Assembly: GCA_030428385.1 (NCBI GenBank)
Contig: JAUIDY010000047.1
Span: 1-43,237 of the forward strand
DNA: 43,237 bases
DNA from: Rhodothermia bacterium
Lineage (GTDB): Bacteria; Bacteroidota; Rhodothermia; Rhodothermales; JAAAOL01
Direction of reading: 5' to 3'
Under the pieces are notes generated by a model that was not told where the DNA came from, made no database searches, and saw only the letters and a list, made by a program, of their open reading frames with translations. Within the stretch, counting starts at the first letter, position 1; every line of letters begins with the position of its first letter. The position numbers were made by a program, and so were the translations under genes. Positions 1-43,237 of the stretch are shown here, piece after piece.

Positions 1-94
1 TTCCATCATCGGTGAGTTTGATGCCAAGGGGGGAGGTGGCCGTAAAGCCGCAGTTGTAGCCTGTCGGTGCGTTAGTTACTCCCGAGAAGTGCAT
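1..94 (-). CDS. Partial reading frame downstream of the kinase, cut by the left edge
   Basis: An open frame starts at an ATG whose first base is 94, inside the last codons of the kinase gene, and stays open to the window edge. It would encode about 31 residues, beginning MHFSGVTNAPTGYNCGF and ending near LGIKLTDDG. The start lies 20 bases before the end of the kinase stop codon, an arrangement typical of translational coupling, so this may be the third gene of the sigma factor-kinase operon. The translated piece looks like ordinary protein but is too short to assign to a family. The true start could lie further upstream in the same frame, and chance openness over 94 bases cannot be excluded. 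Confidence 0.4.
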   Translation of the reverse strand, partial: MHFSGVTNAPTGYNCGFTATSPLGIKLTDDG

Positions 95-2813
95 CTCGCT
101 CGGCTTCCACAGAATCCGGGTTGATGGACCATGCAAACCGGACGCCGCTTTGCTCAAGCTGGGCCCGCAGGTTCAGGCCCAGGTTGAAGTTCGTCACGGC
201 AGCGTTTAAGTGTTCAGTTGAGGACGTGGTGTGTGCCAGGGCCCGATGCACCCGGGCCGTGGTAACGTAGGCCAGGCTCAGGTTTTCTTGCCATGCGGCA
301 TTTTCGGGGTCCGAAGTGACGCCGTCTTCAAACACTGCAACGGCTCGTTCGCAGGAGGGCAGCGCCTGCGCGGGTCGTTCGATATCGAGCAGCAATTCGC
401 AATAGGAGCGCCGCGTGATGCCGAGGCCGTTGGCCCCTTCGCCGCTTTTAGTGTCGAGGGCATAGATGTGCTCTTTCAGCGCCAGGGATTCGTCGTAAGC
501 CGCCAGGGCTTCGGGAATTTGGCCCATGTCCATAAGCACGCCTGCAATGGAGGCATGAATACCCGCTTCTCCGGCATAGCTCAGAATATTGGTGGTGTCT
601 GCGGCGGCCAAGGTCTGGGAAATGGCCAGCGCCGTTTGATGGGCGGTCAGGGCCTCTTCCGGTCGATCCAGCGAACTGAGCATGGAGCCGAGCTTGCTGT
701 AGCCGGTGCGCACGCAAAACTGAACGCGGGGGTTGGTGGGGTGGATGTCGGCCATCCATTCCAAAAAAGGAAGCGTTTTTTCGGTGAGAATATCCAGTCC
801 TAGTTGGTGGTCACCGCCGAACGAGGCCCGGTCCACCTGGTACGCATACACCCGCCACCGCTCAATCTGGATGTCTAGATGGCGGGGGTTTTGTTCGGAC
901 AGGCGCTCCAACACGGGCTCGGCAGCCTCTAAATGAGGCAGGCTTTCATCGAGCCGCCCCGCCCAGACCAGCCACCAACCTAACTCGCTGCGGATGCGGG
1001 CGGCGTCAAAGGCGGCGGTGTCATTGGTGGGGTCTGCTTCGATCACCGGAGTGAGCAGATCGAGTGCCCGCTGGCTCAGGGCGATGGCTTGTTCGTTGTC
1101 GCTGCCCCACGACAACAGCACGGCGAGGCGGCCCATGCTGACGGCGTAGTGATGCTGCGACACTAGGTTGGTGGTGTCGCGCTGCCAGTCGGCCTCGTGG
1201 ATGGCCAGCGCCTTGCGGTATTGCTCCGTCGCACCGGTGAGGTCGCCGAGGTTGGGAAAATGCGGATCGCCCTGGATTTCGCCGACGCGCTGGTAGGCTT
1301 CGGCAAGTTCGAGCTGCAGCGTGGGGTCGTCGCCCGCTTCTTGGGCCAGCAGGTCGAGGTATTTCAGCGCCTGGCCCACCAGCATCTGCCGGGCCGGGGT
1401 GGCTCCCGGCAACTCGCGCACGGCGTCGTGGAGGTCGAACAGCAAGGTGTTGGCGAGGACGCGCACGTCGTTGAAGCGGGCGTGGGCGCGGTCGCGTTCG
1501 GCAGCAGCTACGCGGGCTTGATACGCCGTCGCCAGGATGCCGCCAAGCAGGATCAGGGCCACGAGCACCGTTGCCGCTACGCCCATCGTGTGCCGCTGCA
1601 CCAGCTTCGTCACGCGGTAGCCGAGCGTATCGGGGCGGGCGACGATGGGAAGCTGATGCAGGTGCCGCCGCAGGTCTTCGCTCAGTTGCTCCACCGACGC
1701 ATAACGTCGCTCCGGCTCTTTGCGCAGCGCCTTGAGCACGACGGTGTCGAGGTCGCCCCGGAGCCGCCTGTACAGCCGGTCCGGCTGTGTGTCTCGCGCT
1801 GCGCTGATGGCGGCGGGTGTTTTGGCGAGACGGGTAGTCGTGGCTGTGGGCTTGTCGTCCACATGCCGCACCGCCGTGCTAGGCCGTTGGGGTTGTTGCT
1901 GGCAGATCACCCGCTCGACCTGCGTAGGCGAAAGATCGCGTACCTGATACGGACGGTGACCCGTCAGCAGTTCATACAGGATGATGCCCAGGGCATACAC
2001 ATCGGTAGCGGTGGTGACGGGCTGGCCCCGCACCTGCTCCGGGCTCGCGTATTCGGGCGTCATCACCCGCATGCCCGTGTGGGTGAGCGGGAGCGCCTCG
2101 GTGCTTTCCTCATCAAGCAGCTTGGCAATCCCAAAGTCGAGCAGCTTGACGGTGCCGTCGCTTGCCACGAGGATGTTAGAGGGCTTGAGGTCGCGGTGGA
2201 TGACGAGGTTGCGGTGGGCATATTGCACGGCGTCGCACACCGTGCGGAAGAGATCAAGGCGCTGGTTGGTGGAGAGGCGGTGGGTGTCGCAGTAGGTGGT
2301 GATGGGCTGGCCTTCCACATACGTCATGACGAGGTAGGGCAGCCCTTCCTCGGTCAGGCCGCCATCCAGCAACCGGGCAATGTTGGGATGTTGCAGGCGG
2401 GCAAGGATCTGTCGCTCGTAGCGCAGGCGCTGGTGCAGGTCGGCACGGCGGCTGCCATGGCGGACGAGCTTGATGGCGACCTGCTGCTCAAACTCACCAT
2501 CGGCCCGCTCCGCGAGGTATACCTCGCCCATGCCGCCATGCCCGATCTCGCGCACCAGCCGGTAGGGTCCCATGCGCGTCCCCGAGCGGTCGGGCAGGTG
2601 GTTGTTTTCGGCCACCAGCGACAGCGCCTCTTCATGCACCGACGCTTCCATAAAGTCGGGGTCGTCGTCCAGCGAGTCGAGCAGGCCCTCCACTTCGTGC
2701 CGTACCGCCGCGCTGGGGCAGACGGTGTCGAGAAACGCCACGCGCTCGGCAGGAGGCAGCGCCACCGCCTCGTTAAAAATGTCCTTTAACAACAGCCAGC
2801 GTTCGGTATCCAT
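72..2813 (-). CDS. Membrane-anchored Ser/Thr protein kinase with C-terminal TPR-like repeats
   Basis: A 913-residue Hanks-type (PknB-like) kinase that phosphorylates Ser/Thr on partner proteins. From the ATG at 2813, the glycine-rich loop GHGGMGEV lies near residue 91, the ATP-binding lysine of VAIKL near 115, the catalytic loop HRDLKPSN near 206 and DFG near 226, so the catalytic set is intact. A single membrane helix follows at about 408-430. The remaining roughly 480 residues are alpha-helical with TPR-like repeats and probably form a sensor or scaffold in the periplasm. An in-frame GTG at 2834 would add seven residues; the ATG is preferred because the conserved-looking MDTERW begins there. 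The gene lies 213 bp downstream of an ECF sigma factor on the same strand, a pairing common in bacteria with this kinase type. Its substrate is unknown. Confidence 0.9.
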   Translation of the reverse strand: MDTERWLLLKDIFNEAVALPPAERVAFLDTVCPSAAVRHEVEGLLDSLDDDPDFMEASVHEEALSLVAENNHLPDRSGTRMGPYRLVREIGHGGMGEVYLAERADGEFEQQVAIKLVRHGSRRADLHQRLRYERQILARLQHPNIARLLDGGLTEEGLPYLVMTYVEGQPITTYCDTHRLSTNQRLDLFRTVCDAVQYAHRNLVIHRDLKPSNILVASDGTVKLLDFGIAKLLDEESTEALPLTHTGMRVMTPEYASPEQVRGQPVTTATDVYALGIILYELLTGHRPYQVRDLSPTQVERVICQQQPQRPSTAVRHVDDKPTATTTRLAKTPAAISAARDTQPDRLYRRLRGDLDTVVLKALRKEPERRYASVEQLSEDLRRHLHQLPIVARPDTLGYRVTKLVQRHTMGVAATVLVALILLGGILATAYQARVAAAERDRAHARFNDVRVLANTLLFDLHDAVRELPGATPARQMLVGQALKYLDLLAQEAGDDPTLQLELAEAYQRVGEIQGDPHFPNLGDLTGATEQYRKALAIHEADWQRDTTNLVSQHHYAVSMGRLAVLLSWGSDNEQAIALSQRALDLLTPVIEADPTNDTAAFDAARIRSELGWWLVWAGRLDESLPHLEAAEPVLERLSEQNPRHLDIQIERWRVYAYQVDRASFGGDHQLGLDILTEKTLPFLEWMADIHPTNPRVQFCVRTGYSKLGSMLSSLDRPEEALTAHQTALAISQTLAAADTTNILSYAGEAGIHASIAGVLMDMGQIPEALAAYDESLALKEHIYALDTKSGEGANGLGITRRSYCELLLDIERPAQALPSCERAVAVFEDGVTSDPENAAWQENLSLAYVTTARVHRALAHTTSSTEHLNAAVTNFNLGLNLRAQLEQSGVRFAWSINPDSVEAERDALLGSN

Positions 2814-2880
2814 CCGAGCGGGAATTAGGGGCACAAAAAGTATGGTAGCGACATAGCGACGTTTATCGGCAAACTAGCTC

Positions 2881-2970
2881 ATGGCGGTTTGGCTATCAGC
2901 TATTGGCTGTCAGCTATTCGTGGTGGTGTTTCCGGGCAGGGTCGCCACGGGGGGCGACCCCTACGGGGTT
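2881..2970. repeat. Intergenic repeat cluster with a GGGTCGCC palindrome
   Basis: The spacer between the sigma factor and kinase genes contains two copies of CAGCTATT within the first 40 bases. These are followed at 2939-2960 by a perfect 8-bp inverted repeat, GGGTCGCC and GGCGACCC around a 6-base loop, flanked by CTACGGG. The same palindrome with the same flank occurs in the opposite orientation at 36768-36796. That makes it a dispersed repeat rather than a local hairpin. A C-rich run follows (2995-3030). No promoter is obvious. Confidence 0.7.
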
Positions 2971-3026
2971 CGGGACAAACGTTTTCCTCATCCCCCAACC
3001 CGCTCCCCTCTTCCCTCTTCCCTCAC

Positions 3027-3596
3027 TCATCGTTCGTCCGAGAGCGAACGCCGCAGCCACGCCTTCGCCATCAGCCAGTCGCGCTTCACGGTGGCGGGCG
3101 AAATATCCAACACCTCGGCGGTTTCTTCGATGGTGAGGCCCCCGAAGTAGCGGCATTCTACCACCCGGCACAGCCGCGCATCCACCGTTTCAAGCTGCGT
3201 AAGGGCTTGGTCCAGCGACAGCAATTCCTCCACGCGGTCTTCTGAAAACACGACGGCGCGATCCAGCGACAGGTGCGGGCTGCCACCGCCCCGCTTCGCC
3301 CGTTTGCGCTGGCGGGCATAGTCGATCAAAATATGCCGCATCACGCGGGCCGCCACGGCGAAGAAGTGCGCCCGGTTTTGCCACGGGGCCTGGTCATGCC
3401 CCACGAGGTTGATAAACGCCTCGTGGACAAGGTCGGTGGTGTGGAAGGTGTGGTCGGCCCGCTCATGCCACAGGTGATGGTGCGCCAGCCGCCGCAACTC
3501 GTCGTACACCAGCGGCATCAGTTCCTCTGCCGCATCGGAATCCCCGGCGCGCCATTTCAGCAGCAGTTGGGTGACTTCACGTTCGGGGGGCACCAT
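3027..3596 (-). CDS. ECF-family RNA polymerase sigma factor
   Basis: A 189-residue alternative sigma factor that would direct RNA polymerase to a specific promoter set. Region 2 is visible in the DLVHEAFINL and HFFAVAARVMRHILIDYAR stretches. Region 4, the helix-turn-helix for the -35 element, is LTIEETAEVLDISPATVKRDW near the C-terminus. The pattern fits the ECF group often encoded beside Ser/Thr kinases. The start chosen is the ATG at 3596 (MVPPEREVTQLL); the frame stays open to 3653, but the extra 19 residues are proline- and cysteine-rich and unlike this family. No anti-sigma gene is adjacent, and the kinase downstream is the likely regulator. It is divergent from the secreted protein starting at 3798. 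Confidence 0.92.
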   Translation of the reverse strand: MVPPEREVTQLLLKWRAGDSDAAEELMPLVYDELRRLAHHHLWHERADHTFHTTDLVHEAFINLVGHDQAPWQNRAHFFAVAARVMRHILIDYARQRKRAKRGGGSPHLSLDRAVVFSEDRVEELLSLDQALTQLETVDARLCRVVECRYFGGLTIEETAEVLDISPATVKRDWLMAKAWLRRSLSDER

Positions 3597-3797
3597 CGGG
3601 AAGCAGGGACAGCGAAAGGGGGTGGATAAGCAGAGCGGCATCAAAAATCGCACCGCTCCTTTCGGTTGCTCAGTTTAGGGGATGCGTAAAAAAAAATCAG
3701 CGTCATGAGCCGGTCTTCCTGAAAAAGTCGCTACAACGCCAGCAACGCTCAAAAAACGTTGTTAACCGCTCGACAGTCATCTCTTTTATACCCTCTC

Positions 3798-5417
3798 ATG
3801 AACCGCTTCTTGCTCTTTAGCGCGCTTTTCTTGTTGATCGTTGGTGCTTCACACGCACAAGTCAATGAAATTCCAAATCCCAGTTTTGAAAATTGGGGTC
3901 CACGTGCGCCTGTCTCGTATTTTACCACCAACACGCCCGAAGGGACCATTCAAAATGTGTTTCAATCGGGCGATGCCCAGGATGGAGCCTCGGCAGTCCA
4001 ACTGATCGCTCAGATTATTCCACCGACAAACGTGACGACGGCGGGTGCGGTGAGTTCGTGCATTTCTAATAACTGTGACAGTGGCGAAGACATCCCCGCA
4101 CGCGACCAACTTTTCCCCATTTCGCAACGCTACGAATACATTTGTGGTTATTACAAGGCCACTTTTGTAGGCGGTGACCAACTGTTTATTGCCGCCGACA
4201 TGCTGGTGGAATCGGGGGGCGAAGCACCGGATCCGGTGGGGGGTACCAACTTGGCCACGGGCGACCGTCTCCTTCCAGAACCCGCCGCTGACTGGACGCG
4301 GTTTCAAAAGCCGATTACCTACATTCCCGGTTTTAATGGCACGCCCGATTACACCCTGCTTGCCTTCATCCTGGTGGGCCCCGACCTGCAGGCCAACGCC
4401 ATCGTCAACCCGAATAGCACTGCGTTTGTAGATAACATCTTCTTTTGTGATGCGGATGGCGACCTTGTGGGGCCCGGTGGTGGTGGAGACGACGACGAGG
4501 GTGTACTGTTTATCGTGGATGATGCCAGTGCCCTGAATGCATCGGATCAGGCCATTCAGAATCTGATGGAAAGCCTGGATGAGGAAGTCACGGTGGTAAG
4601 CGACGAAGCGGTTCTGGATGAGGATGCCAACGACCGGGAGATCATTGTTATTTCGGCAACGGCGCAAGCCGCGAGTATGCAGGCTAATTTCTCCGAACGA
4701 GGCAAGCCGGTGCTGTCGATGGATGCGGAACTGTTCAGCAGCCTCGGCATGACGGGCAACCTGGAAGACGCCGACTTTGGCACCACCGAATCGCTCAGCA
4801 GTCTTTCCGTAGTGGATGGCAGCCACCCCATCGCCAATGGGTTCACGGGCAACGCCGAGGTTTATGTTAGTGCTACGCCGATGGTGTGGGGACAGCCCAA
4901 TGCTTCGGCCAGTGATATTGTGGCCGAAGATGAATCGGGGCGCGCTACCATTTTTGCATACGAAGCCGGGAGGCCAATGGTAGATGGCACGGCTCCGGCC
5001 CGTCGCCTGGGCTTCTTTATGAGCGATGAGGGAGCGGCGGTGGCTACCTCCGACGGCATGGTCTTGCTCGAAAACGCCTTGCTGTGGGTGTTGGGACGTG
5101 AAGGGGAGATAAGTAGCACCGTGGATATCGAAGCGGTCGGCGGTGAACTCCCGACAGCGTTTGCCCTCGACCAAAACTATCCGAACCCCTTCAACCCAAC
5201 CACCGTCATTCCCTTCGACCTCACCGAAGCGGGTTTCGTGCGCCTGACCGTCTACAACACCCTCGGGCAAGAGGTGGCGCGGCTCGTGGATCAGGTGCTG
5301 CCCTCCGGGCGTTTTAATGCCTCCTTCGAAGCCGCCGACCTTCCCAGCGGCACCTACCTCTACCGCCTCGAAGCCAACGGACACACGCAGGCCCGGACCA
5401 TGCTTTTGCTGAAATAG
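3798..5417 (+). CDS. Secreted protein with GATase-like domain and T9SS sorting tail
   Basis: A 539-residue exported protein of unknown exact function. The signal peptide runs from MNRFLLFSALF to about SHA-Q (residue 18); an upstream in-frame ATG at 3759 would bury it and was rejected. Residues about 20-215 have the pattern of a carbohydrate-binding-like beta-sandwich (NPSFENW, VDNIFFCDADGD). Residues about 235-440 (VLFIVDDASALNASD, GSHPIANGF, LGFFMSDEGA) resemble a ThuA/class-I glutamine-amidotransferase-like fold, with no catalytic Cys recognised. The last 80 residues begin near QNYPNPFNPTT and end RTMLLLK, the classic T9SS C-terminal sorting domain, so the protein should be secreted across the outer membrane and possibly attached to the surface. 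It is followed by a lipoprotein gene in the same direction. Confidence 0.82.
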   Translation: MNRFLLFSALFLLIVGASHAQVNEIPNPSFENWGPRAPVSYFTTNTPEGTIQNVFQSGDAQDGASAVQLIAQIIPPTNVTTAGAVSSCISNNCDSGEDIPARDQLFPISQRYEYICGYYKATFVGGDQLFIAADMLVESGGEAPDPVGGTNLATGDRLLPEPAADWTRFQKPITYIPGFNGTPDYTLLAFILVGPDLQANAIVNPNSTAFVDNIFFCDADGDLVGPGGGGDDDEGVLFIVDDASALNASDQAIQNLMESLDEEVTVVSDEAVLDEDANDREIIVISATAQAASMQANFSERGKPVLSMDAELFSSLGMTGNLEDADFGTTESLSSLSVVDGSHPIANGFTGNAEVYVSATPMVWGQPNASASDIVAEDESGRATIFAYEAGRPMVDGTAPARRLGFFMSDEGAAVATSDGMVLLENALLWVLGREGEISSTVDIEAVGGELPTAFALDQNYPNPFNPTTVIPFDLTEAGFVRLTVYNTLGQEVARLVDQVLPSGRFNASFEAADLPSGTYLYRLEANGHTQARTMLLLK

Positions 5418-5439
5418 AGGGAGAGGGAAGGGGGCTGTA

Positions 5440-5490
5440 ACTTGATTGACCTGCGACCTGATCGACCTGCTAACCTGATCGACCAAATTC
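5440..5490 (+). repeat. Three imperfect 16-18 bp tandem copies between two genes
   Basis: Three copies of a unit close to ACCTGATCGACCTGC lie end to end at 5440-5455, 5456-5472 and 5473-5490. The first copy is the most diverged (ACTTGATTGACCTGCG). They occupy the spacer just upstream of the lipoprotein start at 5509. They could be a small variable repeat or repeated protein-binding sites; the sequence does not decide. Confidence 0.6.
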
Positions 5491-5508
5491 CAACCAACCT
5501 GTAGTACC

Positions 5509-6072
5509 ATGAAACGCACCGTATTTACCTTTTTTGTTAGCCTGTTCCTGATCCTTGGTTTTAGCGCCTGCGACAGTGGCGGCTCGGATGATGACAACCC
5601 GGCGCCGGGGGCGAACAGCTTCTCCGCTGAAGTGGGAGGCGACCTAACGCTGGTCTTGAACGGAACCGCTGGGTTTGGCGCAGCGCAGAACCTTGAAAAC
5701 GGGGCAGAAGGCTTTGCTCTGGGTATGACCACCACCGCGGGAAGTGGAGTGGGAGCCGTCATCACGCTGGGTATTGTGGATGGCGGGCGTCCCGATGAAG
5801 GCACCTATTCCATCGCCAACTACGCGAATGCCACGGGGGCACAGGATCTGGTGGGACAGGTGATTGGCACTTTCCAGTTTAATGGCGAAACGTACCTTTC
5901 CAGCGGCGGCACCATGCGGATCACCGATTCGTCGTCCAACAACCTCAAAGGCGAGTTTAACATGACCGCTCAAACGTTTACCGGCGAAGGCCTGCCGCCT
6001 GCCCAGACCATCACCATCGAGGGGGCGTTTGATGCGTTTGGGGTGGATCTCACCGGACGGCAGGGCTGGTAA
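5509..6072 (+). CDS. Predicted lipoprotein of unknown function
   Basis: A 187-residue product with a lipoprotein signal: MKRTVFTFFVSLFLILG, then FSAC with the lipidated cysteine near residue 21, followed by an acidic GGSDDD stretch. In Bacteroidota, residues just after the cysteine often influence surface export of lipoproteins. The mature part is glycine-, threonine- and asparagine-rich and looks like an all-beta domain (TLVLNGTAGFGAA, GGTMRITDSSSNN), with no catalytic motif. I do not recognise the family. It follows the T9SS protein in the same direction with a 91-bp gap holding short tandem repeats, so it may be co-transcribed. Confidence 0.8.
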   Translation: MKRTVFTFFVSLFLILGFSACDSGGSDDDNPAPGANSFSAEVGGDLTLVLNGTAGFGAAQNLENGAEGFALGMTTTAGSGVGAVITLGIVDGGRPDEGTYSIANYANATGAQDLVGQVIGTFQFNGETYLSSGGTMRITDSSSNNLKGEFNMTAQTFTGEGLPPAQTITIEGAFDAFGVDLTGRQGW

Positions 6073-6109
6073 AATCAATTTGATGATGCCCGAATGTGCA
6101 ATGGGCATT

Positions 6110-6150
6110 CCCTCTCCCTTGATGGGAGAGGGCCAGGGTGAGGGTGAAAT
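6110..6150. repeat. Dispersed palindromic repeat, CCCTCTCCC hairpin copy 1
   Basis: A perfect 9-bp inverted repeat (CCCTCTCCC at 6110-6118, GGGAGAGGG at 6124-6132, loop TTGAT) is followed by CAGGGTGAGGGTGA. The whole unit is present in reverse complement at 36660-36699, including the flanking CACCCTCACCCTG block. It lies just after the lipoprotein stop and could act as a 3' hairpin, but there is no T-run, so it is called a dispersed repeat. Confidence 0.75.
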
Positions 6151-6183
6151 GAAAAAGGCAGCCCTTCAACTTTTCCATGTTTC

Positions 6184-6864
6184 ATGACTTTAAGATCTAA
6201 CCTGCTGCTTGCCCTGGTAGGGCCGGTACTACTCGCCTTGGTACCGTACGAAACCGATCCCGCGTTGCACGCGGAGCACCGTGCTCCCGTGCCGCAAGGC
6301 GTGCTCCCGGTAGGTGTTGGCATTGTCTCTCCGCACCTGACGCCGGAGCAGCCGCTGTATTTTTACAGCGTGCGTGACTATGACACCATGCCGTACCAAC
6401 TCACGCCGGTCGATAGCCTCACATTTAAACGAGGTGATTACCACATCGACATCGCCACCGCGCCGCCGTGGTTCGTGCCGGAGTCGTTTAAGTTGGATTA
6501 CGATCTCTTGACGATGCGGGCGAAAACCCTCACGCGCCAATGGATCGAGGTGGTCGTTAATCAGCAAACAGGCGAGACGCGGTGGGTGAGCCGCCAGGCC
6601 GTCGATTTTCAGCCGTGGCCCGACTTTTTGTTAAACGTCATCGCTGTAGAAGTGCCGAACCCCGAAATCAACCCGGTCCGTGCCCGCCCGTTTGAGGCGG
6701 CGTCGGTGGTGGCGAAAACAACGGGATTGTTGCAACCGCTGGCGGTACAGGGCGAGTGGCTCCAGGTGGGCCCGTCGATGCTGGGCGATGAAGCCGCGCC
6801 GAAAGGCTGGATTCGCTGGACCGACGGGGAGCGGCTGCTGCTTGTCTATTCGCTGCTGAGTTGA
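6184..6864 (+). CDS. Exported or membrane-anchored protein of unknown function
   Basis: A 226-residue product with a hydrophobic N-terminus (LLLALVGPVLLALVPY, residues about 7-22) that should act as signal or anchor. The body contains short beta-rich segments (LYFYSVRDYDTMP, WIEVVVNQQTGETRWVSRQ) and a C-terminal part (TTGLLQPLAVQGEWLQVG, GWIRWTDGERLLLVYSLLS) that resembles a bacterial SH3-like fold; that resemblance is inference. I do not recognise the family. Its last 19 bases overlap the 3' end of the oxidase-fold gene on the other strand, so the two genes are convergent and overlapping. Confidence 0.72.
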   Translation: MTLRSNLLLALVGPVLLALVPYETDPALHAEHRAPVPQGVLPVGVGIVSPHLTPEQPLYFYSVRDYDTMPYQLTPVDSLTFKRGDYHIDIATAPPWFVPESFKLDYDLLTMRAKTLTRQWIEVVVNQQTGETRWVSRQAVDFQPWPDFLLNVIAVEVPNPEINPVRARPFEAASVVAKTTGLLQPLAVQGEWLQVGPSMLGDEAAPKGWIRWTDGERLLLVYSLLS

Positions 6865-7406
6865 GCCAGCGGGGCCGGTAGCCCGTCGAGGCTTTCGACG
6901 TTTTTTTCCTGCTGGTACGCTTCCACTTTTTCGGGTCCCTTCACCTCGGCCCAGCGGATAAGCGTGTCGCGTTGGCCCACATAATCCATAAACGGGACGG
7001 CAAACCCACACGAAGTCTGCACCTTGTGGATGTCGGCGATGATGATCTGGCGGATCCCCGGATACGATGGGAATTGAGCCAGCAGGTGGTCCCACTCGGC
7101 GTCGCCCGGGAGCACCGTGCGGCCGTTGCCGTAGAGCCGCAGGATGTTGGGCGGTCCGACGAAGGCGCAAAACATAAACGTCACTCGCCCATTTTCGGCG
7201 AGGTGCGCCGAAGTCTCGTTGCCACTGCCCGTGAGGTCGAGGTAGGCCACCTGATTCGGCGAGAGGATACAGAAGGAGTCGAGGCCCTTCGGCGAGAGGT
7301 TGATATGTCCCGTTTCAGCCAGCGGGGCGGTGGCGACGAAGAACAGCGGCTGCTCGCGGATAAACGTTTCCAGCGTGGGCGACAGCGCGTCGAAGAACTT
7401 TCCCAT
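6846..7406 (-). CDS. Pyridoxamine 5'-phosphate oxidase-fold (FMN-binding) protein
   Basis: A 186-residue cytosolic protein of the split-barrel PNPOx-like superfamily, members of which bind FMN or related cofactors and reduce varied substrates. Family features seen are QPLFFVATAPLAETGHINLSPKG near residue 20, YLDLTGSGNETSAHLAENGRVTFMF, and ILRLYGNGRTV. The start is the ATG at 7406 (MGKFFDAL); the frame is open to 7613, but the added residues overlap the porin 3' end and are not protein-like. It lies downstream of the porin on the same strand with 130 bp between them. The substrate cannot be predicted; the C-terminal 45 residues extend past the barrel. Confidence 0.85.
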   Translation of the reverse strand: MGKFFDALSPTLETFIREQPLFFVATAPLAETGHINLSPKGLDSFCILSPNQVAYLDLTGSGNETSAHLAENGRVTFMFCAFVGPPNILRLYGNGRTVLPGDAEWDHLLAQFPSYPGIRQIIIADIHKVQTSCGFAVPFMDYVGQRDTLIRWAEVKGPEKVEAYQQEKNVESLDGLPAPLAQLSSE

Positions 7407-7536
7407 AACGATCAGCAGATGGAGGGGAGCAAAGCGGATCGTCAGTACCCGACACATGACCCATGGTTCGGGTCCTTCGTCAAAAAGCGGTAACGAGAAG
7501 CGGCCTTGCACCCGCCGAACGTCGTGGGCGCGGATA

Positions 7537-8715
7537 TCAGAAGACAAACTGAAACTGTAGCACCACGAGGTGCTGACGGGCGGGTTCGGCGCTGTCGGGG
7601 TAAGCGTTGGCATAGGCCAGCGTCACGCGCTCCCGATGATAGGCTTCGCCCCGCCGCGCACTCAGGCTATAACTCAGGCCCGCCGTGAGATACGTGTCGG
7701 CCCCTTCATCGGCGAAGGGATGCAGCCCTTCATAGCGGGCAAAGGCTTCGCCATTATTCAGCAGCCGAACGGCCCCCGTCATGCTGTAGCCGATCAGGTG
7801 CTGCGCATCGCCGGAGGAGCCGTTGGGGGCCTCATAGTGGATACCCAGCAGATCGGCCTTGAGGCGTACCGGTTGGCTGCCGGGGTTGGCGCCCCAGTAC
7901 ACGTGTGCCGCATAGGTGCTATAGGCTCGTCCGCCTGCTCCCTCAGCAGCAGCGGTGTTTGGGTTCTCCGAACCATTGTACCCCGCAAAGGCACCCACTT
8001 CCAGACCAGCAAGCGCGCTCGGCATATAGCCCAGGTAGGTACTCACCGCGAGCCCGTTGCGATCAATGCCACGTGTCGCATCTCCCCCACTCACACTCTC
8101 GCGGAAGTTGCCCCGCGTACGACTAAAGCTGCCATCGCCGTTGTGCAAGAACAGGTGAAACCGGGTGGTTGCTGTTTGAAAGCGTGCTTCCACCCCAAAG
8201 TCGCGCCCGCTCGAGCCAATCGTTCTTCGGGCCCAACGTTCCGCGATGGCGGCGCGGTCTACCGCATCAATCTGGGTCATCGAGGTGAAGGTAGCCGCTC
8301 GGGGCTGGGCACCAGCGAGGTACCCAACGCGGAGCAGCCAGTGCGGCGAGGGTGAATAGAATCCGAAAAGGTCGATGCTGGTCAGTGTGCCACTTCCTAT
8401 GTCCACATCATAATGAACGCCCAAGCGAGAACCTACGGTGGTCGTCGCCCGGAGGCGTGCCCTGCGGATTCCTAAGCCCAGACGCTCGATGTCATCAGAC
8501 GTCCCCGATGTAAAACCGTAGCTCAACCGGGGCTGAAAGGCACCGCGTATCTCCACACGGATGTCAGGGGCGCTGGTGGCCACGGTGGGGGCTGTTTCCT
8601 GGGCAACAGCAGGCGCATACGATAGAAACAGGCCAATCCATACCCACCACATGCTCCATCGACCAAACGCGGAAAGGATAGAGGAGGTGGAAGGGAGTGA
8701 GCGAACAGAAGACAT
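7537..8715 (-). CDS. Outer-membrane porin of the phosphate-selective porin O/P type
   Basis: A 392-residue beta-barrel channel for small solutes. After an export signal ending near SYAPAVAQ, the mature protein opens with IRVEIRGAFQPRLSYGF and LGIRRARLRATTTVGSRLGVHYDVDIGSG. This arrangement is typical of the Porin_O_P family, in which paired Arg residues line the pore. Alternating aromatic and polar strands run throughout, and the last residues HLVVLQFQFVF end in Phe, as outer-membrane barrels usually do. The start at 8715 (MSSVRSLP) is uncertain; the ATG at 8652 (MWWVWIGLF) gives a more compact signal peptide. It lies 108 bp downstream of a secreted carbonic anhydrase in the same direction, which suggests, but does not prove, a link to inorganic carbon uptake. 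Confidence 0.82.
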   Translation of the reverse strand: MSSVRSLPSTSSILSAFGRWSMWWVWIGLFLSYAPAVAQETAPTVATSAPDIRVEIRGAFQPRLSYGFTSGTSDDIERLGLGIRRARLRATTTVGSRLGVHYDVDIGSGTLTSIDLFGFYSPSPHWLLRVGYLAGAQPRAATFTSMTQIDAVDRAAIAERWARRTIGSSGRDFGVEARFQTATTRFHLFLHNGDGSFSRTRGNFRESVSGGDATRGIDRNGLAVSTYLGYMPSALAGLEVGAFAGYNGSENPNTAAAEGAGGRAYSTYAAHVYWGANPGSQPVRLKADLLGIHYEAPNGSSGDAQHLIGYSMTGAVRLLNNGEAFARYEGLHPFADEGADTYLTAGLSYSLSARRGEAYHRERVTLAYANAYPDSAEPARQHLVVLQFQFVF

Positions 8716-8755
8716 GAAGCAGAACAAAACACAGTGGAAGGAGGACAACAAGGAG

Positions 8756-8797
8756 AGGGCGCTAGTGGGCGAAGCCACGGCTTTCCACCAGCGCCCT
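8756..8797 (-). terminator. Strong intercistronic hairpin between carbonic anhydrase and porin
   Basis: The arms AGGGCGCTAGTGG (8756-8768) and CCACCAGCGCCCT (8785-8797) pair over 12 of 13 positions, and the 16-base loop contains a further small stem (AAGCC/GGCTT). It sits between the carbonic anhydrase stop and the porin start. Neither side has a convincing T-run, so it may be a weak terminator, an mRNA-processing or stability hairpin, or an attenuator setting different levels of the two proteins. Confidence 0.5.
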
Positions 8798-8823
8798 TTG
8801 AGTCTCGCTTTCGCAGAGGAATA

Positions 8824-9546
8824 TCACGGATTCACGTCCATGAAGGTCACCTGGCCTGTTCCGACATCATGCATGGCCCCTACCACTACGAGTTCGCCTT
8901 CCTCAACCAGGCCTGCCATCACGGGGCTACGCTCCAGGATGTTCTGAACAGTCATCTGGACATTCATATGGGCAACCGCCTCCACAAAATCAGCATTGCT
9001 TGAGGTGTAGGGGCCTTCCATGTCATTCGAAGCAGCATAAACCGCTGGCATGATGTTGCTGAGCGTGTGGGTCAGGTTACCCAACTCCACATGGTCACAG
9101 GCTCCCTTGACGGCCCCACACGAGGAGTGGCCAAGGACAACCACAACCTTGGAGCCTGCCACGGCGGTAGCAAACTCCATGCTGCCCAGAATGTCTGCAT
9201 TGACGAAGTTGCCTGCGATGCGCGGAGAAAGGAGATCGCCGATACCCTGGTCAAAAACAAGCTCGGGGGGTACCCGCGAGTCGATACATCCAAGCACCAC
9301 TGCAAAAGGGTACTGGCCGCTTGCGGTTTGCTTAACCTGTGCCATCAGGTCACGGGTGAGCATGGTCCCGTTGACGAAGCGTTCGTTTCCATCTTTTAGC
9401 ATCTGAAGGGCCTCGGCAGGCGTTAGGGCTGCCTGGGTTGCTTGCGTCTGTGTCATGCTGTGTTGCGCGGTAACGGGAATGACAAGCAGGAATGCCCATA
9501 GGAGCAGTGCCGTCAGGGAGCGAAAGAAAGCAGGTATGTGAGTCAT
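8824..9546 (-). CDS. Exported beta-class carbonic anhydrase
   Basis: A 240-residue zinc enzyme interconverting CO2 and bicarbonate. The beta-class zinc ligands and dyad are all present: Cys87-x-Asp89-x-Arg91 in GCIDSRVPPE, and His140/Cys143 in GHSSCGAVKGA. An N-terminal signal (about residues 1-27, SLTALLLWAFLLVIPVTAQ) places it outside the cytoplasm, unlike most beta-class enzymes. The ATG at 9546 is the only start that preserves this signal. The porin gene follows after 108 bp with a strong hairpin between. Periplasmic placement suggests a role in CO2/bicarbonate supply or pH balance rather than cytosolic metabolism; that is inference. Confidence 0.93.
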   Translation of the reverse strand: MTHIPAFFRSLTALLLWAFLLVIPVTAQHSMTQTQATQAALTPAEALQMLKDGNERFVNGTMLTRDLMAQVKQTASGQYPFAVVLGCIDSRVPPELVFDQGIGDLLSPRIAGNFVNADILGSMEFATAVAGSKVVVVLGHSSCGAVKGACDHVELGNLTHTLSNIMPAVYAASNDMEGPYTSSNADFVEAVAHMNVQMTVQNILERSPVMAGLVEEGELVVVGAMHDVGTGQVTFMDVNP

Positions 9547-9776
9547 CGGTATTTTTCAGTTTAGGTGGATGGAGAACAAGGACTGCCCCTGCCTGCATGA
9601 GGCATAGGTTAGCCTTGGTCTGGGCAAATGCCCGATGGAGGAACTAGGGTTTTCTTGGGGTGCCGAAATCCGTTGAGGCTGCACCCATGGCGAGGAGTGA
9701 TTTGCTCTTCTTTGGTACACACCCATGAACCATTTTATGCTTCATGGATTGGTATTCGTGTATAAAGTCTGTCGGT

Positions 9777-9908
9777 TTATTGCGCAGTATATTCATTGGT
9801 ATTTCTTTGACTGTATACCCATTGTTTTAGGGAGTGTCCAAAGAATACGCGAATCCCCAATAAAACCGACACGATCAGAAGCAGGGCATACTGAAAGAGA
9901 TATTCCAT
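9777..9908 (-). CDS. Small single-helix membrane protein
   Basis: A 43-residue frame beginning MEYLFQYALLLIVSVLLGIRVFFG with one membrane helix (about residues 5-24) and a short polar tail (SLKQWVYSQRN). The start is fixed by a good Shine-Dalgarno site, GGAGG ending 7 bases before the ATG at 9908, unusual in this window. The frame is open further upstream (to 9983), but those residues lack a ribosome site. It lies just after another small membrane protein in the same direction and 230 bp before the carbonic anhydrase. I do not recognise the family. Confidence 0.5.
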   Translation of the reverse strand: MEYLFQYALLLIVSVLLGIRVFFGHSLKQWVYSQRNTNEYTAQ

Positions 9909-9961
9909 ACCAATACCTCCGGTACGTTCAAACATGAATGGAATGTGGAAAAAGGACATGC

Positions 9962-10150
9962 TCAGGCAGACTTCGTCCCCCATTCGGGTGGGGGTTGGGC
10001 AGTCGAAGCCGGTTGCCAGCCGGGGTGGCGTTGTTGTGGTGAACGGAGCGCCTCCGGAGAGGTGTGTTCCGAACGGTTCACCCAGGCCACGACAGCAACA
10101 ACCAGCATCACGAGAAACGCAAAGAGTAGGAAGTCAACAAAGGCACCCAT
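9962..10150 (-). CDS. Small membrane protein with proline-rich tail
   Basis: A 62-residue frame starting MGAFVDFLLFAFLVMLVVAVVAW, with one clear membrane helix at about 5-23 followed by a soluble tail rich in Pro, Ser and Gln (HPGWQPASTAQPPPEW). It ends 53 bases before the start of the 43-residue membrane protein, so the two may form a pair. No Shine-Dalgarno site is evident. The helix-plus-tail layout supports a real gene, but frames this short can occur by chance. Confidence 0.42.
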   Translation of the reverse strand: MGAFVDFLLFAFLVMLVVAVVAWVNRSEHTSPEALRSPQQRHPGWQPASTAQPPPEWGTKSA

Positions 10151-10992
10151 AAGACATTGAACAATTTATCAGGTGGATAAAAGGGAGGCCTGGACGTGCG
10201 ATAAAAACAGCGCGACAGGGCTCATGTGGAGGAATAGGGCCATGAGAAGACGCATCAGGTCGCGGAAAGCGCCCTCTGAGCATTCTGCCAGGAAGTGCCA
10301 CATGCGATCTTATGGATGGCAGCGATGACCCAGCATATCGGCGGTGGTTCGGCACGTGCGTGGTGGGTGAGCAACAGGAGTGGCAGACCCAGCGTAATGG
10401 CACGAAAGGCGGGGCAAAGAAAGTGGGGTCAACGTATCCCTACTTTCCTGCGAAGCATCACCGCACGATCCGGTTGTTGCCGTAGGTGCATTCGAGCGGC
10501 GTGAGAAAGGCAAGCCACGCTGCCTGCGGGCAGGAATGCCGCAGGTCGAATACGAGAAGAAGAGTGCGGAGCGTGGACATGGGTGTTAAAAGGATAATCA
10601 ATTTCGCAAGAGATCGTGTGCTCTTGGAATGCCAAATATTACCAGGTCACAAGTGGTCGGTTTCCCAGAAGTTCGCCCACTATGTTACGTTCTGGTAATC
10701 GAGTTCGGCACAAAAAAAGAAGGTATTCTATCCTTTAAGATATTTGTGTCTGACCCACTTGCATCTGCACAAAAAGATGCCGAAAAAACGTAAAGAAGTG
10801 GTTTCTTCCAGTCTGAGCGCAGAAGCGGTTTGGGTTTTCCGTTTGGTGGTTGCGCAACCCAAGATCAGAATTCCCCAAAATCGCTTTTCAGAACTAGAAC
10901 GTCGTTTCTGAGAAGCCTGCCTTCGCTCGCGGCACGTACCGGGAGGAGAGAAGCGAATGACGGAGCCGCGTTGCCAAGACAAGAGCAGCGGT
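10151..10992. other. 842-bp spacer with no confident gene
   Basis: Several frames of 60-90 codons run through this stretch, but their translations are rich in Arg, Ser, Pro and Cys and lack any family pattern. The first half has ordinary composition. From about 10685 to 10910 the sequence becomes AT-richer, with A-runs, and contains a 44-codon frame listed separately. A short palindromic stretch, CTGCCTGCGGGCAG, lies near 10519. It is a candidate place for a small RNA or a decayed gene. Confidence 0.5.
10777..10911 (+). CDS. Possible 44-residue basic protein (weak)
   Basis: A short frame begins MPKKRKEVVSSSLSAEAVW and ends with QNRFSELERRF before TGA at 10909. It has a lysine-rich start, a hydrophobic centre (VWVFRLVVAQP) and a charged end. 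No good ribosome site precedes the ATG, although an A-rich run does. It is in the AT-richer part of the large spacer and may be a remnant of a longer gene. Evidence is weak. Confidence 0.18.
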   Translation: MPKKRKEVVSSSLSAEAVWVFRLVVAQPKIRIPQNRFSELERRF

Positions 10993-11877
10993 TTACGGAT
11001 TCACCGTCGGTCCCCAATGGGGGGTAATGTCCATTGCGGGGTGGGTGGTAAGGCGGGTTTCCTGTCCAGTGGCGAGGGAAAGGAGGTACAGGTCCCAGTT
11101 GTCATCTCGCTCGGAGGCAAAGACGAGGTGGCGGCCATCGGGTGACCAACTCGGCCACTTGTCATCGAATGTGTTTTCGGTGAGTTGTGTCTTGGTTTTT
11201 TCCGTGAGGTGGTAGACGAACAATTCGTTGTCGCCGTCTTTGTCCGAGACGTACGCGATGCGGGTGCCGTCCGGCGACCATGCGGCCCAGGCTCCTTCGA
11301 CTCCAAGCGGTTGCAGGTTTGCGCCTGTTGGGTCCATGAAGTACAGTTCGGTATCGCCGCTCCGGTCGGAGGAAAACAGGATCTGTTTTCCGTTGGCTGA
11401 GAAGGTGGGCAGGTTGTCGTCGGCAGAGTGGTTGGTCAGGTTGCGCTCGTTTTCGCCGTTGGGGTCCATGAGGTAGATCTCGCTGTTGCCATCGCGGGCG
11501 CTGGCAAACACGATGTGCTGTTGGTCGGGGGCATACTGCGGGTAGGAATCCCACGAGCGGCTTTCTGTCAGCTGCGTGATGGCGGTGCCGTCGGCATTCA
11601 TCTTCCAGACCTTCCACCAGCCCACCCGCTCGGAGGTAAACACCAGCGATTGCCCATCAACGGACCAGAACGGATAGGCGTCATGCGACGCATGGCGGGT
11701 GAGGCGTGTCAGGCCGCTGCCATCCGGCGCGATGGTGTAGATCTCCCGCGCTCCATCCCGCCGCGACTGAAACGCAATGACAGAGGTGTCTTCAGAGAGG
11801 GGCAGGGTTTGTCCTTGGCATACGGCGGGAAAAAGCACTAGGAAGGCAGCCCAAACGGACGAGACAGCAGAGCGCAT
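10993..11877 (-). CDS. Exported TolB-like beta-propeller (PD40 repeats)
   Basis: A 294-residue exported protein with a signal peptide (MRSAVSSVWAAFLVLFPAVCQGQ). At least six WD40-like PD40 repeats follow, each with a variant of the pattern WSPDGxxIxFxSxRDGxxxIYxM: for example FQSRRDGAREIYTI, FASARDGNSEIYLMD, FSSDRSGDTELYFMD and FASERDDNWDLYLLS. Together they would close a six-bladed propeller like the C-terminal part of TolB. It lacks TolB's N-terminal domain, and no tol-pal genes are adjacent, so it is a stand-alone periplasmic or surface propeller, likely used for protein or peptide binding. It is followed upstream by the DUF819 gene on the same strand with 101 bp between. Confidence 0.86.
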   Translation of the reverse strand: MRSAVSSVWAAFLVLFPAVCQGQTLPLSEDTSVIAFQSRRDGAREIYTIAPDGSGLTRLTRHASHDAYPFWSVDGQSLVFTSERVGWWKVWKMNADGTAITQLTESRSWDSYPQYAPDQQHIVFASARDGNSEIYLMDPNGENERNLTNHSADDNLPTFSANGKQILFSSDRSGDTELYFMDPTGANLQPLGVEGAWAAWSPDGTRIAYVSDKDGDNELFVYHLTEKTKTQLTENTFDDKWPSWSPDGRHLVFASERDDNWDLYLLSLATGQETRLTTHPAMDITPHWGPTVNP

Positions 11878-11978
11878 AGGGGAAAGAGCATCGATGGAGA
11901 AAAATCTCCCAGACGAACCCTGCCGTTCTCAGTTTCAAGGGCGTTCGTTTTTGCCAACTGCACTTCAAAAAAATTGAG

Positions 11979-13169
11979 CTACATCGCCACCAACGAAATC
12001 AGGTAGGCGCAGAAAAATGCGGCATAGATGCCGAGGATGTAGCCCGCTACCGCCATCAGCAGGCCGACGGGCGCAAGGGCGGGCAAATACACCCCCGCTA
12101 CCACGGGCGCACTCGCTGCGCCGCCCACGTTCGCCATGCTGCCCGTGGCAACAAAAAACAGCGGGGCCTTGAAGATCTTCGCGGCCAGAAACAGGATGCC
12201 GATGTGGATCGAGATCCAGAACACCCCAGCGAGGACATACAGTGGGGCTTCGAGGACCTTGGCGAGGTCGGCCTGCGCCCCGATGCCGGTGAGCAACAGG
12301 TACAACGCGAGGTAGCCCACACGGGAAGCACCCGGCTTTTCAAGCTGCCGCAGCTTGGTAAACGACAGCGCGAGCCCAATCGTCACCACAATCAGTACGG
12401 CCCATGTACTACCGCTGATGATAGTGGGGTCGCCCAGCGCAGGCAGCGCATCGCCGAGGTTGCGCGACACCACCGCAGCCGCAAACGCCAGCCCGACGAT
12501 GATAGCGAGGTCGGGGATGCTGGCGGGACGGCGGTCGGTGTCCATCTCCGTGAGGCGCTTGTTGATGTTTTCGATGACCGACATATCGGCCCCCACCCAG
12601 CGGTCGAACTTGGTCTGGTAGGCGCTGAGGAACACCAGGATGCCGAGCCACCCGTAACCAACCACCACATCCACCACGATGAGTGGGGCCAGCGTCTCTG
12701 CCGAGGCTCCCACGCTCTGCTGCACCGCCACGAGGTTCGCCGTGCCCCCAATCCAACTGCCCGACAGCGAGGCGAAGCCTTTCCACGCCTCGGGGTCTTC
12801 AAAGAAACCGCCGAAGACCGCAAACGTCAGCGGCCCGCCTATCACAATGCCAATGGTGCCCGCCACCATCATGATCAGCGCGATTTTGCCGAGGCGCAAG
12901 ATCGCCGGGAGGTCCACCGTAATCATCAGCAGAAACAGCGCCACGGGAAGCAGAAAGCGGCTCATCCAGCTATAGGTGGCGCTCTCGGCGGGTGTTATGC
13001 CGAGGGTGGTGAACAGCATCGGGAGGAAATACGCCCAGATGACCGGCGGCGCAATCGTAAACAGCTTTTCGAGGGGCTTCAGGGTGCTGAGCCAGAAGAC
13101 GAGGCCCATGACGGCGGCCAGGAGCGCAAACAACGCGGTGGGTTCGGTGATCAGGGCGGTTTCGGGCAT
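11979..13169 (-). CDS. DUF819 family integral membrane protein
   Basis: A 396-residue inner-membrane protein with about ten hydrophobic helices. Landmarks of the DUF819 family are the SGSWIGGTANLVAVQQ stretch (near residue 137), a central soluble loop (INKRLTEMDTDRRPAS) and the mirrored ATGSMANVGGAASAPVVAG stretch near the C-terminus. The paired Gly/Asn-rich segments suggest an inverted-repeat transporter fold. The substrate is not known for the family. The start is the ATG at 13169 (MPETALITEPTALFALL); an upstream frame to 13235 adds a His/Pro-rich piece and was rejected. Confidence 0.85.
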   Translation of the reverse strand: MPETALITEPTALFALLAAVMGLVFWLSTLKPLEKLFTIAPPVIWAYFLPMLFTTLGITPAESATYSWMSRFLLPVALFLLMITVDLPAILRLGKIALIMMVAGTIGIVIGGPLTFAVFGGFFEDPEAWKGFASLSGSWIGGTANLVAVQQSVGASAETLAPLIVVDVVVGYGWLGILVFLSAYQTKFDRWVGADMSVIENINKRLTEMDTDRRPASIPDLAIIVGLAFAAAVVSRNLGDALPALGDPTIISGSTWAVLIVVTIGLALSFTKLRQLEKPGASRVGYLALYLLLTGIGAQADLAKVLEAPLYVLAGVFWISIHIGILFLAAKIFKAPLFFVATGSMANVGGAASAPVVAGVYLPALAPVGLLMAVAGYILGIYAAFFCAYLISLVAM

Positions 13170-13338
13170 GAGTGGCGGGATGTGGGAAGAGGAATGTGGG
13201 AAGGGGAAGATGCACGGTGGGCGGCAGGATGGCAAGTTTTTTAACTTGTGTTCGGAGGCTGTGTCATAAAGCCGTCACCCCACGGGTGCGATTATCTTGG
13301 CACCAACGCACTTCAACTCACCCAACCACACCCTTTTT

Positions 13339-13728
13339 ATGCTTCGCTCCATCCTTTCTGTCGTCGCCGGTTTTGTTCTTTGGACGGTTCTCTGGCTCGG
13401 CACCAACTCGATTATTACCCTTGCCACGCCGGATTCTTTTAACGAAGACGGTTCCACCGACTCGGCAGGCATCCTGCTGCTTATTCTTGTCCTCAGCGTG
13501 ATATATTCCGTCGCGTCGGGATATGTCACGGCGCTGGTGGCGCGTCAGGACGGAGAGCGGCATGCGTTGTACCTGGGCATCTTGCTCTTGGCAGTAGGGC
13601 TGATGGTGCAGATTTCAGTCTGGGCGCTGATGCCGCTGTGGTACCATCTCCCGTTTCTGCTCTTGCTCATCCCGGCGGCGATGTATGGCGGGCGGCTGCG
13701 TAAAAACCGCGAAGCTGCCCTCGTGTAG
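13339..13728 (+). CDS. Small integral membrane protein, four predicted helices
   Basis: A 129-residue protein starting MLRSILSVVAGFVLWTVLWLG. Four hydrophobic segments are visible (about residues 4-24, 44-66, 74-94 and 97-114), with a loop DSFNEDGSTDS after the first and a basic C-terminus (GGRLRKNREAALV). The ATG at 13339 is preferred over the frame opening at 13297 because it places the first helix at the N-terminus. A TATCTTGG box lies 38 bases upstream. Function unknown. Confidence 0.75.
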   Translation: MLRSILSVVAGFVLWTVLWLGTNSIITLATPDSFNEDGSTDSAGILLLILVLSVIYSVASGYVTALVARQDGERHALYLGILLLAVGLMVQISVWALMPLWYHLPFLLLLIPAAMYGGRLRKNREAALV

Positions 13729-13802
13729 CAGATTCCACATTGCACCCCGGATGCAAGGCGTGTATCATACCGCCGTCCTGATTCTTTCCGGGTGCTGATG
13801 GC

Positions 13803-14591
13803 ATGATGCGTCGCTTACTGCTTGTTGTTGTCGTTATGGTGGTGGCCGCCGGGTGCCAGAAAAGCCGCCGTGCCATCACAGAGACACGCACGCCGCTGTC
13901 AATTGGCGATGCGCAAGTCGATCTGGTCGTCTATGCCACCGATACACCGGGGCTCACCTACATCAGCCTGCACGACAACGAGCAAACGTCGGTAGAGGCA
14001 GCGCTGGCAATCATCCGGCAACGCGGCGGACGCGTCATCGAATTGCAGCACACGGGCGAGCGCAACATCACATTTTCACTCGGAGATAGCATCTATGTGT
14101 TTGACCCCAACCGCATGTTTACAGACGCTGGGGTGCAGCGGACGCTGGATGGGCTAAGCCGCTTCACGCCCGACGCCCACGCTGCCGTTCGGGCCTTCGC
14201 CGAGGCGGTGCTGGCGTTTTACGAGTTGCCCACGCTCGAAGCCGTCATCACACTCCACAACAACACCGAGGACAATTACTCGGCACTGCGTTATGTCGCA
14301 GGGGCAGAATATGAACAGGACGCCGCCGCTGTTTTTATCCGCGAAGGCACCGACCCCGACGACTTCTTCTTCGTCACTGACACGGCGCTCTTTGAGGCGC
14401 TTCGGGCGGAAGGTTTTAATGCGGTGTTGCAAGACAATGCCCAGGCCACCGACGATGGTTCGCTCTCGGTATATTGTGGGCAAGAGGGCATCCCATACAT
14501 CAACGCCGAGGCCCAGCACGGTCATTTGGAGCCACAGATTCGCATGCTGCAGGCGCTGGCGGACGTGTTGGGGCTGAAACGCGAGACGTGA
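13803..14591 (+). CDS. Lipoprotein with an M14/aspartoacylase-like zinc-site pattern
   Basis: A 262-residue protein with a lipoprotein signal (RLLLVVVVMVVAAGC, lipidated Cys18). The mature part has His57-x-x-Glu60 in YISLHDNEQTS, a later His152 in VITLHNNTED, and a conserved-looking Glu236 in INAEAQHGH. This order (HxxE, then His, then a late Glu) matches the zinc ligands and catalytic glutamate of the M14 carboxypeptidase/succinylglutamate-desuccinylase fold, so a cell-envelope hydrolase is plausible. The assignment is from motif order only. It lies 74 bp after the small membrane protein and ends 377 bp before hemA. Confidence 0.7.
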   Translation: MMRRLLLVVVVMVVAAGCQKSRRAITETRTPLSIGDAQVDLVVYATDTPGLTYISLHDNEQTSVEAALAIIRQRGGRVIELQHTGERNITFSLGDSIYVFDPNRMFTDAGVQRTLDGLSRFTPDAHAAVRAFAEAVLAFYELPTLEAVITLHNNTEDNYSALRYVAGAEYEQDAAAVFIREGTDPDDFFFVTDTALFEALRAEGFNAVLQDNAQATDDGSLSVYCGQEGIPYINAEAQHGHLEPQIRMLQALADVLGLKRET

Positions 14592-14968
14592 AACGGATAC
14601 CCAATACCGATTACGGGATAGCGAGATACTTTCGGAACCGTCATCGCAAATCGACCAGAGGGAGATTATTTCATCAGTCGCCTTTGGCTCGTGTCACGGA
14701 GCGAAGCTAAACCCGTGTGGGGGATCTTGCCGCTTGGAAACGTTTCTCCTCGATGAGATCCTGCGGCTGCGCTTGGGATGACGCCTTCCCCAAAGATTTG
14801 CGCTTAATAGGATACGGGAGACATCATGGATTTTAAGGCAAAACCGCGTGTCGGCCTCTTTTTCCAGTATCCACTTCGTTACATTGACTCTTTCTTCACG
14901 GCATGGCCGAAACCATGTCAGCCCGCCATCTTTCCTTCGATTCTGCCCATTTTTGCGACGGCTTTGGT
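14592..14968. other. 377-bp spacer before hemA
   Basis: No gene was found here. The stretch holds one copy of the GGGATCT...GGGATGA repeat family (14721-14783) and then the presumed hemA upstream region. An ATG at 14903 is in frame with hemA, but the residues it would add lie outside the family's conserved start, so this part is treated as untranslated leader. Confidence 0.5.
14721..14783. repeat. Dispersed GGGATCT...GGGATGA repeat, copy 1
   Basis: The unit runs GGGATCT, then TTTCTCCTCGATGAGATCC, then CTTGGGATGACG. The same order of blocks is found at 18077-18140 and, more diverged, at 33715-33770, always in a spacer between genes. Each contains an imperfect inverted repeat around GATCT/GAGAT. 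Confidence 0.5.
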
Positions 14969-16321
14969 ATGACATTCTACGCGCTGGGATTGAATTATGA
15001 GACGGCTCCGGTGGCGGTGCGCGAAGCCTTCGCGCTAGATGAACAGCGGCTCCGGGCCTTGTATCAAATGCTGGATACAACCCACCAGCCCGAACGTATT
15101 GTGCTGTCTACCTGCAACCGTACCGAGGTATACCTCTACGGTACCGAAGGCGATGTGGCTGCAATAAAAACTGCATTTCAGCACCTCGCCGGGCAGCCGT
15201 GGCCCGAGGCGCAAACGTTTCAGTTGGAAGACGAAACGGCGGTGCAGCATCTACTCTATGTGACCTGTGGTCTGCGGTCGATGGTGCTAGGCGATGCGCA
15301 GATTCTCGGGCAGGTGAAGGATGCCTATCGCGTTGCTGTGGAAGAAGACCAGGTGGGCAGCCTCATGCACCGGCTGATGCATACAGCCTTCCGCGCTTCG
15401 AAACGGGTCATTCATGAAACAGCCTTGACCGACGGCGCGGCTTCGGTGGCTGGCGCGGCGGTAGCGGTGGCCTTACGACATCGAGGGACCACCGACTTGG
15501 GCGATGCGCAGGTGCTGTTGCTGGGTGCGGGCACCATGGGGCGCGTCGCCGCCAGCGTATTTGCGGGCCAATCGCCGCAGCGCTTGCTGATTGCGAACCG
15601 CTCGCAAGCCGCAGCGGTAGCGGTGGCACAGGGCGTTGGAGCTACGGTAGTGGAGTGGGAAGAACGCTACGAAGCCGCCCGCCACGCCGATGTGGTGATG
15701 GTGACAACGGGGGCGAAGGAGCCGGTGCTGGTCGCGGCGCAGATGCCCGTGCGTTCGCTACAGAGCACCCCGCAGCTACTCATCGACCTTGCCGTTCCAC
15801 GCAACATTGATCCGGTGTTGGATACAAAGCCCGGCTATGATGTCATCGACCTCGACGTATTAAACCGCGAACGCGAGGCGGTGCAGGCCCAACGTGCTGC
15901 GGAGGTGCCGGCTGCCAAGGTCATCTGTGCGGAGGCGTTGCAGGAATTTGTGGCGTGGGTGTTTCACCAGCAAGGATTGCAGCCCGCCATCGAGGCCATC
16001 CGCGATACCTTCGAGGCCATCCGTCTGCAAGAAATCGAGCGGCACCATCACCGGTTTGAAGATGCCGACCGCGAGGAGTTGGATCGGCTGACGCGCTCGA
16101 TTATGCAGAAGCTGCTCGCCATTCCCATCGTGCGGCTCAAAAATGTCAACCCCGAAAGCGTCGATTTTGTCCACGGTATCAAGTTGTTGCAAACCCTCTT
16201 CACCCGGGCTGATTGCGAAGACCCGTCGGCCCAAGCCGTTGCTCCACCCACGCCACGCACCAGCGATATAGACGCCCGTCTCTATGAAGCGCTGCGCGTC
16301 GACTCGAAGCATCGTTCCTAA
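14969..16321 (+). CDS. hemA: Glutamyl-tRNA reductase
   Basis: A 450-residue cytosolic enzyme that reduces glutamyl-tRNA(Glu) to glutamate-1-semialdehyde with NADPH, the first committed step of C5-pathway tetrapyrrole synthesis. The catalytic Cys49 lies in STCNRTEVY at its usual place. The NADP-binding Rossmann motif is LLLGAGTMGRVAASVF, and LGDAQILGQVK and the C-terminal dimerisation helices (RLTRSIMQKLL) are typical. The ATG at 14969 (MTFYALGLNYETAPV) matches the family start. It leads hemC and hemD in the same direction with a 14-bp gap, so they form one operon; hemL and hemB are not in this window. Confidence 0.97.
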   Translation: MTFYALGLNYETAPVAVREAFALDEQRLRALYQMLDTTHQPERIVLSTCNRTEVYLYGTEGDVAAIKTAFQHLAGQPWPEAQTFQLEDETAVQHLLYVTCGLRSMVLGDAQILGQVKDAYRVAVEEDQVGSLMHRLMHTAFRASKRVIHETALTDGAASVAGAAVAVALRHRGTTDLGDAQVLLLGAGTMGRVAASVFAGQSPQRLLIANRSQAAAVAVAQGVGATVVEWEERYEAARHADVVMVTTGAKEPVLVAAQMPVRSLQSTPQLLIDLAVPRNIDPVLDTKPGYDVIDLDVLNREREAVQAQRAAEVPAAKVICAEALQEFVAWVFHQQGLQPAIEAIRDTFEAIRLQEIERHHHRFEDADREELDRLTRSIMQKLLAIPIVRLKNVNPESVDFVHGIKLLQTLFTRADCEDPSAQAVAPPTPRTSDIDARLYEALRVDSKHRS

Positions 16322-16335
16322 GCGTGGAGAACAGC

Positions 16336-17262
16336 ATGACGTTGGTGCTTGGGACGCGGGGAAGTGCGCTGGCGCTGTGGCAGGCACAGTACGTCAAAGC
16401 CCGTCTCGAAGCGGCTGGGCAGGACGTGGTGCTTCAGACCATCACCACCCAGGGCGACCGTATCCTCGATGTGCCGCTTGCCAAGATCGGCGACAAAGGA
16501 CTTTTTACGAAAGAACTGGATCTGGCCTTGCTGGACGGGCGGATTCATCTCGCCGTCCACTCGCTCAAAGACCTCCCGACAAAGCTCCCCGACGGCCTGG
16601 TGATTGCGGCGGTACTGGAACGGGCAGCTCCCTGGGATGCGTTTGTGGCACACCCCTCGTTTGAAGGGATGCTCCATGAATTACCCGAAGGGGCAGTGCT
16701 GGCGACGTCTTCGCTACGTCGGCAGGCCCAACTGCTGGCATGGCGGCCCGATCTGAACATCGTGTCGGTGCGGGGCAACGTGGACACGCGCCTGCGCAAG
16801 CTCGACGCCAGCGATTGGCAGGGCATGGTCCTTGCCGAAGCAGGGCTCGTGCGGCTGGGGCTAGCCGAGCGGATCCGGCAGCGGTTTCCGGCCGAGGTGA
16901 TGTTGCCTGCTGTCAGCCAGGGCGCGTTGGGCGTGGTGTGTGCGGAAAAAGACACCGCCACCCGGCAGCTTGTGCGCGAAGTACTGCACCATGCCCGTAG
17001 CGCAGCGGCGGTGGTGGCAGAACGGGCTTTTCTGCGTCGGCTCGAAGGCGGGTGTCAGGTGCCCATTGGGGCGTATGCGCGGATAGAAAGCGAGGCGTTG
17101 GTGCTTGATGGTGTGATTGCCGCGGTGGATGGGAAGCAACAGGTGAGAGGGCAAGAGCAAGGTCCGGTCGATGAGGCCGAAGCATTGGGCACCGCGCTGG
17201 CCGAACGGTTGCATCGAGAGGGCGGAGAACAGATTCTCCACGCCATCCGCCACGCATCATGA
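16336..17262 (+). CDS. hemC: Hydroxymethylbilane synthase (porphobilinogen deaminase)
   Basis: A 308-residue cytosolic enzyme that joins four porphobilinogens into hydroxymethylbilane. Seen are LGTRGSALALWQAQ at the N-terminus, the catalytic aspartate in HSLKDLPT, LATSSLRRQAQLL, and the cysteine that carries the dipyrromethane cofactor in EGGCQVPIGA (Cys240). The ATG at 16336 is chosen over a GTG at 16324 because GGAGA ends five bases before it. Its stop overlaps the hemD start (ATGA), indicating translational coupling. Confidence 0.97.
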   Translation: MTLVLGTRGSALALWQAQYVKARLEAAGQDVVLQTITTQGDRILDVPLAKIGDKGLFTKELDLALLDGRIHLAVHSLKDLPTKLPDGLVIAAVLERAAPWDAFVAHPSFEGMLHELPEGAVLATSSLRRQAQLLAWRPDLNIVSVRGNVDTRLRKLDASDWQGMVLAEAGLVRLGLAERIRQRFPAEVMLPAVSQGALGVVCAEKDTATRQLVREVLHHARSAAAVVAERAFLRRLEGGCQVPIGAYARIESEALVLDGVIAAVDGKQQVRGQEQGPVDEAEALGTALAERLHREGGEQILHAIRHAS

Positions 17263-18032
17263 GCCGCGCCTCCAAGCCGCTCGTGTGTCTGCTGCGGGCA
17301 CTCGAAACCGACGACCTTTACGCCCGCGCTTTGGGCGAGGCCGGATATGAGGTGCTGGCCCAGCCGGTGTTGGAGTTCACGTTGGTGAATCAAGAGGCAT
17401 TACACGAAAAACTACATCGGCCTGAAGACTACGATGGGCTTATTGTAACGAGTCCACGTGCGGTAGAAGCTCTGGCTGGTTTCATAGAGGAAAGCTCCCC
17501 AACCACTGCCTCTTGGCAAAAAAAAGCCGCCTTCGCTGTGGGGCCGAAGACAGCATCCGCGCTCCGAACGCTTGGCTTTGAGCCACAAGGAGAAGCGGCT
17601 GGATCTGCGCACAAGCTGGCGAATGTAGTAATCCGTCATCCCTTCGAAAAGCCGCTGTTGTTCGTTTGTGGCAACCGCCATCGCCACGAACTGCCCAACC
17701 TACTTCGCAGGGCGCAGGTGGCGTTTGAGGTGTGTATCGTGTACGAAACCCGTAGCCGTACCGACATGGCATCCTTGACAAAGACAACCCCGGACTGGCT
17801 CGTCTTTTTTAGCCCGTCGGGCGTGGAAGCCGTGGACAGGGTGCTAGGTATGAACCGGGCCACGATTCGCTGTGCGGCCATTGGCCCCACGACTGCCGCC
17901 GCTTTGGAAGCTGCCGGTTGGACTGTAGACGCTGTAGCCGCTACGCCGACGCCCGACGCGTTGGTGGCAGCGGTGCAGGAGTTTGGGAGAGGGAGAGGGG
18001 GAGAATTTAGAACGTTTTTCGATACCGTTTGA
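17259..18032 (+). CDS. hemD: Uroporphyrinogen-III synthase
   Basis: A 257-residue cytosolic enzyme that closes hydroxymethylbilane into uroporphyrinogen III with inversion of ring D. The family is poorly conserved; support comes from the two-lobe pattern (VCLLRALETDDLYARAL, YDGLIVTSPRAVEAL, WLVFFSPSGVEAV, IGPTTAAALEAAGW) and its place directly after hemC with a four-base start/stop overlap. The final residues (GRGRGGEFRTFFDTV) are less conserved. It converges with thiE, with a repeat-bearing 169-bp gap. Confidence 0.93.
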   Translation: MSRASKPLVCLLRALETDDLYARALGEAGYEVLAQPVLEFTLVNQEALHEKLHRPEDYDGLIVTSPRAVEALAGFIEESSPTTASWQKKAAFAVGPKTASALRTLGFEPQGEAAGSAHKLANVVIRHPFEKPLLFVCGNRHRHELPNLLRRAQVAFEVCIVYETRSRTDMASLTKTTPDWLVFFSPSGVEAVDRVLGMNRATIRCAAIGPTTAAALEAAGWTVDAVAATPTPDALVAAVQEFGRGRGGEFRTFFDTV

Positions 18033-18076
18033 CACTTACTTCGAACGCCTCTACTTGACATTCCGAACGGTAGAGA

Positions 18077-18140
18077 GGGATCTCGTCGAAAGGAGCTATT
18101 TCCCGACGTCGAGATTCCTTACATACGTTCGGGATGATGG
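18077..18140. repeat. Dispersed GGGATCT...GGGATGA repeat, copy 2
   Basis: In the spacer between the convergent hemD and thiE genes the sequence runs GGGATCTCGTCGAAAGGAGC, then CGAGATTCCTTACATACG, then TTCGGGATGATGG. It shares block order with 14721-14783 and 33715-33770. Its place between convergent genes would allow it to work as a bidirectional hairpin. Confidence 0.5.
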
Positions 18141-18201
18141 AAAAGAGTGTCACACACCATTGGAAAATGATCTAGGTCGACAGGTCGTTCAGGTCGGAAA
18201 C

Positions 18202-18858
18202 TCAAAAAGCCAGCTTCGTTTGGCTGAGCGCGGCGTCGAGGGCGGTGCGGAAACGGCGGGTGGCAGCGGTGGGGTCCGGGGCGGTGCTGATGGCGGTCAT
18301 GACGGCGATGCCATGGGCTCCGGCGGCGATAACTGCGCGTACCCGGTCGGGCGTCATGCCAGCGATGGCGATGACGGGAAGCGAAACAGCCTGGCACACT
18401 TCTGCAAGGCCTGCGAGCCCTTTTACCGATGCCGGGTTAGCCTTCGAAGATGTGGGAAACACAGGCCCGAAGCCGATATAATCGGCCCCTGCCTCGGCGG
18501 CTTTTTCTGCCTGTGCCCGTGTGGTGGCTGTTGCCCCAAGGATGGCGTGTGGGCCGAGGATGCGGCGGGCATCGGCAATAGGGAAATCGGTTTGACCGAG
18601 GTGCACCCCTGCTGCGTTTACGGCCTGCATCAGGTCGAGGCGGTCGTCGATCAAGAGTGGCACGCTGGCCTCTTGACACACCTGTGCAGCCGGACGGGCT
18701 TCATGAAGCTGGTGGCGGATCGTGCCCGTTTTCTGGCGAAACTGAATGGTGTCGGCACCGCCTTCGATGGCGGCAGCAGCGAGGGCCGCGTGGCTGAGGC
18801 GTTGCTGAAAGCGAAAGTCGGTGAGGACGTGCAGGCGTCCAATGGTTGGCTTTGTCAT
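18202..18858 (-). CDS. thiE: Thiamine-phosphate synthase (ThiE/TenI fold)
   Basis: A 218-residue TIM-barrel enzyme predicted to join HMP-pyrophosphate and the thiazole phosphate into thiamine phosphate. Family signs are DTIQFRQKTGT, LLIDDRLDLMQAVNAAGVHLGQTD, GATATTRAQAEKAAEAGADYIGFGPVFPT and LPVIAIAGMTPDRV. The GPVFPTSSK segment is the expected phosphate-binding loop. The start is the ATG at 18858 (MTKPTIGRLHVLTD); the frame continues to 18924 without protein-like content. TenI, a close relative, cannot be fully excluded, but the substrate-binding motifs favour ThiE. No other thi gene is near. Confidence 0.88.
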   Translation of the reverse strand: MTKPTIGRLHVLTDFRFQQRLSHAALAAAAIEGGADTIQFRQKTGTIRHQLHEARPAAQVCQEASVPLLIDDRLDLMQAVNAAGVHLGQTDFPIADARRILGPHAILGATATTRAQAEKAAEAGADYIGFGPVFPTSSKANPASVKGLAGLAEVCQAVSLPVIAIAGMTPDRVRAVIAAGAHGIAVMTAISTAPDPTAATRRFRTALDAALSQTKLAF

Positions 18859-18977
18859 GCAAAAAAATCGTTGTTCACACGCTGTATCATGGCATGTAAG
18901 TTGATTAACATGGGGTATTCGCACACCCTCGCTCTTTTCGGGCGGTGGCTGTACATTTTTTTACTGGAGAAGTTTAC

Positions 18978-19856
18978 ATGCTGCTACACTTCTTGCGTTG
19001 CCTTGTCGTACTCGGTGTGCTGGCCGGCCCTGTTTTCTTCGCCTTGGCGCCTGCTGCGTGGGCACAAGCGTCGTCCGCACAGTCGGTGGTTGTCGTATTA
19101 GTCGATGGATCAGAGGTGACGGGCACCATTGAAGAAGAAACGGACGCCGTCGTTGTTCTTCGCACGGCACTAGGGGTTCGCATGGAAATCCCCCGGGACC
19201 AGATCGAACGGATTACGGCGACGGACGCTCGATCCCAGCTTCGTGCGGATCCTCATGCGACCCGTTTGCTGTTCACCTCCACGGCCCGTCCTATCGGGAA
19301 AGGAAATGGGTACCTGGCCGTATATGAACTGCTCTTTCCGTTTGCAGCAGCGGGGGTGGGCGAACGTGTGAGTCTCGCGGGTGGATTTTCGCTCATACCA
19401 GGTGTCAGTTCCCAGCTTGTGTATATCGCACCGAAAGTCACCGTCTATAACCGTCCGCAGTCAGCGGTTGCGCTGGGGGCCTATGTCGGACGGGTTGGTT
19501 TCCTGGAGGGCGAATCGCCTGTTTTGGGGCTGTTGTATGGGTTGGGTACCTGGGGCAGTACCGAGCGGGCGGTCACTGTGGGGGCAGGCTATGCGTTTGC
19601 TGGGGAGGAGCGGGCGGATCGGCCCGTCTTGATGGTGGGCGGTGAGTACCAACTCAGCAACCGCTTGAAGTTGCTCTCGGAGAACTACATCGTCCCTGGA
19701 ATAGGAGAAGCCACCTTGGGGTCGCTCGGGCTTCGGTTTATTGGCGACACCATTTCGGCCGATTTTGGATTTTTCATCGTGCTGGAAGCCATTGGGGAAA
19801 CAGACGGACTCCCGGCGTTGCCGTGGCTCAGCTTTTCGTACCACTTCGGGCGCTAG
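18978..19856 (+). CDS. Exported protein with small beta domain and probable outer-membrane barrel
   Basis: A 292-residue protein of unknown function. The signal peptide (MLLHFLRCLVVLGVLAG to about AWAQ) starts at the ATG at 18978, which has GGAGA seven bases upstream; an earlier in-frame ATG at 18945 was rejected. Residues about 34-80 (VVVLVDGSEVTGTIEEETD, LGVRMEIPRDQIERI) resemble the LSm-like strand pattern often seen at the N-terminus of such proteins. The rest (YLAVYELLFPFAAAGVGERVS, VTVGAGYAFAG) is Gly- and aromatic-rich with alternating strands and ends WLSFSYHFGR, consistent with a barrel. Its promoter region lies between it and the divergent thiE. Confidence 0.75.
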   Translation: MLLHFLRCLVVLGVLAGPVFFALAPAAWAQASSAQSVVVVLVDGSEVTGTIEEETDAVVVLRTALGVRMEIPRDQIERITATDARSQLRADPHATRLLFTSTARPIGKGNGYLAVYELLFPFAAAGVGERVSLAGGFSLIPGVSSQLVYIAPKVTVYNRPQSAVALGAYVGRVGFLEGESPVLGLLYGLGTWGSTERAVTVGAGYAFAGEERADRPVLMVGGEYQLSNRLKLLSENYIVPGIGEATLGSLGLRFIGDTISADFGFFIVLEAIGETDGLPALPWLSFSYHFGR

Positions 19857-20643
19857 GATCACATTGCAGAATCCTGTAGTCGTGGCATTGTATCAACAAA
19901 AAGGAGGATCACAGCAGATAGGAGATAGAAATAGACCGGTCTTGTTCGAGAAGGTGATGTAGTCGATTCGAAGTGCTGCTTCAGTTGCTCTTTGGTATTT
20001 TTTGAGTAGGTGGTGGCATGACAAGAATACAATTAAAATGCAACAACATCGTAACGTAAAGGGGAAAGAAACACTCTTCTCATAAGAGAATAATTGGAGA
20101 TAAGATATTGATAATTAATAAGGTATAAGAAATGAGAGATAGCGTGGGCATTTATAGGAAAGTTTTAATAGGCAGTAATTAGCAAATTGGTGACAGGTGG
20201 ATAGCGCTACGAGGTTGACAATCGGAGTTTGATTATGTATTACTTAAACCCCCTCTTCTTTACGGTTTTGCTTTATGAATTCAGTACAATGAAGCGCTGA
20301 AAGAATCTCGGAATCCCTGCCATTGCGTCCCTCAAACCAACCTATTGTATTAAAGGTCACCCCTCCTTATAAAATTAAGCCAGCAGCGCTCGGTGGAAAA
20401 GTACAGTCTCAGGTAGGAAGTGGCCTAAGCTGGGGTTCATTTTCGATCTCTTTTTGGTCTGTGTCTTCCTTTGTAGTTTCGGATCTGCGAAAATACTCAT
20501 TGGGCGAACATATGGTCAAGTATGGCACCATTGTTGACGAGGTCAGTCGTTGTTTGCCTCACCATGATTCGTACGGCTCACCTGGTTCAAACAACAAGCG
20601 CCCGCTCTTTAAAAATTCTCACCACGCTCTATCCCACGGTCAC
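19857..20643. other. 787-bp AT-rich spacer before the giant secreted gene
   Basis: No credible gene is present. From about 19990 to 20290 the sequence is clearly AT-rich relative to its neighbours (GATATTGATAATTAATAAGG) and contains the hairpin TTCTC-ATAA-GAGAA at 20078-20091. The frame of the downstream gene is open from 20323, but the translation before 20644 lacks a signal and is not protein-like. The region is a likely promoter and leader for the 1,912-residue protein. Confidence 0.5.
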
Positions 20644-23600
20644 ATGAGAAAACACGTACAACCCCTTTTTCTGTTTGCCCTCCTCGTTTTTTTAATCGTA
20701 CCAGCAACTACGGTACGGGCCCAGACCACCTATTACGCCGACGCGGTGGGGGGTAGTGATGCCAATGATTGCCTAACACCTGGCACAGCCTGTGAGACCA
20801 TCGGTGCGGCCCTTGCACTAGCGATAGATGGTGATACGATTGAAATGGCCGCTGGGACATACAGCGAAACGATTAATATTACGCAGAACAACCTGACGCT
20901 CTCAGGGGCCGGGATCGGTTCCACCATACTTGACGTGAGTGGCGGCGGTGGCGATTACGGCATTGACGCGAGTGTGAACGGCCTCACGCTGGAAGATTTC
21001 TCAGTAGCAGGAAACAGCGGTTCGTACTCGGTGAAAATCGCCGGGATCAATGCGACAACCAAAGCCACCACCGTTACCGTCCAGAACCTGCAAGTGGATG
21101 ATTCCCAACGCACGGGCGTGGATATTAACGGCGTGGATGGTGTTATCCTCACCAACATCACTGTCAATAATACGGTGGCAGGCAATGGCGTGGCGCTTAC
21201 GGATGTGGACAACGCAGTACTGACTGACATTACAACGAGCGGCAACGCATGGGGAGGCGTGGCGATCTATACCTATGGGCGGTACTATCCGCTGGGGTCG
21301 GACAACATCACGTTGGACAATATCATGGGCGATGAGCCGAACCCAGTCTACATTGAACGAGGGAATTACAACAACCCGGGCAGCCCCGAGCCGATTACCA
21401 ACCTGAACCGCGACGACTACGATTTCTCCGTCGAGAATACGACCTTCCGCGCAGGAGCAGAAAACTTCACGTTCTTGTTTGACAACCAGGCGGATGCGTT
21501 GGCATTTGCTGCTGGACTTACGAACCCGGAAGACTCGTACGTTACCGCCCTGCTCACGGGTGACCAACTCGTAGGCGCTGGCATGAGCATCCAGGCCGCT
21601 ATCGATGCGGCCGATCCGGGTGATACCATTACGGTGGGTGACGGGACGTACAATGAAAACCTGAGCATCGCCAAAAATATCACCCTGCTTTCTGAAAATG
21701 GGCGAGCTACTACCATTATCGAAGGCATTTCCAGCGTCGGGTCGCTTGGGGCGATTGTCATTTCAAGCAACACTACGGCTGTGCAGATTGGGGATACGGG
21801 GATGGGCTTTACCATCATCGGTATTGACAATGGTGCGCCGGGCGTTGAGAATGCAGCCGTCTATTTCCAGGGCAGTCACAGCGGTGCCACCCTCCGCGAC
21901 AACGAGATTCAGGCCAACGGAGATCACGGGCTTCTTACTGAGTATGGAGCCACCATCGACGGTTTTGTGATCGATAACAACGAGTTCTCTGGACAAACCT
22001 TCGTAGGTGCCCAACCTGCGGGCATTGGTTTTGGAAGCCAATTTACCACGCCAAACGTGCCACGCCAGCTAGTGACCATGGGCAATGGTGGTGGAACGCT
22101 TGGAACCGCCCTGACAACCAACATCACCTTCACGAATAACCTCATTTCGGGGACGGCAGGAGGGATCAGTTCGGATGACAACGTCAGTGAGCAAGGCAAC
22201 ACACTCGTCACCATTGATGCGGCCACCTCGACGATCACGGGCAACACCTTTGCCGGTACCACCACCCGCTTTGGCTCCTCGCTTCGCGTGCGTCGCCCTG
22301 GCACCGACATTTCGAGCAACAACTTCGACAGCACAAACATGGGCGCTAGCACCATTCATCTGTTTGTGCAGAATAACACCGACCCGGTAGAAACGATTGC
22401 TGCTAACAACACCTTCGATGTAGGCGTGTATGTTGAAGGCGGCACCTTTGTAGCCTACACCATCCAGGGAGCGGTCACGGCTGCTTCCCCCAACGATGTC
22501 GTTGGCGTGACGCCGGGGACGTACAGCGAGACGAATATTATTATCGATAAGGCCCTCACCGTCCGTGGCAATGACCCGTCGGATACCTTCGTGGAGTTGG
22601 GAGGGGGCAATGGTTTTTATCCGCAAGCCGACGGCATTACCATTCAGGACCTGACGATTCAGAATGGCGGGCAAGGCGTACGGTTTGAAATCGGCGGCGG
22701 TGGTACCATCGACAACACTGAACTGAACAATGTCACCTTCCTCGACAACAGTTCGCGCGGGATTGAAGTGCACAATCTGATGAATATGACCGATCTGCGC
22801 ATCATTGACTGTCTGTTCGATGGAGATGGTGGTGGAACAGGCATTCGGTTCTCTTCGAGTGCCACCGGAGACGGGATTATGATTACAGGAACGACCTTCC
22901 AGGATCATGCCCTCGGCTTCTACCAGGCCAACGACGGAGGAACCGGGAATGTGCAGAATGTAACTGTGGACGACGCCACGTTCGTCAACCACACCGACAC
23001 GGCCTTCTTCGCGGAGGAGATTTTTGACTCGACGATTGAAAACTCCGAGTTCACGGATAACCACCGGGGCATCACCATCTTCAAGAATTATACTGGAGCG
23101 GGCACGGACGTGGCGAACTTCACCGTTCAGAACAACACGTTTACGGACCAGATCGATTCTTCGGTGCTCTACTACCAGGCCAACAGTGCGCTGGTCGGCC
23201 CGGTGAACATTCAGGGCAACACGGTCAACCAAGATGTGGGCGTGATGGATACGCCCGTTGGCACCATTGATGTGCGCCTAGAAGCAGGCTTCACGCATGG
23301 GGCCGTGAACATCACCAGCAATGAAGTAAACCTGTCAGGGACGTTCGGTGCCATCACAGATGCGTTTGGTATCAAAGTGCGCGGCGAAGCCACCAACGTC
23401 AATATCACCGATAATGCGTTGGACGGTGGCAGTGTAGGCGGCGCGGGTGCCCCCATGACCTCTGGCCTGTATCTAGTCTCTGATGATGCGTCGATGGGCA
23501 GCTTTGGTGCCTCGTCGGTGCTCAGCTTCTCCAACAACCTCGTCAATAACTTCGTCTACGGGGTGAGTGTGTACGACGCCAACGGTTCTGTAGACGGCGG

Positions 23601-26382
23601 CCTCCCGGCTGGCGCAACGGTGATCCTGAGCGACAACGACTTCTCGGGCAACAGCAGTGGAGGCGTTAGCAACGGAGGCACCAGCGAGACCATCGATGCG
23701 CCCGGTAACTGGTGGGGCAGCAACGCCCCCGCGACGGTCGCTGCGCAGGCGGGCAGCAACGTGGACTACACGCCCTGGCTGGACGTAGGCACCAACACGA
23801 GCGGTGGCACCGGCTTTGCAGGCGACTTCACGACGCTGTGGGCCGACGACGACAGTCCGCAGACGGGGGGAATTGGTCGTATTCAAGAAGCCATCAACCT
23901 TGTGACCAACAGCACGGTGAATCTGGCACCCGGTACGTACGTTGAGCCCGCCCAGGTCTTCGTCGATGAAGATGTAGACATTATCGGCGACGACCGTACG
24001 ACGACGACGATTTCGCCCGGCTTTGATACGGGCGCGTCCGGCGATGCGCGAGGCTTCTTCCTGATTGATACCGGTATTACCTTTAACCTGAGCGATGTAA
24101 CGGTCGATGCGACGGGTCGCCTCGTTTATCAAGGCTTCCGCATCAAAGGACAGGGATCGTTTACCAACGTCGATTTCAACGAGATCAAGTACAACGAAAG
24201 CGGACCTCATTATCAAGGTGTTGCAGTCGTTCCCTTCGGTGGCGATGTGGATATCACCAACTGTACATTCTCCGAAATCGGTCGGATTGGGGTGCTATAC
24301 TTCGGCGCGGGCATCACGGGCTCAACCTACGATGGCAACACCTACACAGGGAAAGGCGCAGGCGACTGGCTCGATTATGCGCTGGATATCAGCAACGGAG
24401 CCATTGTGGATGTGACAAACAGCACCATCTCTGGCAACACGGGTGTTGCCAGTTCCGATGGCTCTACGTCGGCAGGTATTTTGGTGTCGACGTTCTTCGG
24501 TCCCGGAACGACGGCAAACATCACAGGCAATGACATCCTGAATAACACCGTCGGTATCGCAGTGGGCTTCGATGCTGCTGATGTCAGCACGGTGACGGCG
24601 AGCAACAACCTGCTGGACGGAAATACGGCATTTGGGGTGTCCAACTCGACTACAGCCGCGAGCAAGCAAAGCAATGTGGTTGCACGTCCGTTCGCGCCGA
24701 CGGAAGGTATACAGCCAGCAAACGTGGTTGCCAAGGTCGATGCGCCCAACATCGTCGATGCGCGCTCCAATGACTGGGGTGACCCGACGGGACCGAGCGG
24801 CGGCGTGATGGACCCGATCACGGGCATTTTGGCGAACGGCATTGGGGATGAAGTGGATGAATTTGTGCGGTTTGATCCGTGGATTGGCAAAGAGACTGCC
24901 AAGACGCTGTATCTGACCACTGACGTCAACGATGTGCTTGCGGTCACGGGCTATCCAAACACGACGTGGGCATACACCGCCTACGAATCCGGTGCCGACC
25001 CCGGCCTGGATGACTGGAACTACAATGGCACCGGAACTAACGTTTTCTACCTCGTGCCCGAAGAAGGCACCGAGTTTGGCGGGTCGGACGTGACGATTGA
25101 ATGGGATGAGAGCGTGCTGACCCTCGAATCAGTGACAGCCGTTGGCGGCTTGTTCGATTCAGGAAGCAGCAGTTCCACGTTCTTTACCTCGCAACCGGCC
25201 TCGAACCAACTGCGCATCAACGCAAGTCGGCTCGACAACATCAACATCACCTCGGTGGCGGGCGACTACATTGCCTGCATCTCGTTTACCCAGGCAAGCG
25301 CTGGCGTAAGCGATATCGAGATCCTGCAAACACCGCTCAGCTTCCGGCGCTTCGACGGCGTTGGTGGACAGGAAGGCGTGCTTGTTTTCCCCGACACCGA
25401 GATCCCGTCGGTGCGGGCGCTGCTAGGGGATGTGACCTCGATCATTGGACCCGATCCATCGACGGGCGACGGACTTGTTGAGTTTGAAGACCTCTTTATC
25501 TTCTCGAATGCCTACTTCTCGGACAACGTCCTGCCGACGTTATACAAGGAGAAATTCGACATTGGCCCGACGGACGATGGCACCGTGTTCTCGTTGCCGC
25601 AGGTGGATGGGCTGGTTGAGTTTGAAGACCTGATCATCTTCTCCATCAGCTACGGCCTTTCGGCGTCCGGCGGGTACGACAAGGTGATTGAAGAGACCGC
25701 GCCGCAGGTGGAACCCGTGCAGGTGCTGGTGGAAGATGCCGAGCCCGTTGGTGGTCAGCTTCGCATTCCGGTCTCGGTGGCCAACGCGGTAGACCTTCGG
25801 GCCTTCAGCATGGAATTCATCGGTGGTTCGGCGTATAAGCTGGTCGGCATCGAGGAAGGAACGCTCACGAGGTCCACCGAAGCAAGGCCCGTGTTCCTAC
25901 GGGGCATCGCCAAGGACGGGTCGATCTGGGTAGATGGGGCCATTTTAGGAGCCCATCAGCAGGCGATCCAGGGACAGGGGCATTTGTTCACGCTCGTGCT
26001 GGAGCCGGTGGAAGCGGGTAACCTGACGCTGCAAGACGTACGGATGCGGACGACGGCAAATACCAACCTGAAGTCGCAATGGGACGATATCCAGATTGAC
26101 AGCGGTATCGCCCTGCCCACCGAATACGCGCTGGAGCAGAACTACCCGAACCCGTTCAACCCGACCACGACCATCTCCTTTGCACTTCCTGAAGCAGGCG
26201 ATGTGTTGGTGGAAGTCTTCGATGTGACGGGTCGCCGGATGGCCACGTTGGTGAACGGCGAGTATGCAGCGGGTACGCATACGGTAGAATGGAATGCCCA
26301 TCAGGCACCTAGTGGTGTTTACTTCTATGCCGTTCGTGCGGGAGACTTCCAGGCCACGCGCCGCATGGTGCTGCTCAAGTAA
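20644..26382 (+). CDS. Giant secreted beta-helix protein with cohesin-like and dockerin-like modules and T9SS tail
   Basis: A 1,912-residue secreted protein. The signal peptide (MRKHVQPLFLFALLVFLIV to about VRAQ) fixes the start at 20644. Residues about 30-1420 are beta-helix repeats, organised in four blocks, each opened by a cap like AIDGDTIEMAAGTYSE (near 55, 325, 620 and 1085). A cohesin-like beta-sandwich follows at about 1427-1598, then a duplicated dockerin-like motif, DGLVEFEDLFIFS and DGLVEFEDLIIFS, near 1608 and 1655. A second sandwich (VEPVQVLVEDAEPVGGQLR) lies at about 1690-1815, and a T9SS sorting domain (QNYPNPFNPTT ... RMVLLK) ends it. It may act as surface adhesin or scaffold; no catalytic residues could be assigned. 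The next two genes each carry a cohesin-like domain. Confidence 0.85.
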   Translation: MRKHVQPLFLFALLVFLIVPATTVRAQTTYYADAVGGSDANDCLTPGTACETIGAALALAIDGDTIEMAAGTYSETINITQNNLTLSGAGIGSTILDVSGGGGDYGIDASVNGLTLEDFSVAGNSGSYSVKIAGINATTKATTVTVQNLQVDDSQRTGVDINGVDGVILTNITVNNTVAGNGVALTDVDNAVLTDITTSGNAWGGVAIYTYGRYYPLGSDNITLDNIMGDEPNPVYIERGNYNNPGSPEPITNLNRDDYDFSVENTTFRAGAENFTFLFDNQADALAFAAGLTNPEDSYVTALLTGDQLVGAGMSIQAAIDAADPGDTITVGDGTYNENLSIAKNITLLSENGRATTIIEGISSVGSLGAIVISSNTTAVQIGDTGMGFTIIGIDNGAPGVENAAVYFQGSHSGATLRDNEIQANGDHGLLTEYGATIDGFVIDNNEFSGQTFVGAQPAGIGFGSQFTTPNVPRQLVTMGNGGGTLGTALTTNITFTNNLISGTAGGISSDDNVSEQGNTLVTIDAATSTITGNTFAGTTTRFGSSLRVRRPGTDISSNNFDSTNMGASTIHLFVQNNTDPVETIAANNTFDVGVYVEGGTFVAYTIQGAVTAASPNDVVGVTPGTYSETNIIIDKALTVRGNDPSDTFVELGGGNGFYPQADGITIQDLTIQNGGQGVRFEIGGGGTIDNTELNNVTFLDNSSRGIEVHNLMNMTDLRIIDCLFDGDGGGTGIRFSSSATGDGIMITGTTFQDHALGFYQANDGGTGNVQNVTVDDATFVNHTDTAFFAEEIFDSTIENSEFTDNHRGITIFKNYTGAGTDVANFTVQNNTFTDQIDSSVLYYQANSALVGPVNIQGNTVNQDVGVMDTPVGTIDVRLEAGFTHGAVNITSNEVNLSGTFGAITDAFGIKVRGEATNVNITDNALDGGSVGGAGAPMTSGLYLVSDDASMGSFGASSVLSFSNNLVNNFVYGVSVYDANGSVDGGLPAGATVILSDNDFSGNSSGGVSNGGTSETIDAPGNWWGSNAPATVAAQAGSNVDYTPWLDVGTNTSGGTGFAGDFTTLWADDDSPQTGGIGRIQEAINLVTNSTVNLAPGTYVEPAQVFVDEDVDIIGDDRTTTTISPGFDTGASGDARGFFLIDTGITFNLSDVTVDATGRLVYQGFRIKGQGSFTNVDFNEIKYNESGPHYQGVAVVPFGGDVDITNCTFSEIGRIGVLYFGAGITGSTYDGNTYTGKGAGDWLDYALDISNGAIVDVTNSTISGNTGVASSDGSTSAGILVSTFFGPGTTANITGNDILNNTVGIAVGFDAADVSTVTASNNLLDGNTAFGVSNSTTAASKQSNVVARPFAPTEGIQPANVVAKVDAPNIVDARSNDWGDPTGPSGGVMDPITGILANGIGDEVDEFVRFDPWIGKETAKTLYLTTDVNDVLAVTGYPNTTWAYTAYESGADPGLDDWNYNGTGTNVFYLVPEEGTEFGGSDVTIEWDESVLTLESVTAVGGLFDSGSSSSTFFTSQPASNQLRINASRLDNINITSVAGDYIACISFTQASAGVSDIEILQTPLSFRRFDGVGGQEGVLVFPDTEIPSVRALLGDVTSIIGPDPSTGDGLVEFEDLFIFSNAYFSDNVLPTLYKEKFDIGPTDDGTVFSLPQVDGLVEFEDLIIFSISYGLSASGGYDKVIEETAPQVEPVQVLVEDAEPVGGQLRIPVSVANAVDLRAFSMEFIGGSAYKLVGIEEGTLTRSTEARPVFLRGIAKDGSIWVDGAILGAHQQAIQGQGHLFTLVLEPVEAGNLTLQDVRMRTTANTNLKSQWDDIQIDSGIALPTEYALEQNYPNPFNPTTTISFALPEAGDVLVEVFDVTGRRMATLVNGEYAAGTHTVEWNAHQAPSGVYFYAVRAGDFQATRRMVLLK
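25477..25631 (+). repeat. Duplicated dockerin-like calcium motif, two DNA copies
   Basis: The 17-base string GTTGAGTTTGAAGACCT occurs at 25477-25493 and again at 25615-25631, exactly 138 bases (46 codons) apart and in frame. Each copy encodes VEFED preceded by DGL and followed by xxIFS. Two such segments per module are typical of dockerin domains, whose repeats bind calcium; the first Asp positions of the canonical loop are less regular here. Confidence 0.75.
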
Positions 26383-26399
26383 TAGCAAAAACGAGCGAA

Positions 26400-26446
26400 A
26401 CCATAAGGCGCACCCTGGCTCGATGGGTGCGCCTTATGGTGATTTT
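26400..26446 (+). terminator. Rho-independent terminator after the giant secreted gene
   Basis: A perfect 16-bp stem (ACCATAAGGCGCACCC at 26400-26415, GGGTGCGCCTTATGGT at 26425-26440) with a 9-base loop is followed by GATTTTTCG. It begins 17 bases after the stop codon. This is the strongest terminator in the window and should separate the giant gene from the two cohesin-like genes downstream. Confidence 0.9.
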
Positions 26447-26461
26447 TCGTTCGGGAAATGT

Positions 26462-26469
26462 TACCTTTG
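26462..26469 (+). promoter_or_regulatory. Candidate Bacteroidota-type -7 promoter box
   Basis: TACCTTTG matches the TAnnTTTG consensus of the -7 element exactly. It lies just after the terminator and 60 bases before the start at 26530, where a promoter is needed. No clear TTTG -33 element is found at the usual distance, so support is partial. Confidence 0.35.
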
Positions 26470-26529
26470 TGGGCGGCATTCGCCACGACAAAAAATCGAG
26501 ACCCACGGATTTTTTGAAGGCTCCTACCT

Positions 26530-28164
26530 ATGTATCTGATGAAGCGGTTTGCATTATTCATCATCCTCTCCTTGACTACGTTGCCTGCCACGGCCCAGAC
26601 AACCATCCTGATTTCTCCGGCGAGTACAGCCGTGAGCGGGACAGGTATGAGCTTCAATGTGGATATTCGCCTGACAGATTATGTAGATGTGCTCGGGTTT
26701 AGCGTGCCGATCTATTATAATCCAGCGGTGATTCAGCATACGGCGGTGACTAGCCGGGGTCAGTTGTTAGGAGCCGATGGAGGCACTCCGTTTTGCCAAG
26801 TGACGCCTTCTGCCGACGCTGGAGCGGGCGAGATGCTGATTGACTGTGCAATTCTCGGAGGTACGGTTGGGGATGGAGTTTCTGGAAGTGATGGTGTGGT
26901 CGCTACGCTTGCGTTTCAGAGTGTCGGCGCAGGGTCGACCGACATTCTCTTCGATGAGAACCCCAACGAGACAAACCAGGGAGCCGGAGGAACCGCGTTT
27001 CTTCGTGTCCGCGACGACAATAACAACCCCATTGCTGTAGTCGTTGAAACAGGCCTCGTTTCGGTAACCAGTCCGCTGCCGAATGAGACGGAAACCAAAG
27101 ACTACGACGATGGCGATGAAGATGGTTCTTTCCCAGTAGCCAATGCCACCCTTGCTCGCTTGAATGTCGTCGATGCGATTGATACCGATGGAAAAACCAC
27201 CGTGGCGCTCTACGATGGAGCACCGCCAGGAGGCGATGCGGCGCCGTTTTCGGACCCAGACAGCGACATTTCGACGCTCGATGTGCTGGATCGGTATTGG
27301 GAGTTTGCGTCCTCGCTGTCGGGCGCTTTTGTCACCCATCTCGCGTTCAGCTACAGCGGCCTTGATGCCAGCGGGGTCGCTCCCGGAGGCGGTATTCCGG
27401 TACCCGCCAACCTGCGCGTGTGTCGGCGGGCGTTGGGCGCGGGTGCATCGGATGCATGGGACGTAGTGCCCGTTGCTGAAACCACGGTAGATGAAATCGA
27501 GGAAGAAGTAGAACTGACCCTGCCGCCATCTACAGGAAACTATGGGCCAGCGCAATACGCGATTTGTGGAGACGGTTTCGGCCTGCTGCCGGTCGAACTG
27601 GTGGCGTTTGAAGCACAAACCGATGGCTCAGACGTGTTGCTGCGTTGGGAGACCGCCAGCGAGACGAACAACGCCGGGTTTGAGGTGCAGCACGCCGTCG
27701 CGCAAGCAGGCTGGCAGCCCTTGACGTTTGTAGACGGCAACGGAACCACCCTTCAGCCGCAGCACTACACCCACCGGATGACGGATCTGGTGCCCGGCAC
27801 GCATCGCTTCCGGCTGCGTCAGGTAGACTTCGACGGCACCTTCGACTACAGCCCGGAAATCGAAGTGCAGGTCGAACAGCCCGGGCTCTTTCATCTGTCG
27901 GAACTGTATCCGAATCCCCTTGGCAGGGCGCATGGGAGCACGCAGGCATATCTGTCGCTGAGTGTGTCGCAAGCCCAGCCGGTAGAAGTCCAGGTATTTG
28001 ACCTCCTCGGACGCCAGGTGCACGACGTATTTAATGGCACGCTCTTGGCTCATGAAACAAAGGTCCTGACGCTCGACGGGTCGTCATTGCCCAGTGGTGT
28101 CTACACCGTTATCGTTCGGGGAAACATTTTTGCTACCACCCAGCAGTTCGTTGTTTTACACTAA
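26530..28164 (+). CDS. Secreted cohesin-like domain protein with T9SS-type tail
   Basis: A 544-residue secreted protein. The signal peptide is MYLMKRFALFIILSLTTLPATAQ; an ATG at 26539 is also possible, but the spacing from GAAGG favours 26530. Residues about 24-180 form a cohesin-like domain, with SGTGMSFNVDIRLTDYVDVLGFSVPI, then YYNPAVIQHT, then GVVATLAFQSVGAGSTDILFD. A less clear beta-rich region follows (about 190-350). Residues about 355-445 (LPVELVAFEAQTDGSDVLLR, ASETNNAGFEVQ) are the Ig/FN3-like domain that often precedes T9SS tails. The tail is variant, with ELYPNPL for the usual NYPNPF and SGVYTVIVRG near the end. A partner for the dockerin-like motif of the upstream giant protein is a reasonable inference. 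Confidence 0.84.
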   Translation: MYLMKRFALFIILSLTTLPATAQTTILISPASTAVSGTGMSFNVDIRLTDYVDVLGFSVPIYYNPAVIQHTAVTSRGQLLGADGGTPFCQVTPSADAGAGEMLIDCAILGGTVGDGVSGSDGVVATLAFQSVGAGSTDILFDENPNETNQGAGGTAFLRVRDDNNNPIAVVVETGLVSVTSPLPNETETKDYDDGDEDGSFPVANATLARLNVVDAIDTDGKTTVALYDGAPPGGDAAPFSDPDSDISTLDVLDRYWEFASSLSGAFVTHLAFSYSGLDASGVAPGGGIPVPANLRVCRRALGAGASDAWDVVPVAETTVDEIEEEVELTLPPSTGNYGPAQYAICGDGFGLLPVELVAFEAQTDGSDVLLRWETASETNNAGFEVQHAVAQAGWQPLTFVDGNGTTLQPQHYTHRMTDLVPGTHRFRLRQVDFDGTFDYSPEIEVQVEQPGLFHLSELYPNPLGRAHGSTQAYLSLSVSQAQPVEVQVFDLLGRQVHDVFNGTLLAHETKVLTLDGSSLPSGVYTVIVRGNIFATTQQFVVLH

Positions 28165-28211
28165 CTAACCTCGTTAGCGGCGCAGGTCGCTTATTTAACG
28201 GAGCATGATAG

Positions 28212-30611
28212 ATGGGAAAATGGGTTGTCGGATGGTTGGGTTTGTTCATGATCGCAGGGCTGGGAAACGTCCCTGCGCACCAGGCGATGGCACAAACCAC
28301 CCATGTGCGGGTGGCACCCGAGACCAATCCGGTAGATGGCATTGGGCAGACATTCAGCGTCGATATTGTCATTGAGGATTACGCCAACTTCCGGGGCTAT
28401 AGCATTGAGCTTTTGTATGATCCGTCGGTTGTTATGCACACTGGCATTAGCAAAGGCAATATCTTCAACCCCTTTGCCGACATCCTGCTATCCAGTGGTA
28501 GCGATGCCGCAGCCGGACGTATTGTGGCCGACCACGTCATTCTTGGCTCAGACGTTGTTACCGGGGCGCAAGCCACAGCCTTCTCGGTCACGTTTGAGGC
28601 GGTAGGAAATGGAACTACAGATCTTGCCTTTGGGCTGACGCGGCTGCGCGACAACGGAAACAACGAGATTACGCATACCACCCAGGGTGGCGAAGCATCG
28701 GTCGGGGAGGATCCCGTCTTCATTGCCGATCTGGCGCTTTCGATGCAGATCAGCAATGCAAATCCAGTGCTGGGCGATCATATAGAGATTACGCTGGAAC
28801 TGGCAAATGACGGTCCAGACGAAGCTACGGGCGTCATCGTAACGGATGAATTGCCGGATGGACTACTCTTCATCAATGCAACGGCCTCGGTCGGAACGTA
28901 CGATAACACAACGGGTGCATGGAATGTAGGGACGCTTTCTAGCGGTGGTACCGCCACATTGCTAATTGAGGCCGAGACAACTGCTGAGGTGACGCTTACC
29001 AACCGGGCCCAGGTGTTGGCCTCCGACCAGACCGACCCTGATTCTATTCCCGGCAACAGCCTGCCTGCGGAGGACGACGATGCAGAGGTGGTGGTCACGG
29101 TTGGAGCCCTTAACCTGCCGCCGCAGGTGCAAGACGACATCATCCAGGCCCGTCCCGGCCAATCCGTTATGATCAGCGTGCTTGCCAATGATATCGATCC
29201 AGAGGGGCAGCTTAACCCTGCCAGTGTGTTTATTACGTCCGCCCCTGTGAATGGCATCGCTGTGGCAAACGCCAACGGGTCGATCACATACGTGGCGAAT
29301 GTGGGTTTCCTCGGCACCGACCAACTCACCTATCGGGTGCAGGATACGCAGGGAGCTACCTCTGCCGATGCGACAGTGACAATCACGGTGTCGGCCAATC
29401 AGGCCCCGCAATTCGTGAGTACACCACCCACCACCGTTGCACCAGGCACGAGTTATCTTTACCAGATCGAGGCTGCGGATGCCGAGGGCGATCCTGTTTT
29501 CTTCTCGGCACCGCTGCTTCCCGAGTGGTTGACCCTGCTAGACTTTACAAATGGTACTGGATCGCTGAGTGGAACACCCGACGAGCAGGGGAGCACCGCC
29601 TCGGTTATTTTGCGGGTTCAGGATCAGGATGGGGCATTTACAGAGCAAGCCTTCGATATTACCATCACCGCCAACGCACCGCCAAGCACCACGGCAGATC
29701 AGGCCGAGACGGACGAAGAGGTGGCCGTAGAAATCACGGTGCTTGCCAATGACACAGATGCCGAAGGTGACCCCCTTACACTTACGGCTGTTTCCACCCC
29801 CGCAAATGGAACGACAACGTTTACGGTGGAAGGAGTAGTGACCTACCAGCCCGGGCTCGATTTCTTTGGGGTGGATCAGTTCACGTATACCGTAACGGAC
29901 GGGTTTACTCCTCAGACTGAAACGGTGATGGTCACCGTACTTCCGGTAAATGATGCACCCGGTACAACTTCCATCACCGCACCCCTAGACGGAGCCCTTA
30001 TCAGCGTGGAAGGTGATCCGTCACAAACGCTTGTTGTTAGCTGGAACGAAGCCGTCGATCCTGACAACGATCCACTTTCTTACGTGTGGCAGCTTTCCCA
30101 GACCGAAACGTTTGGCGACGCGGAAGTGATTTACGTGACTGATGGTGCCGAGGCGACGCAGGTTGAGGTGTCATTTGAAATGCTGGCGGCATTACTCGAT
30201 CAACTTGACAAAACCGATCAGGACGAAATTACCACCTATCATCGGGTGGTTGCCTCGGACGGTCAGGTGACAACGGCATCAGATTCGCAGGTGCTGTATT
30301 TCATCCGGGGCACGCTTACTGATATCGAGGTGAACAATGATTTGCCGCAACATGCCGCGCTTTTGCGGAATTATCCCAATCCGTTTACAGACGCCACCAC
30401 CATTTCTTTCACGTTGCCGAAACCCATGTCGGTCCGGCTTGTCGTGACCGACGCCTTGGGACGCCACCTTGCCACCTTGCAGGATCGCTTGTTAGCCGCA
30501 GGCACACATGCCGTCTCTTGGCAAGCCCAAGATGCACCCAGTGGACTGTATTTCTATCGACTCATCACCGAGGAGGGGCAGCAGACCCGTTCGATGTTGC
30601 ACCTCAAGTAG
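28212..30611 (+). CDS. Secreted cohesin-like, DUF11 and cadherin-like multidomain protein with T9SS tail
   Basis: A 799-residue secreted protein with a signal peptide (MGKWVVGWLGLFMIAG to about AMAQ); GGAG lies eight bases before the ATG at 28212. Domains in order: cohesin-like (about 32-165, GQTFSVDIVIEDYANFRGYS, YDPSVVMHTG); DUF11 (about 173-300, LELANDGPDEATGVIVTDEL); cadherin-like (about 304-395, VLANDIDPEG, FLGTDQLTYRVQD); a putative Ig domain (about 396-485); a second cadherin-like domain (about 486-580, VLANDTDAEGD, FFGVDQFTYTVTDG); an FN3-like stretch; and a T9SS tail from NYPNPFTDATT. The domain set suits surface adhesion. It starts 47 bp after the preceding cohesin-like gene, so the two are probably co-transcribed. 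Confidence 0.87.
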   Translation: MGKWVVGWLGLFMIAGLGNVPAHQAMAQTTHVRVAPETNPVDGIGQTFSVDIVIEDYANFRGYSIELLYDPSVVMHTGISKGNIFNPFADILLSSGSDAAAGRIVADHVILGSDVVTGAQATAFSVTFEAVGNGTTDLAFGLTRLRDNGNNEITHTTQGGEASVGEDPVFIADLALSMQISNANPVLGDHIEITLELANDGPDEATGVIVTDELPDGLLFINATASVGTYDNTTGAWNVGTLSSGGTATLLIEAETTAEVTLTNRAQVLASDQTDPDSIPGNSLPAEDDDAEVVVTVGALNLPPQVQDDIIQARPGQSVMISVLANDIDPEGQLNPASVFITSAPVNGIAVANANGSITYVANVGFLGTDQLTYRVQDTQGATSADATVTITVSANQAPQFVSTPPTTVAPGTSYLYQIEAADAEGDPVFFSAPLLPEWLTLLDFTNGTGSLSGTPDEQGSTASVILRVQDQDGAFTEQAFDITITANAPPSTTADQAETDEEVAVEITVLANDTDAEGDPLTLTAVSTPANGTTTFTVEGVVTYQPGLDFFGVDQFTYTVTDGFTPQTETVMVTVLPVNDAPGTTSITAPLDGALISVEGDPSQTLVVSWNEAVDPDNDPLSYVWQLSQTETFGDAEVIYVTDGAEATQVEVSFEMLAALLDQLDKTDQDEITTYHRVVASDGQVTTASDSQVLYFIRGTLTDIEVNNDLPQHAALLRNYPNPFTDATTISFTLPKPMSVRLVVTDALGRHLATLQDRLLAAGTHAVSWQAQDAPSGLYFYRLITEEGQQTRSMLHLK

Positions 30612-30620
30612 TAAGTGTAT

Positions 30621-32318
30621 CTAACGCGATACCCGGATGTGTCCGCCCGGTTCGATGGCCAACGTAGAGCCGGGCTGGGCGTAGAGTAGCCCTTGAAAGT
30701 GCAGTGTGCCGCGCACCACCACGGTCGCGGCCCGGTGAAGTTTCAGCACCGCGCTTTCCGGAAGCGTAGACTCGGCACTTGGTTCGAAGATGACGGTGGC
30801 TCCGGGTTCTACAATGAGGCCATCTCCGAGCGTCAGTATGGTTTCGATGTGCAACGTGCTGCCGTTGGTAACCACGACGGGTTCGTTAAATACGGTGCCT
30901 CGCGTTTCGTCACCCATCCAAGAGTTTTCGCGGATAATGGGTTGCTCGCGGAAGTCAGCGAGGTAGTCGAATACCATCGTTTGCCCCGCGTCATCGCTGG
31001 TACGGATGCGGTCGAGGGCGTTCCAACGGACAGGAAAACGATCAGGATAGTGCGCGTAGCCATTGGTATTGGGACGCGTCCACGGCGTGAGTTGGGTTTG
31101 AGTCGATGGACCAAATAGGTCGCCGTTATAAGGGGCATTTTCGACAGAAAGGTCGAGGGTGTTGTCTGCCGGAAGCACATCAAACCGGAGGCTGTCGCTG
31201 AGGGTGACGAGCAGGCCGGTGGTGCGCAACAGCCCCATCTCGAAGCGCCCGTCGATGCCGCCGCGCCGGTACTGGTCGAAATAGCCGATGCGCTGGCGGT
31301 TGGTCAGATGAAGGACGCGCCCGTGGGCCAGTTCCACCTTTTTGCAGTCCGCCGTGGAATAAAGGTCGCCCAGCGAGACATCGCGTTGCGTGGTGGTGAG
31401 GGTGTCGCACTGAATCCAGCCGAGCCGTTCGCGTTCGAAGGCCGAGATGGTTTCGTCGCCGCGTGCGTCCCAGCCGCCGCCAGCGCCCGCCATCAGCGCA
31501 TAGCCGATGGTGTTGGTGGCCCGGGAGGTGCGGTTGCTCGCCGCTGGCACGTCGTTGTCGGTGATGGCGGGGATGTGGTTAAAATGCGGTCGCCACAAGT
31601 CGTGTCCCAACTCATGCGCCATCAGCCGCACGTGGTAGACCTGGGGGATGATATTACCGGGGGTGCGGTGCATCAGGATGGAGCCGGACGACCGCCAGTC
31701 TACGCGCAGGCTGTCATATACGAGGTGGCCGCCCGGAGGGCGTCCTGCCGAAATACCGCCACCGCACATGGCGTCCAGACACGAAATACCCGTGTAGGTG
31801 AATACCTTGGCGTCGCGCTGGGTGTCGCCCCGGATGATGAGAAACAGGTAATCGAGTTGGGAGTCGCCGTTGTGGTCATACGGGCTGAAGTCGAAACCAT
31901 AGCCGTCGATGCGGTCCAGCAGTTCTTGCGTGAGGTAGCCATAGCCACCGTTGGGGCGGTGGTAGTGGGATTCGGGATGTTGGCTGACAAGGACAGAGTC
32001 GTACGGTGCGCCATAGATTACAAAGTGCCCGTTCGACTGCTGGTGAAAATATGCCGTAAGGGTGCTGTCGGCATAAGGTGGTTCCGGCGATGGGGCGAGG
32101 AGCGTCCGGGCGAAGGCGGGGAGGGCACCGCCATTGTCGAGCGGCCAGTCGCGGGCATTGAGCACCGGGTCTCCCACCACGGGGTCGTCCTTGAACTGGG
32201 CAAAAACGATTAGGGCACGTAGCGTGTCGGCGTAGAGGGGAGACGCGGCCGGGGTTGGTTGGGCTTGGGCGGCCCAGGTAGGGAGTAGGGCGAGGAGAAG
32301 CAGGGTACGTAGAAACAC
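30621..32318 (-). CDS. Secreted M6-like zinc metalloprotease
   Basis: A roughly 565-residue exported endopeptidase. The zinc motif HELGHD sits in RLMAHELGHDLWRPHF, as in the immune-inhibitor-A (M6) family. Earlier family-like parts are LRALIVFAQFKDD, YFHQQSNGHFVIYG and DHNGDSQLDYLFLIIRG. The C-terminal 100 residues (VVVTNGSTLHIETILTL, GLIVEPGATVIFEP) look like a beta-helix cap and there is no T9SS tail. The frame opens with TTG at 32390, overlapping the divergent glycerate kinase ATG by one base; the GTG at 32318 is preferred because it gives a compact signal peptide (FLRTLLLLALLPTWAAQA) and leaves room for promoters. Its 3' end lies 9 bp from the end of the cohesin-like gene. Confidence 0.8.
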   Translation of the reverse strand: MFLRTLLLLALLPTWAAQAQPTPAASPLYADTLRALIVFAQFKDDPVVGDPVLNARDWPLDNGGALPAFARTLLAPSPEPPYADSTLTAYFHQQSNGHFVIYGAPYDSVLVSQHPESHYHRPNGGYGYLTQELLDRIDGYGFDFSPYDHNGDSQLDYLFLIIRGDTQRDAKVFTYTGISCLDAMCGGGISAGRPPGGHLVYDSLRVDWRSSGSILMHRTPGNIIPQVYHVRLMAHELGHDLWRPHFNHIPAITDNDVPAASNRTSRATNTIGYALMAGAGGGWDARGDETISAFERERLGWIQCDTLTTTQRDVSLGDLYSTADCKKVELAHGRVLHLTNRQRIGYFDQYRRGGIDGRFEMGLLRTTGLLVTLSDSLRFDVLPADNTLDLSVENAPYNGDLFGPSTQTQLTPWTRPNTNGYAHYPDRFPVRWNALDRIRTSDDAGQTMVFDYLADFREQPIIRENSWMGDETRGTVFNEPVVVTNGSTLHIETILTLGDGLIVEPGATVIFEPSAESTLPESAVLKLHRAATVVVRGTLHFQGLLYAQPGSTLAIEPGGHIRVSR

Positions 32319-32389
32319 GAACGGCAAGAACAGGACGATGCAACGCAGAACCGCTGTTCCTACCTTGCCATCAACCACGGGTTCACGCA

Positions 32390-33703
32390 ATGATAAAAAA
32401 CGACCTTAATTCCCGTTTGCGAACGGATGCGCAGGCGATCTACGGGGCTGCCGTGCGGGCGGTCCAGGCCGATCAGCTATTGGCAGCATTTGATCTGGAC
32501 GTTTTTTTCGATCGGCCCTTGGAGGCATTTCGCCGCGTCATTGTTGTAGGGGCTGGCAAGGCCGCCATGGCGATGGCAGGGGCGGTGGAGCAGCGGCTCG
32601 GGCAGGTAGATAGTGGGGTAGTGGTCATTCCTGAAGGCTACGCAGCGACCCTGCCAGCTACGGAGGCGGCTCCGCAGCAGATCCGGGTCGTAGAGGCAGG
32701 GCATCCCTTGCCCACCGCCGCAGGCGTACAGGCCGCGCAGCAGGTGCTGCATCTTGCGCAGGCGGCCACAGCAGACGATTTGGTGCTGGTGATGCTTTCC
32801 GGCGGCGGCTCGGCCCTGTGGCCCTTGTTTGCGGAAGCAATTACGCTAGAAGAAGCGCAGGAGACGTTTCGGATACTGTTGCATAGCGGAGCCGACATCC
32901 ACGCCATCAACACCGTACGCAAGCATCTTTCTCGCATCGGTGGAGGGCAGTTGGCCCTTGCGGCGTTTCCGGCGCAGATGGTGGCGTTGGTGCTTTCCGA
33001 CGTGGTCGGCGATGACCTAAACGTGATTGCCAGCGGCCCGACCGTCCCTGACCCAACGACATTTGCGGATGCTCGGGACGTGCTGCATCGCTTTGGTTTG
33101 TGGGAGATGGTGCCGAATTCCGTGCGTCATCATTTGGAACATGCGGCCTCCGAAACCCCATCGTCAGATCACCCTACGTTTCAGCGGGTGCAGACGCACT
33201 TGGTGGGTACCAACCAGACCGCCTTGCAAGCGGCTGCCCATGAAGCCGAGCGAGGGGGCTACCGGGTGAGGGTGAATGAAGCGCCCGTAATGGGTGAGGC
33301 GCGGGAGGTGGGCACCCAACTCGCCCAGCATGTGATAGAGCAGGGCACCATCGTGCCTACGTGTTGGCTATCGGGGGGAGAGACGACCGTCACGGTGACT
33401 GGAACGGGGCGGGGAGGACGGAATCAGGAGGTAGCGCTTGCTGCGGCATTGGCGCTTCACGGCACGGAAGGCCCGCTCCTGTTTCTCAGCGGCGGCACCG
33501 ACGGCATCGACGGGCCGACGGATGCCGCCGGGGCCTGGGCGACGCCTGCCACCGTAGAGCAAGGGCAGACGCTTGGCCTGAACGCCGAGGCTGCGCTGCA
33601 CAACAACGATGCGTATGCGTTCTTTGAACGGTTGGATGCCTTGCTAATGCCGGGGCCGACGCATACCAACGTGATGGATATACAGGTGGTGTTGAAAGGG
33701 TGA
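32390..33703 (+). CDS. Glycerate 2-kinase (MOFRL/GckA family)
   Basis: A 437-residue cytosolic enzyme that phosphorylates D-glycerate to 2-phosphoglycerate, linking serine, tartrate or photorespiratory-type carbon to glycolysis. Family signs are VIVVGAGKAAMAMAGAVEQ near residue 50, VMLSGGGSALW, INTVRKHLSRIGGGQLA (a nucleotide-binding region), LVLSDVVGDDLNVIASGPT, and the C-terminal MOFRL domain with GRGGRNQEVALAAA and LFLSGGTDGIDGPTDAAGAW. The length is normal. The gene stands alone and is divergent from the M6-like protease. Confidence 0.94.
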   Translation: MIKNDLNSRLRTDAQAIYGAAVRAVQADQLLAAFDLDVFFDRPLEAFRRVIVVGAGKAAMAMAGAVEQRLGQVDSGVVVIPEGYAATLPATEAAPQQIRVVEAGHPLPTAAGVQAAQQVLHLAQAATADDLVLVMLSGGGSALWPLFAEAITLEEAQETFRILLHSGADIHAINTVRKHLSRIGGGQLALAAFPAQMVALVLSDVVGDDLNVIASGPTVPDPTTFADARDVLHRFGLWEMVPNSVRHHLEHAASETPSSDHPTFQRVQTHLVGTNQTALQAAAHEAERGGYRVRVNEAPVMGEAREVGTQLAQHVIEQGTIVPTCWLSGGETTVTVTGTGRGGRNQEVALAAALALHGTEGPLLFLSGGTDGIDGPTDAAGAWATPATVEQGQTLGLNAEAALHNNDAYAFFERLDALLMPGPTHTNVMDIQVVLKG

Positions 33704-33714
33704 ATGGAGACAGG

Positions 33715-33770
33715 AGTGATCTCCCACGTTGCACCAAGGTGGGAGATGTTTCACTATGTTCGGAATGACA
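33715..33770. repeat. Dispersed repeat copy 3 with a perfect 9-bp hairpin
   Basis: Twelve bases after the glycerate kinase stop, ATCTCCCAC (33719-33727) and GTGGGAGAT (33739-33747) form a perfect stem, followed by TTCGGAATGACA. The block order matches the copies at 14721 and 18077. It may also help end glycerate kinase transcription, although no T-run follows. Confidence 0.55.
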
Positions 33771-33898
33771 CGTCCTTCAATGTTGAACGCCCTTTTCGGA
33801 AACGGCATTTGAAGGGCAACAAAAAACGCGGGCGCATCCTTTCGAACACACACGATGCACCTCAGCGCTTTTCTGTCGCTTCCACGCATTGCCTTTCG

Positions 33899-33906
33899 TA
33901 TACTTG
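33899..33906 (+). promoter_or_regulatory. Weak candidate -7/-10 box upstream of the carboxypeptidase
   Basis: TATACTTG differs from TAnnTTTG at one position and its first six bases match a bacterial -10 hexamer at five of six. It lies 34 bases before the ATG at 33941. No clear upstream element is seen. Confidence 0.25.
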
Positions 33907-33940
33907 GCTGCCTGTTTAAACAACAAAAATCCCCGCCTGT

Positions 33941-36508
33941 ATGCCCGGATTTTTCAGACTAGGATTGTTGCTCATTTTTGCCATGGCGCATGGTCTCTCG
34001 ACGGCTCATGCGCAAGAGCTTCCCTTTGATTCCGACGTGCCGCTGCCGGGGGTCACCGGATATGCCGCTGGGATTCCCACTCCCGATGATGTGATGGGCC
34101 ATCGCATTGGGACGCGTCACACCATTCCCCATCAGGTGGTCGATTATTTCGAGGCAGTGGCGGTGGCCAGCGACCGGGTGGTGTATGGTGAACATGCCCG
34201 CAGTTACGAAGGCCGCAAACTTGTCCACGCGATTGTCACATCACCAGCCAACCATGCCCGTCTGGAAGCCATCCGCACCCAAAACCTGGCGCTTTCGGAC
34301 GATCCCGCCTCCATCAGCGATGCTTCCCTTGCTGAGATGCCCGGCGTTATCTACATGGGCTACAGCGTACATGGCAACGAAGCCAGTGGCACCGAGGCCG
34401 CCGTGCTGTTGCTCTATCACCTCGCCGCCGGAGAAGGCCCGGCGGTGCAGGCCATGCTTGACAGCCTTGTGGTCATCATCGACCCCATGCTCAACCCCGA
34501 CGGGCGCGACCGCTTCGCGGACTGGGCTAACCGGCACCGGGGGGGTGCCTATACCAGCGATTCCCAAAACCGCGAGCATAACGAAGCGTGGCCGGGTGGG
34601 CGGACCAACCACTACCTGTTTGATCTCAACCGCGACTGGCTGTTGCTGCAACACCCGGAGTCGCAGGGGCGCATGGCGCTGTGGCATCATTGGCGCCCGC
34701 AGGTCTCCACAGACTACCACGAGATGGGGAGCAACAGCACGTTTTTCTTTCAGCCCGGCATCCCAAGCCGCACCAACCCCAACACGCCCCCGATCAATCA
34801 GGAACTAACCGCTGAGATTGCCACCTACCACGCCCGTGTCCTCGACCGCGTGGGGCAGTTATACTACACCGAAGAATCCTTCGACGACTTCTACTACGGC
34901 AAAGGTTCTACCTACCCCGATATCAACGGCAGCATCGGGATTCTGTTTGAGCAGGCGTCCTCGCGGGCGCTGGTGCGCGAGACGGACTACGGGACGTTGC
35001 ACTACAGCACCACCATCCGCAACCAGTTTATGGCGTCGCTGTCGTCGCTGGAAGCAGGAGTGGCGATGCGGGAGAAGCTGCTGCGCAACATGCGCGATTT
35101 TTACCGGAATGCACCGGACCGGGCCGAGGCGAATGCGGTGCAAGGCTATGTGGTGGGGCTAGATCGGGGGCGTACACGGGCGCAGCACCTGGCGCAGGTG
35201 TTCCAGCAGCACCGGATCCGCCTCCATCTGCTAGGTACGGATGTCACACTCGACGGGCATCGCTTTCAGGCGGGCGAAGCCTATGTCATTCCCATCGACC
35301 AGCCCCAGACAACGATGGTTAAAGCCATCATGGAGCGGACGACCACGTTTGCGGACTCGCTGTTTTACGACGTGTCGTCGTGGACGCTGCCGCTGGCGTT
35401 TGATGTGGATTATGCCGAGGTGCGCCGCAACATCGGCGGGCTGTTGGGTGATGTGGTAGAGCCGGTGATGCAAGATGGCGGACAGTTGGTGGGTGGACAC
35501 GCCGCGTACGCCTATGCCTTGCCGTGGGAGTCTTACTTTGCCGGGCGGGCGCTGTATCGGTTGCAGGCTGCCGGGGTGCGGCCCGTGCTCTTGCAAGAGC
35601 CATTTTCCGCAATGGTAGATGGGCGCCAACAGGCATTCCCTCGTGGCACCGTTGTAATCCCCGTTGCCCAGCAAGACGCCAGCGCCGAGACCGTGCATCA
35701 ACTTATTGAAACGGCGGTGCGCGAGGATCACGTCACGGTTTATGCGCTGAATACCGGTTTGACACCGGGTGGGCCCGATCTCGGGAGTCCGCAAAGTGAG
35801 GTGCTTGCCAAACCCGATGTGGTTATTGTGTCGGGAAGCGGGACCAGCAGCTACGCTGTGGGCGAGGCGTGGTATTTACTCAGCGAACGGTTCCAGATCC
35901 CTGTTTCGCTGATTGATCAAGAACGGGTCGAACAGGTGGACCTCGGACGCTACACCACCATGATTCTCAGCGGCGGTTTCTACGGCGACCTGGAGGCGGA
36001 CGAGGTCAAGCGTTGGGTCCGCCAGGGCGGGCGGCTCATTGTCTTTGGGAGTGCCATCGATTGGGCCCGCGACAACGGGCTGCTCCAGATCGAGCGCAAA
36101 CCGTTCGACATGGACTCGCTGCTCCGTGATGTACCCTATGCCGATCTGAATGAGGCACGCGGGGCGCAGTTTATGGGCGGCGCCATCTTTGAGGCGCAAC
36201 TGGATATCACCCATCCGCTGGCCTATGGCATGCCCGATACATTGCCCGTTTTCCTCGACCGGCGCGTGGCGTATGAACCTTCCGAAACGCCGGGTGCCAA
36301 CGTGGCGCGTTTTGCAGACGAACCGTTGCTGAGTGGCTACGTCGCTTCGTCCTTTTTGCCCGATTTGGCGGAAAGCGCAGCGCTGGTCACGGAGTCCATG
36401 GGAGGAGGGCGTGTCATCGCCTTCAACTTCAACCCCGATTTCCGCGCGTATTGGTATGGCACCGACCGGCTGGTGCTAAATGCAGTGCTGCTCGGTGGAG
36501 CATTTTAG
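33941..36508 (+). CDS. Secreted M14 zinc carboxypeptidase with C-terminal GATase-like domain
   Basis: An 855-residue exported metallopeptidase. After a signal peptide (MPGFFRLGLLLIFAMAHGLS to about HAQ), the M14 catalytic domain has the zinc ligands His144 and Glu147 in YSVHGNEASG and His260 in STDYHEMG, with the catalytic glutamate probably Glu337 in GILFEQASS. NPDGRDRF and FDLNRDWLL are also typical. Residues about 620-840 (PDVVIVSGSGTSSYAVGEAW, YTTMILSGGFYGDLEADEVK, RLIVFGSAIDW) resemble a class-I glutamine-amidotransferase-like domain, probably non-catalytic. There is no T9SS tail. The ATG at 33941 begins the signal peptide directly. It stands alone, bounded by repeat-rich spacers. Confidence 0.92.
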   Translation: MPGFFRLGLLLIFAMAHGLSTAHAQELPFDSDVPLPGVTGYAAGIPTPDDVMGHRIGTRHTIPHQVVDYFEAVAVASDRVVYGEHARSYEGRKLVHAIVTSPANHARLEAIRTQNLALSDDPASISDASLAEMPGVIYMGYSVHGNEASGTEAAVLLLYHLAAGEGPAVQAMLDSLVVIIDPMLNPDGRDRFADWANRHRGGAYTSDSQNREHNEAWPGGRTNHYLFDLNRDWLLLQHPESQGRMALWHHWRPQVSTDYHEMGSNSTFFFQPGIPSRTNPNTPPINQELTAEIATYHARVLDRVGQLYYTEESFDDFYYGKGSTYPDINGSIGILFEQASSRALVRETDYGTLHYSTTIRNQFMASLSSLEAGVAMREKLLRNMRDFYRNAPDRAEANAVQGYVVGLDRGRTRAQHLAQVFQQHRIRLHLLGTDVTLDGHRFQAGEAYVIPIDQPQTTMVKAIMERTTTFADSLFYDVSSWTLPLAFDVDYAEVRRNIGGLLGDVVEPVMQDGGQLVGGHAAYAYALPWESYFAGRALYRLQAAGVRPVLLQEPFSAMVDGRQQAFPRGTVVIPVAQQDASAETVHQLIETAVREDHVTVYALNTGLTPGGPDLGSPQSEVLAKPDVVIVSGSGTSSYAVGEAWYLLSERFQIPVSLIDQERVEQVDLGRYTTMILSGGFYGDLEADEVKRWVRQGGRLIVFGSAIDWARDNGLLQIERKPFDMDSLLRDVPYADLNEARGAQFMGGAIFEAQLDITHPLAYGMPDTLPVFLDRRVAYEPSETPGANVARFADEPLLSGYVASSFLPDLAESAALVTESMGGGRVIAFNFNPDFRAYWYGTDRLVLNAVLLGGAF

Positions 36509-36659
36509 CGAGGGAAGGGGGAAGCGGTTGGAGGGAAGAAGGGATTCGGTAGGGAATGGGGTTTGGGGAATAGGGAGTAGGGATCGCCTGCGTGGCAACC
36601 CCACACCTGGGATTTATACGGATTGCCATCGTTGATGTCTGGATACATTTCTTTGATGA

Positions 36660-36699
36660 AATCACCCTCACCCTGTCCCTCTCCCATCAAGGGAGAGGG
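36660..36699. repeat. Dispersed palindromic repeat, CCCTCTCCC hairpin copy 2
   Basis: CCCTCTCCC (36677-36685), ATCAA loop, GGGAGAGGG (36691-36699), preceded by TCACCCTCACCCTG. It is the reverse complement of 6110-6150, loop included, with one or two changes over about 40 bases. Confidence 0.75.
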
Positions 36700-36767
36700 A
36701 ACGTGGACAGAAGCCTTTGCGCTATCCAGACATCAAAAAACGGAATTAGTATTTCCGTTCCACCCTA

Positions 36768-36796
36768 CCCGTAGGGGTCGCCCCCTGTGGCGACCC
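36768..36796. repeat. Dispersed GGGTCGCC palindrome, copy 2
   Basis: CCCGTAG, then GGGTCGCC (36775-36782), CCCTGT loop, GGCGACCC (36789-36796). It matches 2939-2966 in reverse complement with one base different in the loop. It lies 14 bases past the ispE stop and may form a 3' hairpin there. Confidence 0.75.
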
Positions 36797-36809
36797 AACA
36801 CTGCCAGTA

Positions 36810-37742
36810 TCAATCCCGTGCAATCGAGTGCCACACGCGCAGGCCAGCGTCTTGGGCTGTTTCAGCAGCCTGCCGTGCTGTGGCCTCGTGGATAAACACG
36901 CCAAACACCGCCGATCCTGATCCTGACATACACGCATAGCCCGCACCTGCGTCTAGAAGCAGTTGTTTGGCGTTGGCAATGGCTGGATATTGGGCTAAAA
37001 TCGGGGCTTCAAAGTCATTGCCTAGCTCTTGATTCCAGCAGTCAAGGTCATTTGAACAGACCACGTTGCGCAGGTCAGGGCGCGGGTGGTCGTTGGGCTG
37101 GACGAGGCGGTAGGCCTCGGGCGTAGACACAGCAACGGGCGGTACCACCACCACGAGCGCAAACGGAAACAAATAGGGCTGATGCGTGGCGGGATCGACG
37201 AGGGGCGTCAGGATTTCGCCGCGCCCGGTGGCGTAGGCGGCGTCCGCGCCGAGGAAAAACGGAACGTCGGAGCCGAGGCGGGCGGCAAGGGTATGCAGTT
37301 CGTTGGGGGAGCAGTTAAGCTGCCACAGGTCGTTCAGCAAAAGCAACGTTGCTGCCGCGTCGCTGGAGCCGCCGCCGAGCCCGGCCCCGTAGGGAATGTG
37401 CTTGTTCAGGTGCAGCCGCGCCCCTTGCGCCGTACCTTTTTCTTCGGCCAAAAGCCGGGCCGCCTTCATCACCAGGTTGCTTTCATTTGTAGGTAAAGCA
37501 GGATCCGAGCAGGTGAGCGAGAGGTGATCCGCTGCCGTTGCCGTCACCGTGTCGGTCCACCTAATGCGCAAAAAGACCGTTTCCAGATCGTGAAAGCCGT
37601 CCGAACGCTTGCGCAATACCCGCAAACCGAGGTTAATTTTCGCCGAAGCAGTGCGTTTGAGAATCACTTGAAGATCGAATGGGTTAGGAAGGCCCACGTT
37701 GCACCGGCCCGCCAGATCGTTTAACTTCGCCAAGCTACGCAT
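36810..37742 (-). CDS. ispE: 4-diphosphocytidyl-2-C-methyl-D-erythritol kinase
   Basis: A roughly 310-residue GHMP kinase of the MEP isoprenoid pathway; it phosphorylates CDP-methylerythritol at the 2-position with ATP. The three GHMP motifs are present: SAKINLGLRVLRKRSDGFHD, the ATP loop IPYGAGLGGGSSDAA, and AGYACMSGSGSAVFGVF. The ATG at 37742 leaves about 33 residues before the first motif, more than usual; a GTG at 37667 (VILKRTASAKINL) gives a typical length and may be the real start. It is divergent from the polysaccharide locus. Confidence 0.93.
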   Translation of the reverse strand: MRSLAKLNDLAGRCNVGLPNPFDLQVILKRTASAKINLGLRVLRKRSDGFHDLETVFLRIRWTDTVTATAADHLSLTCSDPALPTNESNLVMKAARLLAEEKGTAQGARLHLNKHIPYGAGLGGGSSDAAATLLLLNDLWQLNCSPNELHTLAARLGSDVPFFLGADAAYATGRGEILTPLVDPATHQPYLFPFALVVVVPPVAVSTPEAYRLVQPNDHPRPDLRNVVCSNDLDCWNQELGNDFEAPILAQYPAIANAKQLLLDAGAGYACMSGSGSAVFGVFIHEATARQAAETAQDAGLRVWHSIARD

Positions 37743-37955
37743 TTTCACGTCCGCACGCCCACCTCATAGCCGTCCCACGCGTATTTCCTGATCGCTACGA
37801 CCTTTTTGCCGAACCAACCCCACAGGCTACGCAGACCCGGTCGATCAATGCCACCGCGTGGAGGGCACCCTTTGCGTCCTCATCGTAGGGAGTATCCGTT
37901 GTGTCTGTTGGCTGTGTCGCCGGCGCTCCAACCCGAAACTGATAACACGCATTGT

Positions 37956-39698
37956 ATGGATACCGACGTGATGGATAGGCGATGGCGGATGATAGGGCAC
38001 CTGCTCGGGCTGCTTGCCGTCGGTTTGTTGCCGCTTCTTTCTGCCACGGCACAAACCGTGGGCGGACGCCCCTCGCTGACCGACCCGACGCAGCCCAACC
38101 TCCTGCTCGAACTCCAGCAGCGCGTGCTCGAAGCCAGTGCCGACGGGCAGATGATTGCGCTCGAAGGGGCCATCGACCCGGAGCAGTATCTGATTGGCCC
38201 CGGCGATCAGTTTGCCGTGAATGTGGGCGGTACGCTGGGCACCAGTCTCGTCATCCCGGTCTCGGCGAATGGCGACCTATTTTTGCCCGAAGTGGGCCCC
38301 ATCGCCGTCAGCGGACGCACACTCGCCGAGGTGGAAGCCGACGCCGAGGCGCGGTTGCAGGCGTCGTTTCGCAATGTGACCGTTGACATCACGCTCGCGC
38401 AGCCCCGTGCGTTTCTGGTGCACGTGGCGGGCGGTGTGCCGGAGCCGGGGCGTTATCTCATGTTTCCGATGGCGCGGGTAGACGATGCGCTTCAACAAGC
38501 GGTGCTGCGGGCCGCCGTGCGGCTGGATCCCGTGACGGGTCGTTCGCCCCAGATTCCCGGTTCCGCCCTCACCGAACGCCCCGCACTGGGGCAGACCTAC
38601 CGCGCCGCGTTGCGCAACATCCTCGTCCACCACCGCGACAGCACCAGCGAGCGCCTCGATCTCCTGCGCTATTATGCCATCGGCGACCTGGATCACAACC
38701 CGTTCCTGCGTGATGGTGACGTGGTGGAAGTGCCGACGTACCATCAGGAAAACGACGCTGTGCGCGTCTCCGGCGAAATCGCCTATCCCGGCACCATGGA
38801 TTTTCGCCCCGGCGATAGGGCGCTCGACGTGCTGCGCATCGCGGCTGGGCCGGGAGGCATGGAAAAGCTGAAGGAGGTGCGGCTCACGCACGAAAACGAC
38901 GACGGCACCGTCGATAACATCTTGCTGGACATCCCGCGTATTTTGGCAGGCGATGCGGCAGATGTGGCCCTCGCGCCGCGGGATCATCTCAACGTATTGG
39001 CCGAAGACCGCGCCTCGGCGGCCATCCACGGGCTCGTCGAGTATCCGGGCACGTATCCCATCGAAGACGGCGTCACCACGCTGCGTGACCTTATTGAACT
39101 GGGCGGGGGCCTCAAGCCCGACGCCAACCCACGCGCTGCCTTTATCGAACGCCGCCAGTCGTTTTATTTTAAGCAAACGGGTCAGGCCACGGACCTCGAC
39201 TTTTTCAGCCGGACCTATCTCCAGCAATCGCTCAACCGCAACAACGTGGTGGTGGATCTGGAAGCCGCGCTGCAACCCGGCGCGCCCGACTTTGTGATTT
39301 ATGACCAGGACCGGGTGGTTTTCCCACGGGATGAAGGCACCGTGTATGTGACCGGCAACGTGCCACAGGCCGGGTTTATCCGGTTTGTCGACGGGCAGCG
39401 GGCGCGGTATTATGTGGATGCCGCCGGAGGCAAAGGGCCGCTTTCCAAAGGCGTCTACGTGTTTTCGCCCGATGGAAAAATGAAGACCGGCGAGCGCACC
39501 GTCGTGCGGCAAGGCGACACCATCTTTGTCGACCGCGAAGACATCGCCGAGTCCCCGGACATCGCCACGTTGCTCATCAGCGACCGCAGTGCGAAGCGGC
39601 AGGCGCGGATCATGAACACGCAAACGATCATTACCGGAGTCTCGGCGATTACGAGCATCCTCACCGCCTACGTTGCCCTCCGTAGCATCAACAACTGA
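37956..39698 (+). CDS. Polysaccharide export protein with SLBB domains (Wza-like)
   Basis: A 580-residue exported protein of the outer-membrane polysaccharide export family. After a signal (HLLGLLAVGLLPLLSATAQ) comes the poly-export domain near residue 75 (YLIGPGDQFAVNVGG, GDLFLPEVGPIAVSGRTL). Four SLBB-type segments follow, starting near 152 (VHVAGGVPEPGRYL), 267 (VRVSGEIAYPGTMDF), 353 (IHGLVEYPGTYPIEDG) and 461 (VYVTGNVPQAGFIRF). A hydrophobic helix ends the protein (about 558-577). No lipobox is present, unlike classic Wza. The ATG at 37956 was chosen to place the signal near the start; 37971 is an alternative. It heads a polysaccharide operon, with 8 bp to the next gene. Confidence 0.9.
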   Translation: MDTDVMDRRWRMIGHLLGLLAVGLLPLLSATAQTVGGRPSLTDPTQPNLLLELQQRVLEASADGQMIALEGAIDPEQYLIGPGDQFAVNVGGTLGTSLVIPVSANGDLFLPEVGPIAVSGRTLAEVEADAEARLQASFRNVTVDITLAQPRAFLVHVAGGVPEPGRYLMFPMARVDDALQQAVLRAAVRLDPVTGRSPQIPGSALTERPALGQTYRAALRNILVHHRDSTSERLDLLRYYAIGDLDHNPFLRDGDVVEVPTYHQENDAVRVSGEIAYPGTMDFRPGDRALDVLRIAAGPGGMEKLKEVRLTHENDDGTVDNILLDIPRILAGDAADVALAPRDHLNVLAEDRASAAIHGLVEYPGTYPIEDGVTTLRDLIELGGGLKPDANPRAAFIERRQSFYFKQTGQATDLDFFSRTYLQQSLNRNNVVVDLEAALQPGAPDFVIYDQDRVVFPRDEGTVYVTGNVPQAGFIRFVDGQRARYYVDAAGGKGPLSKGVYVFSPDGKMKTGERTVVRQGDTIFVDREDIAESPDIATLLISDRSAKRQARIMNTQTIITGVSAITSILTAYVALRSINN

Positions 39699-39706
39699 AC
39701 CGGATC

Positions 39707-41119
39707 ATGGACGAGATGCAAAACAACGGTAGCCAGCCCCTCATGGGCGGCGATTTTGTGAGCGATCCGGAGCGCCGCGCCCGGTTTGAGCAGGCGGTGT
39801 GGGGGTTCGTGGGCACGATGTGGCGCAACCGCACCATCATCATTGCGGTGACAGGCATCACGGCGGTGCTGTCGGTGGTGATTGCACTGCTGCTGCCCAA
39901 GTGGTACCGCGCCGAGTCGCGGTTGCTGCTGCCCGGCCGCAGCGGCAGTGGATTGATCGCGGGGGCGCTGTCAGAACTGCCGTCGGCGGCCAAGTCGCTG
40001 CTGGGCGGGGCGTCGGGCGACTATTCGCGCTACCTGACCATCTTGTGGAGCCGCAGCCTCGCCGAGTCCACCATTGATTATTTCGACCTGACCACAGTCT
40101 ACGAGACGGCGGAAAGCAACACGCCGGTCTACGACGCCATGCTGATCTTGTGGGACAATTCCGGATTCACCGTTGATGAGGAATTCGAGCACCTGACGAT
40201 TGCCGTCATGGACCAGGACCCGCAGCGGGCAGCGGATCTCACCAACTTCATGGTGGACGAACTGGGACGGATCAATGCGCGGCTGGCCTCGGCGTCGGCG
40301 GCCAAGTTCCGCACGTATATCGAGCAGCGCTACAACGAAACCGAGTCGGCGCTCGATTCGGTGTTGACCGAGCAGCGCAAGCTACAGGAGAAATACGGCA
40401 TCATCTTCCCCGTAGAGCAAAGCGAGGTGTTGCTCGAAAACATGGCCGGGATGCGGCTGGCGATGTTTTCCGCCGAGGCCGACTACGCCCAGTTGCTCGG
40501 CGAAGTAGAACTGGAATACGGACGGCTGGTGGGACAGGCCGAGTTGGAATACGAGCAACTCCTCAGCATGTATGGCCCCGAAAACTCGCTGGTGCGACAG
40601 GCCCGCGAAGCGATGGTGGGGGCGCAGAACCAGTATCAAAAAGCCATGCGGACGGCCCGGCAGCGCTACGAGCAGTCGCGCTCGTCGGCGCAGCAGGAGT
40701 TCAACAACGTGCTGGACGGCGGCGAACGCCTCTTGCCCATCCCCGCCGACAGCATCCCGGCGATCTCGCAGGAGTTTTTTAACCTGCAAAAGGAGCAGGT
40801 TATCCTCGCCGAACTGATCAAATACTCGCGCCCCGTGCTCGAAGAAGCGCGGTTCGACGAGCAGCGCGAGGTGGAGGCCGTGCAGGTGGTCGATCGCGCC
40901 GTGCCGCCGGAGCGCAAGTTTAAACCCAAACGCGCCATCATCTGCATCGGCATGACCATTTCCGGGTTTATCCTTGTGGTGCTTTTTGTGCTGGTGCGCG
41001 ACTGGTGGCGGCGCAATTACCGCTATCTGTTCGACCGGGTGCAAGAGGCGGCTTCCCAGCCTGCGCCCGAACGCGCCGTGATCCGCAAAGCCGCGTCGAA
41101 AAAGTCCGTCACGTCCTGA
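39707..41119 (+). CDS. Wzz-type chain-length determinant / polysaccharide co-polymerase
   Basis: A 470-residue inner-membrane protein that would set polysaccharide chain length and link polymerase to export. It has the Wzz layout: a first membrane helix at about 43-63 (TIIIAVTGITAVLSVVIALLL), a long periplasmic helical part (about 195-370, strongly coiled-coil-like), and a second helix at about 410-431 after a conserved-looking VDRAVPPERKFKPKR. No tyrosine-kinase domain or Tyr-rich tail is fused. The coiled coil contains a local repeat, VELEYGRL and AELEYEQL, near 266-285. It lies between the SLBB exporter and the ligase gene. Confidence 0.92.
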   Translation: MDEMQNNGSQPLMGGDFVSDPERRARFEQAVWGFVGTMWRNRTIIIAVTGITAVLSVVIALLLPKWYRAESRLLLPGRSGSGLIAGALSELPSAAKSLLGGASGDYSRYLTILWSRSLAESTIDYFDLTTVYETAESNTPVYDAMLILWDNSGFTVDEEFEHLTIAVMDQDPQRAADLTNFMVDELGRINARLASASAAKFRTYIEQRYNETESALDSVLTEQRKLQEKYGIIFPVEQSEVLLENMAGMRLAMFSAEADYAQLLGEVELEYGRLVGQAELEYEQLLSMYGPENSLVRQAREAMVGAQNQYQKAMRTARQRYEQSRSSAQQEFNNVLDGGERLLPIPADSIPAISQEFFNLQKEQVILAELIKYSRPVLEEARFDEQREVEAVQVVDRAVPPERKFKPKRAIICIGMTISGFILVVLFVLVRDWWRRNYRYLFDRVQEAASQPAPERAVIRKAASKKSVTS

Positions 41120-41140
41120 AGGTTTAGCGGCTGAACAGCT

Positions 41141-42577
41141 ATGCGTCGCCTCCTGCCCCTGCCCCTAACGCTAACACCCGACGACATCGGGTTGTGGGGG
41201 CACCGTGCGCTGGTGGCGGGGCTGGTGTTCGCGTTGGCCTGCGTGGCCTATTTCGTCTGGGTGGCTCCCGACATCGTCCCTTTTATCCCCGTCGTGCTGC
41301 TCAGCGGCGTGGTGGTGTGGCACCTGTACCGCCGCCCCGTGCTGAACCTGATCTGCGTGCTGCTGGCGTCGGTGGTGGTGGCGCAGCGCGTCGCGGGGCT
41401 GCAACTCTACGAGGTGGCCTACGGACTCTACTTCCTGAGCTTCCTCGGCTACTGGTTCGGCACGCGGGTGTTGATCTTCCGCGAGTCGCACGCGGTCTTC
41501 GACGTGTCGGAGGCGAAGGCGCTGTTCTTGTTTCTGCTCTTCGTGACGATTTCGATCCCCGTATCGATGATGTTTGGCGGCAAGCTGAAGCAGGTGCTGA
41601 GCGAGTGGGTGGCGCTGGCGCTGCTGGGCCTGTATTTCCCCGTCAAAGAACTGGTGGCGCGGCACCGCTACGGCACCTATCTGGTGCTGGGCGTTATTGC
41701 GTGGATCGGCCTGTTTATCGCCATTCGCAACGTTCTCGATTACCAGCAGGGTCTTCTCCAGGCTACCCAGATGTGGCAGGTCGAGCGGGGGCGGGTCTCG
41801 CTCAACGACACCTTGCTTGCGGTGCCGGCCATGTTCGCGCTGGTGGTGCTGATTTACACCACCGAATGGAAATCCCGCCTGTTGGTGCTAGGTATTTTCC
41901 TGCTCAGTTTTGCAGGGCTCATCATGACCCAGAGTCGGGGCTACTGGGCGGCGTTTTTGTTCGGGGCGCTGATAATGTTTGTGCTGGTCGAACGCCAATA
42001 CAAAATACGTCTCGTCGTGCTGGGCTTTCTGGGGTTGATCGGGGTGATTGGGCTGGGGGCGATTTTTCTCGGCGACTTTTTTGTGGTGATTCTGGAAGCG
42101 CTGGTGAAACGGTTTACCTCCACGGGCACCGCGGCCACCAAAGACATCTCGCTGATCAACCGTTTTTATGAAGCGGGAGCAGCATGGGAGCACGTCAAGA
42201 CAAATCCCATCCTGGGGCATGGCATGGCGTCGCAGTTCAGCTTCTACGACATCACGTTTAAGCACACCCGCGTGGGCTCGTTTATCCACAATGGTTATGT
42301 GTCGCTGTGGTTTAAGTTTGGGCTCTGGGGATTGGGTTTGATGGTGTTTTTCTGGTGGCGTGCGGCTTGGCGGGGCGGACAGGCGTTTCTGCAAAAAAAT
42401 GCGCCCTTATTGGTGCGGCTGTGTGGCCTTGGCGCGTGCATTAGCCTTGCCGCCGTGGCGCTGGTGGCCAATACCTCCAACCCGCTGATGCACACCGATA
42501 GCTGCTTTATGATCGGCGTGTCGGCAGGTATTGCCAGCGGGGCGTATGTGCGGGCCAAACAGGAGGTAGCAGCATGA
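41141..42577 (+). CDS. O-antigen ligase/polymerase family membrane protein
   Basis: A 478-residue inner-membrane protein with about 11 hydrophobic helices and the Wzy_C-type features of the O-antigen ligase superfamily: MTQSRGYWAAFLFGALIMF near residue 263, and a periplasmic loop with NRFYEAGAAWEHVKTNPILG and GSFIHNGYVSLWFKFG. The loop Arg/His residues are the kind used in glycan transfer. Whether it polymerises (Wzy) or ligates (WaaL) cannot be told from sequence. Its stop overlaps the next gene's start by four bases. Confidence 0.9.
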   Translation: MRRLLPLPLTLTPDDIGLWGHRALVAGLVFALACVAYFVWVAPDIVPFIPVVLLSGVVVWHLYRRPVLNLICVLLASVVVAQRVAGLQLYEVAYGLYFLSFLGYWFGTRVLIFRESHAVFDVSEAKALFLFLLFVTISIPVSMMFGGKLKQVLSEWVALALLGLYFPVKELVARHRYGTYLVLGVIAWIGLFIAIRNVLDYQQGLLQATQMWQVERGRVSLNDTLLAVPAMFALVVLIYTTEWKSRLLVLGIFLLSFAGLIMTQSRGYWAAFLFGALIMFVLVERQYKIRLVVLGFLGLIGVIGLGAIFLGDFFVVILEALVKRFTSTGTAATKDISLINRFYEAGAAWEHVKTNPILGHGMASQFSFYDITFKHTRVGSFIHNGYVSLWFKFGLWGLGLMVFFWWRAAWRGGQAFLQKNAPLLVRLCGLGACISLAAVALVANTSNPLMHTDSCFMIGVSAGIASGAYVRAKQEVAA

Positions 42578-43237
42578 GTTGGCGCTTTAAAGTTCGCACG
42601 CTGGCCCGCCGCTTGGGTTACGACATCACCCCGTTCGATGTGTGGCATTCGTCCACGCTGCGCCGCAGCCTGTTGCTGAAGCATCACCAGATCAATTGTG
42701 TACTCGACGTAGGGGCCAACATCGGGTTGTACGCGTTGGAGTTGCGCAAAGAAGGTTTTCAGGGCCGCATCGTTTCGTTTGAGCCGCTGGCCTCTGTTTA
42801 TGCCAAGCTCCAGCAGCAAGCCAGCACCGATCCGAAGTGGGGCACCCGCCCGTGGGCGCTGGGCGACACCGACGGCACCGCCGAGATCAACGTCGCCGGT
42901 AACCTCGAAAGCAGCTCGCTGCTCGACATGTTGCCCCGGCACGAAGAAGCCGCTCCCGAAGCGCGCATCGAACGGACCGAAACGATTGAGGTACGCCGCC
43001 TCGACAGCGTGTTCGAGTCGCTGGTGCAGCCAGACGAGCGGGTTTTCTTGAAGCTGGACACTCAGGGTTATGAACGCACCATTCTTGAAGGAGCTGCCGG
43101 TGTGTTGCCACGCATCGCGGGCGTGCAGGTCGAGATGTCGCTGGAGCCGTTGTATGCGGGCGAGATGATGTTTACCGACATGATCGGCTATATGCAGGAA
43201 CGAGGCTTTGCGCTGCGGTCGATGGAGTCAGGTTTTA
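42574..43237 (+). CDS. FkbM-family methyltransferase (cut by the right edge)
   Basis: At least 221 residues of a SAM-dependent methyltransferase, open to the window end. The SAM-binding motif CVLDVGANIGLYALEL is near residue 43, followed by GRIVSFEPL and the FkbM hallmark VFLKLDTQGYERTILEGAAG near 165. The ATG at 42574 overlaps the upstream stop (ATGA) and has AGGAGG seven bases before it, so start and coupling are well supported. In this setting it probably methylates a sugar of the exported polysaccharide. Confidence 0.92.
   Translation, partial: MSWRFKVRTLARRLGYDITPFDVWHSSTLRRSLLLKHHQINCVLDVGANIGLYALELRKEGFQGRIVSFEPLASVYAKLQQQASTDPKWGTRPWALGDTDGTAEINVAGNLESSSLLDMLPRHEEAAPEARIERTETIEVRRLDSVFESLVQPDERVFLKLDTQGYERTILEGAAGVLPRIAGVQVEMSLEPLYAGEMMFTDMIGYMQERGFALRSMESGF

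Follow-up and report, generated by a model that had tools for sequence, protein, structure and literature searches.

Three consecutive genes in the window, that is, the whole stretch of 43,237 nucleotides of Rhodothermia bacterium DNA analysed here, probably encode a non-cellulosomal assembly of dockerin and cohesin proteins that is displayed on the cell surface through the type IX secretion system (T9SS) and would serve as an adhesion complex or a matrix lattice. This reading is founded on the identities of the domains, the T9SS tails, and the order of the genes together with its conservation across phyla (Table 1). A cohesin/dockerin system lacking carbohydrate enzymes had been proposed in a preliminary description, and its domain calls hold in profile, structure and homology tests.

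Table 1. Features of the cluster by position in the window. A3 is the standalone-cohesin profile and A4 the joint profile of 54 dockerin-like family sequences.
Feature	Position	Strand	Remarks
P0001, 1,912 aa	20644..26382	+	Secreted beta-helix protein with CohA-dockerin-CohB-T9SS tail
P0001 right-handed beta-helix region	20731..24888	+	Matched by no catalytic family
CohA, first P0001 cohesin	24889..25428	+	AF2 model, VIA-align Z ~15; A3 profile 1.1e-5
P0001 divergent dockerin-like module	25402..25707	+	A4 profile; helix after each loop in model
P0001 DGLVEFEDL motif of the first loop	25468-25494	+	LGD..DGLVEFEDL
P0001 DGLVEFEDL motif of the second loop	25606-25632	+	FDIGPTDDG..DGLVEFEDL
CohB, second P0001 cohesin	25711..26100	+	2xdh Z 14.0; A2 profile to 2xdh 1.9e-7; A3 9e-10
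P0001 T9SS type A sorting domain	26143..26370	+	TIGR04183, 43.9 bits
P0002, 544 aa	26530..28164	+	N-terminal cohesin, uncharacterised middle, then region and T9SS tail
P0002 cohesin	26590..27096	+	AF2 model, Foldseek; A3 profile 1.6e-28 (P0002 itself belongs to A3)
P0002 T9SS sorting domain	27904..28155	+	TIGR04183
P0003, 799 aa	28212..30611	+	N-terminal cohesin, DUF11, Big_9/cadherin-like repeats, T9SS tail
P0003 cohesin	28281..28733	+	PF00963, 25.1 bits; homology to P0002 N-terminus
P0003 T9SS sorting domain	30372..30590	+	TIGR04183

P0001 starts with ATG, and a stretch resembling a signal peptide comes next; all three proteins pass the TIGR04183 cut-off with T9SS type A tails, so the earlier claim of three consecutive T9SS-tailed proteins is borne out in coordinates, lengths and tails. 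No terminator-like site was found on the + strand in the gaps between the three genes. The genome carries at least 150 such tails (TIGR04183), and because of this the T9SS secretion machinery is presumably encoded in it. The beta-helix region of P0001 gave NosD and beta_helix NCBIfam matches of 2.3e-21 and 2.3e-10, both below the model cut-offs, and its C-terminal part shares 39-52% identity with the beta-helix regions of dockerin-bearing relatives from other phyla. The homologue of the P0002 region that carries the T9SS tail is a separate downstream gene in relatives.

A jelly-roll cohesin fold is predicted for the N-terminal domain of P0002 and for CohA and CohB of P0001, and the top structural matches of the models are cohesins (Z ~14-16). 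The AF2 model of the P0002 domain (pLDDT 87.5, pTM 0.81) retrieved cohesins as all of the top 50 PDB matches in Foldseek, with the best structural match at Z 16.1 and 2.3 A over 135 residues. In the model of the P0001 module, CohA occupies residues ~1-180 (rmsd ~2.3) and CohB residues 275-412. P0001 therefore has two cohesin-like domains; the preliminary description was right about the fold and wrong in counting one. Proteins with more than two cohesins were not seen among the matches in this draft genome. Neither the P0002 N-terminus (no Pfam match in hmmscan) nor P0001 is matched directly by PF00963, and an iterated cohesin HMM did not pick up CohA and CohB of P0001 or CohA of L025a (see below), so the calls of these last three domains rest on structures, Pfam and the A3 profile. 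The N-terminus of P0003 scores 25.1 bits against PF00963 in a single-genome scan and 20.1 bits in hmmscan, with a cut-off of 24.1, and it is homologous to that of P0002 (32% identity over 184 residues, 1e-20). As had been claimed, both proteins thus start with a cohesin-like domain, P0002 by fold and P0003 by Pfam at the cut-off and by homology. PF00963 matches 32 of the 49 members of the standalone-cohesin set at E <=0.01.

The motif DGLVEFEDL is indeed duplicated in P0001 (residues 1609-1617 and 1655-1663), and in the AF2 model each loop leads into a helix (model residues 199-208 and 245-254). The VIA-align matches of this model include no dockerin, but they are dominated by CohA, so that this absence carries no weight. 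The calcium loops depart from the canonical 12-residue spacing: the first is longer by one residue, the second has a long insertion, and in neither does the Asp of position 1 stand in its usual place. A single-sequence search of the PDB gave marginal kinase matches only. The A4 profile retrieved solely dockerin-bearing chains from the PDB at E <=1 (4wi0_B, 2.9e-5; 2y3n_B, 2.2e-4), and in the own genome P0001 was its single match (4.6e-27). The dockerin-like module of the preliminary description is therefore upheld by the family profile and not by PF00404, which matches none of the 54 family members, P0001 included. Judged by profile similarity, the family belongs to the dockerin superfamily in a wide sense, in that homology to solved dockerins is detectable.

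In the own genome, the best two standalone-cohesin matches of A3 are P0002 and P0003, the next two genes after P0001. A second cluster of like layout lies on contig C97 (L025a followed by L025b), and there both cohesin and dockerin are recognised by Pfam. No glycoside hydrolase family was matched by Pfam among 20 further open reading frames of the window, in accordance with the earlier statement that none lies nearby, and a cellulosome with local enzymes was rejected. The other two dockerin proteins of the genome above the Pfam cut-off also lack a hydrolase domain. The second cluster, together with the conservation of the gene pairing in many phyla, strengthens the enzyme-free reading.

A single-sequence search with the P0001 C-terminal module gave no match in the named genomes; the alignment search succeeded, and 59 named loci, belonging to many phyla, have the module. 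Of the 51 loci that could be evaluated, again in many phyla, 36 have a standalone cohesin gene <=400 bp downstream, and in the other 15 none was found within that distance; adjacent pairs of module and cohesin genes are on the same strand in 50 of 53 cases. A chance repeat of the motif was considered and rejected, since dozens of unrelated contigs show this layout. The cargo of the module gene in relatives, as far as Pfam names it, is non-catalytic, either beta-helix or FN3. The strongest standalone cohesins in a sample of 394 genomes are those of G000, G014, G302 and G353, and all four genomes carry the module; this co-occurrence is supportive but partly circular, because most of the sequences in A3 come from neighbours of the module, and some are from G000 and G014. 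G302 and G353 sequences were not used in building A3 and so provide an independent check: their standalone cohesins are on the same strand as the module gene, at 16 bp (A3 1.3e-37) and 3.1 kb downstream (A3 1.0e-30), respectively. Across phyla, the cohesins of the three kinds (CohA, CohB and standalone) group according to position: the tree has 8 label changes, against 57 after shuffling.

An assembly at the surface or for adhesion is probable, given that the genes are paired in this enzyme-free way in many bacterial phyla. P0001, P0002 and P0003 would be exported by type IX secretion and held on the surface by their C-terminal tails, P0001 displaying its long beta-helix beside an ordered cohesin-dockerin-cohesin unit. 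The dockerin of P0001 would dock into the cohesins at the N-termini of P0002 and P0003 and so link the beta-helix protein to Big_9-type stalk proteins. The product may be a non-catalytic lattice, or a complex for cell-to-cell or cell-to-surface adhesion, its role and stoichiometry being conjectural. The dockerin may also be taken up by a cohesin of the same chain, CohA or CohB, and anchoring of the three proteins by their tails on one cell surface restricts the docking geometry. We give an even chance to a broader formulation, namely, an undescribed cross-phylum two-component surface system in which a T9SS beta-helix protein ending in cohesin-dockerin-cohesin is paired by gene order with 1-3 standalone cohesins, has a distinct dockerin whose second loop is extended (signature DVGPTDD..PxPDxxIDFEDLMIFAMNYG) and assembles by itself into a non-catalytic lattice or adhesion layer on the surface. 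The literature searched yielded no description of clusters of this type.

Among known systems, the cohesin 2xdh of Archaeoglobus fulgidus and its dockerin are non-cellulosomal like the window cluster, although they are archaeal and the cluster is bacterial, and to our knowledge no T9SS tail is to be expected on them. In the profile comparison of the A2 alignment (the CohB part) with the PDB, 2xdh came first, and it also ranks among the top matches of P0002 by structure. The A. fulgidus pair binds tightly and has served as a display tool (PMC9705933). Candidatus Stygibacter (Cloacimonadota) has Gram-negative dockerin and cohesin proteins with a C-terminal surface-attachment domain, as in the window, but its dockerins are on hydrolases and peptidases and its cohesins on one CBM-bearing scaffoldin of 3,755 aa (PMC8542988), whereas in the window the dockerin and cohesin genes adjoin each other and no enzyme was seen. 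Non-cellulosomal, extracellular cohesin/dockerin proteins are likewise described from ANME archaea and their sulfate-reducing partners, where a role in cell-cell contact is proposed and adjacent cohesin/dockerin domains are mentioned for Hot-Seep1; these are other organisms, and T9SS context or beta-helix cargo is not mentioned in the portions of the reports drawn on here (PMC9012536, PMC10553843). The type II cohesins of ScaA/ScaB and the X-dockerin of Acetivibrio cellulolyticus (4wi0, 4u3s, 3l8q) include the closest PDB dockerin by profile (4wi0), and Foldseek ranks the two-cohesin dyad 3l8q first for the P0001 module; cellulosomes, however, combine enzymes with multi-cohesin scaffoldins, while P0001 has beta-helix cargo and an extended second calcium loop.

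A less probable but still appreciable explanation is that CohA-dockerin-CohB is self-contained, own-chain docking forming a calcium-stabilised stalk and the standalone cohesins being otherwise employed, for example, as a secretion cap or chaperone. The three domains are adjacent and were predicted together with a pTM of 0.78 (AF2), in 86 of 92 dockerin genes the dockerin has a cohesin after it, and the position-specific classes mentioned above would mean that the roles of the cohesins differ. It leaves unexplained, however, the retention of a separate, neighbouring cohesin gene in different phyla and the fact that the best two standalone cohesins of the own genome adjoin P0001. It is improbable that the cohesin folds serve only as beta-sandwich spacers of a generic kind and the EF-like segment as a calcium site with a structural role, there being no recognition between the genes and T9SS genes merely clustering. 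The failure of PF00404 to match the family agrees with such spacers, and the abundance of T9SS tails in the genome makes tailed neighbours unremarkable; but the profile of the family matches dockerins exclusively in the PDB, and mere clustering was rejected because Pfam cohesins are rare (0-10 matches per genome examined) and yet repeatedly adjoin one dockerin family. A cellulosome-like degradative complex with its enzymes elsewhere in the genome is very unlikely. The module types are those of cellulosomes, a polysaccharide lyase might in principle have escaped detection in the beta-helix of P0001, and for Ca. Stygibacter a tail-anchored scaffoldin has been proposed as the partner of dockerin-bearing enzymes (PMC8542988). 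Against this, the genome has one dockerin of the P0001 family, its two other dockerin proteins above the Pfam cut-off carry no hydrolase domain, and the named cargo of relatives is of the kinds given above.

Judged from gene neighbourhoods, the cluster is a recurring cross-phylum arrangement and not a local oddity. Non-cellulosomal cohesins and dockerins are widespread, and what they join to one another is a long-standing question in the field. The conserved enzyme-free pairing of one dockerin family with adjacent cohesins in many phyla names likely partners, so that a simple binding assay can put the question to a direct test. If the surface assembly proposed here is true, it would carry cohesin-dockerin chemistry over to surface display by T9SS and would provide new orthogonal binding pairs.

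The cluster consists of three consecutive genes, P0001, P0002 and P0003 (table), in the contig C2, which the window covers entirely (43,237 bases) and which belongs to a genome of 6.19 Mb over 245 contigs. The genes are separated by 147 bases (P0001/P0002) and 47 bases (P0002/P0003), and no terminator-like sites were found on the + strand in either gap. All three proteins carry the type IX secretion (T9SS) tails ascribed to them earlier, each exceeding the TIGR04183 cut-off, although at least 150 such tails occur genome-wide, so the tails by themselves are unremarkable. The absence of glycoside hydrolases nearby was likewise borne out, since no GH family was matched by Pfam in the 20 further ORFs of the window. 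The remaining genes are for haem and thiamine biosynthesis, a kinase, a carboxypeptidase, polysaccharide export and others (Pfam). Roughly 7 kb downstream of P0001-P0003 lies the polysaccharide export set, a possible surface-polymer context. In addition, a secreted protein convergent with P0003 bears a zinc-protease-like HELGH motif (MAHELGHDLW); no Pfam family matched it up to E = 1.

Table. Coordinates of the cluster and of other features in the window and in other sequences
Feature	Sequence	Coordinates	Strand	Description
P0001	window	20644-26382	+	
P0002	window	26530-28164	+	
P0003	window	28212-30611	+	
HELGH protein	window	30621-32390	-	589 aa
Polysaccharide export set	window	37806-43236		Poly_export/SLBB, Wzz, O-antigen ligase
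Kinase	window, contig start	72-2834	-	920-aa serine/threonine kinase with TPR repeats
L025 cluster	contig C97	672-12383		L025a and L025b
L025a	contig C97			2,660-aa HYDIN-Ig protein ending Coh-Doc-CohB-T9SS; cohesin 37.2 bits, dockerin 24 bits (genome scan)
L025b	contig C97			1,179 aa; N-terminal cohesin 28.7 bits (genome scan), then Big_9 and CHRD
L024	contig C210	7728-12100		1,457-aa protein; cohesin and clear PF00404 dockerin (43 bits) preceding T9SS tail
L113	contig C216	2-1159		N-terminal cohesin-like gene
L114	contig C227	7036-7644		N-terminal cohesin-like gene
L021	locus L021	4406-7009		cohesin proteins

P0001 begins with a beta-helix (residues about 30-1415; NCBIfam NosD/beta_helix, scores under the model cut-offs), followed by a first cohesin (CohA), a dockerin-like segment and a second cohesin (CohB). 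The cohesin-like domain of the preliminary description is thus present, but by model there are two where one had been claimed. The AF2 model of CohA-dockerin-CohB, from a 28-sequence alignment, has a pLDDT of 80.6 and a pTM of 0.78; in VIA-align CohA (model 1-180) superposes on cohesins with Z about 15 and rmsd about 2.3, and CohB (model 275-412) on the Archaeoglobus cohesin 2xdh with Z 14.0 and rmsd 3.9. For the entire module Foldseek ranks the type II cohesin dyad 3l8q first, with a global superposition so poor (TM about 0.3) that only the single domains should be counted.

The dockerin-like segment was to be checked against PF00404, which matched 0/54 family members, P0001 among them. This is because, in the family alignment, an insertion, DVGPTDD..PxPDxxIDFEDLMIF, interrupts the second repeat between what are normally calcium-ligand positions one and five. 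Neither loop of P0001 is canonically spaced, so its calcium binding is putative. Searched against the whole PDB with an E limit of 1, a profile built from the 54 sequences gave eight matches, all of them dockerin-bearing chains, the best being the Acetivibrio X-dockerin (2.9e-5 and 5.6e-5) and then a GH48 dockerin (2.2e-4).

The N-terminal domain of P0002 is a cohesin by model (pLDDT 87.5, pTM 0.81), and its best 50 Foldseek PDB matches are all cohesins. P0003 is borderline for PF00963 (25.1 bits in one scan, 20.1 in another) and is 32% identical to P0002 across the cohesin domain (1e-20). The 49-member standalone-cohesin profile A3, which matches cohesins almost exclusively in PDB and of which 32 members match PF00963, gives 1.6e-28 for P0002 and 4.6e-35 for P0003, scores inflated by their own membership; the P0002 fold and P0003 Pfam results are independent of it. 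The two are sisters in the cohesin tree (97% local support), which suggests local duplication. Furthermore, the last 190 residues of P0002 are 32-34% identical to the product of a T9SS gene that stands on its own downstream in relatives, which suggests that P0002 arose by fusion; P0003 further contains DUF11 and Big_9 (Pfam).

In the own genome only P0001 matches the dockerin-like profile, and the best two hits for a standalone cohesin come from the pair of genes that follow it. A second cluster in this genome, L025a then L025b, has the same arrangement, and its dockerin is closer to canonical. Of the other loci of this genome, L024 has no adjoining standalone cohesin gene, and one of L113 and L114 is cut at a contig end.

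The (Coh)-dockerin-Coh module was found by alignment search in 59 loci of named genomes, across Bacteroidota, Ignavibacteria, Balneolales, Krumholzibacteriota, Eisenbacteria, Latescibacterota, Gemmatimonadetes, Poribacteria and other MAGs. In the gene maps, one to three large cargo-(Coh)-Doc-Coh-T9SS genes are followed by at least one small gene (median open frame 296 aa) with a signal peptide, a cohesin and often a T9SS tail. Among 51 evaluable loci, duplicates removed, a standalone cohesin lies at most 400 bp downstream in 36 and adjoins on either side in 40, and 50/53 adjacent pairs share a strand. Per gene, one occurs within 400 bp of 50/88 dockerin genes versus 7/33 other T9SS-tail genes of the same loci, a conservative control because those genes often belong to the same cluster. 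Since genomes hold only 0-10 cohesins (Pfam), chance adjacency to a given gene is estimated here at well under 1%. Moreover, two relatives' genomes (G302, G353), found via the module profile and absent from the cohesin profile, both carry a standalone cohesin on the module gene's strand, beside it (16 bp) or 3.1 kb downstream. Cargo in 13 large relatives is beta-helix/NosD or FN3-type wherever Pfam names anything beyond tails and cohesin. At L021 and its relatives the cohesin proteins lack the T9SS tail and end in repeated DVxxNGxVKYSGSGNDRSxIL motifs, each set being followed by a separate T9SS-tailed gene.

The nearest neighbour of a cohesin in another locus usually has the same position label (CohB 81/82, standalone 64/67, upstream 58/59, CohA 13/15). 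On a 107-domain tree, which rests on few columns so that its clustering counts and its branching order does not, the four labels take 8 changes versus 57 when shuffled. From these sequence comparisons the positions probably diverged before the cluster spread, and the cluster would then have been inherited or transferred as one unit.

Cohesins and dockerins outside cellulosomes are established, as discussed in PMC9012536, and such pairs are already known. Candidatus Stygibacter offers a T9SS-linked case, which differs in that its dockerins are attached to enzymes (PMC8542988), and for the sulfate-reducing partners of ANME cohesin/dockerin complexes with a proposed adhesive use are reported in PMC10553843. 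No description of this cluster type was found in the literature searched, which was thin on subscription journals and is therefore weak evidence. The combination of T9SS display, beta-helix cargo, a cohesin-dockerin-cohesin tail, an extended-loop dockerin family and fixed gene pairing appears to be undescribed. Domain identity, tails, gene order and conservation are observed. The main rival reading is that the dockerin may dock within its own chain, with which the joint prediction of CohA, dockerin and CohB is compatible. More probably the P0001 dockerin binds the neighbouring cohesins, and the resulting assembly would be non-catalytic, with an adhesive or structural role.
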